The position numbers and the translations under genes were made by a program. Below the pieces are notes generated by a model. That model was not told the DNA's origin and did no database searches. It saw only the letters and a program-made list of their open reading frames with translations. DNA of 53,180 nucleotides from a virus, in IMG/VR virus record IMGVR_UViG_3300050821_003181, positions 1-53,180 of that record; one strand, 5' to 3'. Shown piece by piece: positions 1 through 53,180 of the stretch; positions within the stretch are counted from its first letter, which is position 1, and every line of letters begins with the position of its first letter.

Positions 1-1
1 C

Positions 2-277
2 CACGCACCGCCATGTCCTGTCTGCGGCGATCCAAGCGCCTTCGTGCTCTGGATTGACGACGAGCCGCCCCCGACGTGCCCAAACGATCCGGCATGGCCG
101 CAGCGCACGGTGATCGGCATCTGCCAACACCAAATCAGACGTGCGCGGCAAGCGGCCGAGTTGCGACGCCTGACGCCTGACGCATTCGACGCCGCGGGGA
201 CAATGATTCCATCCGAGTCTACGCGAGCGTGGCGGAACTACATCGAAGCCAATCCACGCAAAGCGGTGGTCGTCTGA
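2..277 (+). CDS. Partial small zinc-binding-like protein, cut by the left edge
   Basis: The frame is open from the first bases, so the gene probably begins outside the window or across a circular junction. A GTG at 44 is the only internal start candidate, but the frame upstream already reads CPVCGD (Cys codons at 14-16 and 23-25), followed by another Cys in PPTCPN (77-79). That spacing suits a small zinc knuckle, and starting at 44 would lose it. The C-terminal part is Arg/Ala-rich and helical. The stop overlaps the next ATG as TGATG, so it heads a coupled run of small early genes. Function is unknown. Confidence 0.55.
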   Translation, partial: HAPPCPVCGDPSAFVLWIDDEPPPTCPNDPAWPQRTVIGICQHQIRRARQAAELRRLTPDAFDAAGTMIPSESTRAWRNYIEANPRKAVVV

Positions 278-537
278 TGCCCGCGCGCCCTTCCAGCCCG
301 TCGCGTGACGAGTTGCTTGGTCTCTCCCCCGCCGAGAAGGCGCGGCGCTTCGATGCCATGGTGCGGGCCACGTTCTCCCACGTCGACGAGCGCGATCTGC
401 TGGACGAGTTGCATCCGCGCAAGACGCTGGACATCAAGCGCCGGGTGGACGGTGTTGAGACGTGGTTCGAGGCCGATTGGCTGTCTCGGCTGCGCGATGA
501 GCGGAATGGCGGCAACCGTTGGTGGCTCGCCCCATGA
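277..537 (+). CDS. Small protein of unknown function
   Basis: An 86-residue product whose ATG overlaps the previous stop (TGATG). It is charged and mainly helical, with a SPAEKARRFDAMVRATFSHV stretch near residues 17-36 and a WFEADWLSRLRDER segment near the C-terminus. I see no membrane segment or recognisable domain. Its own stop overlaps the next start as ATGA, indicating translational coupling. The function cannot be named. Confidence 0.5.
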   Translation: MPARPSSPSRDELLGLSPAEKARRFDAMVRATFSHVDERDLLDELHPRKTLDIKRRVDGVETWFEADWLSRLRDERNGGNRWWLAP

Positions 538-743
538 CCCCCGCGCGTCTGCATCCCCCCCGGATCAAGTCCGGGGGCGAACCGCCGCCGCTGGCTACCA
601 CGGACGAGTTCTGGTGTGGCGTCTGGTGGGTGCCCGACGAGGCGCGACCTGGACACCTCCGTTCCGCGACGCCGGGGGAATGTGTCACCGAGATCATGCG
701 CCTCCGCGAGTTGGTGGCGACGCTGGAGGGGACGAAGCCATGA
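534..743 (+). CDS. Small protein carrying an in-frame palindromic repeat
   Basis: A 69-residue product starting at the ATGA overlap with the upstream gene. Residues of about 6-18 (around PPRIKSGGEPPP) are encoded by a perfect inverted repeat with arms at 557-564 and 570-577, so this part of the protein was probably added by insertion of a host-type palindromic element. The rest contains FWCGVWWVPDEARPG and ends in a short helix (EIMRLRELVATLEG). No domain recognised. The stop overlaps the next start (ATGA). Confidence 0.5.
   Translation: MTPARLHPPRIKSGGEPPPLATTDEFWCGVWWVPDEARPGHLRSATPGECVTEIMRLRELVATLEGTKP
557..577. repeat. Alphaproteobacterial-type palindromic repeat, copy 1
   Basis: Perfect inverted repeat: left arm CCCCCGGA (557-564), 5-base spacer TCAAG, right arm TCCGGGGG (570-577). 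The same element occurs in the opposite orientation at 17137-17157. Closely similar palindromes are scattered through many alphaproteobacterial chromosomes, sometimes inside coding regions. Here it sits in frame inside a small gene. Confidence 0.8.
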
Positions 744-988
744 CTGCCCGCGGCAAGTGGCCTTGGACGGTGTGGACGCGAGACGGCGAGCGGTGCCGGC
801 ATTTCCGGACGTTCGCGGGCGCGGAGGCGTATGCACGCCGCTACGTCGAGGCGGCACTGCGCGACACCGGGGGCTGCCTGCCGGCAGAGATCGACCGCGA
901 CCGCGTGCCAGTTGCCTGGGTGCGCGCGGACGGGTTGGAGCGCATCTGGACCGATATGGTGGCCGATGCGGCGGGACTGGTCGCATGA
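740..988 (+). CDS. Small protein of unknown function
   Basis: An 82-residue product, start fixed by the ATGA overlap at 740. The N-terminus reads as a compact alpha/beta fold (GKWPWTVWTRDGERCRHFRT, then AGAEAYARRYVEAALRDTGG), followed by a helical tail. Motifs of the type W.V.....F.....A..YA suit a small accessory protein, but I do not recognise the family. It is coupled to the HTH gene that follows by an ATGA overlap. Confidence 0.5.
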   Translation: MTARGKWPWTVWTRDGERCRHFRTFAGAEAYARRYVEAALRDTGGCLPAEIDRDRVPVAWVRADGLERIWTDMVADAAGLVA

Positions 989-1281
989 CTGGCCGCAGCA
1001 CCAGCGACATTACGCCGGAGATGATCCCGCGGTTCCTCGCACTCCGGGAGGCCCACACCCCGGTGCGCGAGATCGCCCGCCTGCTGGGCGTCAGGCGCGG
1101 GAGCGTAGGCAGGACCGTGCGGCGGCTTGGATTGCAGCAGCAGTTGCGCAATCTGGGCGGCAAGATGCCGCTGCCGCCCACCACGACGGCATCCGAGCGC
1201 ATGGCGTCCGGTGTGGCGGCGCTGGAGGCCGGACACCCGCTGTCTTGGGGTGTGATAGCGACAGGAGCGTGGCCGAGATGA
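985..1281 (+). CDS. Helix-turn-helix DNA-binding protein (homeodomain-like)
   Basis: A 98-residue product starting at an ATGA overlap. The motif VREIARLLGVRRGSVGRTVR (about residues 27-46) is a textbook helix-turn-helix: helix, tight turn at GV, recognition helix. This is the resolvase/homeodomain-like type. A Pro/Thr-rich tail follows. The family is sequence-specific DNA binding; the target is unknown. It could be an early regulator or, less likely, part of a terminase small subunit. The next gene also looks HTH-like, so the two may work together. Confidence 0.6.
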   Translation: MTGRSTSDITPEMIPRFLALREAHTPVREIARLLGVRRGSVGRTVRRLGLQQQLRNLGGKMPLPPTTTASERMASGVAALEAGHPLSWGVIATGAWPR

Positions 1282-1589
1282 GCCCGCGCCCATTCGGAAC
1301 TGCGCTGCCGAAGTGGTGGACATCGCAGACCAGGCGACGTGCGCTCGCCATGTGGCGGGACGGCGCAACGATCGAGGATATCATGGCGACGTTCTGCCGA
1401 TCGTATAGGTCGGTGGAGCAGATGCTTGCCGCGTATCGCGATGTCCCGAGGCCGTGTCCGCCGCTTGGTCCTGCATATGCCGAGTATCAGCGGCATCTCG
1501 CGCGGCACCAAATCGCGGTGCAGATCGCCGCGGTGAAGCGCGAGGCGCGGCGGACTGATGCCTACAAGGCAGGGAGGCTCGTTTGGTAG
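1278..1589 (+). CDS. Small HTH-like protein
   Basis: A 103-residue product beginning at an ATGA overlap. Residues of about 20-50 (RRALAMWRDGATIEDIMATF, then SYRSVEQMLAAYRDV) have the layout of a GcrA/homeodomain-like helix-turn-helix. The remainder is basic, ending in a helix rich in Arg and Lys (AAVKREARRTDAYKAGRL). Probably DNA binding; target unknown. It overlaps the next gene by seven bases. Confidence 0.5.
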   Translation: MSPRPFGTALPKWWTSQTRRRALAMWRDGATIEDIMATFCRSYRSVEQMLAAYRDVPRPCPPLGPAYAEYQRHLARHQIAVQIAAVKREARRTDAYKAGRLVW

Positions 1590-1765
1590 ACAAGACGCAG
1601 CCGATCCTGTGCGGCGTGGCAGTGCAGCGGTATCCGTCGCACCCGCAGGACACCGCACGGGCTCTGGCGCTGGCCAAGGAGGCGCTGCGGGCAGAGATAC
1701 TGCGGGCAAAACGTGAGGCAGCCACAGCACCTCCCTACAAGCCTCCGCACGAGGACGCGGCATGA
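1583..1765 (+). CDS. Small protein of unknown function, TTG start
   Basis: A 60-residue product using TTG at 1583, supported by GGAGG seven bases upstream and by overlap with the preceding stop. It has an N-terminal KTQPILCGVAVQRYPSHPQD stretch, then a basic amphipathic helix (ALALAKEALRAEILRAKREA). The stop overlaps the next ATG (ATGA). No family recognised. Confidence 0.5.
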   Translation: MVDKTQPILCGVAVQRYPSHPQDTARALALAKEALRAEILRAKREAATAPPYKPPHEDAA

Positions 1766-2556
1766 CCGCCGCGGCGCTCGCCGGCGGGACACGCATCGTG
1801 TCGTGGTTCTCCGCAGGGGACGCCAGCGCGGCCACGACCAAGCTCGTGTTGGCGCAATACGGCGCAACGCACGAGATCGCCATTGCGCGCTGCATGGTGC
1901 CGGAGGAGCATCCCGACAACGACCGTTTTGCCGCCGACTGCGCGGTGTGGTTCGGCCAGCCGGTAATTGAGTTGCGCAGCACGGAATACGCATCATGCGA
2001 GGATGTGTGGACGCGCAAGCGTTACATGAGCGGCGTGGCCGGAGCGGCATGCACACTGGAAATGAAGAAGGCCGTCAGGTGGGCTTTCGAGCAGGCGTGG
2101 CAGCCTGATCTCCAGGCGTTCGGCTACACAGTGGACGAGCAGGATCGCGCCGATCGGTTCCGTGAGCAAAACCCGGATGTCCGGCTGGTCACACCGCTGA
2201 TCGAGGCGGGGCTGTCCAAAGAAGATTGCCATGCCCTTGTGCGTCGCGCCGGGATAAAACGATCGGCGATGTATGACTTGGGATTTCCGAATGCCAACTG
2301 CATCGCATGCGTGAACATGCAGTCGCCGGCTGGTTGGAACCTGACGCGACGGCATTTCCCGGTTCAGTTTGCGGCAAGGGCGAAGCTGTCCCGTGAGCTT
2401 GGAGTGCGGCTGGTTAAGGGCACGACTGGAGACCGAGAGCGCCAGTTCCTTGACGAGTTAGACCCGCTAGCTGGACGAGGCGAGACAATCCCTTCGTCGG
2501 AATGCTCACTGCTGTGCTGGATTGCCGAGCAAAAGCTCGCGGAGCCACGGCCATGA
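1762..2556 (+). CDS. PAPS-reductase-like PP-loop protein (adenine nucleotide alpha-hydrolase fold)
   Basis: A 264-residue product of the phage and bacterial family annotated as phosphoadenosine phosphosulfate reductase-like. The N-terminal VSWFSAGDASAATTKL (about 13-28) is a variant PP-loop: Ser17, Gly19 and Ser22 fit an SxGxxS pattern rather than classical SGGxDS. Family-like segments follow: EEHPDNDRF, FGYTVDEQDRADRF, YDLGFPNANCIACV, and the late FLDELDP. Cys180/Cys183 and Cys248/Cys252 form two pairs that could bind a metal or Fe-S cluster. Real PAPS reduction is not shown; relatives are often of unknown activity. This gene and a sulfotransferase-like gene at 29719 are the two sulfur/PAPS-type genes in the window. 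Start at an ATGA overlap. Confidence 0.75.
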   Translation: MTAAALAGGTRIVSWFSAGDASAATTKLVLAQYGATHEIAIARCMVPEEHPDNDRFAADCAVWFGQPVIELRSTEYASCEDVWTRKRYMSGVAGAACTLEMKKAVRWAFEQAWQPDLQAFGYTVDEQDRADRFREQNPDVRLVTPLIEAGLSKEDCHALVRRAGIKRSAMYDLGFPNANCIACVNMQSPAGWNLTRRHFPVQFAARAKLSRELGVRLVKGTTGDRERQFLDELDPLAGRGETIPSSECSLLCWIAEQKLAEPRP

Positions 2557-3038
2557 CCGCAGCGCTCGCCGGCGGGACGCGGCGGAAGGCGGCGCCAGCG
2601 TTCCGGCTCACCCGCCCCGTGGTTCCGGAAGACGCGCTGCACGCCTCGACGGTTGACCTGTTGACGCGGCTCGTTCTGCCGCCGGCGGAGTGGGCATGCT
2701 ATCCCGCTGGCCTCACCGAACTGACCGGCCAGCAGAAGGCGCGGCTCTACCGCATGGGCCTTAGGGTCGGCTGGCCGGATTTCCTGATCGCGTTCAACGG
2801 CATCCTTGGCGTCGAGCTAAAGACTGAGACGGGGCAACTCTCTCGATCACGCTGGGTCACGACGCGCGACCGGCGCGGCAACATCGTGAAGCGGTGGGTG
2901 GAGGGCCAACGGGACGTGCATCCGCGGCTAATCGCATCGGGCGGTTTCCAGCGCATTGCTGTTTGCCGCTCCGTCGAGGAGGTGGAAGCCGAGTTACTGG
3001 CGTTCGGCGTGCCGATGCGCGGCAGGGTGGCGGCATGA
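2553..3038 (+). CDS. VRR-NUC domain nuclease
   Basis: A 161-residue product, start at an ATGA overlap. It has the VRR-NUC pattern: GWPDFLIAFNG (about 73-83), GVELKTETGQLS (86-97), then the Q..D....L..GG segment QRDVHPRLIASGG (119-131). Asp76, Glu88, Lys90 and Gln119 match the usual D-ExK-Q metal-binding set of this restriction-like fold. Such proteins act on branched or flap DNA and are common in phage replication and recombination regions. It lies a few genes upstream of the RepA-like ATPase, consistent with a DNA metabolism module. Confidence 0.8.
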   Translation: MTAALAGGTRRKAAPAFRLTRPVVPEDALHASTVDLLTRLVLPPAEWACYPAGLTELTGQQKARLYRMGLRVGWPDFLIAFNGILGVELKTETGQLSRSRWVTTRDRRGNIVKRWVEGQRDVHPRLIASGGFQRIAVCRSVEEVEAELLAFGVPMRGRVAA

Positions 3039-3077
3039 CCGGGCCCGGCGCGCGCGGCGGCGGACGGAGAAGTTGGC

Positions 3078-3173
3078 ATGATCGACAACGGCAATCCGCT
3101 GGGGCCAGCCGCCTGGTGCTGCGCGGTGTGGTACGTCGGGTTCGTGTTCTGGGTGTCCGTCCTGCGGCTGTGA
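3078..3173 (+). CDS. Tiny membrane protein
   Basis: A 31-residue ORF starting at ATG 3078 with a GGAGA ribosome-binding site about nine bases upstream. After a short polar start it is one hydrophobic segment (AAWCCAVWYVGFVFWVSVL), a plausible single transmembrane helix. The gene follows the nuclease gene by about 40 bases. Function unknown. A longer overlapping frame (3035-3376) was considered and set aside because its first half is Arg/Gly-rich like a shadow frame. Confidence 0.45.
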   Translation: MIDNGNPLGPAAWCCAVWYVGFVFWVSVLRL

Positions 3174-3214
3174 GCGGCGGCGTTGCCGACTCAGTGCGCA
3201 TGGGCTTTAATGCA

Positions 3215-3247
3215 GAAACCCCCGGCGATTGGGTCGCCAGGGGCTTC
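3215..3247 (+). terminator. Terminator-like hairpin after the nuclease group
   Basis: Left arm 3215-3228 (GAAACCCCCGGCGA), loop TTGGG, right arm 3234-3247 (TCGCCAGGGGCTTC). On the plus strand it pairs except for two A-C mismatches; on the minus strand both become G-U pairs and the stem is complete. There is no clean U tract after it, so it may be a processing or regulatory hairpin. It lies in the 163-base gap between the tiny membrane gene and the next gene. Confidence 0.4.
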
Positions 3248-3336
3248 GTTTGGTTACGCCGTCTGGTCAACGGCATGGGGTGGGTCAACGCCCCCTATGT
3301 ATCGCGGTTGGGCGGCCCTGACAAGAGGGGCTATCC

Positions 3337-3813
3337 ATGGCCGTTCCACTCCGCATATCCGCAGGCTACCGCGTGAGCGTCCGGTCACTCGGATCGGTCG
3401 TGCTTTTCACCGCGGAGCGGACCTATGCCGCCGCGTTGCGGAACTGGTCGCGCGAGGAAGCCAAGCGTCTCGCCATTCTGGTCGCCTGGTCGCGGTATTC
3501 CGAGGACGAGGCTGTGCGCGAACTAGCCGCGCATCTTCGTATGCAAGCTGAAAAGTCCGGCATAACCGGCGTTAACTGCAAGAAATTAGCCGTCTCAATG
3601 CTGGATGACGAGCTGCAAGTCATGGAAGTCCGCCATGATGCCGTCCTCCAGCGCATGATCGGCGCGGCAGAACAGGAATTTCGCATCAATCGACGCGCTG
3701 ATCTGCAAGCCGCAATGGCCGCGGCTGATATCGCGGAGGCAGAAAACGTGCCTCCCGATCTGATCGACAGCGCGTTCCGGATTGCGCGCTGGCGTGCGCG
3801 GAAGGGGGCGTGA
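3337..3813 (+). CDS. Helical protein of unknown function
   Basis: A 158-residue product, start ATG 3337 after an AGAGGGG site. An N-terminal beta-rich 25 residues (VPLRISAGYRVSVRSLGSVV) is followed by long amphipathic helices rich in Ala, Glu and Arg, for example REEAKRLAILVAWSR and NRRADLQAAMAAADIAEAEN. Some residues resemble small DNA-associated phage proteins, but no domain is certain. It directly precedes the AAA ATPase gene with almost no gap, so it may be an accessory replication protein. Confidence 0.5.
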   Translation: MAVPLRISAGYRVSVRSLGSVVLFTAERTYAAALRNWSREEAKRLAILVAWSRYSEDEAVRELAAHLRMQAEKSGITGVNCKKLAVSMLDDELQVMEVRHDAVLQRMIGAAEQEFRINRRADLQAAMAAADIAEAENVPPDLIDSAFRIARWRARKGA

Positions 3814-3817
3814 TGTC

Positions 3818-5017
3818 ATGGCGAGCATCCATACCGCCCGCGCGCATCTTATTGCCGGCCGACCAGCACCCAATGGTGACGATAACGCGACACCACCAAA
3901 ACAACTCCATGAACACCTCGTCTATTTCGAGGACCTGGACGAGCCGGTACACCCAGACGACTTTGTGGAGGGTCTGTTGATCTCCCGCGGCATGTCGGTC
4001 GTCTATGGTCAATCCAACTCGGGGAAGACGTTCTTCGCCACCGATCTGGCGCTGCATGTTGCCTGCGGCTGGCCGTGGAATGGCCGAGACACAACCCGCG
4101 GCGCGGTTCTCTATTGTGCCCTGGAGGGCAGCCACGGCATCAAAAACCGGGTCAGCGCGTTCAAGCAGACCCACGGGCTCGGGGTACTGCCTTTCGCCAT
4201 CCTGCCTGTCACCGTCGATATGCTGAACCCCAGCGGGGATATCGACGGCGTGCTGACGGCGATCAAGAAAATTAAGGAAAAGACGGGGTTAGGCGTGTCC
4301 ATGACCGTGATGGACACACTATCGCGCGCCATGGCTGGGGGAAACGAAAATGCCCCCGATGACATGGGCGCGCTCGTGCAGAACGGAGCGCGGCTTCAGC
4401 AAGAGGGACTTACGCACGTCTGTTGGGTTCATCATTCTGGAAAGGATGAGGCCAAAGGCGCGCGCGGCCACTCGCTGCTGCGGGCCGCTACCGACACGGA
4501 AATCGAGATCACCGCCTCGGGGCCGACACGGACAGCCCGTGTCACCAAACAACGGGACCTCGATTGCGAAGGCGAGTTCACCTTTAATCTCAAGGTGTTC
4601 AAGCTTGGAACTAACACGCGCGGGAAGCCTATCACATCCTGCACCGTGGACTACGGCGACAGTGCGGCTCTCGGGCGAGGGCATGCCGCGGGCGCGGCGT
4701 CCGCACGTCGTCACCTGACAGGTCACAACAAGCGGGCGCTTGAGGTCTTGATCGACCTGTGCGCCGTGTCAGGGCAGGCAGGGCACCCAGGTGTGCCTTC
4801 CGGTATCCAATCCGTGCCTGAAAAGTGGTGGCGGGATCGTTTCTATGACCGCTCTGCACCTGGAGACTCGGAAGATGCCAAGCAGAAAGCGTTCCGGCGG
4901 GCGTCGGTCGCTTTGATCAACGAGCATCTGGTCGGCATGGTAAATCGCCGGGTCTGGTCAGTTTCCTACACAAATGGGACCGGACATTGGTCCGGACAAA
5001 ATACCGGACAAACGTAA
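3818..5017 (+). CDS. RepA-like AAA ATPase / replicative helicase-like (AAA_25)
   Basis: A 399-residue product; ATG 3818 is chosen because it follows a strong GGAAGGGGG site. Walker A is GQSNSGKT (about 64-71), Walker B lies at VMDTLSRAM, and the WVHHSGKDEAKGARGHSLLR segment, followed by ATDTEIEI, is typical of the hexameric RepA/DnaB-like AAA_25 group. The C-terminal third carries a winged-helix-like region (KRALEVLIDLCAVSG and onward). The last residues (TGHWSGQNTGQT) are encoded within a DNA repeat cluster. This is the only replication motor seen, so the phage probably borrows host polymerase and primase. Confidence 0.8.
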   Translation: MASIHTARAHLIAGRPAPNGDDNATPPKQLHEHLVYFEDLDEPVHPDDFVEGLLISRGMSVVYGQSNSGKTFFATDLALHVACGWPWNGRDTTRGAVLYCALEGSHGIKNRVSAFKQTHGLGVLPFAILPVTVDMLNPSGDIDGVLTAIKKIKEKTGLGVSMTVMDTLSRAMAGGNENAPDDMGALVQNGARLQQEGLTHVCWVHHSGKDEAKGARGHSLLRAATDTEIEITASGPTRTARVTKQRDLDCEGEFTFNLKVFKLGTNTRGKPITSCTVDYGDSAALGRGHAAGAASARRHLTGHNKRALEVLIDLCAVSGQAGHPGVPSGIQSVPEKWWRDRFYDRSAPGDSEDAKQKAFRRASVALINEHLVGMVNRRVWSVSYTNGTGHWSGQNTGQT

Positions 5018-5122
5018 TTTTCTTTCATGTCCGGATGTCCGGCGGAGCGGACAAAACGGACATTCTCCCTTTAGGGAATGTCCGTTGTCCGCCGAGCATC
5101 CCCAAAGACCCGGCTCGTCCGG
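4981..5122. repeat. CCGGAC/GTCCGG repeat cluster, possible replication origin or operator
   Basis: About ten copies of CGGAC or its complement GTCCG lie within 142 bases, in both orientations (for example 4981, 4990, 5005, 5029, 5037, 5048, 5057, 5080, 5087, 5117). They surround an AT-rich run, GTAATTTTCTTTCAT (5014-5028). Part of the cluster forms an inverted repeat: ACGGACATTC (5056-5065) pairs with GAATGTCCGT (5076-5085), extended outward by GGCGGA/TCCGCC. Placement at the end of a RepA-like gene, with an AT-rich stretch inside, fits an iteron-type origin; autoregulation of the ATPase gene is the main alternative. Confidence 0.6.
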
Positions 5123-5136
5123 TGAACAGGAAAGCT

Positions 5137-5313
5137 ATGCCCGAAGCACCAGTCACGACCCAGCCCGACTACGCCGCCGCCATGGCTGCGATCGAGGCCG
5201 CATACCCCGGCATCAACGACGACGGCACCTGCCGCCATGGCGATCGCTTCGACCGCTGCCCAACCTGCTCCCACGCCCCGTCACACCCGCTCCCGCAGGA
5301 CAACGCACCGTGA
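5137..5313 (+). CDS. Small Cys/His-rich protein
   Basis: A 58-residue product; ATG 5137 follows AGGAA. A longer in-frame extension would run back into the repeat cluster. The C-terminal half has C-R-H-G-D-R-F-D-R-C-P-T-C-S-H, a possible zinc-binding arrangement. An acidic Ala-rich helix precedes it. Its stop overlaps the next GTG start. Function unknown. Confidence 0.5.
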   Translation: MPEAPVTTQPDYAAAMAAIEAAYPGINDDGTCRHGDRFDRCPTCSHAPSHPLPQDNAP

Positions 5314-5420
5314 CCGACATCATCGCAGCCATCGCCGCTGGCCTCGCCATCGGATACCTCGCCATGGTCCCCCTCATCATCGTCGCCTGGGCCGTTACCC
5401 ATCGGCGCTCCGCCCCATGA
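5310..5420 (+). CDS. Tiny membrane protein
   Basis: A 36-residue product starting with GTG at 5310, overlapping the previous stop. It is almost entirely one hydrophobic helix (IIAAIAAGLAIGYLAMVPL, then IIVAWAV) ending in a positively charged THRRSAP tail, so a single- or double-pass inner membrane peptide is likely. Stop and next start overlap as ATGA. Function unknown. Confidence 0.5.
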   Translation: MTDIIAAIAAGLAIGYLAMVPLIIVAWAVTHRRSAP

Positions 5421-5641
5421 CCCGCTCCAGCGAAATCGACCAACTGAGAGGCGAGATCGCGCGCCTCACCGAAGCTCTACAGGACACCCACGAGCGCGCC
5501 GCTAGGGAGATCGTCTATCTTCGCCGCCGCGTGGAACCAATCACATTCCTGATCGACCGCGGAAACTACCTGGAGATGCTCCAACTCCTCCATCCGCTCG
5601 ATCAGAAGCGTGTCAGGGAAATGGTGATGAGGGACGCATGA
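5417..5641 (+). CDS. Small coiled-coil protein
   Basis: A 74-residue product at an ATGA overlap. The first 40 residues form a heptad-like coiled coil (EIDQLRGEIARLTEALQDTH), followed by a helical C-terminus (MLQLLHPLDQKRVREMVMRD). Probably a small dimeric protein; role unknown. It is the last clear plus-strand gene before the convergent minus-strand block. Confidence 0.5.
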   Translation: MTRSSEIDQLRGEIARLTEALQDTHERAAREIVYLRRRVEPITFLIDRGNYLEMLQLLHPLDQKRVREMVMRDA

Positions 5642-5688
5642 CACGCTCCTCCGCAATCCCAGCCGTCGCAGCCGCCATAGGCCGCTAG
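5638..5688 (+). CDS. Possible 16-residue ORF
   Basis: ATG 5638 overlaps the previous stop (ATGA) and the frame ends at TAG 5686-5688. The product begins MTRSS, as does the previous protein, then IPAVAAAIGR. It may be a coupled micro-protein, or simply the decayed end of the operon. The rest of the gap to 5744 shows no further gene and no convincing bidirectional terminator. Confidence 0.2.
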   Translation: MTRSSAIPAVAAAIGR

Positions 5689-5744
5689 CGCGCCTCCCAG
5701 GTCATCGCACCGCCGCCAGACCCCAAGCGCCGTCAGCGACGCCC

Positions 5745-5951
5745 CTACCCCAGCGGTGCGTCCCGCGTCTCGTCCAACCGCGCCGTCACCGCCGCGTGCT
5801 CCCGCAGCGCCAACCCAATCCGCTCCGGAACCGCCTTCACACCACGTCGCCACCGGCTCACGTTCTGCACACGGACGCCAAGGACGGAGGCGGCCGTCCC
5901 GTCCGACCAACCCAGGTCTTCCAGCAACCCATCGAACTCCTTCGCCGTCAT
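5745..5951 (-). CDS. Cro/XRE-like HTH protein
   Basis: A 68-residue product; start at 5951, where ATGA overlaps the upstream gene's stop. The layout EFDGLLEDLGWSDGTAASVL, GVRVQNVSRWRRGVKAVP is a Cro-type helix-turn-helix: a helix, a short turn at LGV, and a recognition helix followed by the W..G...VP pattern typical of small phage XRE proteins. It is the last gene of the minus-strand block. It probably binds operator DNA, but I do not see which. Confidence 0.6.
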   Translation of the reverse strand: MTAKEFDGLLEDLGWSDGTAASVLGVRVQNVSRWRRGVKAVPERIGLALREHAAVTARLDETRDAPLG

Positions 5952-6019
5952 GGCACCCGCCTCCGCTCCGCAACCCGGAGCGCCAGCCAAACCAGCGCCC
6001 CGATCACCGCCCAACTCAT
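5948..6019 (-). CDS. Tiny membrane protein
   Basis: A 23-residue ORF (start CAT at 6017-6019) with a GAGGGTGG site upstream. It consists of WAVIGALVWLALRVAERRR, one short hydrophobic helix and a basic tail. Stop overlaps the next start. Too small to assign. Confidence 0.35.
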   Translation of the reverse strand: MSWAVIGALVWLALRVAERRRVP

Positions 6020-6026
6020 GCCACCC

Positions 6027-6278
6027 TCACCGACGCGGCAACGCCTGTTGATACATCTGCTGGCTGCTCGGCACCCCACCCTCGATCCCAGGCGGCTGAT
6101 ACACCAGCGCACCCGTGCCAGGCGGCACCCACACCCCGCCACCAGCCGCCGGCGGGTAGTAGGCCGGGGGCGGCGACCCGTATCGCACGCCCGGTTGCCC
6201 GTATTGCTGCGCCGTCGCGTCACCAGCGCACAACGTCAGTGCCACTGCCACGATCGTCCCGATTGTCCTGTTACCCAT
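6027..6278 (-). CDS. Secreted Pro/Gly/Tyr-rich protein
   Basis: An 83-residue product. ATG 6278 is preferred over a GTG nine bases upstream because GGGGAGG is better spaced for it. Residues of about 1-24 are a Sec leader ending in DATAQ (likely cleavage at AQ-Q). The mature part is rich in Pro, Gly and Tyr (PPPAYYPPAAGG), unlikely to be globular, so an exposed envelope-bound peptide is plausible. No known family. Confidence 0.5.
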   Translation of the reverse strand: MGNRTIGTIVAVALTLCAGDATAQQYGQPGVRYGSPPPAYYPPAAGGGVWVPPGTGALVYQPPGIEGGVPSSQQMYQQALPRR

Positions 6279-6283
6279 GTCAG

Positions 6284-6628
6284 TCACCTCCCCGCCGGAA
6301 TTTCGAGATACCGCGCCACTGCCCGCGGGTCCGGTATCAAACTGCCGCGAAGTTCCGGCGGAACCTCAGACCGAGCCCCGCGAGCGATGTCCAGCGCTGC
6401 CGAAATCAACGGCCGAACCGCATTCAACGTGTCCCGCATCTCGGTGATGTCCCCCGCCATTCCCGTTTCGCCCAACGCGGTCAATCGACGTGCCACCGCT
6501 GGCAGGTCCAACACTGCGTTGCCAATTGACCCCGATACCCGTTCCAGCGCGTTGTGGACCACTTGCAACCGCATCAGCGTCGCAACGTGGATATCCCGTT
6601 CCATGTCGATTTTTTCGGCGTCACTCAT
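6284..6628 (-). CDS. Helical protein of unknown function
   Basis: A 114-residue product. Start ATG 6628 is chosen because a GGAGG lies about eight bases upstream; an in-frame ATG at 6643 is possible. The sequence is mostly helical (MERDIHVATLMRLQVVHNAL, then ALERVSGSIGNAV), with a Pro-rich last third. No motif recognised. The 177-base stretch upstream to 6805 holds only a weak 14-23-codon frame. Confidence 0.45.
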   Translation of the reverse strand: MSDAEKIDMERDIHVATLMRLQVVHNALERVSGSIGNAVLDLPAVARRLTALGETGMAGDITEMRDTLNAVRPLISAALDIARGARSEVPPELRGSLIPDPRAVARYLEIPAGR

Positions 6629-6805
6629 CGTCCAAGCCTCCATCGCTCATTCCCGCCAAGCCCATGCCCGGCAGGTATCCAGTTACCGCCAAATATTGCA
6701 GGCTACACGCCGCCGGCAGGGTCGCCCGCTACCCCCCTACCGGCTCACCCCTCAGAACCGCCCCACGTCTTGTCGCTATGAGCGGAAACGGCCCTATCGT
6801 GGCCC

Positions 6806-7174
6806 TCAGTCCGCCGCCGCGTCGTAAGCCGTCACCTCGGGAACCAGCGTCAGGTGCGGAACCGGCCGCGCCGGTCCGCTGTACGTCAGCCACCTCGACC
6901 GCGGCACCGGACCACGCTCGATCGGCTGCTCCCTCGGCCCATCCATGATCGGCACCACCCCAGGCGGCAATTCTCCCCCAGGCCAATACCGCGCCACAGG
7001 ATACCGACGCTCCGGCACCTTCAGCCGCGTCCCCCGCGCCGTCGTGAACCCACGATATCGCGGCGGCAGGATCAACCACTGCCCCATGTCAGGCTCCAGG
7101 TCCCATCGCTCGCACACCGCATGAGCCCGCTGTTTCGCTACCTCCCCAGCCTCCCAGAACTCCAACCCGTCCAT
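6806..7174 (-). CDS. Protein of unknown function
   Basis: A 122-residue product starting at 7174. Begins MDGLEFWEAGEVAKQRAHA, a helix, then a Pro/Arg/Trp-rich middle (WLILPPRYRGFTTARGTRL) and an acidic Ala-rich end. Another long frame on the same strand (6729-7079) overlaps it but looks like a shadow. The start lies inside the upstream gene's last 37 bases. Function unknown. Confidence 0.45.
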   Translation of the reverse strand: MDGLEFWEAGEVAKQRAHAVCERWDLEPDMGQWLILPPRYRGFTTARGTRLKVPERRYPVARYWPGGELPPGVVPIMDGPREQPIERGPVPRSRWLTYSGPARPVPHLTLVPEVTAYDAAAD

Positions 7175-7362
7175 AACCGCACCCGGTAGACCGCCAGCGC
7201 CGTCCCAGGCACCGCCGCTCGCCTGCCAGAAGCCCGTACAGCGGTCCCAGGCACCCGGACCAGTGAAGTACCCGGCAATGGGCTAGAGGCCGCCAGCGAC
7301 CCTCTCAGGGCCGCCTCCAGGGCATCCCCGCTCAATCCCCACCACGCAACCGACCCGCTCAT
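7138..7362 (-). CDS. Small protein of unknown function
   Basis: A 74-residue product; the ATG at 7362 overlaps the upstream stop (ATGA). N-terminus MSGSVAWWGLSGDALEAAL, then an Ala/Gly/Val-rich, weakly structured part ending in WTGWSSGRLGR. Overlap with the following gene by 37 bases is larger than usual here. Not recognised. Confidence 0.4.
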   Translation of the reverse strand: MSGSVAWWGLSGDALEAALRGSLAASSPLPGTSLVRVPGTAVRASGRRAAVPGTALAVYRVRLWTGWSSGRLGR

Positions 7363-7565
7363 GGCACCAACTCCGACCGCGCCTTGGCATACTTGCCGAT
7401 CTCCGACCACCACCGGCTGCGTGTCGTGTGCCGCTTGTGGAAATCCACCAGATCGTTCTGCGTCGTGAACGCCAGCCGCATAAGCCGCAGCCACTGCGCC
7501 GCCGTGCCCGCGTCCGGCTCAATGCCCGGAAACATCGCGCGGAACTCCTCCAGTGCCGCCTTCAT
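7359..7565 (-). CDS. Small protein of unknown function
   Basis: A 68-residue product, start ATG 7565 at an ATGA overlap with the ParB-like gene. It begins MKAALEEFRAMFPGIEPDAG and continues helical (TAAQWLRLMRLAFTTQNDLV), ending with basic SEIGKYAKARSELVP. Compact and globular-looking, but no family identified. Coupling to the ParB-like gene suggests a shared role. Confidence 0.5.
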   Translation of the reverse strand: MKAALEEFRAMFPGIEPDAGTAAQWLRLMRLAFTTQNDLVDFHKRHTTRSRWWSEIGKYAKARSELVP

Positions 7566-8422
7566 GCCACGTCTCCGGGGGAAACCAGGGACCGCAACCG
7601 ACCGATCGCCGGCAACACCACCCCCTCATAGTCCGCGCCACCATCCCAAGCCGCCAGGAACTCCCGGCACGCCCGCGCCAACTCCCCATGCGCCATCACC
7701 TCAGGCTCATGCCGCGGATGATACGGCGCAGTCTCAGGCACCGGCCGCGGCGCACGGCTCACCGGTGTCCCCGCCTTCACCGCCTTAATGACGCCCGCCG
7801 TCGCCTTCCCCTTCGGCGAAGCCGCAACCGCCTTCTCCAGCACGGCAACCGCCCCCGCCTCCCCCTCAGACCGAACGAGGAGGACCGCTTCCCGAGCACT
7901 CACCGCACCGCCGGCCACAGCCTCCCGTATCGCGTCAGGACTGGCGGCAAGGTCCAACAAATTGGCCACATGCTGCCGCGTCCGACCAATCCGCGCCCCG
8001 ATCTCCGTCTCCGTCCAGCCAAACGCCACCAACCGCTTGCACACCGCCGCCTGTTCCAACGCCGACAACGGCAGCCCGTTATTCGCCGTCAGCAACATCA
8101 GCGCACGCTCCGCCGCACTGGTTCCGCGCGCCTCCGGCAGACAGGGCAAACGCTTGATCTCACACCCCCGCGCTATCGACACACGCACCGCCGCCAATCG
8201 GCAATGCCCGTCAACCACTATCGCCCGATCTCCCGCCAGTCGCACAACCAACGGCTTGGATGACAGGAACCCGATCGCCGCAATACTGTCCGCCAGCGCG
8301 AGCACATGCGCCGCCAACTCCGGTGTATCGGTGCGGACGTTGAACGCCGGATCGATGTCCAGTGCCTCGACCGGCAGGTTGAACAGATCGCTTGTGCTGT
8401 CCGCCAAATCCTTCAGCCTCAT
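7562..8422 (-). CDS. ParB/Spo0J-like nuclease-domain protein
   Basis: A 286-residue product with start at 8422 (ATGA overlap); longer in-frame extension is shadow. The N-terminal part has the ParB-type sequence LVVRLAGDRAIVVDGHCRLA, with the G-H-x-R-x-x-A box in VDGHCRLAAV, followed by an HTH region (LVAFGWTETEIGARIGRTRQ, then HVANLLDLAASP). C-terminus is Pro-rich plus a helical ending. No ParA-type ATPase gene is nearby. Phage ParB-like proteins can be DNA-binding or nuclease enzymes, so partition is not assumed. Confidence 0.7.
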   Translation of the reverse strand: MRLKDLADSTSDLFNLPVEALDIDPAFNVRTDTPELAAHVLALADSIAAIGFLSSKPLVVRLAGDRAIVVDGHCRLAAVRVSIARGCEIKRLPCLPEARGTSAAERALMLLTANNGLPLSALEQAAVCKRLVAFGWTETEIGARIGRTRQHVANLLDLAASPDAIREAVAGGAVSAREAVLLVRSEGEAGAVAVLEKAVAASPKGKATAGVIKAVKAGTPVSRAPRPVPETAPYHPRHEPEVMAHGELARACREFLAAWDGGADYEGVVLPAIGRLRSLVSPGDVA

Positions 8423-8793
8423 GGCACGTCCCCCGCATCCATCGCCACGGGACCGGGCACAACCGCGCCCGCCGGCAACCACGCAAAGCTGGTCCGCACT
8501 CCAACAAACCCGTCCGCACTCGGCACCACCGTGATCTGGCATCCGCACAGCATCAGCAACGCGCACAACGTCGCCGCGCCCTTCGCCATGATCGCCGATG
8601 CACGCGCCAGCCCAGTGCGCAGATCGGTATGGGGGAAGCCGTCAATCGCCACCCGCAACCCTTTCGTGCGGCTGCGATGCACAAACACGACATGTCCCGC
8701 CTTCATCACGTCGCGCAGCAACGCCCGGTCAGCATTGTTCGCCAGCATGTCAATGCGACGATCCCACGTCATACGCTTGGATTGTATCAGCAT
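8419..8793 (-). CDS. Two-part protein with an internal lipoprotein signal
   Basis: A 124-residue product, start 8793 after the GAGGGG leader. The first half is basic and mostly beta (GHVVFVHRSRTKGLRVAI). The second half, from an internal ATG, reads MAKGAATLCALLMLCGCQIT, a good bacterial lipoprotein signal with lipobox ending in Cys, then a Pro-rich tail. Either a separate lipoprotein starts inside the frame, or the two have fused through loss of a stop. Both readings are possible; I favour an internal start. Confidence 0.5.
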   Translation of the reverse strand: MLIQSKRMTWDRRIDMLANNADRALLRDVMKAGHVVFVHRSRTKGLRVAIDGFPHTDLRTGLARASAIMAKGAATLCALLMLCGCQITVVPSADGFVGVRTSFAWLPAGAVVPGPVAMDAGDVP

Positions 8794-8860
8794 GTTCAGC
8801 CCCTCGCTGTTCCCACCCCAGCACAACGCCAGGGCGGTTCGGTGTCCGCTCAGTCCGCCG

Positions 8861-9436
8861 CTACTCCCCGAAATAGAAACAGCCGCAATACGCCAGCAAC
8901 GTGTCCTGATCGATCCCGCTGTGCACCTCAGTCCACGGCGTAAACCAGTCCTGACACTCCATCCAAGCTCGCGTCGGTTCGCAATGCTCGCTCAACTCCC
9001 CCATGATCCTAACCGCCGGGCCGCCCGTGCATAACAGCACCTCGAATTGCTCCGCCTCCATCTTCTCTCCAGGCGAGCACCATCCCGAGCGCACTTGCAC
9101 GCTTAATGCGTCCTCCTCGATCTCGCGCCGCGCCTCCTCGGAATCCGGCCGTAGCCCGTTATCATCGCAACACGCCAGCCATGCCGCGTCTTCGTCGTCG
9201 TGCGTCGTTCCATCGTCCACACGATCCTTGCCCCAGCACCAGCCCGAATTGCCCTCATCGTCGGTCGTCTCAGTAACCCGGAACCCCGCATCCGTGGCCA
9301 GTTCCTTCGCCATCTCCGCATACGCATCGTCGTCATCAGCCGCGCGCAGCTTCGCTACCATCTCGGCAATGCTCGCATACTGCGCCATCGCCTGCGAACG
9401 TGCCGCAGCAATCTTGTCGTCGTCTGTATTGGCCAT
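8861..9436 (-). CDS. Acidic conserved-looking protein of unknown function
   Basis: A 191-residue product, start ATG 9436 following a GCGAAAGG leader. Acidic throughout: an Asp/Glu-rich helical N-terminus (ANTDDDKIAAARSQAMAQYA) and a Trp/Cys-containing middle. The C-terminal part reads FEVLLCTGGPAVRIMGEL, then EVHSGIDQDTLLAYCGCFYF, which I have seen in hypothetical proteins of phages and alphaproteobacteria. I cannot name a function. Acidity would suit a DNA-mimic role, but that is speculation. Confidence 0.55.
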   Translation of the reverse strand: MANTDDDKIAAARSQAMAQYASIAEMVAKLRAADDDDAYAEMAKELATDAGFRVTETTDDEGNSGWCWGKDRVDDGTTHDDEDAAWLACCDDNGLRPDSEEARREIEEDALSVQVRSGWCSPGEKMEAEQFEVLLCTGGPAVRIMGELSEHCEPTRAWMECQDWFTPWTEVHSGIDQDTLLAYCGCFYFGE

Positions 9437-9513
9437 TGTCGCAAACCTTTCGCTTGCTATCGCAGCACCCCAACGGCACCGCGCCATTCCGTTACCCTAT
9501 CAGTCGCGTAGTG

Positions 9514-9807
9514 TCAACATCCCCATGCACACCGCTTCATCCGGTTGCGCAGGCTGGCCACAGTATCCTTGCCAATCTTTCGCCCCAGCATGATGTCCTG
9601 CATCGCCATCGACATAGGACCCGCAAGAAAGTCCCTGAAATCAACAGGCACCTTGCACAATGCCTCACGCATCACCTTAGGCCAGTCCGCCCAGTCGCAC
9701 GCATCCGAACGCATCCAATCGGCCAAGGCATCAACGCCCGCATAACCCCGACGCTCCTCCAGCATCAGACGTAACTGATCAATGTTCGTCTGCATTACGT
9801 TCGCCAT
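9514..9807 (-). CDS. Protein of unknown function
   Basis: A 97-residue product, start ATG 9807 overlapping the preceding stop (TGATG). Helical, with many Asp/Arg/Met residues (QTNIDQLRLMLEERRGYAGV, then LADWMRSDACDWADWPKVM). Three Cys, two near the C-terminus. No recognisable family. It lies between two other small unknown genes on the same strand. Confidence 0.5.
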   Translation of the reverse strand: MANVMQTNIDQLRLMLEERRGYAGVDALADWMRSDACDWADWPKVMREALCKVPVDFRDFLAGPMSMAMQDIMLGRKIGKDTVASLRNRMKRCAWGC

Positions 9808-9977
9808 CACACGTCACCCCTTGCGCGCCGTGCCGATTGCAGCAGCCGGTTCACTTCCAGCTCGATCGCAGCAACGCCGCTATCGTATTCCGCCTCAGTC
9901 ATCCCGCTGCTCAGATATAGCTTGTCCAGTGCATCCATGCGCCGTTCCGCCCGACGCTCGATCTGGTCTTCGCTCAT
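9807..9977 (-). CDS. Small protein of unknown function
   Basis: A 56-residue product; ATG 9977 is coupled to the upstream stop as ATGA. Basic N-terminus and helical throughout: MSEDQIERRAERRMDALDKL, YLSSGMTEAEYDSGVAAIEL. The short turn between two charged helices is like a dimerising helix pair. Not recognised. Confidence 0.45.
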   Translation of the reverse strand: MSEDQIERRAERRMDALDKLYLSSGMTEAEYDSGVAAIELEVNRLLQSARRARGDV

Positions 9978-10282
9978 CGCCCACATATCTCCCCGCCCTG
10001 ATCTTCCCACCGCGCATCCAAACCATCGCCAGCGTAATCGTTCACCGCCGCATTCATCGCCGCGCGGATTACGCCAGTGCAGCGCGCGCTGTTCCCGTCC
10101 AATCCCCCCACATGCGCAATGGCACCCGTCACACGTCCCGCAATGGTGCCTACCGGGTAATACGTGGCAACCTCCCCTGCCTCAATCCGCGCCCCACAAC
10201 ACGCGCAATCCCCCGCATACTTCACCACCAGCGTCCGCGGTGTCGCACGCGCAACCCTATACCCGTTCCTACGATATCCCAT
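9974..10282 (-). CDS. Small zinc-binding-like protein
   Basis: A 102-residue product with the leader motif GAGCGAGGGGCTTAGGACA just before its ATG. It has CACCGARIEAGEVATYYPVG, giving a C-x-C-C arrangement and a later Cys in NSARCTGV and in EICGR, a possible metal site. A preceding KYAGD segment and following basic residues suggest nucleic-acid contact. Family unknown. Confidence 0.5.
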   Translation of the reverse strand: MGYRRNGYRVARATPRTLVVKYAGDCACCGARIEAGEVATYYPVGTIAGRVTGAIAHVGGLDGNSARCTGVIRAAMNAAVNDYAGDGLDARWEDQGGEICGR

Positions 10283-10354
10283 TGTCCTAAGCCCCTCGCT
10301 CAGTGTGGGGCGCCAGCCCAGCGCCGGCGCCCGTGTGTCGCTATTCCCGCACAG

Positions 10355-10705
10355 CTATGCCGCTATCGTTCCCATCGCTGCCATGTCACCGCGCAACGTG
10401 TCGCACTCATCCGCAAACACACTGCGCAAATACTCCTCCCCACTGTCACTCTCAACTGCCCACAATCCAGGCGATAGCAGCTCATACACGGTGTCATGGC
10501 CATTCCGAACGATCACGATATCGGCTCGTGCCTGGATGCCAATCAACGACCAGTCACCGCGTCGCCATGATGCAATCCGGTCCGCATCCTCATCCGCGTC
10601 CATCCAGTCCAATGGACTCGCGTCGCAATCGTCGTGCTCGATCATGTGAAACGACACGTAGCAACCATCCGGCCGCACAGTGTCGAACATCCGATATTCG
10701 GTCAT
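10355..10705 (-). CDS. Protein of unknown function
   Basis: A 116-residue product. ATG 10705 is used because the conserved GAGCGAGGGGCTTGGGA leader directly precedes it; a TTG six bases upstream is in frame. The sequence is acidic (DDCDASPLDWMDADEDADRI) with a compact beta-rich middle. No domain seen. A short frame farther upstream (10790 leftwards) runs into this gene out of frame and was not called. Confidence 0.5.
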   Translation of the reverse strand: MTEYRMFDTVRPDGCYVSFHMIEHDDCDASPLDWMDADEDADRIASWRRGDWSLIGIQARADIVIVRNGHDTVYELLSPGLWAVESDSGEEYLRSVFADECDTLRGDMAAMGTIAA

Positions 10706-10825
10706 TCCCAAGCCCCTCGCTCAGTTCCGGTAGCGCCCAGCGCGCAACTACCCAATCGCCATACCTGGCCATTGTGCCCGCCATATCCATCAGGACATGG
10801 CGCGCAGCATGGTCAGATCATCACA

Positions 10826-11368
10826 TCACACGTATTCAGCCTGCCGCTTGTAACTCTCCGTCGCGCCTATCCCCTTGCACATACGCGCCGAATTGTCGGG
10901 AGAACACTGCGAACGTAACTCCCATGTCGCGACCAGCTTGCGCAACGTTTCGTCACCACGAAACACATGCAACCGCAACGCATCCCCATGCAAGCCAGCC
11001 TTCGCCAAATACCCGTTGGAATGATAGTCGGGATAGAACTCGAACTTGATCGCATCGCCAGCCCGCAACGTGCCAAGCACACTCTCAGCATGGCCGCCCT
11101 GTGACCAATACAGCCATAGCATCTCCCAGCATTGCACGCGCGTCACATCTTCCGGCTTATAGTCGAAGCCATAGACGCGAACCGGCGCCGCTATCGCATG
11201 ATACTGGTCCGTGGCGAATGGATCACGTTCGCTCTTTACAGCGCGCTTGATAAGGAATGCTTCGCACTTGCTCGCATCGCTGCCATCAAAGCGCACAGTC
11301 AGAAAATCAGCCTTGCGCAACGCCGCAATGTCCAGCTTCGTCAAGATATATGGTTCAACGTATGCCAT
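10826..11368 (-). CDS. Protein of unknown function, first gene of the minus block
   Basis: A 180-residue product. ATG 11368 follows a GAGCGAAAGGCTCGAAACATC leader, so I prefer it over a longer in-frame extension to 11461. Mixed alpha/beta, with AYVEPYILTKLDIAALRKAD at the start and FYPDYHSNGYLAKAGLHGDA in the C-terminal half. No motif I know. It lies next to the divergent, AT-richer gap and would be the first gene transcribed in the minus block. Confidence 0.5.
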   Translation of the reverse strand: MAYVEPYILTKLDIAALRKADFLTVRFDGSDASKCEAFLIKRAVKSERDPFATDQYHAIAAPVRVYGFDYKPEDVTRVQCWEMLWLYWSQGGHAESVLGTLRAGDAIKFEFYPDYHSNGYLAKAGLHGDALRLHVFRGDETLRKLVATWELRSQCSPDNSARMCKGIGATESYKRQAEYV

Positions 11369-11488
11369 GATGTTTCGAGCCTTTCGCTCCGATCCGGCTC
11401 GCCCATCGCGCGCCGGTCTGATATGGTATACGCTGCCCAATGCCACATAGTCCATACACAAACAAATAAATCGTAAGGCGCGTAATCC
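11369..11488. promoter_or_regulatory. Divergent control region between minus and plus blocks
   Basis: The 120-base gap separates genes read in opposite directions and is visibly more AT-rich than its neighbours (for example ACACAAACAAATAAATCG at 11456-11473). It must hold the start signals for at least the minus block. I could not find a clean -35/-10 pair at standard spacing on either strand, so promoter positions are not given. Confidence 0.4.
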
Positions 11489-11869
11489 TTGCCCCTAACT
11501 GAGTTCACAATCGACGCGCAACGCTATACCGCAATCAGTCGCGAGCAACGACCCACTGCAAACGGTCGACTCGTCACTGTCCAGGTATGGCAATCCATCT
11601 GTCCAGACTGCGGAAAGCCGTTTACCCAAGAGCAACGCCGCGCCTTCTCGCCAGAGCGCAACGCCTATCGCCGCTGCAAAGCTTGTAAGCGGGGGCCAGG
11701 TCGCCGAGTTTCACGTAACGCGCATCATGCAAGTCACTCAGCTTATCCCGTAGCTACCTATGGCGCAGTCCCAGACCCAACACTCGACAACCTCATGGAT
11801 GCTTCTGAGCGCCGATTGACACGCGTCGCACATCCCCAGCGTGGCTTGCCTGAGTCGTGGTCAGACTGA
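11489..11869 (+). CDS. Small protein with a CxxC zinc ribbon
   Basis: A 126-residue product using TTG 11489, with AAGGCG about 13 bases upstream, so the start is not firm. It has ICPDCGKPFTQEQRRAF and, after a spacer, RRCKACKRGPG, the C-x2-C...C-x2-C layout of a zinc ribbon. The C-terminal half is Ala/Pro-rich and helical. Likely nucleic-acid binding; target unknown. Transcribed away from the minus block. Confidence 0.55.
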   Translation: MPLTEFTIDAQRYTAISREQRPTANGRLVTVQVWQSICPDCGKPFTQEQRRAFSPERNAYRRCKACKRGPGRRVSRNAHHASHSAYPVATYGAVPDPTLDNLMDASERRLTRVAHPQRGLPESWSD

Positions 11870-12038
11870 TCGCCGCACCCCATCGCAAACTACGCCGATC
11901 GCAGAATTCCGCGCTTTCACGCCCCATACAGGATCATGCAACATCCACAAACGGCCGTATGCTACAGTGGCCGACCTGGTATTATACAATGCAATCAACG
12001 ATCTAGCCGCTTACCGTTCCGGTTCCGCGTCCATATGA
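11841..12038 (+). CDS. Small protein of unknown function
   Basis: A 65-residue product. The GTG at 11841 lies 29 bases inside the upstream gene; no clear ribosome site. The reading ends DLVLYNAINDLAAYRSGSAS, which looks like protein rather than noise. Its stop overlaps a possible downstream start (ATGA), the coupling pattern seen across the window. Confidence 0.35.
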   Translation: MACLSRGQTDRRTPSQTTPIAEFRAFTPHTGSCNIHKRPYATVADLVLYNAINDLAAYRSGSASI

Positions 12039-12169
12039 CCATCCGTCTGCCGAGCCATGGACACCACGTCGAACTCACGCCGACCGACCGTCAATGGGAC
12101 GCAGGCTTGGCCACCAGAGGAAGGCCCGGTCACTATTTCTTCCGGGTTTTGCGGGGGATTTCCGTGTGA
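12035..12169 (+). CDS. Small protein of unknown function
   Basis: A 44-residue product beginning at an ATGA overlap. Sequence segments HHVELTPTDRQWDAGLATRG and HYFFRVLRGISV. It shares bases with an upstream in-frame extension of the HNH gene, so one of the two is a shadow; I prefer this one because the HNH start has its own strong ribosome site. Confidence 0.35.
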   Translation: MTIRLPSHGHHVELTPTDRQWDAGLATRGRPGHYFFRVLRGISV

Positions 12170-12200
12170 TTACAAGCGTCTACCTGATGGGGAGGTGCCA

Positions 12201-12761
12201 ATGGTCAATTCACGTCGGAAGCGCACTGTGGGGCGAGGGGCGGAGTATTATGCGTATCTGCGGTCGCCTGAGTGGGCTGATGTGAAGCGACGGTATCTGG
12301 CGTCGAAGCTGCCGAACTGGTGCTACGTGTGTGCCGATCTGTTGGTCAGAGGGACGTGTGAGTTCCACCACCGGACCTACCAGCGTCTGGGGAACGAGAC
12401 GCTGTGGGACATCGTGCCGGTGTGTCGTGGGTGTCACGAGCGGGTCCACGACCGGATGAAGCGGAAGGTGGCTGGGCGTGCCGCGAATGGGTTGAACCGA
12501 CCTACGGCCTGGCGAGAGAGCAAGTTACTGTGGCAGGCGACGGAACAAGAACGCGAGCATCGCTGGAAGCACGCGCCCGCTCCATCACCCGACGAATTGG
12601 CCAGGACCCCGCACACCAGGCGCAACCTTGAACGATGGGGCGTTAGCTGGCCACCTAGAAAGCACTGGCAGAAAGTGCTGCTCCGGAAGTGGTCGAGAAC
12701 GCCGAATCGGGGGACAGACGCGGTGGTTTCGCCGTCCGTAAGATCAATCGCGCAGAAGTGA
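12201..12761 (+). CDS. HNH endonuclease
   Basis: A 186-residue product; ATG 12201 follows GGGGAGG with six-base spacing. The HNH zinc motif is present: WCYVCADLLVRGTCEFHH, then IVPVCRGCHERVH, with paired cysteines and a metal-binding His pair. Such nucleases lie near terminase genes in many phages and can assist packaging or act as homing enzymes. Its basic N-terminus (VNSRRKRTVGRG) and C-terminal Arg/Pro-rich tail fit DNA binding. Terminase lies about 1.6 kb downstream. Confidence 0.75.
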   Translation: MVNSRRKRTVGRGAEYYAYLRSPEWADVKRRYLASKLPNWCYVCADLLVRGTCEFHHRTYQRLGNETLWDIVPVCRGCHERVHDRMKRKVAGRAANGLNRPTAWRESKLLWQATEQEREHRWKHAPAPSPDELARTPHTRRNLERWGVSWPPRKHWQKVLLRKWSRTPNRGTDAVVSPSVRSIAQK

Positions 12762-12864
12762 TAGTGGGGGAGGAGACGCACTTGCCCCGTTCTTGGGGCG
12801 ATCGCGCTTAGGTAGCGCGCTGTGATCGAGGGGTTAGGGAGCGGGTCAGCCTGTACTCCAACCC

Positions 12865-13255
12865 TTGTGGGGTTCCTCGGCACTCTCGCCTTGTGGGGCG
12901 ACTGGCGGGAAGCACGGGCCATCACAGCGACTGATCGTGCTCTTGACGGTTGCGGTGCTCGCAGAGCCGTCCCTGGTGGTTGCAGGTCTTCACCGGGTTT
13001 CTCTCCGCAGCTTGCAGGCCAACAACCGTTCGGCGTGTCCGGGGCCTATGCTGCCCTTGGAGGAACGGGCCAAGGGCCAGGGGCCGCGTGTAACAAGCCC
13101 TGGTGCGCGGACTATTCCCGCAAACACAGCCACATAGAGCACGGTTTCCGTGCTAGGTGGCAAGGTGAATACGGTGCGGTTAGCGGGCAATGGGATGCTC
13201 GGGCCAGCTCTAACGAGGCCACAGACCGAATTTTTGACGGTAACGGGATACCGCT
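12865..13255 (+). pseudogene. Possible membrane-protein gene split by an in-frame TAG
   Basis: In one frame from TTG 12865 the product has a hydrophobic helix (LIVLLTVAVLAEPSLVVAG) and a protein-like region, stops at TAG 13135-13137, and then continues sensibly in the same frame (STVSVLGGKVNTVRLAGNG, EFLTVTGYRYVDV) up to the next gene. This suggests a gene broken by a nonsense change, or read-through. An alternative overlapping frame (12822-13268) exists but looks less like protein. The upstream gap 12762-12864 has a GCCCC/GGGGC hairpin at 12784-12799 and no clear gene. Confidence 0.3.
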
Positions 13256-13456
13256 ATGTGGACGTTGACGGTGCTGATCCGGGGTCGGGGGACGACGATA
13301 CCGCTGTATTTCGAGGCGGAGGGGGCGGCGAAGGCGGCCCAGGAGGCCATTTTGGCGCAGGAAATGGGCCAGTGCCGGGTGACGGACAGCGGGGGCCGGG
13401 TTCTGACGTTCGACCGGATGATGCTGGATGCGACGGTGCTGGAGGGGGATCAGTGA
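13256..13456 (+). CDS. Small protein of unknown function
   Basis: A 66-residue product, ATG 13256. Starts MWTLTVLIRGRGTTIPLYFE, a beta hairpin, then a helical AEGAAKAAQEAILAQEMGQC segment and the polar GGRVLTFDRMMLDA. The compact alpha/beta layout suggests a real small protein. Not recognised. The stop overlaps a GTG start (13453) of a 20-codon frame. Confidence 0.5.
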   Translation: MWTLTVLIRGRGTTIPLYFEAEGAAKAAQEAILAQEMGQCRVTDSGGRVLTFDRMMLDATVLEGDQ

Positions 13457-13515
13457 TCAGGGGCGTACTGTACTATATGTGCTCTGTGGAGGAGATGGTT
13501 GATGGACCGATCTGA
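13453..13515 (+). CDS. Possible 20-residue ORF
   Basis: GTG 13453 overlaps the upstream stop; the product reads IRGVLYYMCSVEEMVDGPI after the initiator. It overlaps the next gene by 14 bases. Could be a coupling ORF. Low confidence. Confidence 0.2.
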   Translation: MIRGVLYYMCSVEEMVDGPI

Positions 13516-13873
13516 TCCGGACTGGTCGCCGGGGATGGCTACCGACGATCGCAGCCTCACCGAACCATACGGCCCATTTGCCGCCGGCATGATTGCCACT
13601 CTGCGCCGGGAGCTGGGGCGGGCGAACGAGATCATCGCTTCATGGCGGCGGGTGATCGAGGAGCTGCGGACGAAAGAGCACGGTCTGACGCAGACGATCG
13701 ATGAGCAGCGCGCGCTGATCGCCGACCTTGAGCGCGACCGCGATGCGTGGCGCGACAAGGCGCAGCGGACAGCAGGTCCCGCATGCACAACCGTCCATAC
13801 AGCCGAGTGGCCACCGTTCCCCGCAAGCGCGCTGACCAAGGGTGACGGGATTTACCGTGGCGAGCTTGGATGA
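13502..13873 (+). CDS. Coiled-coil protein of unknown function
   Basis: A 123-residue product. ATG 13502 follows a GGAGGAG site. Residues of about 35-90 form a heptad-rich coiled coil (GMIATLRRELGRANEIIASW, then RRVIEELRTKEHGLTQTIDE). N- and C-termini are Pro/Asp-rich. Its position before the terminase large subunit would suit a terminase small subunit, but I see no HTH, so this is only a possibility. Coupled by ATGA to the next gene. Confidence 0.5.
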   Translation: MDRSDPDWSPGMATDDRSLTEPYGPFAAGMIATLRRELGRANEIIASWRRVIEELRTKEHGLTQTIDEQRALIADLERDRDAWRDKAQRTAGPACTTVHTAEWPPFPASALTKGDGIYRGELG

Positions 13874-14052
13874 TCGACGCAGATCGCATCGTCGCGCCGT
13901 CCGACACCGCATGGCTCCAGGTGCCGCTTAGACTCGGCGGCAGCACCTCGCGGCTGCGGATGACGCTGGCAGAGGCGCGTGAATTGCGCGACTGGCTGAC
14001 GGCGAATGTTAGAGACGAGGACTTTGGTGGGTCGCCTGATAATGGCCGATGA
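13870..14052 (+). CDS. Small protein of unknown function
   Basis: A 60-residue product at an ATGA overlap. N-terminal IDADRIVAPSDTAWLQVPLR, a beta pair, then a helix (LAEARELRDWLTANVRDE). The shape resembles small phage proteins that cap other proteins, but family unknown. The next gene begins inside its last 11 bases. Confidence 0.45.
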   Translation: MIDADRIVAPSDTAWLQVPLRLGGSTSRLRMTLAEARELRDWLTANVRDEDFGGSPDNGR

Positions 14053-14407
14053 TGATGTCGTCTGGTTCCGATTGCTGCCCGCCCGCCAGGCGCGCATTCG
14101 CAAGCCGGCGGGCGACGAGTTCGAGTCTGCATGGCGGTTGATCGGGATGCACAATGCGGACAGGCGGCGGGTGCTGGTGTGGCGCGTGCCGGCGGATAAT
14201 CCGGGCCGTTTCATGGTCCCCGATGGACTGATGCGGATACCGTTCCTGGTGTTCTCCGATGAGACGATTGAGGATCGGGATGATGTGATCCTGCCGATCC
14301 TGGACGGGATCATGCGGGATGCGGAGGCGGCTCGGCCTATGCCGGAGGACCCGGATGGGCGGTTTGTTATGACGGGGGACCGGCCGTTTCCTGGTTGGGT
14401 GAACTGA
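14042..14407 (+). CDS. Protein of unknown function upstream of terminase
   Basis: A 121-residue product; ATG 14042 is preceded by a weak GGTGGG site. It begins ADDDVVWFRLLPARQARIRK and continues beta-rich (RRVLVWRVPADNPGRFMVPD), ending in an acidic segment and a Pro-rich tail. The terminase large subunit starts directly after its stop, which makes it or the coiled-coil gene the best small-terminase candidates, without direct support. Confidence 0.5.
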   Translation: MADDDVVWFRLLPARQARIRKPAGDEFESAWRLIGMHNADRRRVLVWRVPADNPGRFMVPDGLMRIPFLVFSDETIEDRDDVILPILDGIMRDAEAARPMPEDPDGRFVMTGDRPFPGWVN

Positions 14408-14408
14408 G

Positions 14409-16316
14409 GTGGCGAAGGCCGCAACCAAATGGCTGCCATTGTTCCGGACCTACATCAGTCACCTCCGGATCACCAGCAAGCACGCGGCTGAAGACCCTGA
14501 TGGAGACGGCATTCCACTGAAACTATGGACCTCGCAGACGCGCGTACTTGAGGAGATATGCGATGGTTTGGAGAACGGCATCCACACGTTCTACGTGCTC
14601 AAAAGCCGGCAGCTTGGCGTTACTACTGTTACTCTAGCGATATTGTTGTTCTGGTTGGCTCTGCACCCCAATACCATCGCGTGCCAGGTGTCGGAGAGTG
14701 ACAAGTCATCGGTGAAAAACCGAGCTACAATCTCAGCTTATCTCGCATCGCTCGAAGCCTTCATGGGCAAGAGCTTCGGGGTCATCAAGAACAACAAGTA
14801 CGGCATTACGTTCCGCAACAAGAGCCGGTTGGACTTCCTGGTGGCGGGAAAGAGCAAGACCAACTGGGGCGAGGGTGAGGGCTATCTTGCCGGTGTGCTG
14901 ACCGAGGTCGCGGCGTATGGCAGAGAGGAAGGCATCGACAGCTTCCGACATGCTACCGCTCCCGAGAACCCACGCGCTTTATATATTTACGAAGGCACCG
15001 CAAAGGGTCCGAACCACTGGAAGGATATGTGGGAAGCAGCACTACAGGACGAGTACACCTCGCGCTGCATCTTCGTGGGCTGGTGGTCACATGACTTGCA
15101 GAGGATCAAGGCAACTGACCGCCGGTTTGTGTCGTTTGGCATAGAGCAACCGACACCTCTGGAGCACGACTACATCGTGGCCGTTCGGCACCAGTACGGT
15201 TACGAGGTCGATCGCGAGCAGTTGGCTTGGTATCGGTGGCAGGCGACACTGCCTAATTCTAACATCGCCGATCTTGATCAGAACCAGGCGTGGACGGCCC
15301 AGCAGTGTTTTGTCCAGTCCGGCATTAGCTTTTTCCAGACACGGTTGCTGGCAAAGCGGCGTGATGAGATACAGGACGCGCCAGCCAATACGAGCATCGA
15401 GGACGGCGGGTTTGGTTACAAGGCTTACAACTTCTACCTCGGCGATGACTACCATCTGTCCAAGGTCGAGGAGATCATCTCGTTCATACCGCCGGAGCAG
15501 CGCAAGCTCCGCATTTGGGAAAAGCCGCACCCTGAGGGGTGGTATTCGATCGGCGTTGATCCTGCGTTCGGGCGAAATGACGTAGGAGATTTGCATGCTA
15601 TTGAGGTGTGGCGGTGCTTCGCTGACCGCATGGTGCAGGTGGCGGAGTGGGCCGATAATGTGCCCGATACGCGGCATTGCGCATGGGTCATGGCGTTCCT
15701 GGCGGGGCAATATCAGAACTGCCGGCTGAACGTGGACCTGACCGGCGGGCCGGGGGCGGCAGTGATGCAGGCGTTCCAGGACTTGCGCGACCGCATGCGC
15801 AGCGAGCTTTATGCCGGCAAGGTCGAAGTGTTTGAGGACTTCCTGGCGGCTGCGAACTGGTATCTGTACCGGCGCATCGACAGTCCAGGGCCAGGGTATA
15901 TGTACAACACCAAGGTGGGGCGCGATCTCAAGTTCCGCATGATGAACATGCTGCGGGATAGCTGGGTCACCAATCTGTTGGAGATCAGGTCGATACCGTT
16001 GCTGGATGAAATGGCCAACGTGCGACAGGCGAACAGTGATATAGCAGCAGAGATCGGGCCGAGTGGGACTGGCAAGAGCCGGGATGATCGGACGTTCGCG
16101 CTGGCGCTCGCGCACCTCACATGGGCCGAGAACCTGCGGCCGGGACTGATCGCGCAGGGGATCACCTGGGAGGGCACCAAGGCCAAGGAGAAAGGCGAGA
16201 TTTCACCATTGGCCGATCGGTTAAACAGGCGCGTGTACTCGCTGATGAAAGCGGCGGACGAGGCAATGGACCTGCCACCTCCGCGCACGTTCTTTGAACA
16301 GAGGGGCTTGAACTAG
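14409..16316 (+). CDS. terL: Terminase large subunit (TerL)
   Basis: A 635-residue product from GTG 14409. ATPase domain: Walker A-like KSRQLGVTT (about 65-73), with the acidic Walker B-like VLTEVAAY segment near 163-170. Nuclease domain of RNase H-like fold: GVDPAFGRND (Asp384), NVDLTGGPG (Asp443) and SRDDRTFALALAH (Asp559/560) supply the acidic residues that bind metal. It packages DNA into the prohead by ATP-driven translocation and cuts concatemers. Length fits tailed-phage TerL (about 500-650). The gene anchors the morphogenesis block. Confidence 0.95.
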   Translation: MAKAATKWLPLFRTYISHLRITSKHAAEDPDGDGIPLKLWTSQTRVLEEICDGLENGIHTFYVLKSRQLGVTTVTLAILLFWLALHPNTIACQVSESDKSSVKNRATISAYLASLEAFMGKSFGVIKNNKYGITFRNKSRLDFLVAGKSKTNWGEGEGYLAGVLTEVAAYGREEGIDSFRHATAPENPRALYIYEGTAKGPNHWKDMWEAALQDEYTSRCIFVGWWSHDLQRIKATDRRFVSFGIEQPTPLEHDYIVAVRHQYGYEVDREQLAWYRWQATLPNSNIADLDQNQAWTAQQCFVQSGISFFQTRLLAKRRDEIQDAPANTSIEDGGFGYKAYNFYLGDDYHLSKVEEIISFIPPEQRKLRIWEKPHPEGWYSIGVDPAFGRNDVGDLHAIEVWRCFADRMVQVAEWADNVPDTRHCAWVMAFLAGQYQNCRLNVDLTGGPGAAVMQAFQDLRDRMRSELYAGKVEVFEDFLAAANWYLYRRIDSPGPGYMYNTKVGRDLKFRMMNMLRDSWVTNLLEIRSIPLLDEMANVRQANSDIAAEIGPSGTGKSRDDRTFALALAHLTWAENLRPGLIAQGITWEGTKAKEKGEISPLADRLNRRVYSLMKAADEAMDLPPPRTFFEQRGLN

Positions 16317-16318
16317 CC

Positions 16319-16567
16319 ATGCCGCTTGACCCTCAGTCGATCATATCAAACGAAATGACCGGTTCCTACAGTTTCGACTATAAGGTTCCCCACAAGATCA
16401 TATTCTATGGATCAGACAACCAACCAGCCGTAACACTGGACTTTGACGCCGACCCGCCGACAGTCACGCTGCGTCCTGGCATGACCGTCACTGAAGCGGC
16501 CAAGATGTTCTGGAACAAGTCGGCGGAATTGATGGGGCAAAAACCACCGTTTCCAACGGACCCATAG
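16319..16567 (+). CDS. Small protein of unknown function
   Basis: An 82-residue product, ATG 16319. Beta-rich (YSFDYKVPHKIIFYGSDNQP, then VTLDFDADPPTVTLRPGMTV) followed by a helix with Trp (EAAKMFWNKSAELMGQK). Follows TerL by three bases. Probably a small virion or packaging accessory; no family known to me. Confidence 0.5.
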   Translation: MPLDPQSIISNEMTGSYSFDYKVPHKIIFYGSDNQPAVTLDFDADPPTVTLRPGMTVTEAAKMFWNKSAELMGQKPPFPTDP

Positions 16568-16572
16568 CAACC

Positions 16573-16815
16573 ATGATCGAGCGCCTGCCCTGTGGAACTA
16601 TCAAGCCACCCTGGACCACACGGCCAGCCGATCGCTATCTGTCGCACCCCCATCTGAATATCGCCATCATCCAGACCTTGTTCGACCCCGAGTTCGTCTA
16701 CGTGGTGACCGAGCAGGTGCTGCCCATATCCGTCCTCGATGCCGTCTCGATGGTTGTCCAGTGGCGGACAGAACACTTTGGAGCACCCGATGAAGGAAAA
16801 GACGCCGCCGCCTGA
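16573..16815 (+). CDS. Small protein of unknown function
   Basis: An 80-residue product, start ATG 16573. Pro/Arg start (MIERLPCGTIKPPWTTRPAD), then a helix-strand-helix pattern (NIAIIQTLFDPEFVYVVTEQ). Ends in an acidic tail. It overlaps the next gene by 26 bases. Unknown function. Confidence 0.45.
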   Translation: MIERLPCGTIKPPWTTRPADRYLSHPHLNIAIIQTLFDPEFVYVVTEQVLPISVLDAVSMVVQWRTEHFGAPDEGKDAAA

Positions 16816-17002
16816 CGAAGCTGTATCGCTTCCTTTCGAGCCAACCCTGAAGATGTTGATCGCTGGGAAGTCGTCGCTGTTCTCTTGTGCTGAAGACCCC
16901 ACCTTCGACGATGTTCGCAAGGTGTACGCTGCGGTCATAGCCGCATGGATGCAAGAAAGGAGGTCTTCCGTTGAAGGAACCGACACCGACGCGGCGGCTT
17001 GA
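16790..17002 (+). CDS. Small protein of unknown function
   Basis: A 70-residue product, ATG 16790, with GGAG eight bases upstream. Begins MKEKTPPPDEAVSLPFEPTL, then a helical DVRKVYAAVIAAWMQERRSS. A longer frame starts at 16739 but lacks the ribosome site. Function unknown. Confidence 0.45.
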   Translation: MKEKTPPPDEAVSLPFEPTLKMLIAGKSSLFSCAEDPTFDDVRKVYAAVIAAWMQERRSSVEGTDTDAAA

Positions 17003-17429
17003 TCCGCGGGCCATGGCCGTCCAGGCACGGCAGGAGGCGCCGGAGCCGGTGCGAGGCCCCGTCGCCGAACCGCCCCGGTTTACCATGGTGGACGACCGCG
17101 TGGACTCTGCGCCCGCTCCGGTTCTGGAGCGTGTGGCCCCCGGACTTGATCCGGGGGCTACCAGCGCCGCCGTGGCCGAAGCGTTTGCCGCGGTGGAGGA
17201 GAACCCGTGGCAGACCATGGACACCGCGCCCAAGGACGGCACGTTGATCGAGGTCCGCGATGGCGTCATGGCCGTGTGGCGGGTGACGAGGTTCAGAGAC
17301 CCCATAGCCCGGAAGTGGAAGGTGCGGGCCTACTGGGCAGACCCAATCACGCGGGATGAGGTGCCCAATGTCGAGCAATGGCGCATGCTGCCCGGCTACG
17401 TGAACCCGTGGAACCCGGTGCCGGCATGA
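16971..17429 (+). CDS. DUF551-like protein carrying a palindromic repeat
   Basis: A 152-residue product. TTG 16971 is strongly supported: AAGGAGGT lies at ideal spacing. The C-terminal half has the DUF551-type pattern PWQTMDTAPKDGTLIEVRD and a terminal W.P segment (MLPGYVNPWNPVPA). The N-terminal part is Ala/Pro/Arg-rich, and residues APGLDPGATSAA come from a palindromic repeat inserted at 17137-17157. Domain function unknown. A second DUF551-like fragment lies at the right edge of the window. Confidence 0.65.
   Translation: MKEPTPTRRLDPRAMAVQARQEAPEPVRGPVAEPPRFTMVDDRVDSAPAPVLERVAPGLDPGATSAAVAEAFAAVEENPWQTMDTAPKDGTLIEVRDGVMAVWRVTRFRDPIARKWKVRAYWADPITRDEVPNVEQWRMLPGYVNPWNPVPA
17137..17157. 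repeat. Alphaproteobacterial-type palindromic repeat, copy 2
   Basis: Left arm CCCCCGGA (17137-17144), spacer CTTGA, right arm TCCGGGGG (17150-17157). It is the exact reverse complement of copy 1 at 557-577, including its spacer, and also sits in frame in a coding region. Confidence 0.8.
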
Positions 17430-17551
17430 TGGCATGGCTTTGCAACTTCATGCCACACAACTGGCTGCATATAAGGTATGGGATATGGCAATGCACGCGC
17501 TGCAAGGAACTGAGCGTCGGCCGAGATCCTGATTTGCAGTCCGATGACTGA
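17426..17551 (+). CDS. Tiny CxxC protein
   Basis: A 41-residue product starting at ATG 17426, overlapping the previous stop (ATGA). Sequence segments MAWLCNFMPHNWLHIRYG and WQCTRCKELSVGRD: a C-x2-C pair plus an earlier Cys and His residues, so a possible mini zinc ribbon. It overlaps the next gene by eight bases. Confidence 0.45.
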   Translation: MMAWLCNFMPHNWLHIRYGIWQCTRCKELSVGRDPDLQSDD

Positions 17552-18110
17552 TGACCGCACACGCTGGAAGCACTCGTTCAGATGCCGTAGCTGTGGTGGC
17601 CGCTTCAGCGTGCTGCGGCTCACCGCCGACCCCGACCGCGTGAAGCTGCCCCGCTGTCCCCGCAAAGGATGCACCGGCAAGGTCCGGCAGAGCTACGTCG
17701 AGGACAAGGGCTTTGATCCCGCAGACGGCATCGCCCCGGCGGTCGTCGGTGCCAACGTCCAGGTCCGAGCGTACGACACCGCGTTGGAGATCGTGGCCCA
17801 AGACCACGCCATGACTGATATCAAGGATAGGTTGCGGCCAGGAGAGACAAGCGTCCCCTCGCTTGCGCCACACCTTCAGAAAATGGCCGACAACTTCTGG
17901 GGCGGTCAGCGCAAGCAACCCGCAGTGCGCCGCGGCAAGGTGGATCTGAGTCCCGTGTTCGGCCAACGGGCGATCGACGCCCAAGGCGGCGTCCCCGCCG
18001 GCGCTCAGTTCTCGCTGGACCGCGGCAGCGCCATCGCGCCTATCCTTCAGCAACCAGGCAAAGCACCGGGGGATAGTCCGATCCCCAAGCATCAGATCAT
18101 CGCCGGGTAG
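17544..18110 (+). CDS. Protein with N-terminal zinc ribbon
   Basis: A 188-residue product from ATG 17544. The N-terminus has FRCRSCGGRFSVLRL and LPRCPRKGCTGKV, a C-x2-C...C-x4-C zinc ribbon. The middle is helical (AYDTALEIVAQDHAMTDIKD), and the rest is Pro/Gly/Gln-rich and probably disordered. It lies between TerL and the portal with a structured gap after it. Function unknown; zinc ribbon proteins at this place may help packaging. Confidence 0.55.
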   Translation: MTDDRTRWKHSFRCRSCGGRFSVLRLTADPDRVKLPRCPRKGCTGKVRQSYVEDKGFDPADGIAPAVVGANVQVRAYDTALEIVAQDHAMTDIKDRLRPGETSVPSLAPHLQKMADNFWGGQRKQPAVRRGKVDLSPVFGQRAIDAQGGVPAGAQFSLDRGSAIAPILQQPGKAPGDSPIPKHQIIAG

Positions 18111-18422
18111 CCGAGGAACGGAGTTGGTGCTATCCCAGGACTTGCAAGACGGCACGAACCGTCCTGCAAGCCCCGGTAGCTAGAAGCGGATCATGAACAA
18201 GAGCCTGATCCGCTTCTTCCACCGGAAGACGACCAGGATAAACATCCTCGCGTCCTCCGTACCATCGACACCCTGAACGGGCGAACCTGCCCGCTCTCGC
18301 AGGCAATCGGTGGCACAGCAATTATAGCCAATTCTGCGTTGATCGGTAGATCGTAGCTTTTCAAGAGGATACGTGCCATTGTGGACCTCGGACGTGAACT
18401 ACAGGCACCCCGGAGGAACACC
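18111..18422. other. 312-base noncoding stretch with three hairpins
   Basis: No gene I trust. Hairpin A: 18141-18152 with 18159-18170 (12 bp; one plus-strand A-C mismatch that is G-U on the minus strand). Hairpin B: AGAAGCGGATCA (18182-18193) with TGATCCGCTTCT (18206-18217), a perfect 12-bp stem with a 12-base loop. Smaller overlapping stems use GGGC/GCCC around 18281-18310. A 27-codon ATG frame at 18193 lies within. It may be a leader or small RNA region between the packaging and capsid transcription units. Confidence 0.4.
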
Positions 18423-18779
18423 ATGGCCGCCGTGACACTCGATCAGACCGTGCAGGACGAAATCGGCGCGATCAACATCGCCAACGACAAACTAGCCGCC
18501 AGACTGACCGCTCTGGAGGAGGAGAACGCCGCGCTGAAAGCCGAGCTGAAGACGCCGGGTGCGCTGCTGAAGCCGACAACGCTGGATGCGATCAAGGCCG
18601 CCCGCGCGCAGTCCGAAGCCAACGCCGCCAAAGCCGAGAAGATGGCCGCGCACCTGCCGGAGACCGAGAAGGTCGAGGCCGCACAGCGTCCGGCACCCCC
18701 GCCCCCGCCGGCGCCTCGGCCGGCACCCACGCCGCCAGCTCCGCAGCCGACACCAGCCGGCGCGATGGCGACCGCGTAG
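18423..18779 (+). CDS. Coiled-coil protein with Pro-rich tail
   Basis: A 118-residue product; ATG 18423 follows GGAGGAA. The first 75 residues form a coiled coil (IANDKLAARLTALEEENAAL), then a Pro/Ala tail (PAPPPPPAPRPAPTPPA). Structure suggests an elongated, dimeric or trimeric minor protein. It lies just upstream of the portal. Role unknown. Confidence 0.5.
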   Translation: MAAVTLDQTVQDEIGAINIANDKLAARLTALEEENAALKAELKTPGALLKPTTLDAIKAARAQSEANAAKAEKMAAHLPETEKVEAAQRPAPPPPPAPRPAPTPPAPQPTPAGAMATA

Positions 18780-18797
18780 CCATCCGGTTCCTGCCTT

Positions 18798-20567
18798 GTG
18801 CGTATTCCCTCGCGGCACCGCGGCCAATGGGCGGCCGAACTCATCCATGACTGCTCGGTGTCGCGGGCGCAGCGCATCCAGAGAGGCATAGCCTACAGGA
18901 ACTTGTTTCTAACAGGGTCCGAGAATGGCGTTCCACAGACGTTTCTAAGAACGCACGACTTCATCCTCGATCTGCTTGCCGTCCTCTATTCGCCATCCGA
19001 CCTGCGTTTCACGGTAGATTTCTTCGGCCAGGTCTCGCCCGTCGAGCGCGCGAAGGGCGTGGTCGCCGCCGCCATCCTCCATCAGCACATAGGGCAGGCG
19101 GAGATCGATGACGCCTGCGGTGAAGCCGCGCTGTGGTCGCTGATCAAGGGAAAGGCGATCCAGCAAATCGTTTGGTCCCGGCAGGGTCTGGAATCCTACC
19201 TGATCCAGCCGGAAGCCTTCGGCGTTTACAACGAGAGCATTTCGTCGCTGGAGCGACAAGAAGCGTTCGTCCATACCACTTTCCCGACCCGCTCCAAGTT
19301 CCGCCAGATGATCTACGGGCTGCCGGAGGCCCGTCAGAAGGAACTGATGGCCGCGTGCGATCGGTTGACCACGCGAGGGCGCGAAGGCGACGACAGCACG
19401 AACGTGCTGAAGCAGATCATCGTCGGCGGGCTGTATCCATACGCCACGCAAGGCTCGCCGGCGGGGCAGTCGGGCGGTCAGATCACCCACCTGTTTGCGC
19501 CACAGGCCACCATGCCGCCAGCCGTTGTCGATAGCCTCGTTCCGATGGAAGAATTGTGGGTCTGGAATGAGGCCCAGGATGACTGGTGCACGATCACCAT
19601 GGTTGGCGAGGAGATCGTGTTCGGGGAGGACCAGCTTTTCAACGCCTTCAGCAGCCAATACCCGGTCAAGGACGAGAAGAACCCGCTGAACGGCAAGCAC
19701 GGCTTCATCGAGTTCTGCCCGATGCCGCTGGATCAGAACTTCTGGGGATTGTCGTTCGTCTATCTGGTCGCTTTGCTACAGCGTTCGATGAATAACCGCA
19801 TCGACGGGATCAACACTATGCTGCGCAAGGAGGAAGACCCGCCGCGGTTTGCCTCCGGCACAATGGGCATTAACCAGAACGCCTACGCGAAGCTGAACAA
19901 GCCGGGCGGATACTTCACGGACGGCTCTCCGAACGCGAAAATCCAGGATATCGTCAAGGAAATTCCCACCGATCTCTGGAAGTCGTTACACGAGCTTAAC
20001 CAGATGTTCGATCAGATCGCAGGCATGCCGCCGATGATGCGTGGCGAGGCCGAGGGCAGCGTGCGCAGCCAGGGGCAGAGCGATGCGATGATCCGCATGG
20101 GCGGCGCGCGGCATAAGAACCCGGCGCTGAAGCTCGAACGCAGTGTGGAGCGAACCGGCGCGTTGTGCCTCGATATTCTGCGCGCGAAAACCGTCGATAT
20201 TCACACCGCATGGGTCAAACCAAACGTCAAAAGTCTGGAGATAGACGCGGAACCTGATCCGTCGCTTGAACCGCCCGCACCCGGCATGCAGCCGGTGTCA
20301 TTCCAACTGCGGCATTTGAGTGAGCGTGCGCGAGTCACGGTTGATTCGCATAGCAGCAGCCCCGCGTTCAGGCACGAAAATAGGGCGCTTTTGTTTGCGT
20401 TGGCGAAGATCGGTGCGGCATCGCCGCAACAGGTCGTTGCAGGAACGCACCCGCCGAACGAAGATGCGATGATCGAGGATATCGAGGCCAAAACGATCGA
20501 GCAGGCGGCGTTCCTACAGGCGCACCCAGAACTGGCCGCCAAGGGCGGTGGGAAGACCAAGCACTAG
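18798..20567 (+). CDS. Portal protein
   Basis: A 589-residue product from GTG 18798; no strong ribosome site, so an alternative start is possible. Early segments (SRAQRIQRGIAYRNLFLTGS) and the long core (LNQMFDQIAGMPPMMRGEAE, SVRSQGQSDAMIRMGGARHK) match portal proteins of podovirus type: a dodecameric ring at the capsid vertex through which DNA enters and to which the tail binds. Length and position right before capsid genes agree. The C-terminus is Lys/Gly-rich. Confidence 0.85.
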   Translation: MRIPSRHRGQWAAELIHDCSVSRAQRIQRGIAYRNLFLTGSENGVPQTFLRTHDFILDLLAVLYSPSDLRFTVDFFGQVSPVERAKGVVAAAILHQHIGQAEIDDACGEAALWSLIKGKAIQQIVWSRQGLESYLIQPEAFGVYNESISSLERQEAFVHTTFPTRSKFRQMIYGLPEARQKELMAACDRLTTRGREGDDSTNVLKQIIVGGLYPYATQGSPAGQSGGQITHLFAPQATMPPAVVDSLVPMEELWVWNEAQDDWCTITMVGEEIVFGEDQLFNAFSSQYPVKDEKNPLNGKHGFIEFCPMPLDQNFWGLSFVYLVALLQRSMNNRIDGINTMLRKEEDPPRFASGTMGINQNAYAKLNKPGGYFTDGSPNAKIQDIVKEIPTDLWKSLHELNQMFDQIAGMPPMMRGEAEGSVRSQGQSDAMIRMGGARHKNPALKLERSVERTGALCLDILRAKTVDIHTAWVKPNVKSLEIDAEPDPSLEPPAPGMQPVSFQLRHLSERARVTVDSHSSSPAFRHENRALLFALAKIGAASPQQVVAGTHPPNEDAMIEDIEAKTIEQAAFLQAHPELAAKGGGKTKH

Positions 20568-20608
20568 GCTCAACCCACCACCACCGTCGCCGTCGTAACG
20601 CGCGCTAT

Positions 20609-21253
20609 TCAGCCGGCGGGCGGCGTCGGCTGAGCGGTCTCGACCACGTTCGCGATGTCCAGACCGATCTGCGACGGCACGAATGCCGGTGCTACCTGAT
20701 CAAACAGTTCCGCGTTATCCGCGGTGTTGCCGGCGCTGTCCGTGATCGCAATCCCGATACCCGTCAGCATGGGCGTGGTGACCGCCAGCCAGTTCACGCT
20801 GATCGTGGTCTGACCAGCGGCATTCTTGTCCACGACGGCCTGAAGGTGCGTGGTGTCGGAGCTGACCACGGTAAACACGTCGGCCGGATCGACGGGAACC
20901 AGGGCGCCGGTTGGCGAAGTTTCAGTCACGACAAAATGTGCAACGACATTGGTTTTCAGAGGGTATGCGGCCATGACGGCTTCTCCTGTTTTGAGGTCGG
21001 TGAACGTGGGACGAAGCAGCACGATCTTGCCCGGCTGCGGTGGGGGTATGGTCTGTGAGAGAGCGGCCAATATCGCCGCCACGTCGGTCTGAAGGTTCGT
21101 CAGCGCCGCGGTGTTCGCGCGCAGTCCAGCCTGGAATTGGATGACTTCGCCCTGCAACTCGCCCTGATGACGCAGCACCCGATCAAGCAGGTCGTACAGC
21201 GTTGTGGGCGCCCGGTGGTAGTCCGGCCGGCGGTTGCTGGAATTGTCGGGCAT
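20609..21253 (-). CDS. Opposite-strand protein with coiled coil and beta domain
   Basis: A 214-residue product on the minus strand, alone among plus-strand structural genes. N-terminal coiled coil (LYDLLDRVLRHQGELQGEVI), Pro-rich linker, then a beta-sandwich-like domain (KIVLLRPTFTDLKTGEAVMA, then VFTVVSSDTTHLQAVVD) rich in Thr/Val, reminiscent of Ig-like modules. It could be a decoration or a moron protein. Start ATG 21253 with only weak ribosome signals upstream. The 40-base gap to portal shows nothing else. Confidence 0.6.
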   Translation of the reverse strand: MPDNSSNRRPDYHRAPTTLYDLLDRVLRHQGELQGEVIQFQAGLRANTAALTNLQTDVAAILAALSQTIPPPQPGKIVLLRPTFTDLKTGEAVMAAYPLKTNVVAHFVVTETSPTGALVPVDPADVFTVVSSDTTHLQAVVDKNAAGQTTISVNWLAVTTPMLTGIGIAITDSAGNTADNAELFDQVAPAFVPSQIGLDIANVVETAQPTPPAG

Positions 21254-21282
21254 CTGACACCCAATATGGGGACTCCCAAGGA

Positions 21283-21309
21283 ACTATACGACCGCTCCCG
21301 TAAAATCAA
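21283..21309 (-). promoter_or_regulatory. Candidate promoter for the opposite-strand gene
   Basis: On the minus strand TTGATT (21309-21304) and TATAGT (21288-21283) lie 15 bases apart, 30 bases before the start at 21253. The -10 is close to consensus (5/6), the spacing is short. A TTGACA on the plus strand at 21317-21322 lacks a good -10. Low confidence. Confidence 0.25.
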
Positions 21310-21448
21310 TGGCTTGTTGACATATGTGCAGATGAAGGATTAGCGTCGCCACAGTCTGGGTGTCCAGGCCGCGCGGTGGACTGCTCTCGCGCCCTCAGAT
21401 GCTCGCTCCTGACGTTCAGGGGCGCGGATCGAAACAAGGAGACCAACG

Positions 21449-21493
21449 ATGGACGTACGTTATCGGCGCGGTCGGCGTAGGGGTCGCAAGTAA
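21449..21493 (+). CDS. Arg-rich 14-residue peptide
   Basis: ATG 21449 follows a strong AAGGAG site with typical spacing, and the frame reads MDVRYRRGRRRGRK before TAA 21491-21493. Eight of 14 residues are Arg or Lys. The same GGAGACCA-type site precedes the next gene. An alternative 40-codon frame (21399-21521) covers it but has no ribosome site. The remaining 21254-21448 and 21494-21577 hold no other gene I can support. Confidence 0.4.
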   Translation: MDVRYRRGRRRGRK

Positions 21494-21577
21494 CCCTGAT
21501 CCGGCTCTGAACAGGCACTGACGCGCGCCGCCCTCCTTGTTTCCCTGGTAGCGCGCGTCGGTCCCTACGGAGACCAC

Positions 21578-22030
21578 ATGGCCCTTGGGCCTATGCCCAT
21601 GCCTCCCGGCGTTCCCGGCGGCGGACTGCCCCCAGGCGGTGCTCCCGGCGCAATGCCGCCCGGTATGCAGGCCCCGCCCGGCAATCTCGGCCCGGCCACC
21701 ATCCCGCAGAACAACCCCGGCAACATCCTGCAAGCAATGCAGAAGTTGCAGGCCGCCACCAAGATGATCACCGAGGCGCTGCCGCAAATCCCCATGGGGA
21801 CCGAACTGCACGGCGCTGTTCTCAAGATCGCCGCTGACCTCTCCAAGCACATCGGCGAGGCGCACGAGAACCACCAGAACCAGATTCAGACGCTGCTGCA
21901 AGCCATCCAGTCGTCCAAGAACGATCAGCAGATGGGCATGCTCAACCGCGTTTCCCCGCCGCCCAATCAGCCGCCCGCCATGCCCGCCCCAGGCGGTGCT
22001 GGCGCACCGCCGCCCGCAATGGCGGCGTAA
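21578..22030 (+). CDS. Structural or scaffold-related protein, Pro/Gly-rich ends
   Basis: A 150-residue product, start ATG 21578 following GGAGACCAC. The first 40 residues are Pro/Gly/Met-rich (GGGLPPGGAPGAMPPGMQAP), the middle is helical (NILQAMQKLQAATKMITEAL, DLSKHIGEAHENHQNQIQTL), and the end is Pro-rich. Such proteins sit between portal and capsid in podoviruses. A structural or assembly role fits; exact function unknown. Confidence 0.5.
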   Translation: MALGPMPMPPGVPGGGLPPGGAPGAMPPGMQAPPGNLGPATIPQNNPGNILQAMQKLQAATKMITEALPQIPMGTELHGAVLKIAADLSKHIGEAHENHQNQIQTLLQAIQSSKNDQQMGMLNRVSPPPNQPPAMPAPGGAGAPPPAMAA

Positions 22031-22042
22031 CAGGAGACCCCC

Positions 22043-22240
22043 ATGGCCAACACCCAGAACAACCCGCCCGGCCCGTTCGCCCCGTATGACAACACGATCA
22101 ACGAAAGTGACAGTTTGATGAAGCGCGTGCCGTTTCCCAAGATGGACATCGGCGCGAACTCCACCGGCCTGCCGTCAGGGCTGATGAAGGAAGGCCCCGG
22201 CTCGATCTCCCACGTCGGCACCGGCGTAAAGAGCCGCTGA
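22043..22240 (+). CDS. Small protein of unknown function
   Basis: A 65-residue product, ATG 22043 preceded by a CAGGAG site. Polar and flexible (NNPPGPFAPYDNTINESDSL), ending PSGLMKEGPGSISHVGTGV. Position between structural genes suggests a minor virion or assembly protein. Confidence 0.45.
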   Translation: MANTQNNPPGPFAPYDNTINESDSLMKRVPFPKMDIGANSTGLPSGLMKEGPGSISHVGTGVKSR

Positions 22241-22241
22241 C

Positions 22242-22847
22242 GTGTCGGATTCAGTCAGCGTTCCACGTGGCACGTATGATCTGCACGCCCGAACAGCCGC
22301 TCTGCTGGACCGCCTGCTGGGAGATCCCCGGACCGCGGAAGAAGCGGAGCGGCTGATCGCCACCGTCAACCCTGACGCCAAGTTTCCCCATCGCGAACAG
22401 CGGGAAGCCCTGCTTGCTCCGGCCCTGAAGCGCCTGGACGAAGAATCCAAGAAGCGACAGGCGCTTGAGGAGAAGTGGGCGGATCGCGAGAAGACCGAGC
22501 GCGAGGCTGCGGAGAAGCAGCAGGAGAACGCCCTGGCCGCACGCCTCGATGCGGTGCGCGATCGCCGCGGCTTCTCCGAGGAAGCCATGCAGAAGCTGAT
22601 GCAGCGCATGCGCGACCAGAACAACCCCGATGTCGATGCCGCCGCCGCGTGGGTTGCCGAACAGTCGCCGCGGCCCGGCCCGCAGGTCGGACAGAACGAT
22701 TTTCTCCCCCGCAGCGTCGATGTCTATGGCGCCAACTCTGGCGACAAGGCGTGGGAGGGGTTGCACAAGAATCCCGATGGTTGGCTCACACAGGAACTCC
22801 GCAACATCGCGGTCGATCCTGAGTTCGCCAAGCTCGGTCAAGGTTAG
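22242..22847 (+). CDS. Scaffold-like coiled-coil protein
   Basis: A 201-residue product from GTG 22242 immediately after the previous stop. Highly helical and charged, with a long Lys/Glu/Arg coiled coil (ESKKRQALEEKWADREKTER, EAAEKQQENALAARLDAVRD). Directly upstream of the major capsid protein gene, the usual place of scaffolding proteins that guide prohead assembly and then leave. I rate this likely, not certain. Confidence 0.65.
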   Translation: MSDSVSVPRGTYDLHARTAALLDRLLGDPRTAEEAERLIATVNPDAKFPHREQREALLAPALKRLDEESKKRQALEEKWADREKTEREAAEKQQENALAARLDAVRDRRGFSEEAMQKLMQRMRDQNNPDVDAAAAWVAEQSPRPGPQVGQNDFLPRSVDVYGANSGDKAWEGLHKNPDGWLTQELRNIAVDPEFAKLGQG

Positions 22848-22864
22848 TAGAGGGCCAGTAATCC

Positions 22865-23959
22865 ATGTCCGGTTCAGTCACGCAATTCACCGGCCCGTCT
22901 TCTGGCGGTCTGGTTCCTGGTGGCCTCACCGGGCAGCAGCTTTCCTACATCACCCGACGCGCGATCATCCCGACCGTCTTCGTCCAGGTCTATCAGGCGC
23001 ATCCGCTGCTCTCGATGCTGCTGGCGAACACGCAGGCCGCCATGGGCGGCGTCGGGCAGATCACCTTCCCGGTCCAGGGCAGCTCGTTCGTCTCTTTCCA
23101 GTGGGGCGGGTTCGGCGGAGATTTCCAAATCCCGCAGGATCAGGTCGCGCTCAATCAGGCGCAGTTCAACCTCAAAGCCGGCATGGTGCCGATCGGGTTC
23201 TTCGGCTTTGAGAGCATCATCCAGTCGAGCGAAGTGGTCATCCCAAAGCTCCGGGCGGTCACCTCTGACGCCGCCGTGGTGATGAAGCAGAGCCTCGCCA
23301 CCGCGCTCTACCAGAACACCGGCAACAACCTGGCTTTGGACTCTCTGGTCGGTGCCTTCGACAACGGGACAAACGTTCCGTCCTATGGCGGCATCCCGCG
23401 GACCAACGGCTACTGGCAGGGCCAGTACTACCCAAACAGCGCCACCATCGTGAATCGCCTCGGCATCGCGCAGGCGCTGGTGAAGGTGCAGACCGGAGCA
23501 GGCGGCGAGGCCCCGGATTTCGTGGTGATGAACCCGGTCAACTGGGCCACGCTCATGGCCGACTTCATGGGCGCGGAGGTGTTTCAGACCACACCGCGAT
23601 CGATCTATGGCCGGGATGCCGTGGTCAACGCCGGGTTCCGTGCGATCCGCGTTCTCGATACCCCGGTGTTCCCCGACCCGTTCTGCCCGGTCGGCGAGAT
23701 GTACGCGATCAACTCGCGCTACCTCGCGATGTTCATGCACCCGAGCCTGCAAATGTACTTCACCGGGTTCGAGAGCATGATCCCGCAGGGGCAGTTGGCG
23801 TCCATCGGCGTGCTCGTGGCGGCACTGAATATGTGCTGCATGAAGCCGTCCTCGGGCGCCCACTTCACCGGGTTGCAGTCACCGGCCTGGTCGGGACCGC
23901 CATCGCCGCCGCCCGCACTCGCTTCGCAAACGGCTTTCGCCGGCCAGCCACTCGCGTAA
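22865..23959 (+). CDS. Major capsid protein
   Basis: A 364-residue product, ATG 22865. It follows the scaffold-like gene and has the layout of podovirus capsid proteins: an N-terminal arm (LTGQQLSYITRRAIIPTVFV), a central mixed domain with PDFVVMNPVNWATLMADFMG and FRAIRVLDTPVFPDPFCPV, and a C-terminal Pro-rich tail. HK97 fold is inferred, not visible at residue level. Two adjacent Cys (NMCCMKPSS) lie near the end. Confidence 0.75.
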   Translation: MSGSVTQFTGPSSGGLVPGGLTGQQLSYITRRAIIPTVFVQVYQAHPLLSMLLANTQAAMGGVGQITFPVQGSSFVSFQWGGFGGDFQIPQDQVALNQAQFNLKAGMVPIGFFGFESIIQSSEVVIPKLRAVTSDAAVVMKQSLATALYQNTGNNLALDSLVGAFDNGTNVPSYGGIPRTNGYWQGQYYPNSATIVNRLGIAQALVKVQTGAGGEAPDFVVMNPVNWATLMADFMGAEVFQTTPRSIYGRDAVVNAGFRAIRVLDTPVFPDPFCPVGEMYAINSRYLAMFMHPSLQMYFTGFESMIPQGQLASIGVLVAALNMCCMKPSSGAHFTGLQSPAWSGPPSPPPALASQTAFAGQPLA

Positions 23960-23971
23960 GGGACACAGCAA

Positions 23972-25036
23972 ATGGTTTCTCGTTTTGGTGGTGTTGGCAT
24001 TGCACTGCCGCTGAATCAGACCGGCACCAACGCCCTGGCATTGCCCGCCGGCGGCTCGTTCCTGGTCCCCCCCGGCTCGTTCAACCTGAAGCACGGCCTC
24101 GCATCGTCGGTGCAGACACTGGACCCGGTGCTGAACGTGTGGCGCCCGGCAGGGTCCGAGGCGCAGCAGTGGCAGCAGGTAGACAGCGACGGCGGGAACT
24201 ACCGGGTCGCGAACACGACCGGTTGCCCTCTCGCCGCACTGCTGACCAACGCCGGCACTGGCTACACGTCGGCACCGGTGGTCGCCGCAACGGCCGGCGC
24301 GTCCAAGTGGGTCGCCGTCATGGGGCAGGTGATCTCCACCACGATGACCGTGGTGCAGGGCGGCGCCAACTATGTCTATCCGCCGATCGTCATCATCCAG
24401 GCGCCCCCGCCGGGCGGGATCCAGGCAACGGCCACTTCGGTGCTGACGGCTGGTGCCGTTTCGTCGCTGGTGGTGACCAACCAGGGCGGCGGGTATCTGA
24501 CCGCACCGTTCGTCACCATCCTCAACGACCCGCGCGATATCACCGGCGGCGGTGCCGTGGTCACCACCACGCTGACCGGCGCGCAGACCGTCAACGGGGT
24601 CATCTGCATCGACCATGGCAATCCCGTCACCGCGCTGCCGTCGCTCACGTTTACCGGCGGCGGCGGAACGGGTGCGGTGGCCGTGCCGCTGATGAACTGG
24701 GCGGTGCTGACCTATGCGGTGACCAGCGGTGGCACCGGGTTTACCGGCGCGGTGATCATCAACACGCTGGGCAACGGCGTGCCGACGACGGCCACGGCCT
24801 ATGTCAATCCCGACACCCAGGCCAACTTCATCCGGTTCCGGCCTGCGACCATCCAGGGCGCTGCTTCGGCTGGCGTGATCGTCGCGGCCGGGCAAATCCT
24901 CATCGATCCAGGCTCCATCGGCGGCATCGCGTCAAACATCCAGATCGTCGCCACAGGCAGCATTCTCACCGCCGCCCCGACGCTGACGATCACCGTGGGC
25001 GGCGTGACCGATTTCCTCTGGATGCAGATGGGTTAG
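23972..25036 (+). CDS. Glycine-repeat virion protein
   Basis: A 354-residue product, ATG 23972. Repeated beta motifs of the type GTGYTSAPVV recur (also GGANYVYPPIVII, GGGYLTAPFVTI), with LPSLTFTGGGGTGAV between them. The same repeat appears in the tail hub gene at 25822 and in 41091. Likely an elongated beta protein on the capsid surface or the vertex; a head decoration role is plausible. No known domain name. Confidence 0.6.
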   Translation: MVSRFGGVGIALPLNQTGTNALALPAGGSFLVPPGSFNLKHGLASSVQTLDPVLNVWRPAGSEAQQWQQVDSDGGNYRVANTTGCPLAALLTNAGTGYTSAPVVAATAGASKWVAVMGQVISTTMTVVQGGANYVYPPIVIIQAPPPGGIQATATSVLTAGAVSSLVVTNQGGGYLTAPFVTILNDPRDITGGGAVVTTTLTGAQTVNGVICIDHGNPVTALPSLTFTGGGGTGAVAVPLMNWAVLTYAVTSGGTGFTGAVIINTLGNGVPTTATAYVNPDTQANFIRFRPATIQGAASAGVIVAAGQILIDPGSIGGIASNIQIVATGSILTAAPTLTITVGGVTDFLWMQMG

Positions 25037-25059
25037 ACGTAGGCGCGGATTGAACCGGT

Positions 25060-25815
25060 GTGGCGCTGTCCGATTATCTCCAGGAAACCCGGAGCCTGAT
25101 CCGCGACGCGCAAGGGCTGTTCGTCACTGACCAGAATCTGATCCAGCGCATCAACGAGGCGCGTGCCGACATCTCGTTGCTGACCTCGTGCATCCGACGA
25201 CTGATTACCGGCCAGCCGCCGTTCGGGGCACAGGCACAACCGGGCCTCGCGGTGGCCGGCGGTGCTATGCCGGGTTCCGATCCGAACAGCACATTCGCGA
25301 CAATCGCCGGCCAGGAACGCTACCCCTACATCGGTTTCGGCAACCTGTACCTGAACCAGCAGCACAAGGGCCTGCGCGGCATCTGCGACACCATCTCGGT
25401 GTCCGTTTCGTGGGGCGGATCGGTGCGTCCGTCGCTCGATTGGATGCCGTTCGAGGACTTCCAGGCGTACTGCCGCTCGAATCAGGTGCTGGTGACCAAC
25501 TATCCGATCGTCTGGAGCGTCTACAACGACGGCGAGGCGGGCGAAATCTACGTGTTTCCGGCGCCGCAGACCGCCAACGAGATGGAATGGGACACGCTCT
25601 GCACCGCAGGACCGATCTACAAGGATGACGACTTCGACGCGGTGCCGCAGCCGTTCAAGTCGTGCGTGAAGTACTACGCCGCGGGCCGTGTGTTCGAGGA
25701 CAGCGGTCGGTATGGCGCGGCGCAGCTTGCTTTCGCACGGTTTGAGAGCAGCGCGGAGTTAAGGCGAGGTGCGGTCGATCGAGGTAAAGTACCGACCAGA
25801 TATCCGGTGTGGTGA
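25060..25815 (+). CDS. Head-tail adaptor / head-closure protein
   Basis: A 251-residue product from GTG 25060. The N-terminal helices (LSDYLQETRSLIRDAQGLFV, then TDQNLIQRINEARADISLLT) resemble gp4/gp6-like connector proteins bound below the portal in podoviruses. The C-terminal half is beta-rich with a helical PFKSCVKYYAAGRVFEDSG segment. Position right after capsid and decoration genes supports this call. Confidence 0.7.
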   Translation: MALSDYLQETRSLIRDAQGLFVTDQNLIQRINEARADISLLTSCIRRLITGQPPFGAQAQPGLAVAGGAMPGSDPNSTFATIAGQERYPYIGFGNLYLNQQHKGLRGICDTISVSVSWGGSVRPSLDWMPFEDFQAYCRSNQVLVTNYPIVWSVYNDGEAGEIYVFPAPQTANEMEWDTLCTAGPIYKDDDFDAVPQPFKSCVKYYAAGRVFEDSGRYGAAQLAFARFESSAELRRGAVDRGKVPTRYPVW

Positions 25816-25821
25816 TCGGCC

Positions 25822-28128
25822 ATGTCTGACACCACACGCGGCGTTGCAAAGCTCTCCCAGGCGGTCGGAAAGGCTTTAGGGCTGCCACAGGACTTGCAGT
25901 TCTACTCTGCATTCCCGTTTGCGGGGATGAACCAGCAAGACGCGCGCACGGCGATTGAAGATTCTGAGTCGTACTGGTGTGAAAATCTAATTTGGACCGG
26001 CCGAGCCAGCCTACGGTCTCTCTGGGACCGCGGAAACACGCTGTTCAGCGATCCGGGCGGTCGGCAAATCGTCTATTTCAAGTGGTACAACATCGGCGAG
26101 GATGATTTCTGCGCCGTGTTCTTCAACGACGGCACCGCATTGCAGGTCGCCTTTCCAAGCGGTGCGCAAACCGGCATTTCAGCGGTCCTCGGCACGTTCT
26201 ACAACGGCGGACAACTGCCCGTCGCACAGCAGTCCGGCAACCTGTTCCTCCTGATCGCCAATAACCTGACCCCCAACGACTATTGGATATGGGATGGGCA
26301 GGTGCTGTACGGCGCCGGCACCCTCGGGCCGTTCCAGGTCGGCGATCTGACATCTTCCGGTCTCGGATACACGTCCGCACCTGCCGTCCGATTCTTCGGC
26401 GGGTCGGGAACAGGCGCGACCGGAACCGCCACGGTGGTAAACGGCGCGGTGACCTCGGTGCAGGTTACCAACCCCGGCACGGGCTACGTGCCCGGCGATC
26501 AGGTTCAGATCGCGTTCTCCGGCGGCGGGTCGGACAGCAGTGCGTTGCTCCAGGCGGTGCTCACCGCGGGCACGGTGGATCATCTGGAACTGATCTCTGG
26601 CGGCACCGGCTACACATCGGCGCCCGCCATCGTGTTCAGCTCCGGAACGGCGGCTGCCACGGCCACGGTGACGGGTGGCGTGATCACCTCGATCAACATC
26701 ACCAACCACGGTGGCGGTTATACCTCCACGCCCACGGTCAGCTTCTCAGGAGGGGGCGGAACCGGTGCGTCCGCTGTTGCCGTGCTGTCCCCTGGATCGG
26801 TTGCTTCGGTGACCGTGGTGGACACCGGCACGGGGTTCTCGGGAACGCCGTTGCTGACGTTTACCGGCGGGGGCGGCGGAACTGGCGCTGCGGCAACCGC
26901 TAACCTAACGTTCGGTGGCATTACGTCCGTCACAGTGACGGCGGGCGGTAGCGGCTACACGTCTCCCCCGACCATCGTGGTCGGCACGGCGCTGAACAAC
27001 GCGGCGGCAGGCGCAATTGACGTCATGCCGTTCGGCGTCTCCGGCACGACCTTGGAGACGTTCCTGAGCAGAGTCTGGATTGCGGTTCCTGCACAGATCG
27101 CGCCGCAGTCCACGGGCGGCACGTTTCAGGTGTCGGCTCCGGCGTCGTTGACCGACTTTGCGACCTCGGATGGCGGGTTACTCTTTCCTAACTCGGACAG
27201 ATTTCTTCGGAAGCATTATACGTCGTTGCGTCAGAACAACGGGTTCCTCTACCCGTTCGGTGATAGCTCGGTCTACGTTATCTCGAACGTGCAGACCAGC
27301 GGTTCCCCGCCGACCACGACTTTCCTGTTTCAGAATGCGTCGGCGCAAGCCGGAGCGGCGTGGCGCGACACCGTGGAGGACTTCGGCAAGGCGTTGCTGT
27401 TCGCAAACCAGACTGGCGTATTTGGTTTATTCGGCGGAGGTGCGTCGAAACTCTCTGACAAAATCAACAACATTTTCGACAGGGCGGTGTTTCCTCCTAC
27501 TTCCGGTGCGCTCACACCATCAGGTGCGGCAGCCTCTGTTCACACGATCCCGGTCTACCTTCTGCTGTTGACCATCACCGACCCGTTTACACACACGCCA
27601 CGCAATGTCCTGGTTGGGTTCGACGAGAAACGCTGGTTCGTGGCCAGTCAATCCGCCTCCCTAAAGTTCATCGGGACACAGATGATAAACAGCGAAATGA
27701 CAGCATGGGGAACCGATGGCGTGTCGCTGTTCCCCCTGTTTGGCTTGCCGTCCGCAAACCTGTCGAAACTGCTGGTGACGAAGTACTTTGGCGGCGAGCG
27801 AGAACTTCTGATAAAGGAACCGTTGGCGGTGTACTACCGCGCGACGGATAAGTCCTCGAATGCTGCTGGGGTAAACCTGACGGCGACGATGGAGGGAACC
27901 GGGTGGCAGACACAGGTCGGCCAGCCAGGGCAGCCACCAGCCGAGACGTTCGTCAACCCGATACAGCCTAACTTTGTGGCTCCTGACGGGACAATGCCGA
28001 GTTGGGGTGGGCAGACGGCGGCAGTTCCAGGGTCCGCCATTGGGCTCACGCTGCAAAGTAACTCGCCGGACTTCGTGCTGTCCGGCGTTTCGATAGCGTA
28101 TAGAGAAATCCAGGCACTGTTCGGATAG
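25822..28128 (+). CDS. Tail hub (stabilisation) protein with an inserted glycine-repeat domain
   Basis: A 768-residue product, ATG 25822. N- and C-terminal parts (FYSAFPFAGMNQQDARTAIE, FLYPFGDSSVYVISNVQTSG, VFGLFGGGASKLSDKINNIF) look like the P22 gp10-type tail hub of podoviruses. Between them, from about residue 170 to 390, sits a block of tandem beta repeats (GGTGYTSAPAIVF, GGGYTSTPTVSF, GSGYTSPPTIVV). The repeats would stick out from the hub as an accessory domain. The insertion seems to be a modular addition. Confidence 0.7.
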   Translation: MSDTTRGVAKLSQAVGKALGLPQDLQFYSAFPFAGMNQQDARTAIEDSESYWCENLIWTGRASLRSLWDRGNTLFSDPGGRQIVYFKWYNIGEDDFCAVFFNDGTALQVAFPSGAQTGISAVLGTFYNGGQLPVAQQSGNLFLLIANNLTPNDYWIWDGQVLYGAGTLGPFQVGDLTSSGLGYTSAPAVRFFGGSGTGATGTATVVNGAVTSVQVTNPGTGYVPGDQVQIAFSGGGSDSSALLQAVLTAGTVDHLELISGGTGYTSAPAIVFSSGTAAATATVTGGVITSINITNHGGGYTSTPTVSFSGGGGTGASAVAVLSPGSVASVTVVDTGTGFSGTPLLTFTGGGGGTGAAATANLTFGGITSVTVTAGGSGYTSPPTIVVGTALNNAAAGAIDVMPFGVSGTTLETFLSRVWIAVPAQIAPQSTGGTFQVSAPASLTDFATSDGGLLFPNSDRFLRKHYTSLRQNNGFLYPFGDSSVYVISNVQTSGSPPTTTFLFQNASAQAGAAWRDTVEDFGKALLFANQTGVFGLFGGGASKLSDKINNIFDRAVFPPTSGALTPSGAAASVHTIPVYLLLLTITDPFTHTPRNVLVGFDEKRWFVASQSASLKFIGTQMINSEMTAWGTDGVSLFPLFGLPSANLSKLLVTKYFGGERELLIKEPLAVYYRATDKSSNAAGVNLTATMEGTGWQTQVGQPGQPPAETFVNPIQPNFVAPDGTMPSWGGQTAAVPGSAIGLTLQSNSPDFVLSGVSIAYREIQALFG

Positions 28129-28137
28129 GAGAACAAC

Positions 28138-28398
28138 ATGGCACGCAGTAAATTCGTCCCGCTTGTAGCGCCCGGCGAGAACCCGCTAGGCATGAGGGCG
28201 CAAACGCCGAACGGAACGGCTTCCGATTGTGGAGACGGGTGGAACACGGATTATCATTATGGGCCACCAGCGAACGGGGAGCGATGGACCATGCCGCAAC
28301 CCGAGTTCGACCAGTTCAGCGTGATGCCCGGAAACGGCGGATCAAAGAAGCCTGCGGGTCGGGGCGCAAACAAACGACTCAACCGCACTGGAGAGTAA
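28138..28398 (+). CDS. Small tail-region protein
   Basis: An 86-residue product, ATG 28138. Gly/Pro/Asp-rich and mainly loop-forming (SDCGDGWNTDYHYGPPANGE) with a Lys/Arg-rich C-terminus (SKKPAGRGANKRLNRTGE). Nested between tail hub and ejection-type genes, so a minor virion part is plausible. Confidence 0.45.
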   Translation: MARSKFVPLVAPGENPLGMRAQTPNGTASDCGDGWNTDYHYGPPANGERWTMPQPEFDQFSVMPGNGGSKKPAGRGANKRLNRTGE

Positions 28399-28399
28399 A

Positions 28400-28732
28400 G
28401 TGCTCGCCGGTTTGTCCTCGACTCCCACCAGCGCATCGCAGTGGGCGACCTGGAGTTGGGACCACAAGGATCACCACACGCTGATCCAGCAGACCATCCT
28501 TACGCGCACGGGGACCAACTTGCAGATATTTCCACTCGACCCCATCCCCTTCGCCGAAATCCATCGTTGGCTGGAGTGGAACCAGCGTGCCCACAACGAC
28601 ATTAATGGTTCTTTAGGAACTCAATCGAGCGATCTGCAACAGGTGGACATCACCAACCCGCAGCAGTTGCAGGCGTGGATTTACCTGCATCGCCGCGAGC
28701 ACGAATCCTGGTCCGCTTTCCTGAAGGTGTGA
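28400..28732 (+). CDS. Small tail-region protein
   Basis: A 110-residue product from GTG 28400, one base after the previous stop. Features: a Ser/Thr/Trp-rich start (STPTSASQWATWSWDHKD), then helix-rich segments (FAEIHRWLEWNQRAHNDING, QAWIYLHRREHESWSAFLKV). Unknown, but by position a minor tail or ejection accessory. Confidence 0.45.
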   Translation: MLAGLSSTPTSASQWATWSWDHKDHHTLIQQTILTRTGTNLQIFPLDPIPFAEIHRWLEWNQRAHNDINGSLGTQSSDLQQVDITNPQQLQAWIYLHRREHESWSAFLKV

Positions 28733-28735
28733 GGC

Positions 28736-29722
28736 ATGGCCCTTGATCCGAGGTATGTGCTTGCACAAGGGGCGCTAGGCTCAAGGGTTCCGCCAGACTC
28801 GATGATGGATAGCCCGCAGGTTCTAGTCCTGCCGGGCACAGGCAATGAGACTGATACGAAAATCCCCAGTGACCGAGATATGGGGACTGATGCGCGTCTT
28901 GCCAAACAGCAGGAGCTATTGCGGCAGATGCAACACCTCTCCGCACAAATGGATAAGACGACGGACTTCGAGGAGAGCAAAAAGCTATTTACTCAGTGGC
29001 TGGCTGTGGGGAAACAAATAGAAGACAATCACGATAGTTTTATGCAGTCGCATGTCGGAAAATTCTTAGACCAGCAGCTTGGGATTGCCAAAGATAAAGT
29101 CGGTGATGCCGATGCCATACAGCGAGCAATTCAGGATCGGCAGAACTCGACTCGTCAGCCGATTACACCTCCTGCTCCTGGAGGCGTGCCGACCACAACG
29201 CCAGTCGCACCACCAACCAGCCAACTGATGTCCTCGCTCGGGCGTGGTGGCGACACCATGGTTGCCCATATCAATCCGCAGGAGGCCCGCCTGCTCGCTG
29301 CCGTGACAGGCGGCGGCGGCGTCAACCCTCAGACCGGCTTACGGGAGTTCGCGCCCATGTCAGCAACCATGCAGCCGACGCCATCGCCACCGACCGCAGC
29401 GCCCGTTGCCGGTGTGCCATCGCCGCAGCTTCAGGGCGCAGTGCAGGGAATGCAGCCGCCGGGCGCTGGTGGTCAGCAGACCGACGCGCAGCATTTGCAG
29501 GCGCTGGCGCGGTCAGTGTCGAACGTGATCCAGACCATCCTGAAGATGCCCGGCGTCGATCAGGCCAAGGTGCAGCAGGGCGCGCAGATGATGGCGCAGG
29601 GCTGGCACCTGATCGGGGATGCGGTGCAGGCGGTGCAAGGGGGCGGTGCCACCGGCGGCGGTGTGCAACCCGGAACACCGCCAGCAGCACCGCCCCTGGG
29701 CGGCGGCCCGCCACCACCATGA
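28736..29722 (+). CDS. Ejection- or head-related protein of unknown function
   Basis: A 328-residue product, ATG 28736. Helical N-terminal half with Gln-rich helices (LAKQQELLRQMQHLSAQMDK). Then a motif of the kind GGDTMVAHINPQEARLLAAV and NPQTGLREF that occurs in many podovirus internal proteins, and a Pro/Gly/Ala-rich end. Probably internal or near the portal. Stop overlaps the sulfotransferase-like start (ATGA). Confidence 0.55.
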   Translation: MALDPRYVLAQGALGSRVPPDSMMDSPQVLVLPGTGNETDTKIPSDRDMGTDARLAKQQELLRQMQHLSAQMDKTTDFEESKKLFTQWLAVGKQIEDNHDSFMQSHVGKFLDQQLGIAKDKVGDADAIQRAIQDRQNSTRQPITPPAPGGVPTTTPVAPPTSQLMSSLGRGGDTMVAHINPQEARLLAAVTGGGGVNPQTGLREFAPMSATMQPTPSPPTAAPVAGVPSPQLQGAVQGMQPPGAGGQQTDAQHLQALARSVSNVIQTILKMPGVDQAKVQQGAQMMAQGWHLIGDAVQAVQGGGATGGGVQPGTPPAAPPLGGGPPPP

Positions 29723-30813
29723 CACCGTTCGTCATACTGGCGCTACCGAGGTCGCGTACCGCCTGGTTGGCTAACTTCCTCTCCTACGACCGCTACACCT
29801 GCGGCCACGAGGAACTTCGTCATATGCGCAGCCTGGACGATGCGCGCATGTGGCTGTCGCAGAACTACACCGGGTCGGCGGAGACGGCCGCAGCGCCTTG
29901 GTGGCGGCTGATCCGGCACTACCGACCCGACATCCGAATCCTGATCGTCCGGCGTGCGGTGCCCGAGGTGGTGAACAGTCTGATGACGCTGAACATGCAG
30001 GGCGTGTGCGCGTTCGACCACACCATCCTCACCCGCAACATGCACAAGCTGGATCGCTACCTCGATCGCATCGAGGCCGCGATGCCAGCCAACGTGCTGT
30101 CGGTGCGGTTCAGCGACCTCGCCAACCGCGAGACGTGCCGCCAGGTGTTCGAGCACTGCCTACCATACCGGTTTGATGTGGATTGGTGGGCGGACCACGC
30201 CGCGCGCAACCTGCAAGCCTCGATGCCGGCGCTGATGCGCTACTACCTCACCCACAAGGCGACCCTGGACGCCGCGGCAAGAAATTCCCGCCGGAAAATG
30301 CGGATCGTTCTCGGTGCGAGACGGTCTCTGCCGGTTGTGGCTGATGATGGCGTGGCGATCGGACAGGAGAACTTCGAGACCATGTGGCGCGATGGTGGGG
30401 CGTTGTTCACCGAGCATTGCATCGCGGTCGGCGAGGCGCCGGATCAGTGGACGCGGAAGAACCTGCCGTTGCTGCGCAAGATGGACGACGAAGGCGTGGT
30501 GCAGTGGATCACCGCACGGCAGAACGGCCGCATGCTGGGGTATCTGGTCTCAGTGATCGGGCCATCGCTTGAAGCCGTTGATTTGCTGACGGCGACGCAG
30601 ACGTTGTTCTTCGGCACGTCCGATGCGGCGGGGTTTCGGATCGGGCAGCGGTTGCAAAGCGCGGCAATCGAGGCGGCCGAGGCGCGGCACGTTGGCGAGG
30701 TCTATATGCGGGCTGGCGTTCGTGGTCAGGGCGCTCGGTTGGGGATCATGTACCGGCGCATGGGAGCCGAACCGTTCGGTGAACTCTACAAACTCACTCT
30801 GAAAGCGGCGTAG
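29719..30813 (+). CDS. Sulfotransferase-like plus GNAT-like fusion
   Basis: A 364-residue product, start at an ATGA overlap. N-terminal domain: a 5'-PSB-type P-loop, LALPRSRTAWL (Pro10-Thr14), and a 3'-phosphate-binding-like LIVRRAVPEVVNSLM (about 75-89), the two anchors of PAPS-binding sulfotransferases. C-terminal domain: WITARQNGRMLGYLVSVIG, EAARHVGEVYMRAGVRGQGA (approximate) and the terminal YRRMGAEPFG are GNAT-like. Known phage sulfotransferases exist; the domain pairing is what stands out. It may modify the host surface or virion parts, inferred from position among ejection genes. Confidence 0.65.
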   Translation: MTPFVILALPRSRTAWLANFLSYDRYTCGHEELRHMRSLDDARMWLSQNYTGSAETAAAPWWRLIRHYRPDIRILIVRRAVPEVVNSLMTLNMQGVCAFDHTILTRNMHKLDRYLDRIEAAMPANVLSVRFSDLANRETCRQVFEHCLPYRFDVDWWADHAARNLQASMPALMRYYLTHKATLDAAARNSRRKMRIVLGARRSLPVVADDGVAIGQENFETMWRDGGALFTEHCIAVGEAPDQWTRKNLPLLRKMDDEGVVQWITARQNGRMLGYLVSVIGPSLEAVDLLTATQTLFFGTSDAAGFRIGQRLQSAAIEAAEARHVGEVYMRAGVRGQGARLGIMYRRMGAEPFGELYKLTLKAA

Positions 30814-30815
30814 TC

Positions 30816-32429
30816 ATGGGCCTGGGTGCAGCGGTTGTCACCGGCATTGCGGCGGTCAGCGAAGCGATCGGCGGGGTAGCCGCCTCGGTCATTGGTGCGG
30901 GCGTAGTCGCAGACGCCATCGGAACAGGGGTGACCGGAGCACTGATCGGGGCCGGCGTTGGCGCGGTCGGTGGGGCCATTACCGGGCAGGGCGCGCTGAA
31001 GGGCGCCGAGTTCGGCGCGCTGACGGGCGGCACTGTGGGTGCAGTCGGTCCTGCGTTGGGTAGCGCGCTGGGAATCGGGACTGTCGGCGGTGACGCGCTG
31101 GCGGGCGCCGGCGCTGGCGCTCTCGGGGCTGGATTGACCGGCACCAATCCGTTGACCGGGGCGTTGGAGGCTGGCGCAGGTGGCGCTCTCGCTGGTGCTG
31201 CGGGCGCCCTGGCACCGCCTGGCACGTCCAGCGGATCGGCGGTCGAGGGCGCCACGTCGGGCGTCTCCCCGATCAGCGGCGGGCCTGGGCCGTCTGCTGC
31301 GGCTCTTGCAGCGCCGCCCGGCACTGCGCCGGACCTTCCCGTGCCGGCCCCTGATGCGGGCACCGGAGCGGGAACACCTGGGGCACCACTTCCGACCCCG
31401 CCGATACCGCCAGCAAGCGGCCCGCCTGCATTGGGGGGAGGTGGTGCTGGTCTGGTCGAACCCGGCGGGCCGACACCACCTGCCGACTTCACCGCGCCGA
31501 TCGGTGCCGGGGGCGCCGGCGATCAGGCCAGCATCGGCGTCACTGCGGCACAACCCGGAGCGGATCTCACCGCATCGCCGTCCACAACGCTGTCCAACGC
31601 CACGGCTGGCATCGGGGCGGGGGCGGATCAACAGCCGTTCACCCTCGCGGCGACGACGAGCGAGCCTGTGACCGGCGTGGGAGCGGGTGCAGACCAACCC
31701 CAGAGCTTCACCACAGCGGATGCTGCCAATGCCGCGTCAACCAATTTGCCCATTCCCCCCGTCCCCCCGGCGCTGGATGCCGCCGGCAACCCAGTGTTCG
31801 ATCCCGGTGGAGCGCCAACGTATCCGACCATGGATGCCGCTCAATCAGCCCTGGCGTTCAACCAAGCCGGCGGTGTCGCTTCGACGGACACAGGGGCACC
31901 GACCGGAACCGGGTTCTTGGGCAAGGCCGGAGACTTCCTTTCCAAGAACGCCGGGTTGGCACTGACCGCAGGCGCGCTCGGCATCGACTTCCTCAAAAGC
32001 AAGCAGGGTCTGGCGGCTGTTCCGGGCGATGCACAACTCACCCAGATCGCGCAACAGGAACAGGCGCAGTCGCAGCAACTGGAGGGGTTCCTGACATCCG
32101 GCACGCTGCCACCCGCCGTGCAGACCTCGCTCGATCAGGCGGCCCGCTCGGCGACCGCGACGATCCGAAGCCAGTATGCCTCGCGCGGCATGTCAGGTTC
32201 GTCGGCCGAGGCGCAGGACGTGGCGAACGCGCACAACGCCATCGTATCGCAGGGCGCGGACATTGCGACGAAGCTGCTGGCGCAGGGGATCAGCGAGGGC
32301 AACCTGTCTGCATCGCTTTTCAACACGATCTTCCAGGCCAATCTGAGCCAGGACGCGATCTTGCAGAACGCGCTGGGGTCGCTTGCCGCTGCGGCGGCTC
32401 GCCCGTCCATCAGCGTGAAGGCGGCGTAG
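30816..32429 (+). CDS. Glycine-zipper ejection protein
   Basis: A 537-residue product, ATG 30816. The first 130 residues are an Ala/Gly/Val membrane-active glycine zipper (GTGVTGALIGAGVGAVGGAI), followed by a long Pro/Ala/Thr-rich spacer and a helical C-terminal third (ISEGNLSASLFNTIFQANLS). This layout fits pilot/ejection proteins that leave the capsid and form a channel across the cell envelope. It is the first of three such genes. Confidence 0.65.
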   Translation: MGLGAAVVTGIAAVSEAIGGVAASVIGAGVVADAIGTGVTGALIGAGVGAVGGAITGQGALKGAEFGALTGGTVGAVGPALGSALGIGTVGGDALAGAGAGALGAGLTGTNPLTGALEAGAGGALAGAAGALAPPGTSSGSAVEGATSGVSPISGGPGPSAAALAAPPGTAPDLPVPAPDAGTGAGTPGAPLPTPPIPPASGPPALGGGGAGLVEPGGPTPPADFTAPIGAGGAGDQASIGVTAAQPGADLTASPSTTLSNATAGIGAGADQQPFTLAATTSEPVTGVGAGADQPQSFTTADAANAASTNLPIPPVPPALDAAGNPVFDPGGAPTYPTMDAAQSALAFNQAGGVASTDTGAPTGTGFLGKAGDFLSKNAGLALTAGALGIDFLKSKQGLAAVPGDAQLTQIAQQEQAQSQQLEGFLTSGTLPPAVQTSLDQAARSATATIRSQYASRGMSGSSAEAQDVANAHNAIVSQGADIATKLLAQGISEGNLSASLFNTIFQANLSQDAILQNALGSLAAAAARPSISVKAA

Positions 32430-32430
32430 C

Positions 32431-34260
32431 ATGGCACTCGACGCATCAGTGTTGCTGGGGCCGCTGCCGAGTTCTGACGCGCAGGCTCTGCTGTCCCGCG
32501 ATCCAACGGAGTTCAACAAGGCTCAGGACTCGAAGGCGCGTATCGCTGGTGCAACCAACGGAACTCCAGCTCCTACGCCCCCGCCTACACCCCCGCCTTC
32601 CACCAACGACAACACTGCCCGAGACCGCGCCAAACTCGACGCGCTGGAAATCACCGCCCGCCCGCCTGTGCTAACCAAACCCCCGCCGCAGGACGTGGCC
32701 ACCGACCCACTCCAGGCGTTCGGGCAGCCGGCGATGTGGCTCGCTGTATTCGGCTCGCTGCTGACGCGACAACCTATGGCCACCGCTATCATCGCGGCCG
32801 GCAAGGTGATGGAGGCGACGCACAACCTCGATACCGCACAGGCGAAGCAGGCGTACGATAGCTGGAAGGTGGAAAGCGACAACGCGCTGAAGCTCGCGAA
32901 GTTCGAGCAGGATGCCTACAAGGCCGCGATCGATCTGTACGGCAAGGATGCGCAGGCTGGTCTAGCGCAGATGCGAACGCTGAACCTCGCGTACCAGAAC
33001 CAGAACATGCAGCACATTCTGGACGTTGAGGGGCCGGACGGTCTGGAGCGGTTTCTAAAGCAGCGTGGTCAGACGATCACCACGGCAGCGGAGCAGCAGT
33101 CGCTTCTCGACAAGCATTTGCAGGAGGCAAAAGACGACGCTGACATACGGACTCAAATCCGAACCGAACACCCGGACTGGAGTGCTGGTCAGATTGCACA
33201 GGAAGCGGCGAACCGGAAGCGTGGTGCCGGCGAGGGTTCAACACGACCGGAGACCGGTGCAGCCGCGACACAGGCTGATGTGGCAAAGGTGGCGAAGGCG
33301 GAAATCGACAGTCAGAACGCAACCCGCCGACTGGACGGGCAACCGCTGCTGACCGACGCCGAGGAAGCACACATTCGGCTCGATACCCAGAGACAGACTG
33401 CCTCCGACTTCGCCGAGGCCAAGCGAAAGAAGGCAGACCAGACGGCGATGCTGACGCCCGATGCGGTGGACCTCGATGCCAAGCAATACCTGCGGACGGG
33501 CAGCATGCCGGCCATGGGCCTCGGTAATGCAGCCGCGCGCATTCAAATCCAGAACCGCGCGGCAGAGATCGCCAAGGCTGACGGCAACACCATAGACGAT
33601 TACATCAGCGGTCGCGCCACGCTGAAGGCCGACAGCGCATCGCTATCCCAGATCACCAAGATCGCCGACGCGGTAAACGGGTTCGAGCAGACGGCATTGC
33701 GCAACATGCAGATCGCCAAGGAACTCATGGACAAGGGGGCGGGAACGTCCGCTGGGCCGGTGGTGAATCGCTGGATCCAGGCTGGCCGTGTGGGGACTGG
33801 CGATGCCGATGTGGCCGCGTTCAACACCGCGATGGGAACAGTGGCCGGCGAATACGGCAAGATCATCAGCGGCGGCTCGGCCTCGATCGCCGCGACACCG
33901 GAAGGCGCGCGGCAGGAAGCGGCGGACTGGCTGAACAAGATACAGTCGCCAGAGGCTATTGACGCACAGTTCGACGTGGCACGCCGCGATATGGCGAACC
34001 GGAAGAACTCGCTCAATGACCAGCGTGCGCTGATACAGCAGCGGTTGCGTGATCCGAGCGCGGGCGGACAGGGAACACCGCCGGCGCCCGCAACAGGCAC
34101 CCCGGCTACCGCTACTCCAGCAACTGCGACGCCCGCCACAGCGACGCCGCAGCAGCACATCAGCGAAGTATCATCGGAGGCACACTACAACGACCTTGCC
34201 TCCGGTTCCTGGTATCGCAAGCCTGACGATCCTCCGGGATCTCATAGGGTCAAGCCGTAA
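32431..34260 (+). CDS. Internal virion / ejection protein
   Basis: A 609-residue product, ATG 32431. Pro-rich N-terminus, one hydrophobic helix (PAMWLAVFGSLLTRQPMATA), then a very long helical region rich in Ala/Gln/Lys. Near the end TPATATPATATPATATP is a short tandem repeat (34090-34155), followed by a YNDLASGSWYRKPDD segment. Such long helical proteins are ejected with DNA in podoviruses. Its stop and the next start are adjacent (TAATGG). Confidence 0.6.
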   Translation: MALDASVLLGPLPSSDAQALLSRDPTEFNKAQDSKARIAGATNGTPAPTPPPTPPPSTNDNTARDRAKLDALEITARPPVLTKPPPQDVATDPLQAFGQPAMWLAVFGSLLTRQPMATAIIAAGKVMEATHNLDTAQAKQAYDSWKVESDNALKLAKFEQDAYKAAIDLYGKDAQAGLAQMRTLNLAYQNQNMQHILDVEGPDGLERFLKQRGQTITTAAEQQSLLDKHLQEAKDDADIRTQIRTEHPDWSAGQIAQEAANRKRGAGEGSTRPETGAAATQADVAKVAKAEIDSQNATRRLDGQPLLTDAEEAHIRLDTQRQTASDFAEAKRKKADQTAMLTPDAVDLDAKQYLRTGSMPAMGLGNAAARIQIQNRAAEIAKADGNTIDDYISGRATLKADSASLSQITKIADAVNGFEQTALRNMQIAKELMDKGAGTSAGPVVNRWIQAGRVGTGDADVAAFNTAMGTVAGEYGKIISGGSASIAATPEGARQEAADWLNKIQSPEAIDAQFDVARRDMANRKNSLNDQRALIQQRLRDPSAGGQGTPPAPATGTPATATPATATPATATPQQHISEVSSEAHYNDLASGSWYRKPDDPPGSHRVKP

Positions 34261-36560
34261 TGGCGTGGGGGAATGATCCTCTGGTTGCAACACCAGCACC
34301 AGCACAAACACCGGCTCCTTCCGGTTGGGGAAACGATGCTCTCGTGCCAACGCCTGGACAGGCTTCCCCACCAGTGCAGCCAATGTCGGGCTTGCAGCGG
34401 TTCGGCACTGGGCTGGCCGATCCGTTGCTCGGCACAGCACAGGTCGTCTCCCATGTGTTGCCCGACCCGCCCGAGGGAACCCCGTCATTCGATGCGGTGA
34501 TGAAGCAGCGAGAGGCCGACATCCGGGCCGGCAGCAAGCCTGCCGATGTGGTGTCAACAACGCTGGACCCCCAGGGCCGCGCCAGTCACACCACCACTAA
34601 GCAGACCATGCCTGATCCCATGCGGACCTTGGGCAACATCGTCAGCCCGATGAACCTCATGGCACCGGCTAAGACGCTCGGGGAGGCGACTCTGGCGCGG
34701 CGCGTCGGGTCCGCAGCAGTCCAGGGCGGACTGATCGGCGGAATGCAGCCGGTGACCGACGACCACTTCTACCGCGAAAAGACGCTCCAGGTCGGGGGCG
34801 GCGCGCTGGTCGGCGGTTTACTGCCAGGCGTGGAGTCCGGCACCAAAGCCATCGGGGCATGGCTCACCGGCCTCAAGGGAGAGGAAGCGATCAAGGACAA
34901 GGCCACCCAGGCTATTCTTTCACGGATCGAAAAGGATCGTTCCGGGGGAGGACCGACAACCCAGGACATGCTGGACCTGATCAACACCACGCCCGGAAAA
35001 CCGCTCACCATCGCTGACGTGGGTGGCGAGAACCTGAAGGCGCTGATGGGCCGCATAGCCCGCAGCCCCGGCGAGGCTCGTCAGATCATCACCGAGTTCC
35101 TGAACGATCGCGACCTGAACGCTGGTCTGCGGCTGGACAAGGACGTTGCAGGCACGTTCGGCGGGCAGTCGGCTTTCGAGACGTTCGACGCGATGAAACA
35201 GGGACGGTCTATCGCCGCTAAGCCATTGTTCGAGAAAGCCTATGAAGGCGGCAGCATGGCGCCACTGAAGGATCAGTTCGAGACCGCGTATTCCGATGCT
35301 GGCCGCGTGCTGGCAGACGCCAACAAGGCGGTCTCCGATGCCCAAAACCGCATCACTCAAGCCGCGGCACGCCAGTCCCAGGCCGGCAACGACGTGTATG
35401 CGACCTCCGGTGCCAATCAGGACATGCGCGCCGCGCAGTTTGAGCTGCAAGAGGCGCAAAAAGGTGTCGATCGCGCCGTTCAGGTCCGGCAGGATATCGC
35501 CAGTCGGGTGCAAGAGGCGCGGGATGACATAGCCTCTGGCAAGAAGGGAGCGGTCTGGAGTCCGCGCATACAGCAGTTCCTCGACAATCCCCGCATTCAG
35601 AGCGGGATCAAGCGCGGACTGGTGATCGAGCGGGATACGGCGCTGGCGGAAGGCCGCGCCATGAACCCCAGCGATTACGCCATTGTCGGCACCGATGAAC
35701 AGGGCGAACCGATCATCGGCAAGGTGCCCACCATGCGGTTGCTAGCGGTGGCGAAGGAAGGTCTGGACCGCATCCTGCAATCTCCATCCATGAGGAATGA
35801 GTTGACTCAGGAACTCAACAAGGAGGGTGTTGCGGTCGATCAGGTACGGCGCGAGTTCCTGAAGGAACTGGACGGCATCAACCCGGACTACAAGGCCGCA
35901 CGGGCGCAGTGGGGTGGTGACACGCAGAGCATGGTCGCGCTGAAAGCGGGACAGGACTTCCTCAAAGCGCACCCGGACCAGATCAAGAGCACGGTTCAAG
36001 ATATGTCGCCCAGCGACAAGGAGTTCTACAAGCTCGGTGCGGCAAGCAGTTTGCGGAAGATCATCGCGCAGACCGGGGCGCAGGGTGATGAGGCGCGGCG
36101 GATCGTTGGCAACGCATACACCCGTGCGCAGCTTCGTCCGCTGTTCGATGACAACGCCTCGTATGAAAAGTTCATCGACTCGGTGAAGGCCGAGACGACC
36201 ATGTTCCAGACCCGTTTCGCCACGTTGGGTGGTTCACAGTCCGCAGCACGATTGGCGGAGGACCAGTCGGCGCCGGACTACATGGGTATGGCTCACGGGT
36301 TACAGGGGACTGTGAGTGCTGCGCACGGCAACTACCCAGGAGCGGTCTACCATGCGACGCGGTTCCTGGAGAAGTTCTTGCCCAAGGGCAACCCGAACGT
36401 GAACAAGGAGATCGCGCGGTTCCTGACGCTGCCGGGAGGTGAGGCGGTAAACAGGGTGAACGCTGCGACGGCAGGTATGCCAGTCCCTCCGCAGCCTATC
36501 GCCCCGGCATTAGTCCCGACTGCCGTCGATACCACGACGCCAGCACAGCGCGGTCAGTAG
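34260..36560 (+). CDS. Large internal virion / ejection protein
   Basis: A 766-residue product, ATG 34260. Begins with two copies of a WGND-A/P-LV motif, then hydrophobic and amphipathic helices (LARRVGSAAVQGGLIGGMQP, KTLQVGGGALVGGLLPGVES), a heptad coiled-coil middle and a helical end. No lysozyme or transglycosylase motif is seen. Third of the ejection block and the last plus-strand gene before the reverse cassette. Function inferred from position and composition. Confidence 0.6.
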   Translation: MAWGNDPLVATPAPAQTPAPSGWGNDALVPTPGQASPPVQPMSGLQRFGTGLADPLLGTAQVVSHVLPDPPEGTPSFDAVMKQREADIRAGSKPADVVSTTLDPQGRASHTTTKQTMPDPMRTLGNIVSPMNLMAPAKTLGEATLARRVGSAAVQGGLIGGMQPVTDDHFYREKTLQVGGGALVGGLLPGVESGTKAIGAWLTGLKGEEAIKDKATQAILSRIEKDRSGGGPTTQDMLDLINTTPGKPLTIADVGGENLKALMGRIARSPGEARQIITEFLNDRDLNAGLRLDKDVAGTFGGQSAFETFDAMKQGRSIAAKPLFEKAYEGGSMAPLKDQFETAYSDAGRVLADANKAVSDAQNRITQAAARQSQAGNDVYATSGANQDMRAAQFELQEAQKGVDRAVQVRQDIASRVQEARDDIASGKKGAVWSPRIQQFLDNPRIQSGIKRGLVIERDTALAEGRAMNPSDYAIVGTDEQGEPIIGKVPTMRLLAVAKEGLDRILQSPSMRNELTQELNKEGVAVDQVRREFLKELDGINPDYKAARAQWGGDTQSMVALKAGQDFLKAHPDQIKSTVQDMSPSDKEFYKLGAASSLRKIIAQTGAQGDEARRIVGNAYTRAQLRPLFDDNASYEKFIDSVKAETTMFQTRFATLGGSQSAARLAEDQSAPDYMGMAHGLQGTVSAAHGNYPGAVYHATRFLEKFLPKGNPNVNKEIARFLTLPGGEAVNRVNAATAGMPVPPQPIAPALVPTAVDTTTPAQRGQ

Positions 36561-36563
36561 CTA

Positions 36564-36707
36564 CTAACCGTGCTTTCGCCTTGGATTGCGGGAGTAGTAG
36601 CGTTCCAGCCGCCATTGATCGAAAGCCTCGACGCTCTTGATCCACAGCGCGCACAGGGCAACCAAGCCGAGCACCCCAAGCATGACCCCGCCCGCGATCT
36701 CCAGCAT
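36564..36707 (-). CDS. Small membrane protein
   Basis: A 47-residue product (start 36707). One hydrophobic helix (GGVMLGVLGLVALCALWI) and a basic C-terminal part (WRLERYYSRNPRRKHG). Coupled to the next upstream minus gene (stop/start overlap at 36707). It is the last of three reverse genes; function unknown. Confidence 0.5.
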   Translation of the reverse strand: MLEIAGGVMLGVLGLVALCALWIKSVEAFDQWRLERYYSRNPRRKHG

Positions 36708-36937
36708 CACAAGTGCCGGTAAGAGCACAGCCATCCGAACAGTCCGCGGTTAGGTCGCATTACCTCCGCTGCCTTGACCTGCGCCAGCGTGTGCATGGTC
36801 CCAGCCTCGATACACCGCTGGATCGTCTCGGCAAATGCGGCAGCATATTCGGCTTGCGTTGCCTTGCGGCCTTCGGCCTTGGCTTTGTCCTCGACGCCCC
36901 ATTGGGCAAATAGCATCGCATTCTGGATGCCGAACAT
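36707..36937 (-). CDS. Small protein of the reverse cassette
   Basis: A 76-residue product, start 36937. Helical and charged (FGIQNAMLFAQWGVEDKAKA, TQAEYAAAFAETIQRCIEAG), ending in GLFGWLCSYRHL. No leader peptide is seen. It is coupled on both sides to membrane-type genes, suggesting a common membrane-linked role such as host protection. Family unknown. Confidence 0.5.
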   Translation of the reverse strand: MFGIQNAMLFAQWGVEDKAKAEGRKATQAEYAAAFAETIQRCIEAGTMHTLAQVKAAEVMRPNRGLFGWLCSYRHL

Positions 36938-36939
36938 GA

Positions 36940-37164
36940 TTATCTCGTCGCCTGCTGCGTTCGCGCCATGCACTCGTCCACGCGGCTCTGCCACGCGACG
37001 TGCTCCGGTTGCGCCGCGGTGATTGCAGCACCGAGGGCGCCCAGGATGTTGCCGCCCTTGTACGGCTCCGGCCCGGCCTCCTTCTGGCAGGCGTAGTTGC
37101 GCTCCATCCGGGCGCAGCCGGCGGTGCAAAGGATCAGCGACAGGACTATCATACGGGTTGTCAT
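36940..37164 (-). CDS. Lipoprotein of the reverse cassette
   Basis: A 74-residue product with start 37164; AAGGA lies upstream. The N-terminus RMIVLSLILCTAGC is a bacterial lipoprotein signal with a lipobox Cys. The mature part carries C-Q-K-E and a second Cys near the end. First gene of the reverse operon. The cassette position between ejection and tail spike genes matches immI of P22, which holds host-protection and antirepressor genes; a superinfection-exclusion role is only a suggestion. Confidence 0.6.
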   Translation of the reverse strand: MTTRMIVLSLILCTAGCARMERNYACQKEAGPEPYKGGNILGALGAAITAAQPEHVAWQSRVDECMARTQQATR

Positions 37165-37192
37165 GGTGAGGTTCCTTCTCATCGTGGGTCTG

Positions 37193-37224
37193 ACGGCGCT
37201 GGACCTTCGGGGGTCTGGCGCCGT
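37193..37224 (+). promoter_or_regulatory. 13-bp hairpin in the divergent gap
   Basis: ACGGCGCTGGACC (37193-37205), loop TTCGGG, GGTCTGGCGCCGT (37212-37224): a 13-pair stem with two adjacent G-U pairs on the plus strand. It sits between the reverse cassette and the next plus gene. No U run follows, so a leader hairpin or processing site is more likely than a terminator. Confidence 0.4.
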
Positions 37225-37273
37225 TCTGCATTGTGGTAGGTTCGGTGAAGAATAGCAACCATCGGAGATCGCC

Positions 37274-37651
37274 ATGGCGAAGCAGCCAGAAAAGAACCCC
37301 CTGGTCACCGTGCTGGACGAGATGTTCTTGCAGTTGAAAGGCTTAACCGAAAGTCCTACGATACAGGACGAACTCGGTAATCCTGCTGGCTGGCCGAACG
37401 AAGGCACGGCACGGAACGAACCGGACAGTATCAGTTTTGGCGACCGGTTGAGGCTGTTCGAGGCTGGCCTGAAGTGGTGTTCCGTACGGGACAAGGTGGC
37501 CGAGGAACAGGAAGGCGATGCCTTTGCCGCAGCCAGAGAACGCCTCGTCCGTCGAACGGGAAGCCATCCTTCCCGTCCCGCCAAGGCCGCGCCTGGTGCC
37601 GCCAACGGCGCAGCCGGAGCAACCCCAGCCCCAGACCACACGACCGACTGA
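37274..37651 (+). CDS. Small protein upstream of tail spikes
   Basis: A 125-residue product, ATG 37274. Helical and acidic at first (VTVLDEMFLQLKGLTESPTI), then FGDRLRLFEAGLKWCSVRDK and a Pro/Ala-rich end. The last 134 bases overlap the next gene in another frame. Similar-looking small proteins occur in podovirus tail regions, but I cannot name it. Confidence 0.5.
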   Translation: MAKQPEKNPLVTVLDEMFLQLKGLTESPTIQDELGNPAGWPNEGTARNEPDSISFGDRLRLFEAGLKWCSVRDKVAEEQEGDAFAAARERLVRRTGSHPSRPAKAAPGAANGAAGATPAPDHTTD

Positions 37652-37889
37652 GCCGCCCCCAGCGCCCCGCCAGAGCCTCGCGGACACCGCCTTCATCGGT
37701 GCCTTGGCCGCGATCGGGATCGTCCTCGCCTCCCGCCTGCTCCTGCTCCTGGCCACGATCGGCGCCTTCGTCCTGGCCGTCAGGGCGGCCGACACCCCCG
37801 GCCTGCTGGTGCTGATCGCCTATAGCCTGCTGACCGTGGCGCCCCTGACAGCCCTCGATATCATCGCGCACCGCCGCGGCGGCACCTGA
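37518..37889 (+). CDS. Membrane protein overlapping the previous gene
   Basis: A 123-residue product; ATG 37518 follows a strong AGGAAGG site. Pro-rich N-terminal half, then hydrophobic segments (FIGALAAIGIVLASRLLLLL, ATIGAFVLAV and LLVLIAYSLLTVAPLTAL), two or three transmembrane helices. About 134 bases are shared with the preceding gene in a different frame. Its stop overlaps the first spike gene's ATG. A role in tail spike or lysis control cannot be told. Confidence 0.5.
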   Translation: MPLPQPENASSVEREAILPVPPRPRLVPPTAQPEQPQPQTTRPTEPPPAPRQSLADTAFIGALAAIGIVLASRLLLLLATIGAFVLAVRAADTPGLLVLIAYSLLTVAPLTALDIIAHRRGGT

Positions 37890-39808
37890 TGGGCGTCCCG
37901 GCCCTATCAGCGTATCAGCAGGGCCAAGGCGTCATCCCGGCGGATGGCCTCAATTCCTTCGTCCAAGGCGGGGCATTGCTCGCCGACCTGCGCGCCTTCC
38001 CCGGCCTCGCCAACATGACCGTGTGGGTCCTCGGCAACACCGTGGCCAACGACGGGGGCGCCGGCATGTTCTACTGGGATGCCAACTCCACGCGATCCGA
38101 CGACGGCACGACCACGATCGCCCCCATGGGTGTAGCGGTCGGCCGGTGGCGTCGCCAGATCGGCGGAAACGTCGGGATCGTCGTGCAACCCAGCGGTGGC
38201 GATGACACCGCAAACCTGCAAACCGCCGTCAACGATCTCGCTGCGGCAGGCGGCGGTATCCTGCGATTGCAGGACGGCGCTGACTACAGCATCAGCAACG
38301 CCGTCAACATCGTTGCCAGCAACATCAAAATCGTGGGTAACGGTGTCACGGTCACCATGACCGGAACCAACACTTATTCAGGGTTCAACTTCAACGGACA
38401 GAACGGCACGACAACACTCACGCTCTCCTCCAACGTCGGCCAAAACAAGGCTTTTGCCTTTGTCGGCGCTCTGACCGCCGGATGTGTGGCCGGAAACTGG
38501 CTAACCATGATGAAGACCGCTCCTGACAACGGTGGTGCCCCAGGAAGCTACTTCTTCATGGCACGTATCGGTTCGATCCTTGGCACGGGAGGGGCGTTTA
38601 CCCTCGGCCTTGAAGCGCAGACCCCCATCGCGTTCAACACGACCGACCCAGGACTCGCACTCACTGCCGGTCCAATGATCAGCAATGTCGGCATCGACGG
38701 TGACATTCATCTTGTCTGCACCGGCTCCGGGCAGATCAGCGGTGTGAGTGTCACGTCCGTGGTCAACAGCCGGTTCCGGGGCATCACCGGAGACGATTTC
38801 ACCAACGGCAGCGTGATCGGCACGTTCGTCGGTTTTGGCAACTGCCTCGAAGACATCCTGTGCCGCAACAGTGGAACCGGGTTTGCCGATATCGAGTCCT
38901 TCAATCAGACGGCGATGATCTATTCCAACTTGCAGTCGCAGTTTGCCGGCGGGTTCGGCCCCACCTTCACGGGACACAGCTATACGGTTGGCAACAATAT
39001 GACCAGCCAGGGCGCGCGGGGCAGAGGATGTAAGTTTCAGGCAAACCTCTTTTGTCACTACACCAACACACAGAGCCATAATTGCCCGTTCACTGGTATC
39101 GCAGTATCGGTCGGGTCATGTTACAACACATGGCACGGAGCATCGTCCCACGGGCACGGCGAGGTGGGTTGGTGGTTCTCAGACCAATTCAACTCGCACA
39201 ATAAGGTCTATGGACTGTCGGCATTCGGCACGTTCCCGCAGGATGTGGCTAACGGCCCCACGGACGCTGGCAACGAGTTCTACGGACTTGATTGCGGCGT
39301 GGTGAACAACGGCAACGTCACCACCGCATTCTACGGACTGAACGGAGCAGCCATATCGAGCGGAGCGCCCACTGTCGCGACACTGCTCGATGTTACCAGC
39401 AATGGACTGGCTCTAATTCCTCCATTGGGGAATGGTTCCATTGCCGAGCGATGGATAGGCGGCGACAGTGCCGGCGACATTGTAATCAACGCGCCACCAC
39501 CGTTCGGCATACAGTTGTCTGTTAATGGGGTGACGGCCCTCGCGGCTAATTCTGCCCAAGTGGTCCCAGGAACGAACAACGGATCAAACCTCGGAATCCC
39601 TAATTTCCGTTGGTTGACGATGTACGCGTCCACTATCAATCTTGGCACCGGCCAGGTCATAGGATTTATCGGTGCCTCCCCTGTCGCCGGAACATGGCCG
39701 ACCGGCACAGTGCTGTTCAACGTCACGCCGTCAGTCGGGCAGCCAAAAGGGTGGCAATGCACAACAGGCGGCACGCCCGGCACCTGGGTCAGCATGGGGA
39801 ACTTGTAG
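37889..39808 (+). CDS. Tail spike-like protein with N-terminal adaptor
   Basis: A 639-residue product. The first 120 residues hold a virion-binding adaptor with YQQGQGVIPADGLNSFVQGG, which recurs in the next gene. The middle is a beta-helix-like run with short, repeated turns (NIVASNIKIVGNGVTVTMTG, CNTW HGASSHGHG approximate), typical of spikes that grip or cut surface polysaccharide. The end (PKGWQCTTGGTPGTW) is a small tip fold. No catalytic pair is proven. Likely the main receptor-binding part. Confidence 0.75.
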   Translation: MGVPALSAYQQGQGVIPADGLNSFVQGGALLADLRAFPGLANMTVWVLGNTVANDGGAGMFYWDANSTRSDDGTTTIAPMGVAVGRWRRQIGGNVGIVVQPSGGDDTANLQTAVNDLAAAGGGILRLQDGADYSISNAVNIVASNIKIVGNGVTVTMTGTNTYSGFNFNGQNGTTTLTLSSNVGQNKAFAFVGALTAGCVAGNWLTMMKTAPDNGGAPGSYFFMARIGSILGTGGAFTLGLEAQTPIAFNTTDPGLALTAGPMISNVGIDGDIHLVCTGSGQISGVSVTSVVNSRFRGITGDDFTNGSVIGTFVGFGNCLEDILCRNSGTGFADIESFNQTAMIYSNLQSQFAGGFGPTFTGHSYTVGNNMTSQGARGRGCKFQANLFCHYTNTQSHNCPFTGIAVSVGSCYNTWHGASSHGHGEVGWWFSDQFNSHNKVYGLSAFGTFPQDVANGPTDAGNEFYGLDCGVVNNGNVTTAFYGLNGAAISSGAPTVATLLDVTSNGLALIPPLGNGSIAERWIGGDSAGDIVINAPPPFGIQLSVNGVTALAANSAQVVPGTNNGSNLGIPNFRWLTMYASTINLGTGQVIGFIGASPVAGTWPTGTVLFNVTPSVGQPKGWQCTTGGTPGTWVSMGNL

Positions 39809-40720
39809 ATGGTCCCCAACCCCACCGTATCGCAGCAAGGTCTCGGAGTCGTTCCAGCCGATCTGCTCAACACATTTGTGCAGGGGGGATTTCTTCTCGC
39901 AGACCTGAGAGGCTTTATCGGTCAATCTAATATGACCGCTATGATGCTGGGGTTCGCGGCGCCCAACGACGGCGGACAGGGGACTTTCTATTGGAACCCA
40001 GGTACAGGGTTCAACGATGACGGTGGTGTGACTTGCGTGGTTCCTCCGTCTGCCGGGGCCGGGGCCTGGATTCGCCAGCCGATCGTATTCCCGCCGACAC
40101 CGCCCGTGGTGTTTCCAAACGACATACACGCGAACAGCATCGAAGTACAGTCTCTCACCGCAAACGCCATCGATGCACAGTCGGTCGCGCTGAATCAGCT
40201 AGTGGTGGCAAGCACCGCGATCAACGCAGCCGACATCGGCGGGGTGTTTATTGGCGGCAACGCCATCGACGTTCAGAGCATCGCGATCAATTCTGAGGTC
40301 GTTAATTCCTCGACGATCAACTCTCTCAACGCATTCACGGCTGATATGGGCGGGGTGTTCTTCTCGGCCGGCACGGTTGTGGCGCCCAACGCAATGTCGG
40401 CGTCGGCATTCAACGTGGTCTCCGATTACCGGCTGAAGGTGGTGTTCGGTAGTTTTGAGAATACAGGCGATATCATCGACGCAGTGCCGATTTATCTCGG
40501 AGCGACAAAAGACGCTCCCCAGGTCAGGAAGCCAATGCTTCTGGCCCATGAACTACAGGAGGTTTGCCCATTCGCCGTCGCAGGGAAGAAGGATGCGATG
40601 GACTGGCTTGATCCGGATCAGATCATGCCGCAGCGGGTCGATTACAACTCTCTGGTGCCGCTGCTTTGGCAGGAGATCAAGTCGCTTCGCCGAAGGGTTG
40701 CCATGCTGGAGCGGGTGTGA
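39809..40720 (+). CDS. Tail fibre-like protein with S74 chaperone domain
   Basis: A 303-residue product directly following the spike. N-terminal SQQGLGVVPADLLNTFVQGG matches the adaptor of the previous gene. The middle has short Ala/Ile/Asn/Val repeats (ADIGGVFIGG, ADMGGVFFSA), a shaft. From Ser205-Asp206 the sequence SDYRLKVVFG, LAHELQEVCPF, RVDYNSLVPLL and a C-terminal Leu/Arg coiled coil is a Peptidase S74 intramolecular chaperone, which trims itself at the Ser. So the mature fibre ends there after trimer folding. Confidence 0.8.
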   Translation: MVPNPTVSQQGLGVVPADLLNTFVQGGFLLADLRGFIGQSNMTAMMLGFAAPNDGGQGTFYWNPGTGFNDDGGVTCVVPPSAGAGAWIRQPIVFPPTPPVVFPNDIHANSIEVQSLTANAIDAQSVALNQLVVASTAINAADIGGVFIGGNAIDVQSIAINSEVVNSSTINSLNAFTADMGGVFFSAGTVVAPNAMSASAFNVVSDYRLKVVFGSFENTGDIIDAVPIYLGATKDAPQVRKPMLLAHELQEVCPFAVAGKKDAMDWLDPDQIMPQRVDYNSLVPLLWQEIKSLRRRVAMLERV

Positions 40721-41085
40721 TGGCCGTGTTCGCCAACGTCGTGGGCGGCGTTGTCTCCAAGGTCGCCGTTGCCTTTGCCTCTCCGGGGGATGGATGGGAA
40801 CTGTGCGGGCCGGACAATCCCATACCCCAGGTTGGTTCGACGTATGCCAACGGTGTCTATATCCCACCGAAGCCGAAGCAGATTAGCGCCACGCAGTTCC
40901 TGACGCGGTTCCCACCGGGCGCAATAGCAGCCATGACTGCTTCGCCCCAAAACCAGGCGTTGCTCATCATGTGTGCAGCGTCCGGCTCCGTCGATCTGAC
41001 GGACCCCACTGTGCAGGGCGGCATCAACGGATTGGTTCCCATCGTCATCACGCAACCGCAAGCCGACGCAATTTTGGACCACTGA
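40720..41085 (+). CDS. Tail fibre accessory protein
   Basis: A 121-residue product, ATG 40720 overlapping the previous stop. N-terminal beta segment, then ISATQFLTRFPPGAIAAMTA and SVDLTDPTVQGGINGLVPIV, a helical layout of proteins often found downstream of tail fibres. May help assemble or cap the fibre. Family not certain. Confidence 0.5.
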   Translation: MAVFANVVGGVVSKVAVAFASPGDGWELCGPDNPIPQVGSTYANGVYIPPKPKQISATQFLTRFPPGAIAAMTASPQNQALLIMCAASGSVDLTDPTVQGGINGLVPIVITQPQADAILDH

Positions 41086-41090
41086 CAGCC

Positions 41091-41723
41091 ATGTTCCTCA
41101 ACAACTCCGGCACCCAGCAGGGTCTGCATCGCTCCTACCGAGCGGACGGCGCGCTTACGAGCAGCGTGACACCACTGCTCGTTCTGCCACAAGCGATCAG
41201 CCGCTCGTCCATGCTGGTGATGAACATCTCAGCCACCCCGATGTTCCTTGAACACGGCTGTGCCCGAGCCTTGGTCACGATCACCGCAGGAGCTGTCACC
41301 GCGATCACCGTCACCAACGGAGGGTTCGGGTTCACCCGCGCTCCCACGGTGGAATTTGTTGGTGGAGACGCGACGTACGTTGCTAATACGGTTTGGAATG
41401 GTCGTGGATTGCCGGGCGCGCAGTCTCCGTCTGGACCGACCTCGCAGCCTGCCATGGCACATGCGGTCCTGACGGGAGGCGTGGTCACGTCGATAGTCAT
41501 CGACAACCCCGGCGCGGGTTATGTGAATCCGCCGGAGGTTCTGTTGACCAACGCGGTCAACGATCCGTTCGGATGTGCCGATCCGTCGTTGACCGCAGGC
41601 AGCGGGGTTCTGCTCGTGCCAGGAGGCGGCAGCATGTACATCAACGGCACCACCTGCTACACCGACGCCGTTGCGCTCTGGGGAACTGCGGCGGCCAAGT
41701 TCACGGTGGAGTATATGCCGTGA
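41091..41723 (+). CDS. Glycine-repeat virion protein
   Basis: A 210-residue product, ATG 41091. It contains GGFGFTRAPTVEF and GAGYVNPPEVLL, the same repeat found in the genes at 23972 and 25822, and begins with a helical and beta start with no leader peptide. The end is beta-rich. An elongated tail-tip part is plausible. Stop overlaps the first signal-peptide gene (GTGA). Confidence 0.55.
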   Translation: MFLNNSGTQQGLHRSYRADGALTSSVTPLLVLPQAISRSSMLVMNISATPMFLEHGCARALVTITAGAVTAITVTNGGFGFTRAPTVEFVGGDATYVANTVWNGRGLPGAQSPSGPTSQPAMAHAVLTGGVVTSIVIDNPGAGYVNPPEVLLTNAVNDPFGCADPSLTAGSGVLLVPGGGSMYINGTTCYTDAVALWGTAAAKFTVEYMP

Positions 41724-42124
41724 CCGTCCGGTTGATCGCGATTGCGGCGGTGGCGCTGATGCCGGCGATGGCGTGGGCGCAGCCGGTGGTGCCGGGAAGT
41801 GGATCGGCTGGCGGCATCCCCGGTGGCGTAATACTGGTGCCTCCTACCGGCACTCCAAATGAAACTTCGGTTCCCTGTGGTGTGGGCTCGACCTTATTGC
41901 TTGCAGCAGGGGCCGCGACACAGTTCATTTTTTACAAGGTCCCGCAGGGCGGCAGCACGGTATGGTTCAACGTCGCCGGTGCGCCAGCCGTGGCAGCGCC
42001 TCCAAGCGTCGATCTGGCCGGCGGCATGTGGCAGACGTGGAGCGCCGCGCAGGGATTCTTACCGTCCTCACAGATCAACTGCATCGCGCCCGTCGCACAG
42101 ACCGTCGAACTGATCTGGAAATAG
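41720..42124 (+). CDS. Secreted protein 1 of the exported cluster
   Basis: A 134-residue product from GTG 41720, coupled to the gene before it. Sec leader: TVRLIAIAAVALMPAMAWAQ, likely cleaved after AWA, then a Gly/Pro-rich and beta mature part. Two Cys remain after cleavage (VPCGVGS, INCIAP), so one disulfide is possible. Known roles of the fold are not clear. It opens a run of six genes with leaders. Confidence 0.6.
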   Translation: MTVRLIAIAAVALMPAMAWAQPVVPGSGSAGGIPGGVILVPPTGTPNETSVPCGVGSTLLLAAGAATQFIFYKVPQGGSTVWFNVAGAPAVAAPPSVDLAGGMWQTWSAAQGFLPSSQINCIAPVAQTVELIWK

Positions 42125-42130
42125 CGCGCG

Positions 42131-42496
42131 ATGTCGATCCTTCGCCGTTACCTCCTGGCCGTTGCCATCGCCACGGCGCTCGCCGCGATCAGTGCTGTGC
42201 TGCCCGCCCATGCGCAGACCCCGTGCCCGATGGTCAGCGACGAGGTTTCGGTGCTGTCGGTGGTGATCATCGGCGCACCGCAGCCGGTGCTGTTCTCCAC
42301 CTACGACATACCGAAGCTTAACCTGTGGCTGCAATTCTCCGACCAGACGTATCGGTTTTTCATGGGCGTCCCGCAGACGGAGATACGCGGCACGGCGAAC
42401 TGGTCGGTCATCAGTAGACACCATCAGGCGTTGATGCAGGAACGTAGCCCGTGTCCGCTGCTCTCGGAGAGCGGGCCGCCGCTGCAACCCAGATGA
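42131..42496 (+). CDS. Secreted protein 2, weakly KTSC-like
   Basis: A 121-residue product, ATG 42131. Sec leader ends PAHAQ; the mature part begins TPCPMVSDEVS. FSTYDIPKLNLWLQFSDQTY, then RFFMGVPQTEI, resembles the KTSC domain (weak). Two Cys in the mature part (TPCP, SPCP). Its stop overlaps the next start as ATGA. Function unknown. Confidence 0.55.
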   Translation: MSILRRYLLAVAIATALAAISAVLPAHAQTPCPMVSDEVSVLSVVIIGAPQPVLFSTYDIPKLNLWLQFSDQTYRFFMGVPQTEIRGTANWSVISRHHQALMQERSPCPLLSESGPPLQPR

Positions 42497-44295
42497 AACG
42501 GTTTGCCACGGCCGCACTGCTCGTCAGCACTGCGCTGTCGGCGCAAGCGCAGCCGGTGAGCACACTGCCTCCAGCGGACCTGCCGCTAAGCGGAGCGGAG
42601 ACAACGTACGTCATCCAGGGCGGTGTGTCGAAGAAGACCCCGGTTTCGTCCATGGGCGCGTTCCTAAGTCTGTCCACGCCACCCCCGATCGGCAACGTTA
42701 CCCCCAACACAGGCGCGTTTTCGACGCTGACGGTCGGGGGCGTTCCGATCGCCGGGGGGTCGTTTCTGCCGATCACCGGCGGCACGCTGACGGGGCCATT
42801 GATTGGCACTAGCGGAACCTTCAACGGCCAGCTCATCTCAACCGGCACCAACCTCGTCGCGGCTGGCAACGGCACGTCTATCAACAACGTTATCCGGCTC
42901 AATCCCGCCGCGTCGCCAACCGTGCCGACAATCACTACGGCAGGACCAGCCGGCGCGGTGCCGCTCACGCTGACAACTCAGAGCGGCGGTCTGTTCACCG
43001 TCACCAACGGATTGCAGACCAATGCTTTCCTGAATATTGCCGCCGGCCTGACCACGTATGCAGGTCCGGCAATCACCAATACGCCGTTCAAAATGAGCGT
43101 CAGCGTCAATACCGGTACGCACCTCACGGGCAACGACACGCTCGCATCGTTCAACTGCAATTCGGACAATGGCTTGGTGGACAACGGCGGTTTTCTGTCC
43201 TGTATGAGCATCCAGGATGGCGTCGGCGGTTCAGCCATGACCGGCAATCGCGTCGGGTTTAATCAGGTCATATCCCTTACCAATCCGACCGGAAACAGGG
43301 CCGCAGGAAATCAGGGCATCTATCAGGGCGGCAGCTTCACGGTAAACCTAAATTCCAGCGACAATGGCACGGCGGCAACGCTCGCTGGCGGTTCGGGTTA
43401 TGCCTTTGGCGGGGGTGCCGTCATGGCCGGCAATGCTTCCGCGCTGAATTTCCTGGAAGCTACGACGTGGGAGGATGATATGACCTTCCGCGGCACAACG
43501 GCCCGCCGCATCGGCCACAAGGTCACGGATATCTCTGGCGCACTCGGCCTCGGCGCTGTCCAGGGCACCGTTGCGGATCAGGCTTTCCGTATTGGCTCCA
43601 GCGTCAATAGTCCGGGATGGCTTGATGGGTATTCGGCGTGCGGAGACGTGTCAGTCTGGTGCATCACTGGCACGCTGCTCCATTCGCAGCTTGGCACGAC
43701 ATACAATGCGAACCCGAACGCGCTGCAATATGGCATCGATCTGGTCGGCACGGCCGCAAGCGGGGCCGAGTGGCGCTCAAACGGCATTGCGCTGTTCGAC
43801 AACGGCGCGGCGCGTTTCAACACGCTCTATATCAACAACGACACCAACGGGCCGACGCTCAGTGCGAACGGGAGCGTTGGCGCATATTCGTCGGTGATTT
43901 CTGGCGGGACCTCGGGATGGGCGGGGACTGACGTGCTGTTCGGACCATACGACGATGTGTGGCAAGTTTTGACAACCACAGGTGGCGTCATCACCGCGTT
44001 GGCACTGGCGACTGGTTCCACCCCGCCGTATTGCCCGAGTGCGTGCCCCGCCAGTTACAACCTGACCAAGGCAAAATGGTCCGCTGGCGTTGGCACTGTG
44101 ACCGTGGGCGTGAGTTGGACAGCAAAGAACGCACTCAAGATCGCGGGCGCAACCGACAAGCTGGGGTTCTACAACGCAACGCCGATCGTCAAGGCAACGC
44201 CAACGGGCGCGTGCGCGGGCAACACGGGTTGTCAGGCACTGCGTGACGCGATGGGCAATCTTGGGTTGATCGCAACGGGGAGTATTACAAATTGA
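42493..44295 (+). CDS. Tail-fibre-like protein with a Sec leader
   Basis: A 600-residue product; ATG 42493 is coupled to the gene before and starts the leader KRFATAALLVSTALSAQAQ. The mature part begins like a phage fibre shaft (ETTYVIQGGVSKKTPVSS, then GGTLTGPLIGTSGTFNGQL) and ends like fibre tips of proteobacterial phages (KLGFYNATPIVKATPTGA). It has eight Cys arranged in four near-neighbour pairs, as in disulfide-bonded exported proteins. A virion fibre with a leader is unusual; an alternative is an in-frame start at 42451, which would hide the leader. Confidence 0.6.
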   Translation: MKRFATAALLVSTALSAQAQPVSTLPPADLPLSGAETTYVIQGGVSKKTPVSSMGAFLSLSTPPPIGNVTPNTGAFSTLTVGGVPIAGGSFLPITGGTLTGPLIGTSGTFNGQLISTGTNLVAAGNGTSINNVIRLNPAASPTVPTITTAGPAGAVPLTLTTQSGGLFTVTNGLQTNAFLNIAAGLTTYAGPAITNTPFKMSVSVNTGTHLTGNDTLASFNCNSDNGLVDNGGFLSCMSIQDGVGGSAMTGNRVGFNQVISLTNPTGNRAAGNQGIYQGGSFTVNLNSSDNGTAATLAGGSGYAFGGGAVMAGNASALNFLEATTWEDDMTFRGTTARRIGHKVTDISGALGLGAVQGTVADQAFRIGSSVNSPGWLDGYSACGDVSVWCITGTLLHSQLGTTYNANPNALQYGIDLVGTAASGAEWRSNGIALFDNGAARFNTLYINNDTNGPTLSANGSVGAYSSVISGGTSGWAGTDVLFGPYDDVWQVLTTTGGVITALALATGSTPPYCPSACPASYNLTKAKWSAGVGTVTVGVSWTAKNALKIAGATDKLGFYNATPIVKATPTGACAGNTGCQALRDAMGNLGLIATGSITN

Positions 44296-44834
44296 TCCGC
44301 GCGCTCGCTGCGTTCCTGCTTTCGCTCATCACGATCTCCGCCGATGCGCAGGTTGTGTCAAACGGAACAACTGCGCCCGGCTTCGTGCGCCTGTTCTCGA
44401 ACGGCGTCTCGTCCGGCAACGGCGCCGATATCACCGAGGACACGCTATCGACGTGCGTCTATACAATCCCAGCCAACCAACTCGCGAACGTCGGCGACAC
44501 GCTGCATATCGTGGCAGGCGGCACCTTCGCAGGTAGCACGGATGTCAAGACAGCAAGGGTGCGGCTGGGCGGCGTTACCGTGGCGTCGTTCGTCGGGTCC
44601 ACTGCCGGGGCAACCGCGTGGTTCATGCAGGCGGATGTCATCAAGACCGCAGCCGGGGCTCAGATGACCAACACGTTTTCATTTGCGCTCAACCAGACAT
44701 CGTTTGTGCTGGGTGGAGCAACCGCACTCACTGATACCGCTACGATCCCGCTGCTGGTGACCGGGATCAACGCGACGAACTCGGTGGCGGGGTCGATTAC
44801 GTGCCGGTATCTGACCGTGGATTTTGTGCCGTGA
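44292..44834 (+). CDS. Secreted beta-sandwich-like protein
   Basis: A 180-residue product, TTG 44292 overlapping the previous stop (TTGA). Leader MIRALAAFLLSLITISADAQ. Mature part beta-rich (TCVYTIPANQLANVGDTLHI, VKTARVRLGGVTVASFVGS), like a jelly-roll tail domain. Two Cys (STCVY, ITCRY), one possible disulfide. Third of the consecutive fibre-like or beta-rich exported products. Confidence 0.55.
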   Translation: MIRALAAFLLSLITISADAQVVSNGTTAPGFVRLFSNGVSSGNGADITEDTLSTCVYTIPANQLANVGDTLHIVAGGTFAGSTDVKTARVRLGGVTVASFVGSTAGATAWFMQADVIKTAAGAQMTNTFSFALNQTSFVLGGATALTDTATIPLLVTGINATNSVAGSITCRYLTVDFVP

Positions 44835-45061
44835 TGCGGCGCGCGCTCCTTGCGGCGCTTGTGCTGATGCCGTGCGCGGCCGTGGCGCAGCAACAGCCGC
44901 CCGCGCCATCGGCCACGGCGCAGTTCGTGGGGCAGGTTTCCACGCTGCTCGCCTCGACGCTGGATGAGCGGGACGCCGCACGCTCGCAACTCACCGCGTG
45001 CCAGGCCGCAGCCAAGCCGGCGCAGCCGCCAACGCCATCACCGGAGACGCCCTCCAAATGA
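44834..45061 (+). CDS. Small secreted protein
   Basis: A 75-residue product, ATG 44834 at a TGATG overlap. Leader RRALLAALVLMPCAAVAQ; the mature part has a coiled stretch (QFVGQVSTLLASTLDERDAA) and a Pro-rich tail. One Cys remains. Overlaps the next start by ATGA. Unknown. Confidence 0.5.
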   Translation: MRRALLAALVLMPCAAVAQQQPPAPSATAQFVGQVSTLLASTLDERDAARSQLTACQAAAKPAQPPTPSPETPSK

Positions 45062-45144
45062 GTGGAACCACGACGCTTACCATCACCGGCACCTTCACGG
45101 TCCACGACGCGGCCGGCACAGTGACGGGCAGCACCACACCGTGA
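45058..45144 (+). CDS. 28-residue ORF duplicating the GH5 protein's N-terminus
   Basis: Starts at ATGA overlap 45058. The product reads SGTTTLTITGTFTVHDAAG, then TVTGSTTP, almost the same as residues of the large GH5-like protein at 46152 (AVTITGTFTVHDAAG). The DNA also matches over 40 bases (45079-45118 with 46182-46221, two mismatches). It may be a leftover of that gene's 5' end or a functional mini-module. Confidence 0.5.
   Translation: MSGTTTLTITGTFTVHDAAGTVTGSTTP
45079..45118 (+). repeat. 40-base direct repeat, copy 1
   Basis: Matches 46182-46221 in direct orientation with two mismatches (positions within the CACSTTCACGG and GACGCSGCCGG segments). The two copies bracket about 1.1 kb holding a tiny membrane gene, a secreted protein gene and an HNH endonuclease gene. 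Suggests duplication or insertion. Confidence 0.8.
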
Positions 45145-45254
45145 TGTCGGCCTATGGAGTTATGACAGTGGCCGCTGCGGCATTCGCTGTGGGATTTATT
45201 GTAGGAGCAGCATTGGCCTTCTGGGGCATGCAGCAGGAGAACCGCCAGCCATGA
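45144..45254 (+). CDS. Small membrane protein
   Basis: A 36-residue product, ATG 45144 at a TGATG overlap. One strong hydrophobic helix (VAAAAFAVGFIVGAALAFWG) and a short polar end. Coupled to the next gene by ATGA. Unknown function. Confidence 0.45.
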   Translation: MSAYGVMTVAAAAFAVGFIVGAALAFWGMQQENRQP

Positions 45255-45547
45255 TCCGCACGCTCCTAGTCGCGCTGGCGCTCGCCGCTCTGTCCGGCGC
45301 GGTGCGTGCGCAGAACACGACAGCGATGTTTGGTGATCTGAAATTCGAGAGTGGCAACAGCGGCGCTACAAACGCGCAGGCCATTTATCCGGCAATCAAC
45401 GCGCCGTTCGGATCGACGGCCATCGCGGTTAATACGACCGCCGTGGACACAACGGCCGACGCCTTCGTCAACATCAACGGCACGCTGGCGCTCGGCACTG
45501 AGACGCTGACGCTGCTTGGGTACACGGTTGAAATTCTGAGGCAATGA
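45251..45547 (+). CDS. Small secreted protein, last of the exported cluster
   Basis: A 98-residue product, ATGA overlap. Leader MIRTLLVALALAALSGAVRA, then QNTTAM; the mature part is Asn/Thr/Ala-rich and beta (INAPFGSTAIAVNTTAVDT). No Cys in the mature protein. Function unknown. The next in-frame start (45544) runs into the HNH gene. Confidence 0.5.
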   Translation: MIRTLLVALALAALSGAVRAQNTTAMFGDLKFESGNSGATNAQAIYPAINAPFGSTAIAVNTTAVDTTADAFVNINGTLALGTETLTLLGYTVEILRQ

Positions 45548-45627
45548 GTGATACAATGATGCGAGCCAGAGAGGCGTTTGCACCGCCGCCCTGGCTCTTA
45601 CCACGACATCCTGTGATGGAGGATACA

Positions 45628-46155
45628 ATGGCTGATGGCGATGATACGCCAGAGTGGCGCCCAGTTCCAGGGTTCCCGAATTATCTCGTTAGCTCGGATG
45701 GCAAAGTCCTAAGCCTTAAGCGACGTGGAGCGCCGGGCGGCATTCGCAAAACATTCGATCACGGGTCAGGGCATCTACATGTCGTTCTATTAAACGGTTC
45801 ACATAATGACCGACACGGTTTTATGGTTCACCATTTAGTTTTGGAAGCATTCGTTGGGCCTCGACCGCAAGGTATGGAATGCCGGCATTTGGACGGCAAC
45901 CCTGCCAATAATGTAGTTAGCAACCTTGCGTGGGGAACACGATCTGAAAACCAACTCGATCGCGTCTCTCATGGCACGCACCACGAGGCAAACAAAACGC
46001 ACTGTCCCCATGGTCATCTTTACGACGAGCAGAATACCAGACATCGAAACGGCAAGAGGCATTGTATGACTTGCCAGCGTAAGGCGACCAGAGAATCCAT
46101 GAAACGTCTGAAGCTGCGCCGAAAGAAGGTAATGCGTCAGGAGACACCGCAATGA
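45628..46155 (+). CDS. NUMOD4/HNH homing endonuclease
   Basis: A 175-residue product; ATG 45628 follows GGAGG with five bases between. A start at 45544 is in frame and coupled to the preceding gene, so the first 28 codons may belong to a small interrupted gene. NUMOD4 motif: EWRPVPGFPNYLVSSDGKVL; HNH motif: VHHLVLEAFVGPRPQGMECR, HLDGNPANNVVSNLAWGT. C-terminal Cys-x-x-Cys pair (MTCQRK area) and basic tail bind DNA. GC content is clearly lower than in neighbouring genes (about 38-50 percent in sampled lines), as in recent arrivals. Confidence 0.8.
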   Translation: MADGDDTPEWRPVPGFPNYLVSSDGKVLSLKRRGAPGGIRKTFDHGSGHLHVVLLNGSHNDRHGFMVHHLVLEAFVGPRPQGMECRHLDGNPANNVVSNLAWGTRSENQLDRVSHGTHHEANKTHCPHGHLYDEQNTRHRNGKRHCMTCQRKATRESMKRLKLRRKKVMRQETPQ

Positions 46156-47402
46156 GCACCACGGCACCGACCACGGCCGTCACCATCACCGGCACGTTCA
46201 CGGTCCACGACGCCGCCGGCAACACCTGGGGGCCGATCGCCGCTCCGACGCCGCCCCCGCTGGTCGCCTCACAGGACGGCGCAACCGCCTCCGACCTCAC
46301 CACGATCCTCGTCACGGCCGATCTGTGCCAGTGGAAGCTGGCGGTGGGGACGGCATCCCAGGGCACCATCGTGACGTGCATGCCGAAGGGCGCCGCGGCG
46401 TTCGTGGCGGCCGGGTTCACCGGCAACGTGCGGATGATGGAGGCGTTTGGGGGCGGCATCTTCCACACGTCGCCGAACGCCAGCAGCTACGGGGCGCCTG
46501 GTTGGTGGGCAGGCACTGGCACGGGCAGCGCCGTGGCATGGGCAGCGGTGCCGGGCAGTCCCAGCGCCGTTCCTGTTCCCCCGGTCACTGGCACCTTCAC
46601 CGTGACGGCCACAGGGTTCACCGATCCATCCGGCAAGCCGTGGACGATGCGGGGGGTGAACGCTTGGGCGGCCGATGCCCGTGCTGCATGGCCGAACATT
46701 CGGAGCCAATTCCCGCACCTAACGGCGATCAGGCTGAATTGCGACAGCGCCACGGACACGCCAGCCAGTATCGTCGATGTCGTCACAACATACACCGGCG
46801 CCGGGATCGTGCTCATCGTCGAAGACCACGGCGGCAATGTCGAGAACCTCCAATGGTATCACAACATGGCCACGGCCTATAAAAACAACCCGCGCGTATT
46901 TCTGGAGATGCCAAACGAGCCATCAGCGTCCAATCTGGCGGCTGAGCAGATCGCACTCATCCAGCAAATTCGCAACGCTGGATTTGTCAGCCCAATCGCC
47001 ATTCAGCCATCCGGGGGATGGGACGAAGGGAATCTGCCAGCGGTCGTGGCCGCGGTCGGCACGACGAACCTCTATGCGACCCCACACATCTACTACAACG
47101 GCACCGATCCGAACGGTGCGGCGCAATACGTGACTGGCGAGATCAACGGTGCGGCTGCGGTCGGCCTGTTCGCCTCGATCGACGAATTCGGTGACGGCAT
47201 GGATGGCTGGCACGAAGACCCGCTTGGCTCGGCGACGATCAACGCCGTCATCGCTGCCAATCAGGCTGGGCGTTGCGGAGCGGCATTCTGGGCACTCGCG
47301 AACGGCATGCACGCCGATGGCGTGGATAGCGTTGAACTGGTGGCCGACTGTTCGCAACTCACGCCGGTCGGCGCGGGGCCGATAAAGAACTGGTTGGGGT
47401 AG
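46152..47402 (+). CDS. GH5 cellulase-like enzyme with N-terminal module
   Basis: A 416-residue product, ATGA overlap at 46152. Residues 1-145 hold a module with TITGTFTVHDAAGNTWG (same as the 28-residue ORF). Residues 150-416 are a TIM barrel of GH5 type: Arg194 (IRLNCDS), catalytic acid Glu256 in FLEMPNEPS, His312/Tyr314 in TPHIYYNG, nucleophile Glu345 in IDEFGDG, Trp380 in AFWALANG. The whole catalytic set is present, so beta-glucan or cellulose cleavage is likely. No leader peptide is seen, so it is probably virion-bound through the N-terminal module, inferred. Two homing endonuclease genes flank it. Confidence 0.8.
   Translation: MSTTAPTTAVTITGTFTVHDAAGNTWGPIAAPTPPPLVASQDGATASDLTTILVTADLCQWKLAVGTASQGTIVTCMPKGAAAFVAAGFTGNVRMMEAFGGGIFHTSPNASSYGAPGWWAGTGTGSAVAWAAVPGSPSAVPVPPVTGTFTVTATGFTDPSGKPWTMRGVNAWAADARAAWPNIRSQFPHLTAIRLNCDSATDTPASIVDVVTTYTGAGIVLIVEDHGGNVENLQWYHNMATAYKNNPRVFLEMPNEPSASNLAAEQIALIQQIRNAGFVSPIAIQPSGGWDEGNLPAVVAAVGTTNLYATPHIYYNGTDPNGAAQYVTGEINGAAAVGLFASIDEFGDGMDGWHEDPLGSATINAVIAANQAGRCGAAFWALANGMHADGVDSVELVADCSQLTPVGAGPIKNWLG
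46182..46221 (+). repeat. 40-base direct repeat, copy 2
   Basis: Second copy, inside the 5' end of the GH5-like gene, matching 45079-45118. See copy 1 for the bracketed segment. Confidence 0.8.
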
Positions 47403-47411
47403 GGGGCGACG

Positions 47412-47573
47412 ATGCTCAGTCTGATTCTCCTGGTCGCGGCATTCGTTCTGGCCTGCTTCGCTGCGGCGGGATGGCCGGCAGGCGCGCGAGTGCATCTTGG
47501 CTGGTGCGCCATCGCCTTCTGGATTCTGTCGGAACTGTTCGGACGCGCCGGGCCGGTGTTGGGATTCCACTGA
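47412..47573 (+). CDS. Small membrane protein
   Basis: A 53-residue product, ATG 47412, with GGGGG-type ribosome site just upstream. Two hydrophobic segments (LSLILLVAAFVLACFAAAGW and WCAIAFWILSELFG). Stop overlaps the next ATG. Could be part of the lysis set. Confidence 0.5.
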   Translation: MLSLILLVAAFVLACFAAAGWPAGARVHLGWCAIAFWILSELFGRAGPVLGFH

Positions 47574-47638
47574 TGTATATTGGCGGCGGTCTCGGGTTGA
47601 TCCTGCTAATCCTGTTGATCATTTTTTTGATTAGATAG
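47573..47638 (+). CDS. 21-residue membrane peptide
   Basis: A tiny product of one hydrophobic helix: YIGGGLGLILLILLIIFLIR after the first Met. ATG 47573 is coupled to the previous stop (TGATG). Similar tiny peptides are common in phages. It ends at TAG in the overlap with the GIY-YIG gene on the other strand. Confidence 0.5.
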   Translation: MYIGGGLGLILLILLIIFLIR

Positions 47639-48422
47639 GAAGTGGTAGCTGTGCAGCTGGAACTTTCTTGCGTTCCCATGCGGCCTTAATGTTTTTTAGG
47701 TGCTCCTGGGACTTTTGTCTGCCTTTCCAATATGTGCGGAGGAACTGTTTCTTGTCCTCTGACACAATACGTCGAGAGGCGGCGGCACTTATGGCCGCTT
47801 TATGTTTGTCTGTAAACGGTTTGGCCTTAGTTCCTTTCCTTGCGGCGCTCATTTTTGCTCTAGCCTGTGGTGTGGCGATTATCCCTGTCTTGGCCTTACT
47901 AAGCGCCGGATACTTTTTACCCTTCCGGCCGGCGCCGATTGCCGCTCGATGCTCATCGCTGCGCGGTGGCATCTTTCTCCCCTTCCGAGTTTCGCTCATC
48001 CGATCGCGTGTCTTCTGGGAGGCTTTGTGTCCTCTTGGGCCGCCGGCTTGCGGATACCCATTAAAACCGGCTGTCGGATGAAACGCTCCCAGCGCATTAA
48101 TCCAGAACTGCTCACGAACGAACAAAGCGTCGTGACTGACGACGTGCTCCAATATTTCCCACGAGAAGGCAGCTTCGCCGTGCTTGTTCCAAGATCGCTG
48201 GAGAGCGAGAGCGTGATGCGTTCCGCGCTCCAGTTGGTGGATATGGCTGCTCCAGCGCAGTCCTATCGTATAGGACGACCCGACATACAGTCGGCCACTC
48301 ACTACGTTGAAGATCGCATATACGCCGCTGATCTTCATGTTGGTCCGCCTGACGGGGCGCTTGCCAACCACAAGGCCGGCTTGGACGCGGGCGGCTATCT
48401 GCTCTACGGAAATGGGAGCCAT
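47631..48422 (-). CDS. GIY-YIG homing endonuclease
   Basis: A 263-residue product from 48422, with GAGGAATGCG upstream; an alternative start at 48338 lies just before the nuclease domain. GIY-YIG core: SGVYAIFNVVSGRLYVGSS, HIHQLERGTHHALALQRSW, HGEAAFSWEILE. Then several NUMOD3-like repeats (KARAKMSAARKGTKAKP, SDEHRAAIGAGRKGKKYP), which bind DNA. Opposite orientation and lower GC in places show later insertion. It flanks the GH5 gene together with the HNH gene. Confidence 0.85.
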   Translation of the reverse strand: MAPISVEQIAARVQAGLVVGKRPVRRTNMKISGVYAIFNVVSGRLYVGSSYTIGLRWSSHIHQLERGTHHALALQRSWNKHGEAAFSWEILEHVVSHDALFVREQFWINALGAFHPTAGFNGYPQAGGPRGHKASQKTRDRMSETRKGRKMPPRSDEHRAAIGAGRKGKKYPALSKAKTGIIATPQARAKMSAARKGTKAKPFTDKHKAAISAAASRRIVSEDKKQFLRTYWKGRQKSQEHLKNIKAAWERKKVPAAQLPLPI

Positions 48423-48549
48423 CGCATTCCTCGCACAAGGAGTCGGTGGTCAGAGGGGGCGTCGCCTTGCAGGGTGGCGCCTTCTCGCATTCTAGCCGTT
48501 TCCCGTGCTGTTGCAATAGCTTACGTGGCATTACCCACAGGTGGATGAC

Positions 48550-48633
48550 ATGCGCCCCCTGGCCGTAGTGGCACTCGTTGTCGGCTTCCTGCTCGTACTT
48601 GCCTGTGCGCTGTGGGTCGCGGGCCATGTCTGA
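48550..48633 (+). CDS. 27-residue membrane peptide
   Basis: ATG 48550; hydrophobic helix PLAVVALVVGFLLVLACALW ending VAGHV. Overlaps the next gene's start by eight bases. Possibly a lysis helper. The 127-base stretch upstream to 48423 shows no gene I can support. Confidence 0.4.
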   Translation: MRPLAVVALVVGFLLVLACALWVAGHV

Positions 48634-49207
48634 GGTCGTGGGGAATCCGTTCGCCAACAGCCTCGTGCTGGCGGTGTTTGGCGCCATCCTGAGCGCCCTT
48701 GTGACGTGGCTGTTCGCATCGCGCGCCGCTGCCAAGCAGGCGGTCAAGGACACTGCCGACAAGGCGGAGAAGGCCGCGGCGATAATCGCCGAGGGGCACG
48801 CCAAGCTGGAAGCGCGCGTTGCGGAACTGACCGAACGCCTGTCGCTCGTATCGGCCCAGGTGGTGCCGTTCAGCACCGCGTTTCAGCAGATACTCGTGGC
48901 GCAGTTGACGCATGCTCATACTCCAGAGCTAGACGCGCTGCTGGCGAAGCTCGGTCCCCCGATCACTTTGACAGAGGAGGAGGAACCGGAGTTGTACCGT
49001 TTGCTCAGTGCACGTGAGAAAGAGGTCGAGTTTGACGAGGAAGAACGCGAATCTGCGATTATGCTGCCGTATGTTATAAAGCGGGCACGGCGCGAACAGG
49101 CGCAGATCGCCCTGGCCGAGGGCGTCCGCTTACAGATGGTCGGTGTCACCGCAATGGTCGCAGTGCCCCTGTCGTCGTTGAAGCGTGTGACAGGTGCCAC
49201 ATCGTGA
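48626..49207 (+). CDS. Membrane-anchored coiled-coil protein
   Basis: A 193-residue product, ATG 48626. One N-terminal transmembrane helix (ANSLVLAVFGAILSALVTWL) followed by a long coiled coil (AAAKQAVKDTADKAEKAAAI, then HAKLEARVAELTERLSLV) and a charged end. Could be a holin-associated or inner spanin-type protein by topology, but not proven. Confidence 0.5.
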   Translation: MSEVVGNPFANSLVLAVFGAILSALVTWLFASRAAAKQAVKDTADKAEKAAAIIAEGHAKLEARVAELTERLSLVSAQVVPFSTAFQQILVAQLTHAHTPELDALLAKLGPPITLTEEEEPELYRLLSAREKEVEFDEEERESAIMLPYVIKRARREQAQIALAEGVRLQMVGVTAMVAVPLSSLKRVTGATS

Positions 49208-49704
49208 TGGACATGTTCGGCGAAATCGCCGCGCTGGTGTCGCTGATCTACGAAGCGGCCGGCGCGGTGCTCGCCATCACCGTGAGCTACTACCTGATCC
49301 GCTATCTCCCGATGAGTGTGCGGGCGTGGGAGAAGTGGATCAACACCATTGTGCACGAACACGCAAACCAGGTGGTGATGGCAGAGGCGCAGACCACGGC
49401 GGGGATGATCGAAACCAAGGTGGCTCAGGGCAGCTTGAAGTGGGTTGATCTGAAGACCGACAACATGACGGTTATCGCGCTTGCTGAACGGGCACTGGCG
49501 CGCGTGCCGCCTGCTATGATCGCAGAGACCCGGAAGGACAAGCAGAGCATGGCAGAGACCGTGCTTGGGATGGTCAAGACCAACTCCGTGCTGCCGACGA
49601 TCGTAGGCAACGCGCTGGCGGCATCGGCGACGGACGAACATGGGCACCTGGACCCGGCGAAGTTATCCGCGCTGGCTGTCCCTCTGGTCGTGGGGTCGTC
49701 GTGA
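49207..49704 (+). CDS. Membrane protein of unknown function
   Basis: A 165-residue product; ATG 49207 (a GTG at 49204 is also possible and overlaps the previous stop). N-terminal hydrophobic region (AALVSLIYEAAGAVLAITVS), then a helical charged part and an Ala/Val-rich end. A 10-codon GTG frame (49701-49733) links to the next gene. Role unknown; sits in the lysis neighbourhood. Confidence 0.5.
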   Translation: MDMFGEIAALVSLIYEAAGAVLAITVSYYLIRYLPMSVRAWEKWINTIVHEHANQVVMAEAQTTAGMIETKVAQGSLKWVDLKTDNMTVIALAERALARVPPAMIAETRKDKQSMAETVLGMVKTNSVLPTIVGNALAASATDEHGHLDPAKLSALAVPLVVGSS

Positions 49705-49732
49705 AGCACCTGTCGGACATTGCACGTGCCTG

Positions 49733-50146
49733 ATGCAGCACCCACAGCGCGAGGACCCGAACCTTGGCACATGGCTGGCGCGGATTGCCCGCGCCGTGCT
49801 GGCCTACGACGTGTCCAGCCAGGTCTGCACCCGCATCTGGCGGCTGTTCTCGACGGTGCTGCTGTCGCTCATCACCGCCCTGTTGCTCAACATCGGCGGG
49901 AGGATTGCCGAGACGGTAGTGCTGGTGCGTGAGATCCCGGTGCAGCTCTCTGTCATCAACCGGCACATGGACGAGCAGGGCGACGGGCAGCGGGCGCAGG
50001 ACGTGCGGCTTCGTGTGCTGGAGAAGCTGGTTGACCGGCTGATGGACACGACGGGCGACATTCTGCGGATCGAGAGCGGCGCGCATCCTGGGGCTTACCG
50101 GGACGTGCCGCGGTTGGAGACTCCGCCGGATAGGCTGCCGCCTTAA
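49733..50146 (+). CDS. Membrane protein of unknown function
   Basis: A 137-residue product, ATG 49733. A hydrophobic helix (FSTVLLSLITALLLNIGGRI) sits in an otherwise charged protein with a coiled C-terminal half (RLRVLEKLVDRLMDTTGDIL). Layout like bitopic phage membrane proteins. Function unknown. Confidence 0.5.
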   Translation: MQHPQREDPNLGTWLARIARAVLAYDVSSQVCTRIWRLFSTVLLSLITALLLNIGGRIAETVVLVREIPVQLSVINRHMDEQGDGQRAQDVRLRVLEKLVDRLMDTTGDILRIESGAHPGAYRDVPRLETPPDRLPP

Positions 50147-50169
50147 CCCTCGCAACAAGGAGACTGAGC

Positions 50170-50361
50170 ATGGACGACTACCAGAGTCGCGTTATCGCAG
50201 AACGAGAGGACTTGGCTGGAAAAGCCACGCGATTGGCTGCGTTCTTCGATACCCCGGTGTATGAAGCTCTGCCGCAGGCAGAGAAGGACCGGATGGCGCG
50301 ACAGATACGGCACATGAACGATTACAAGGAGGTGCTTGACGAGCGCATTGCAGCGTTCTGA
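50170..50361 (+). CDS. Small phage protein of a common type
   Basis: A 63-residue product, ATG 50170 after AAGGAG. Helical and charged: YQSRVIAEREDLAGKATRLA, YEALPQAEKDRMARQIRHMN, YKEVLDERIAAF. The R.I.ER..L...R.L..F layout is frequent in small phage proteins located near lysis genes. Function not established. Confidence 0.55.
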   Translation: MDDYQSRVIAEREDLAGKATRLAAFFDTPVYEALPQAEKDRMARQIRHMNDYKEVLDERIAAF

Positions 50362-50368
50362 GGGGCTA

Positions 50369-50409
50369 TTGATCCAGATCAATGCGCTTGCGCCGTGCCG
50401 CGTTAGACT
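50369..50409 (+). promoter_or_regulatory. FNR/FixK-type box and -10 element
   Basis: TTGATCCAGATCAA (50369-50382) matches the FNR-family consensus TTGAT-N4-ATCAA exactly. A -10-like TAGACT lies at 50404-50409 (4 of 6 matches to TATAAT). A start at about 50416-50417 would be 41.5 bases from the box centre, the classic class II spacing for activation. In alphaproteobacteria this box is bound by FnrL or FixK-type regulators under low oxygen. Confidence 0.6.
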
Positions 50410-50415
50410 CGGGGC

Positions 50416-50470
50416 GCTTGTTTCCTCCCTAACCTGGCCGGTGGCTGCTTCAGTGCAGCGCCGGCTTTTT
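50416..50470 (+). ncRNA. Candidate short RNA under the FNR-type promoter
   Basis: From the predicted start to the terminator is about 55 bases: no ORF with a ribosome site fits. The unpaired part contains TTTCCTCCCT (50420-50429), complementary to GGAGG-type ribosome sites, as in CCUCC-loop regulatory RNAs. This is an inference from the sequence; the transcript may instead be a truncated leader. Confidence 0.4.
50437..50470 (+). terminator. Intrinsic terminator
   Basis: Stem GCCGG (50437-50441) and GCTGC (50444-50448) pair with GCAGC (50455-50459) and CCGGC (50461-50465), with a small internal loop and a TTCAGT loop, then TTTTT (50466-50470). The best intrinsic terminator seen in the window. 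Confidence 0.8.
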
Positions 50471-50490
50471 CTACCGCCGATGAGGCTTGA

Positions 50491-50979
50491 ATGATCGCCG
50501 CACTCGCACAGACCCTTCAGCCGGCATTGGGCGTCATGGCGGACGGCGTGGCTGTTGCGCCGACCGTGGTGGTGGCAGCCGCTCCGACGTTGGACCTGAC
50601 CGGCATCGCGGTAGCGTGCATCGCGGGCCTGTTCGGTGTGCTCGGCCCGGTCGCGCTCTACATGGTCCAGTCGCACGTCAAAGACGTGCAAGCGGCGGCA
50701 GTATTGGCCGCAGCAGTGAAGAACAGCCTGGGAGCAGCGCAACAGGCGCTCGATGGCGTGGCGAGCGTGTTGCCGCCGGTGCGGGTGCCGGCGGGCATCC
50801 CGCCGCAACTCGTCGTGCCGCTGCAATACGTGCTCAACCACGCGGGCGATGAGGCCGGTCGGCTCGGCATCACGCCTCAAGCCATTGCGGACAAAATTGT
50901 CGCGCAGAAGGGACTTGTCCAGATCGCCGCTGCCGTGCCGAACGTGCCGATATCCGCAATCGTAGGACCAAAGCCATGA
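50491..50979 (+). CDS. Putative holin (LLH-like)
   Basis: A 162-residue product, ATG 50491 with a GAGG site. One hydrophobic helix (LTGIAVACIAGLFGVLGPVA, then LYMVQ), then a helical Ala/Gln-rich region and a C-terminal HAGDEAGRLGITPQAIADKI segment reminiscent of the LLH family of phage holins. Just upstream of a lipoprotein and the endolysin gene, so a membrane pore or timer role is likely. Confidence 0.55.
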   Translation: MIAALAQTLQPALGVMADGVAVAPTVVVAAAPTLDLTGIAVACIAGLFGVLGPVALYMVQSHVKDVQAAAVLAAAVKNSLGAAQQALDGVASVLPPVRVPAGIPPQLVVPLQYVLNHAGDEAGRLGITPQAIADKIVAQKGLVQIAAAVPNVPISAIVGPKP

Positions 50980-51320
50980 TTCGCCCGATCGAACTCGTCT
51001 GGATCGCGTTTCTCGTCGGAGCGTGCAGCGCCACGGGCACGCCAAGCACCGGAACCACGCAGACCGGCGTCTATGCCGCAGCGGTCGCACTGACCGCCGC
51101 CGACAACACGGCCATGCAGTACGTCACGTTGCCATTGTGCGGCCCGACGCACCCCGCGTCGGTGTGCTCGAATGCCGCGACCACGGCACAGATCAAGCTC
51201 TATGCCCAGCAGGCGCACGATGCGGTGCGAGCTGCGGAGGCCGGCGGTGACAGCGCCAGTGTAGCCGCCGCGAACGCCGCGATCTCGCTGCTGGTGTCCG
51301 CAACCCCGAAGACGCAGTAG
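50976..51320 (+). CDS. Small lipoprotein, possible outer spanin
   Basis: A 114-residue product, ATGA overlap. N-terminal IRPIELVWIAFLVGACSATG is a lipoprotein signal with lipobox VGAC. Mature part is Ala/Thr-rich with two more Cys. In lysis gene clusters such lipoproteins can be outer spanin subunits, but no inner partner is certain. Confidence 0.55.
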   Translation: MIRPIELVWIAFLVGACSATGTPSTGTTQTGVYAAAVALTAADNTAMQYVTLPLCGPTHPASVCSNAATTAQIKLYAQQAHDAVRAAEAGGDSASVAAANAAISLLVSATPKTQ

Positions 51321-51329
51321 GAGACCGCC

Positions 51330-51527
51330 ATGCTCACGCTTCTCCCCGTTATCCTACAGTTAGTTGAGGCCGGCATTACCGTGGCCCCGCAACTGATCGC
51401 CGCCGGCAAGACGGAGATTAGCCTGGTGAACGCTGGGGCGGCTCCTACTGCGGCGCAGATGGCGCAGATTGATGCGGCTCTCGACGCTGCGAACACCGCT
51501 CTCCAGAACGCCCAGCCTGCGCCGTGA
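51330..51527 (+). CDS. Small protein between lipoprotein and endolysin
   Basis: A 65-residue product, ATG 51330 preceded by AGGAGA. Hydrophobic N-terminus (LTLLPVILQLVEAGITVAPQ) and Ala-rich helix (AAQMAQIDAALDAANTALQN). May be membrane associated. Function unknown. Confidence 0.5.
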   Translation: MLTLLPVILQLVEAGITVAPQLIAAGKTEISLVNAGAAPTAAQMAQIDAALDAANTALQNAQPAP

Positions 51528-52096
51528 GCGCAGCGCAGGATGCGTGGCTCGCGTTTCTGCTTCCGGCAGAGGGCTTGACGCTCTCGGTAACACCGACTGA
51601 CCCCGGAAACTGGACCTCGGGGATTGAGGGCATCGGCGAGTTGGTCGGGACAAAATACGGAATCAGCGCGGCGGTCTACCCAACAACGGACATAGCCGCA
51701 CTGACGCTGGCCGAGGCGCAGGCCCTGCAACTGGCAGACTACTGGACCCCGGTCGGTGCCGACAGCCTCCCGCCGCCGCTCGCCTTCCTGGTCGCCGACG
51801 CGGCCTATATGTCTGGCCCGCGCACCGCGGCGAGGCAATTACAGGTGATGGTTGGCACCGCTCAGGATGGCGCAGTTGGTCCTGTCACGATCGCGGCGCT
51901 GACGGCGCAGATTGCAAAGCTCGGCATGTGCGAGGTACTGGCCGAGTGGAGTGCGCGGCGGGTTCTGTTCGAGGCTGGGTTGCCGATCTGGGGCACCGAC
52001 AAGGGCGGTTGGGTGCGGCGGGTGATGCGCGGGCTGCTGGTGGCGAAGTCGCTGGATGTGCCGGCGCTGGCGGTCAGCGGGGGGGCGGTGGCGTGA
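51524..52096 (+). CDS. Endolysin, GH108-type muramidase
   Basis: A 190-residue product from GTG 51524, overlapping the previous stop. FLLPAEGLTLSVTPTDPGNW gives the catalytic Glu16 within the E-G-(x)n-P-x-D-P-G block of glycoside hydrolase 108; GTKYGISAAVYP and QALQLADYWTPVGADSLPPP follow. C-terminal part has the PG-binding-3 layout (ARQLQVMVGTAQDGAVGPVT). It cuts peptidoglycan at the end of infection. No leader, so the holin or another route must let it reach the wall. Confidence 0.85.
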   Translation: MSAAQDAWLAFLLPAEGLTLSVTPTDPGNWTSGIEGIGELVGTKYGISAAVYPTTDIAALTLAEAQALQLADYWTPVGADSLPPPLAFLVADAAYMSGPRTAARQLQVMVGTAQDGAVGPVTIAALTAQIAKLGMCEVLAEWSARRVLFEAGLPIWGTDKGGWVRRVMRGLLVAKSLDVPALAVSGGAVA

Positions 52097-52469
52097 CGGG
52101 CGCGCTATACGGCGTTCGCATGTCGATGTCCGAGTTGACCGCCGGCACCAACTGAACCGGAGACGGCTTGCTTGTCCCCGCGGCCTGCCAGCCGGCATTG
52201 AACCCGATGAGCAGATATCGACAGAGGGATATCTGGTTCCATTCCACCTCCATCCGCCGATAGAGGGAGGTCGCATCGGGGCCAACCGGATAGGCAGGCA
52301 ATGGCTTGCTGGCGCATTCGACGACCTTCTGCCAGTCGCCATGCACCTGTCCGGTGTCATCCACGTAGAACTGCACGGTCTGCGCCGATGCCGGTACGGC
52401 AACCGCGAGGAACAGGCACAGCGCGGCGCGGGCGGCCACCAGCAGCGGCCTAGACGATCGGCAGTCCAT
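52074..52469 (-). CDS. Secreted protein of unknown function
   Basis: A 131-residue product, start 52469. Leader LLVAARAALCLFLAVAVPAS then AQ, likely cleaved after SAQ or A-S-A. The mature part starts TVQFYVDDTGQVHGDWQKVV and has a Cys pair (ECASKP, LCRYLL), so it may hold a disulfide. Overlaps the endolysin gene's 3' end by 23 bases on the opposite strand. A longer frame upstream to 52577 lacks support. Confidence 0.5.
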   Translation of the reverse strand: MDCRSSRPLLVAARAALCLFLAVAVPASAQTVQFYVDDTGQVHGDWQKVVECASKPLPAYPVGPDATSLYRRMEVEWNQISLCRYLLIGFNAGWQAAGTSKPSPVQLVPAVNSDIDMRTPYSAPVTPPPPR

Positions 52470-52722
52470 CAGCTTCGATAGCCGACAAGACGGCGCTGAA
52501 GATTGACTGCTGCTGTCCAGGGCTGGCTTGTTTGTCACAGGTCCGGTGCGTCCGATAGAAGTAGCTTCGGGTCGCATCCTGCGCTGCGATCATGCTATGC
52601 GTCCGCACATCATCGTCCGTCATTGGTAGCCCGCAGTAAGGGCACGCCGCGCCGTGCGGGGGATCATATACCGGCGGCGCATTCGGGTCAGGACTGTCGA
52701 ACCAACCATAGAGATCACCCAT
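52450..52722 (-). CDS. Small CxxC protein
   Basis: A 90-residue product, start 52722 after GGAGG. It has AACPYCGLPMTDDDVRTHS and THRTCDKQ, a C-x2-C plus His/Cys metal site. Helical C-terminus (SIFSAVLSAIEADGLPIV). Overlaps its neighbours slightly on both sides. Function unknown. Confidence 0.5.
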   Translation of the reverse strand: MGDLYGWFDSPDPNAPPVYDPPHGAACPYCGLPMTDDDVRTHSMIAAQDATRSYFYRTHRTCDKQASPGQQQSIFSAVLSAIEADGLPIV

Positions 52723-53008
52723 CGGCTGATGCCTCCAAAGCCTTTCGCGCGATCTGTAGGGCCTCGGCGCTGATCCGGCAGTCGTGAGACCCATCCTCTC
52801 GCTGTGGCGAGAGGTGCGTGACCTCATAGACCAGATTAACGAGCGCCGCGCGCAGCCGGTCCCGCTCGGCGGTCAGGCGCTCGATCGCGGCGGCGGCGTT
52901 GCGGATGTAATCGGCCTGTAGGTGGTGGCCGCGGCCCTCGTCCTCGTCCGCGGCGTGGCGAAGGTCGTCCAGAAAACCGGCCGGCAGCGCGGATTCAGCG
53001 TGGTCCAT
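52715..53008 (-). CDS. Coiled-coil protein of unknown function
   Basis: A 97-residue product, start 53008 with GGAGC upstream. Helix-rich with a coiled segment (IRNAAAAIERLTAERDRLRA, then ALVNLVYEVTHLS) and an acidic start (DDLRHAADEDEGRG). Helical repeats of this kind are frequent in small phage regulators and accessory proteins. Unknown. Confidence 0.5.
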   Translation of the reverse strand: MDHAESALPAGFLDDLRHAADEDEGRGHHLQADYIRNAAAAIERLTAERDRLRAALVNLVYEVTHLSPQREDGSHDCRISAEALQIARKALEASADG

Positions 53009-53110
53009 CAGGCACTTGCTCCGATTTAGGCAGAGGGTTGTAAGGCGCGGTAAGCGTTTGGACAGAGGTGGCAACCTGCGATAACGAGCGTTTGCAGACG
53101 CGCACCACGG

Positions 53111-53180
53111 CTATGGCGTGGTAAGAGCCGGCGGTGGCGGCAGTGGCATCCAGTGCGTCGGGTAGTAACGATACACGCCG
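53111..53180 (-). CDS. Partial DUF551-like C-terminus at the right edge
   Basis: Read on the minus strand from the edge, the frame gives VYRYYPTHWMPLPPPPALTT before TAG (53113-53111). The THWMPLPxPP signature is typical of the DUF551 C-terminus. The gene begins outside the window or across a circular junction; joined to the left edge an ATG lies at 14-12. It is antisense to the joined plus-strand frame at the other end, so one of the two readings near the junction must be wrong or they overlap. Confidence 0.45.
   Translation of the reverse strand, partial: GVYRYYPTHWMPLPPPPALTTP

Follow-up and report, generated by a model that had tools for sequence, protein, structure and literature searches.

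Tail fibres set which host a phage infects, and their synthesis is understood to take place in the reducing cytoplasm. The window analyzed here, which spans all 53,180 bases of the virus record IMGVR_UViG_3300050821_003181 in IMG/VR, raises the question of whether this holds for all of them, as a first-pass annotation had pointed to six coupled genes at 41720-45547 that begin with apparent secretion leaders, one of them encoding a fibre-like protein. Leaders of the Sec/SPase I type direct Sec export and cleavage by signal peptidase I (SPase I), and disulfides form in the periplasm. Altogether, the comparisons presented below suggest that several unrelated phage groups appear to export some of their tail-fibre proteins via the host secretion pathway for disulfide bonding.

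Identification of the leader block

All six ORFs were present with the proposed start codons, namely GTG at 41720, TTG at 44292, and ATG at 42131, 42493, 44834 and 45251. Stop/start overlaps, which had been described for most of these genes, were found at five of the six start codons, the exception being 42131, which starts 6 nt downstream of the preceding stop codon. Leaders were called with a home-made rule that scores n-region charge, the h-region and an AXA-type site within about 30 residues, and that passes 1.05% of random start codons trailed by at least 49 open codons. By this rule, the Sec/SPase-I-type N-terminal leaders were recovered in all six genes with their n-region, h-region and AXA-type site, each leader running from a short positive stretch through a hydrophobic core to a site ending A/Q (the slash marks the likely cleavage site). 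The canonical lipobox, with Cys at +1, was absent from all six leaders, and no obvious outer-membrane anchor was seen in any of the six proteins. The even numbers of mature Cys attributed to four of the genes were confirmed as 2, 2, 8 and 2; the remaining two have 1 and 0.

The rule passes 6 of the 8 ORFs in 41720-45547 versus 3 of the 77 other genes in the window (hypergeometric P about 5e-6). The two block ORFs without a leader, at 45058-45144 and 45144-45254, are small and were missing from the first-pass list. Outside the block, SPase-I-type leaders were also observed in two small proteins encoded on the minus strand at 6027-6278 and 52074-52439. Directly after the block and in the same operon, 45544-46155 encodes an HNH endonuclease with a NUMOD4 motif and has stop/start overlaps at both ends, and a minus-strand gene at 47631-48422 resembles by eye a GIY-YIG-type homing endonuclease. 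A megablast search of the window tail region against cultured phages gave no DNA-level match.

Individual proteins of the block

The block lies on the plus strand, directly downstream of a leaderless virion-type gene (41091-41723, plus strand) that shares 55% identity with the gene immediately preceding the leader block in a related contig, G019. The stop codon of this gene is overlapped by the start of the first block gene (41720-42124), which encodes a 134-aa protein with the likely leader MTVRLIAIAAVALMPAMAWA/QPV, cut about after A20, and mature Cys at 53 and 121; this protein had no match in Pfam or PHROG.

The second gene (42131-42496) encodes a 121-aa protein whose leader, MSILRRYLLAVAIATALAAISAVLPAHA/QTP, ends AHA/Q (28), and whose Cys are at 32 and 108. 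Pfam PF13619 (KTSC domain) gave no match for 42131 itself, and its homolog L125:3738-4394, a leader-bearing tandem of the KTSC-like domain, matched with E=0.0011 and 19.1 bits, which is below the curated cut-off of 25. The 42131 model also matched the KTSC structure 4rgi weakly (prob 0.99, E 0.037). The family thus shares the fold and a weak profile match with KTSC, but is leader-bearing and has an invariant Cys pair, both Cys being kept in the three domain copies available (42131 and the L125 tandem). Within the window, 42131 is the only gene whose Cys pair is conserved across leader-bearing homologs; its search against cultured phages returned no match.

The third gene (42493-44295) encodes the 600-aa fibre, in which the leader MKRFATAALLVSTALSAQA/QPV, cut after A19, is followed by the virion-fibre N-terminal motif LPPADLPLSGAETTYVIQGG, of the form PLTGxE...Q.G. 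Its eight mature Cys fall in four near pairs (222, 237, 383, 390, 514, 518, 574 and 580), and a 38-aa stretch is 58% identical to the G019 fibre. Peptide patterns revealed no near relatives in IMG/VR, and tblastn against cultured phages gave no match.

The fourth gene (44292-44834) encodes a 180-aa protein with the leader MIRALAAFLLSLITISADA/QVV, cut after A19, and Cys at 55 and 171. Its homologs are C-terminal domains of larger leaderless phage proteins (L002, a collagen-like fibre, and L003) and a stand-alone protein without a leader (L004). The structural model has a mean pLDDT of 68.6 and adopts a beta jelly-roll fold, with viral matches to the KP34 depolymerase and the phi15 tail spike, and weak PDB matches to lectin/C1q/TNF-like domains. 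This fold and the homology to C-terminal fibre domains identify 44292 as a tail-fibre tip domain. One Cys near the C-terminus is common to all four aligned sequences, and the second, Cys 55, is missing at that place in the three leaderless homologs.

The last two leader-bearing genes are smaller. 44834-45061 encodes 75 aa with the leader MRRALLAALVLMPCAAVA/QQQ, cut after A18, and a small mature part with one Cys (56), its other Cys falling inside the leader; 45251-45547 encodes 98 aa with the leader MIRTLLVALALAALSGAVRA/QNT, cut after A20, and no Cys. No family match was obtained for these two proteins or for 41720. Leader regions of different phages repeatedly include small leader-bearing proteins of this kind (44834-45061, G009:35143-35418 and G019:17830-18132), with mature parts that are short and charged and contain 0-1 Cys. 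Between 44834 and 45251, the 36-aa ORF at 45144-45254 has one hydrophobic segment and did not pass the SPase-I leader rule, and the 28-aa leaderless ORF at 45058-45144 resembles the N-terminus of the protein encoded at 46152-47402 (phmmer E 8e-4). The latter is a leaderless GH5 cellulase-like protein with 5 Cys, whose N-terminal motif TITGTFTVHDAAG is repeated in the 28-aa ORF, which may be a duplicate or a remnant of such an N-terminus.

A collinear relative with two leader blocks

The contig G019 (54.9 kb, including locus L129) is collinear with the window. With roles assigned from gene order and size, the terminase-like proteins are 60% identical over 268 aa, the portal-like 63%, the capsid-like 90% and the tail gene 25822 49%. 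As in the window, leader-bearing genes, of which at least 10 are present in G019/L125, follow the 41091 ortholog (55%); G019 also has a leaderless fibre gene that is related to 37889/39809. A second leader block, with a KTSC-like gene and a PLSGAE fibre, lies between the orthologs of 25822 and 28400. It also includes a leader-bearing protein of 1394 aa that combines GH5 and GH26 domains with 24 Cys (L125:8276-12460, equivalent to G019:30221-34405). Since the leader blocks sit at differing sites, and since the GH5 protein is leader-bearing in G019 but leaderless in the window, the leader trait seems to be a property of cassettes that relocate and alter.

Leader-bearing and leaderless members of fibre families

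Three fibre families, designated PLTG, GYVPT and gp31-type, mix leader-bearing and leaderless members. For the first of these, a pattern scan of IMG/VR for the PLTG-type motif gave 121 in-frame matches, 120 of which were leaderless by the rule and one of which (L010) had a leader. Most leaderless copies have a start codon about 8-20 residues ahead of the motif. These counts bear out the description of the 600-residue protein as belonging to a type that normally has no leader; 42493 has the PLTG motif but also a leader, unlike ordinary members, and is thus a variant of PLTG fibres. Additional leader-bearing copies (L124 and L125/L127/L129) were revealed by a scan demanding AQ upstream of the motif. 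The first-pass annotation had made conservation of the leaders among homologs a check on their reality, and the outcome was divided: most homologs have none (120 of 121 for PLTG), but leaders recur in other lineages. Judged from the sequences, the leader is a genuine addition that has recurred, and not a product of mis-assigned start codons. Downstream of the fibre genes on the uncultured phage contig of L010, an apparent outer-membrane beta-barrel gene with a leader (L010:10318-11118) was observed, which is possibly host-derived.

Leaders are more common in the GYVPT family (SxPxWxYGYVPTxxQWN), where 13 loci, 12 of them distinct, were found and 9 of the 12 have a leader just ahead of the motif. 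The gp31-type family, whose homolog in Burkholderia phage Bcep781 is tail fibre gp31, gave at least 109 usable loci, with 18 leader-bearing and 91 leaderless members among the matches listed. Its leader-bearing versions have in common with Bcep781 gp31 and the PHROG 12796/38625 tail fibres the N-terminal domain IPxKFxxPF...GFPPxxFxP..GGxPPxGxDxNG, and their genes are placed after baseplate J and I homologs, as in Bcep781. In L133, with a leader cut at 21, position 6 of the PHROG tail-fibre profile aligns to residue 27, and in the leaderless L132 and L134 position 1 aligns to residue 1. Among the matches listed, contigs with a leader-bearing copy carried a single family member in 13 of 14 cases and two in 1 of 14, so that a leaderless second copy is usually missing, although several of these contigs are fragments.

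Cultured phages provided few counterparts. The cultured gp31 relatives translated (Orisa03, RCIP0114, XapPhi1 and P11B) are leaderless and without Cys pairs, whereas the leader-bearing versions found are uncultured. No leaders were found in the fibre-region genes tested of the cultured Rhizobium phage RHph_I1_23, which has one virion gene in common, in the fibres of Pseudanabaena phage Pam5, or in a Mesorhizobium plasmid homolog, and in phiKX1 and phiKM1 leader calls were confined to small proteins. Among cultured phages, the sole leader-bearing example came from Acetobacter phage phiAO1 (LC644971), whose tail-fibre region encodes PhiAO1_380, an 820-aa protein that has 2 mature Cys behind a predicted leader, as in the leader-bearing fibres; it is annotated as hypothetical only, and the related phiAP1_570 is without a leader. 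A term search of the phiAO1 paper found no tail-fibre or proteomic work, and the paper rates the prophage as incomplete (PMC8566455). The phage is reported to be inducible by mitomycin C in A. orleanensis NBRC 3170. Scans of genome contigs with the AQ plus PLTG pattern and with the Cys-pair pattern gave 0 matches each, and hence no host was obtained.

Cysteine pairing in leader-bearing fibres

The N-terminal domains of 103 gp31-type fibres from the matches listed (17 leader-bearing and 86 leaderless) were aligned and their Cys positions compared. Six columns have Cys in at least two leader-bearing rows, and these resolve into three pairs, 44/65, 125/164 and 30/77, occupied in 11, 6 and 2 of the 17 leader-bearing rows among the matches listed. 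No row has a single Cys of a pair, and all six columns are free of Cys in the 86 leaderless rows among the matches listed. By locus, again among the matches listed, the 44/65 pair is present in 11 of 18 leader-bearing and 0 of 91 leaderless members. The 30/77 pair provides a clear local contrast, in that a Cys of this pair in L194 and L208 is replaced by Tyr in their leaderless neighbour L177. The proposal of disulfide formation after export is thereby strongly supported, as Cys pairs were gained jointly and, among the fibres aligned, solely in leader-bearing gp31-type orthologs.

Across complete Cys-containing fibres of the three families (gp31-type among the matches listed), an even number of mature Cys was observed in 22 of 23 leader-bearing versus 43 of 106 leaderless proteins, a contrast for which the Fisher value of 8e-7 overstates independence, because leader-bearing rows cluster on the gp31-type tree. 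Parsimony on this tree gives 6 state changes, 2 of them forced by well supported branches, which leaves too few independent pairs for a paired test. Other leaderless genes of five leader-bearing phages have even Cys in 101 of 212 cases. At the level of sequence, the conclusion that leader presence tracks oxidative folding is well supported.

Proposed export, oxidation and late attachment

The reading we favour, and consider somewhat probable, is that these tail-fibre-type proteins are Sec-exported, disulfide-bonded in the periplasm and joined to virions at lysis. The block products, tail-fibre-type and appendage proteins, would be made as Sec precursors and carried over the inner membrane by their leaders. 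SPase I would then cut each leader, leaving an N-terminus that resembles those of ordinary leaderless fibres, and disulfide bonds would form in the periplasm. Once lysis frees the virions, the mature proteins would encounter them and bind by way of their N-terminal domains, as leaderless relatives do. The retention of fibre N-terminal domains and the location of a usually single-copy leader-bearing gene at the standard myophage fibre locus argue for virion fibres matured in the periplasm. Export and oxidation of the leader-bearing fibres are well supported as predictions; we infer that cleavage and the disulfides are real, and that the mature proteins join virions at lysis.

Tail-fibre assembly is normally cytoplasmic, which counts against this explanation. 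For several phages, classical in vitro work showed completed particles taking up fibres and spikes, which makes late attachment physically plausible. Filamentous-phage coat proteins are synthesised with Sec leaders and are thus virion proteins made as exported precursors, like the proposed fibres, although filamentous phages assemble in the membrane and tailed phages in the cytoplasm. No earlier description of Sec-exported tail fibres was found in the literature searched, which came mostly from outside the subscription journals.

The main rival is action outside the virion: the exported, disulfide-bonded proteins would never join particles, and in the periplasm or at the surface they would block receptors, serve as exclusion factors or, as enzymes set free at lysis, degrade glycans. 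The superinfection-exclusion proteins T5 Llp, T4 Spackle and phi80 Cor are likewise phage-encoded and exported during infection; these are small dedicated proteins, whereas the block has fibres with virion N-termini and no canonical lipobox. An exported protein near tail genes is known in lambda Lom, whose gene lies between spike and fibre genes (PMC12309495), and the GH5 and GH26 domains on the leader-bearing protein of G019 would suit a glycan-active role. The window phage also has separate leaderless fibre genes, 37889 and 39809, so that the leader block need not contain its main fibres, and it is for the window that this rival keeps its plausibility; G005 and G006 likewise carry other large leaderless virion-like genes. 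Against it stand the fibre N-terminal domains kept in the mature proteins, the standard and usually single-copy fibre locus in myophages, and the lack of a canonical lipobox or obvious outer-membrane anchor in the six proteins. The roles first suggested for the block, namely receptor masking, exclusion of other phages and surface remodelling, gained no positive support; the mature proteins keep ordinary virion-fibre N-terminal domains. We regard a role outside the virion as unlikely, but as deserving serious consideration.

Much less probable is that the leader-like segments are unused for export, being mis-called starts or uncleaved membrane anchors, with true starts at downstream GTG/ATG codons. 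The leader calls rest on a home-made rule, early V or M codons occur in other block genes too, and an in-frame GTG in 42493 yields MSTLPPADLPLSGAE, close to leaderless fibres; this GTG, however, is without an obvious Shine-Dalgarno sequence. Mis-calling would also have to account for leader features in six of eight adjacent ORFs against a background of 1%, for leaders recurring directly ahead of three different fibre domains, and for strictly paired, leader-only Cys, which are hard to explain in cytoplasmic proteins. That the block encodes lysis-related periplasmic (spanin-like) proteins, or host-derived secreted proteins acquired by chance, is highly improbable, for although the block precedes the likely lysis region and 44834 is small, fibre motifs and fibre-tip folds are found in 42493 and 44292, canonical lipoboxes are absent, and in relatives similar leader genes are interspersed with those for baseplate and tail.

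Conclusions

Periplasmic maturation followed by attachment at lysis thus remains the preferred reading. We give even chances to the broader proposal that several tailed-phage lineages have independently shifted fibre maturation outside the cytoplasm. Fibres would be Sec-secreted and oxidised in the periplasm, virions would receive them only at lysis, and this two-compartment assembly would depend on host Sec and probably Dsb. The combination of a leader with even, paired Cys provides a sequence signature with which such fibres may be found in uncultured phages. If some phages do export fibres, virion assembly would include a step outside the cytoplasm, the host factors for phage maturation would include Sec and probably Dsb proteins, and disulfides could stabilise fibres in harsh habitats.

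Follow-up and report, generated by a model that had tools for sequence, protein, structure and literature searches.

A cellulase-like gene in a virus genome raises the question of which polysaccharide its product cuts, and whether that cut serves infection or metabolism. We investigated this for a gene at positions 46152–47402 (plus strand) of the window, the whole stretch of DNA analysed here: a viral record 53,180 bases long. The gene encodes a 416-amino acid GH5 protein without a signal peptide, which an earlier note, made from the DNA letters, had described as a cellulase-like enzyme that could cut a path to the cell surface if the host makes cellulose or beta-glucan.

A GH5 gene with a complete active site in a phage genome

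Upstream of the GH5 gene, the window encodes recognisable tail-type proteins, a terminase large subunit (14409–16316) and a major head protein (22865–23959), and downstream of it a GH108 endolysin (51524–52096, plus strand; PF05838, 46 bits, cut-off 21.2). Flanked by viral genes, the GH5 gene is truly phage-borne. As the GH108 gene is a separate lysis muramidase gene, the GH5 enzyme is not needed for lysis, and an endolysin role for it was ruled out. Codon-usage support for the ORF is strong (96.3), and this coding signal, combined with the family match described below, rules out a chance ORF. The ATG at 46152, which has AGGAG just 5′ of it and overlaps the stop of the preceding gene, is a credible start.

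Using profile searches, we found that PF00150 (Cellulase) was the single Pfam family to score above its cut-off (residues 233–382; 28.3 bits versus 23.5; E 1.5e-6). The 416-amino acid protein had no match in PHROGs, and its sole match in NCBIfam fell far under the cut-off. R194, E256 (in NEP), H312, E345 (in DEFG) and W380 all lie where the earlier note had placed them. H226, N255 and Y314 are also present and complete the usual GH5 set, bringing the active-site residues found to eight of the eight sought (194, 226, 255, 256, 312, 314, 345 and 380). The proposed lack of a leader was borne out as well: a purpose-written heuristic, used in place of SignalP, found no signal peptide, whichever start in the first 60 codons was taken.

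We used AlphaFold2 with five aligned phage domains to generate a predicted structure of the catalytic barrel (residues 143–416; 46578–47402, plus strand), in which model residue n corresponds to protein residue n + 142 (pTM 0.75, mean pLDDT 68). In this model, R194 lies within strand 192–197, H226 after strand 220–225, E256 after strand 249–252 and H312 after strand 307–309. E345 is placed in a short strand and W380 in strand 377–381, with low confidence from E345 to W380. Confidence drops below 50 at protein residues 288–291, 346–352 and from 375 on, and the low-confidence stretches 204–210 and 233–274 (model numbering) lie beside E345 and cover W380. The structure prediction, suggested beforehand as a check, puts the glutamates at strands 4 and 7, which is the GH5 layout.

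Membership of family 5 is indicated by a profile score above the curated cut-off, by glutamates after β4 (NEP) and β7 accompanied by Arg, His, His/Tyr and Trp, and by a (β/α)8 fold nearest to GH5 enzymes. Together, the Pfam match, the residue set, the domain model and the structure alignments support the original claim that this phage encodes a GH5 enzyme whose active site is intact. GH5 enzymes are retaining and act by a double-displacement mechanism.

The gene closes a chain of leader-bearing and fibre-like genes

The GH5 gene is the last of an unbroken chain of plus-strand genes (42131–47402) in which neighbours overlap by one to four bases. The chain begins with a signal-peptide protein kept in relatives (42131–42496) and a fibre-like signal-peptide protein whose N terminus is conserved in relatives (42493–44295). 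These are followed by a signal-peptide protein with a TTG start (44292–44834), a small signal-peptide protein (44834–45061), a 28-amino acid mini-ORF (45058–45144), a small ORF with one hydrophobic stretch (45144–45254), a signal-peptide protein of 98 amino acids (45251–45547), an HNH endonuclease (45544–46155) and finally the GH5 protein (46152–47402). Just before the chain, a GTG-started gene (41720–42124, plus strand) encodes another signal-peptide protein, with no Pfam match, so that Sec-signal-like starts occur in five chain genes and in this one.

In a first leader scan, strong signals were obtained for 4 of the 51 window frames, all in this block, while 3337–3813 was weak. When all six frames were scanned from ATG and GTG starts, the window gave 13 leader frames, of which five lie in the block on the plus strand and eight are scattered across both strands; the sixth leader gene of the block is the one with the TTG start. 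Neither Pfam nor PHROGs matched the 42493–44295 protein itself, and as a query it found no viral contig. We call it fibre-like on the basis of an S74 match in one relative, a weak tail-fibre match in another and shared N termini. Export of fibre-like phage proteins would be unusual.

The GH5 gene had been described as lying just after tail genes. This holds in a wider sense, as small secreted-type proteins and the fibre-like gene lie upstream of the HNH gene, but the immediate neighbour is the HNH endonuclease (45544–46155, plus strand), which carries NUMOD4 (PF13392, PF07463 and a PHROGs HNH match) and overlaps the GH5 start by 4 nt. Because the GC content of this gene (0.523) is below that of the GH5 gene (0.653), its composition suggests a recent arrival.

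An N-terminal module with a duplicated 5′ end

Residues 1–142 (46152–46577, plus strand) form an N-terminal module of no known family. They had no above-cut-off match in Pfam, PHROGs or NCBIfam, and tblastn with residues 38–139 against the phage and plasmid collections gave no hit up to E 10. A known particle-anchoring domain was sought in residues 1–142 with the same three libraries and none was found; the full-length model has low confidence over the module and is unreliable there. GC content reaches 0.718 across 46152–46583, the N-terminal part of the gene. A possible likeness of the module to a W-W repeat module of bacterial glycosidases carries no weight in the reading given here.

At its 5′ end, the GH5 gene carries 52 nt (46170–46221, plus strand) that are 88% identical to 45067–45118, with an alignment score of 80 versus a shuffle maximum of 30. 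The mini-ORF at 45058–45144 and the GH5 protein have the N-terminal motif TITGTFTVHDAAG in common, and a regular-expression scan across the loci examined located this motif at these two places only. A DNA link from the 5′ repeat to the beginning of the GH5 domain scored no better than shuffles (37 versus a shuffle maximum of 40).

Relatives carry larger exported GH5 enzymes in the same slot

Relatives were gathered by capsid protein (38 viral loci) and by terminase (12 loci), and 44 related records, many of them short fragments, were searched whole. The entire window GH5 protein had no match in these 44 records at E 0.1 or better, while PF00150 matched long open frames in six of them (G005, G006, G008, G009, G014 and G020). 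In all six, the GH5 gene lies behind a homologue of the fibre-like gene 42493–44295, with the N-terminal match seen in loci L059 to L064. The window GH5 gene thus sits in the slot that relatives use for a larger exported enzyme, with some small genes between. These six records share with the window a capsid-defined phage group, the slot after the fibre-like gene and a homologous GH5 domain.

The enzymes themselves differ. The three scanned with Pfam are leader-bearing proteins of about 940–1,390 amino acids, whereas that of the window is leaderless and consists of a single domain plus a small module. Second hydrolase or esterase domains set the relatives' enzymes further apart: GH5 is combined with a GDSL esterase and GH26 in G014, with GH26 and, by eye, an esterase-like stretch ahead of GH5 in G005, and with a sub-cut-off Peptidase_S9 match in G020. 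GH26 is therefore present in two of the three scanned architectures and a GDSL esterase in one. The large leader-bearing enzymes of GH5/GH26/esterase type map to L059 5965–9810, L061 10225–14403 and L060 9611–12433. In the phage collection, the only matches to the L059 enzyme were six unannotated records of faecal phages, which aligned with its GH26 part.

The relatives' GH5 domains are 24–31% identical to that of the window, and the catalytic glutamates are invariant. In the alignment, the G014 and G005 types (the types of loci L059 and L061) lack conservation of the arginine and the strand-3 histidine, which leaves room for functional divergence. Active-site conservation is judged on four different phage sequences, and three of these share 24–31% identity with that of the window.

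Leader-bearing proteins of the window's kind were found in L059–L062, L067, L069, L071, L072 and L074, including one in L072 (17559–19925) with an S74 tail-fibre chaperone. Of ten proteins from relatives that bear leaders or are fibre-like, nine had no family in PHROGs. G025, whose capsid and terminase place it closest to the window (both 100%), stops about 7.5 kb past its capsid gene, too early to show the slot. In G011 (L074), a GDSL-type protein (6575–7861) and a leader-bearing protein (7951–9747) that matches a glycosyl-hydrolase core below the cut-off lie next to a portal-like gene (4106–5887), on the side away from the capsid gene. Judging by this placement, the block of enzymes may shift position in the genome.

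No close relative of the whole GH5 protein was found in the phage, viral-contig or bacterial-genome collections searched, and the plasmid collection gave one weak match, a Dietzia cellulase-family protein (26%). Alignment of the capsid protein against bacterial genomes yielded no confirmed match and no prophage relative in a named host.

Structure and profile comparisons lean to mannan

We compared the domain model with solved structures using VIA-align. The ten best matches were all beta-mannanases (Z 19.5–20.3; rmsd 3.0–3.3 Å; 235–242 residues aligned), followed by an endoglucanase at Z 17.7 and then by GH5-type endoglucanases. Using Foldseek with the same model, an endoglucanase ranked first and unrelated barrels were mixed in. 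A profile built from four phage domains (A1) placed a beta-mannanase first (2e-8), while a broader profile from five phage domains (A6) found mannanases far more weakly (3e-4). Searching with the single window GH5 domain in phmmer returned nothing significant, and the best, non-significant, matches were endoglucanases.

The substrate signals for this domain thus conflict. VIA-align and the profiles name beta-mannanases, a GH5 subfamily labelled GH5_8, while Foldseek and the non-significant single-sequence matches name endoglucanases. Of the earlier designation as a cellulase, the family stands, but cellulose specificity does not follow: cellulase is only the name of the Pfam family, and the top VIA-align structures are beta-mannanases. 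On model-based grounds, the protein appears to be a GH5 endo-beta-1,4-glycanase that leans to mannan.

Comparison with known GH5 enzymes

The actinomycete and bacilli GH5 beta-mannanases that lead the comparison (1bqc, 3wsu, 4fk9, 2whl, 3jug and 1wky) have the fold and active-site layout predicted for the window domain. They are only 13–20% identical to it, and none was found by single-sequence search; the window protein also differs from them in having no leader and another N-terminal module.

A phage precedent is Erwinia phage S6, which needs host cellulose and encodes gp095, a verified cellulase with a C-terminal GH5 domain that degrades carboxymethylcellulose (PMC9544554). The same text counts Pseudomonas phage Skulduggery among the phages encoding gp095 homologues (PMC9544554). 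When the full-length window model was compared with viral structures, the best match was the Skulduggery GH5 protein; this 416-amino acid model is poor (mean pLDDT 47), and its structure matches are weak evidence. Like gp095, the window protein has its GH5 domain at the C terminus, preceded by a distinct N-terminal part, and is encoded in a variable region of a phage genome (PMC9544554), near tail genes. The two differ in several respects. The window protein had no sequence match in the phage collection, and the phage lineages are different. Moreover, the description of gp095 includes choice-of-anchor D domains, whereas the window's N-terminal module matches no family, and the predicted structural preference for mannanases sets the window protein apart from the S6 cellulase.

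A viral GH5 protein from peat at Stordalen Mire has been expressed and is an endomannanase active on glucomannan and galactomannan; it is offered there as a carbon-cycling gene and not as a tail-region depolymerase (PMC6786970). It resembles the window protein in being a GH5 enzyme on a viral contig, and the window model likewise aligns best with mannanases in VIA-align. Phage GH5 enzymes are therefore already known, and that of the window is a variant; the exported-type operon and the relatives' GH5/GH26 combinations are less ordinary.

Proposed role and alternative explanations

On balance, we favour a phage-encoded retaining GH5 endo-beta-1,4-glycanase that probably acts on mannan or glucomannan rather than on pure cellulose and depolymerises polysaccharide around the host. 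By analogy with GH5 enzymes, the acid/base of the double displacement would be E256 and its nucleophile E345, and beta-1,4-linked chains around the host would be cut with retention. Because the protein has no leader, it would leave the cell on the particle, by way of its N-terminal module, or at lysis. Cutting the matrix would then free progeny and clear the way for the next adsorption. The least certain step is that the substrate would be host exopolysaccharide and not plant hemicellulose. That such an enzyme opens a path to the cell surface, as the earlier note supposed, is plausible by analogy with S6 (PMC9544554).

If this reading is right, it adds a compact, leaderless enzyme to the phage GH5 proteins and indicates that one environmental phage lineage reserves a place for hemicellulase-type enzymes beside fibre-like genes. 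It would also make testable whether soil viral ‘carbon-cycling’ hydrolases are depolymerases that serve infection, and would tie the published viral endomannanase and the published phage that depends on cellulose together as two expressions of a single function.

The export signals predicted in relatives point to secretion as much as to a tail part. A tentative extension, to which we give limited weight, is that the lineage carries an exported module for attacking polysaccharide. The signal-peptide proteins of its operon, fibre-like ones among them, with a GH5-containing enzyme at the end, would be secreted before lysis by the infected cell's own export machinery. They would dissolve a surrounding matrix rich in mannan or glucan, whether or not they are also mounted on the tail. 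The leaderless GH5 protein of the window might then take another route, its N-terminal module, shared in part with the 28-amino acid mini-gene, binding the particle or an exported partner.

Under a metabolic explanation, which we consider rather unlikely, the gene would be an auxiliary metabolic gene whose product breaks down plant beta-mannan or other hemicellulose and feeds the host or the community, with no part in adsorption. The activity of the peat viral endomannanase on glucomannan and galactomannan (PMC6786970) fits such a role, as do the beta-mannanases closest in VIA-align and the leader-bearing GH5, GH26 and esterase set of the relatives, which suits acetylated hemicellulose. However, the window protein is leaderless and chained with fibre-like genes, not with metabolic genes, and our searches returned no prophage relatives, so that nothing hints at a lasting lysogen to which the enzyme would be of benefit.

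Improbable in our judgement is the version originally put forward, in which the first receptor of a virion-bound cellulase is cellulose made by an Acetobacteraceae-like host, as proposed for gp095 of S6 in Erwinia. The S6 precedent, with its need for host cellulose and the activity of gp095 on carboxymethylcellulose (PMC9544554), speaks for it, and so do the endoglucanase at the top of the Foldseek matches of the domain model and the presence of an N-terminal module of the protein's own. Yet mannanases lead both the VIA-align and the profile searches, the bacterial genomes searched hold no relative that would name the host, and searches of the N-terminal part in Pfam, PHROGs and NCBIfam reveal no known anchor. 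Returning to the favoured depolymerase, we regard it as somewhat less probable still that the locus instead holds a decaying gene or a GH5-type barrel, divergent or lacking catalysis, that does no more than bind polysaccharide as a lectin-like adhesin: the 24–31% identity to phage relatives, the weak Pfam score and a locus that looks disturbed by the adjacent homing-type endonuclease and the duplicated 5′ end would suit this, but all eight residues sought are present in an intact ORF with a good ribosome site and a coding signal.

Elsewhere in the window, the protein encoded at 29719–30813 matches PHROG 10855 (hydrolase), and similar N termini, of the PRSRTAWLARFLSY type, occur in several relatives.
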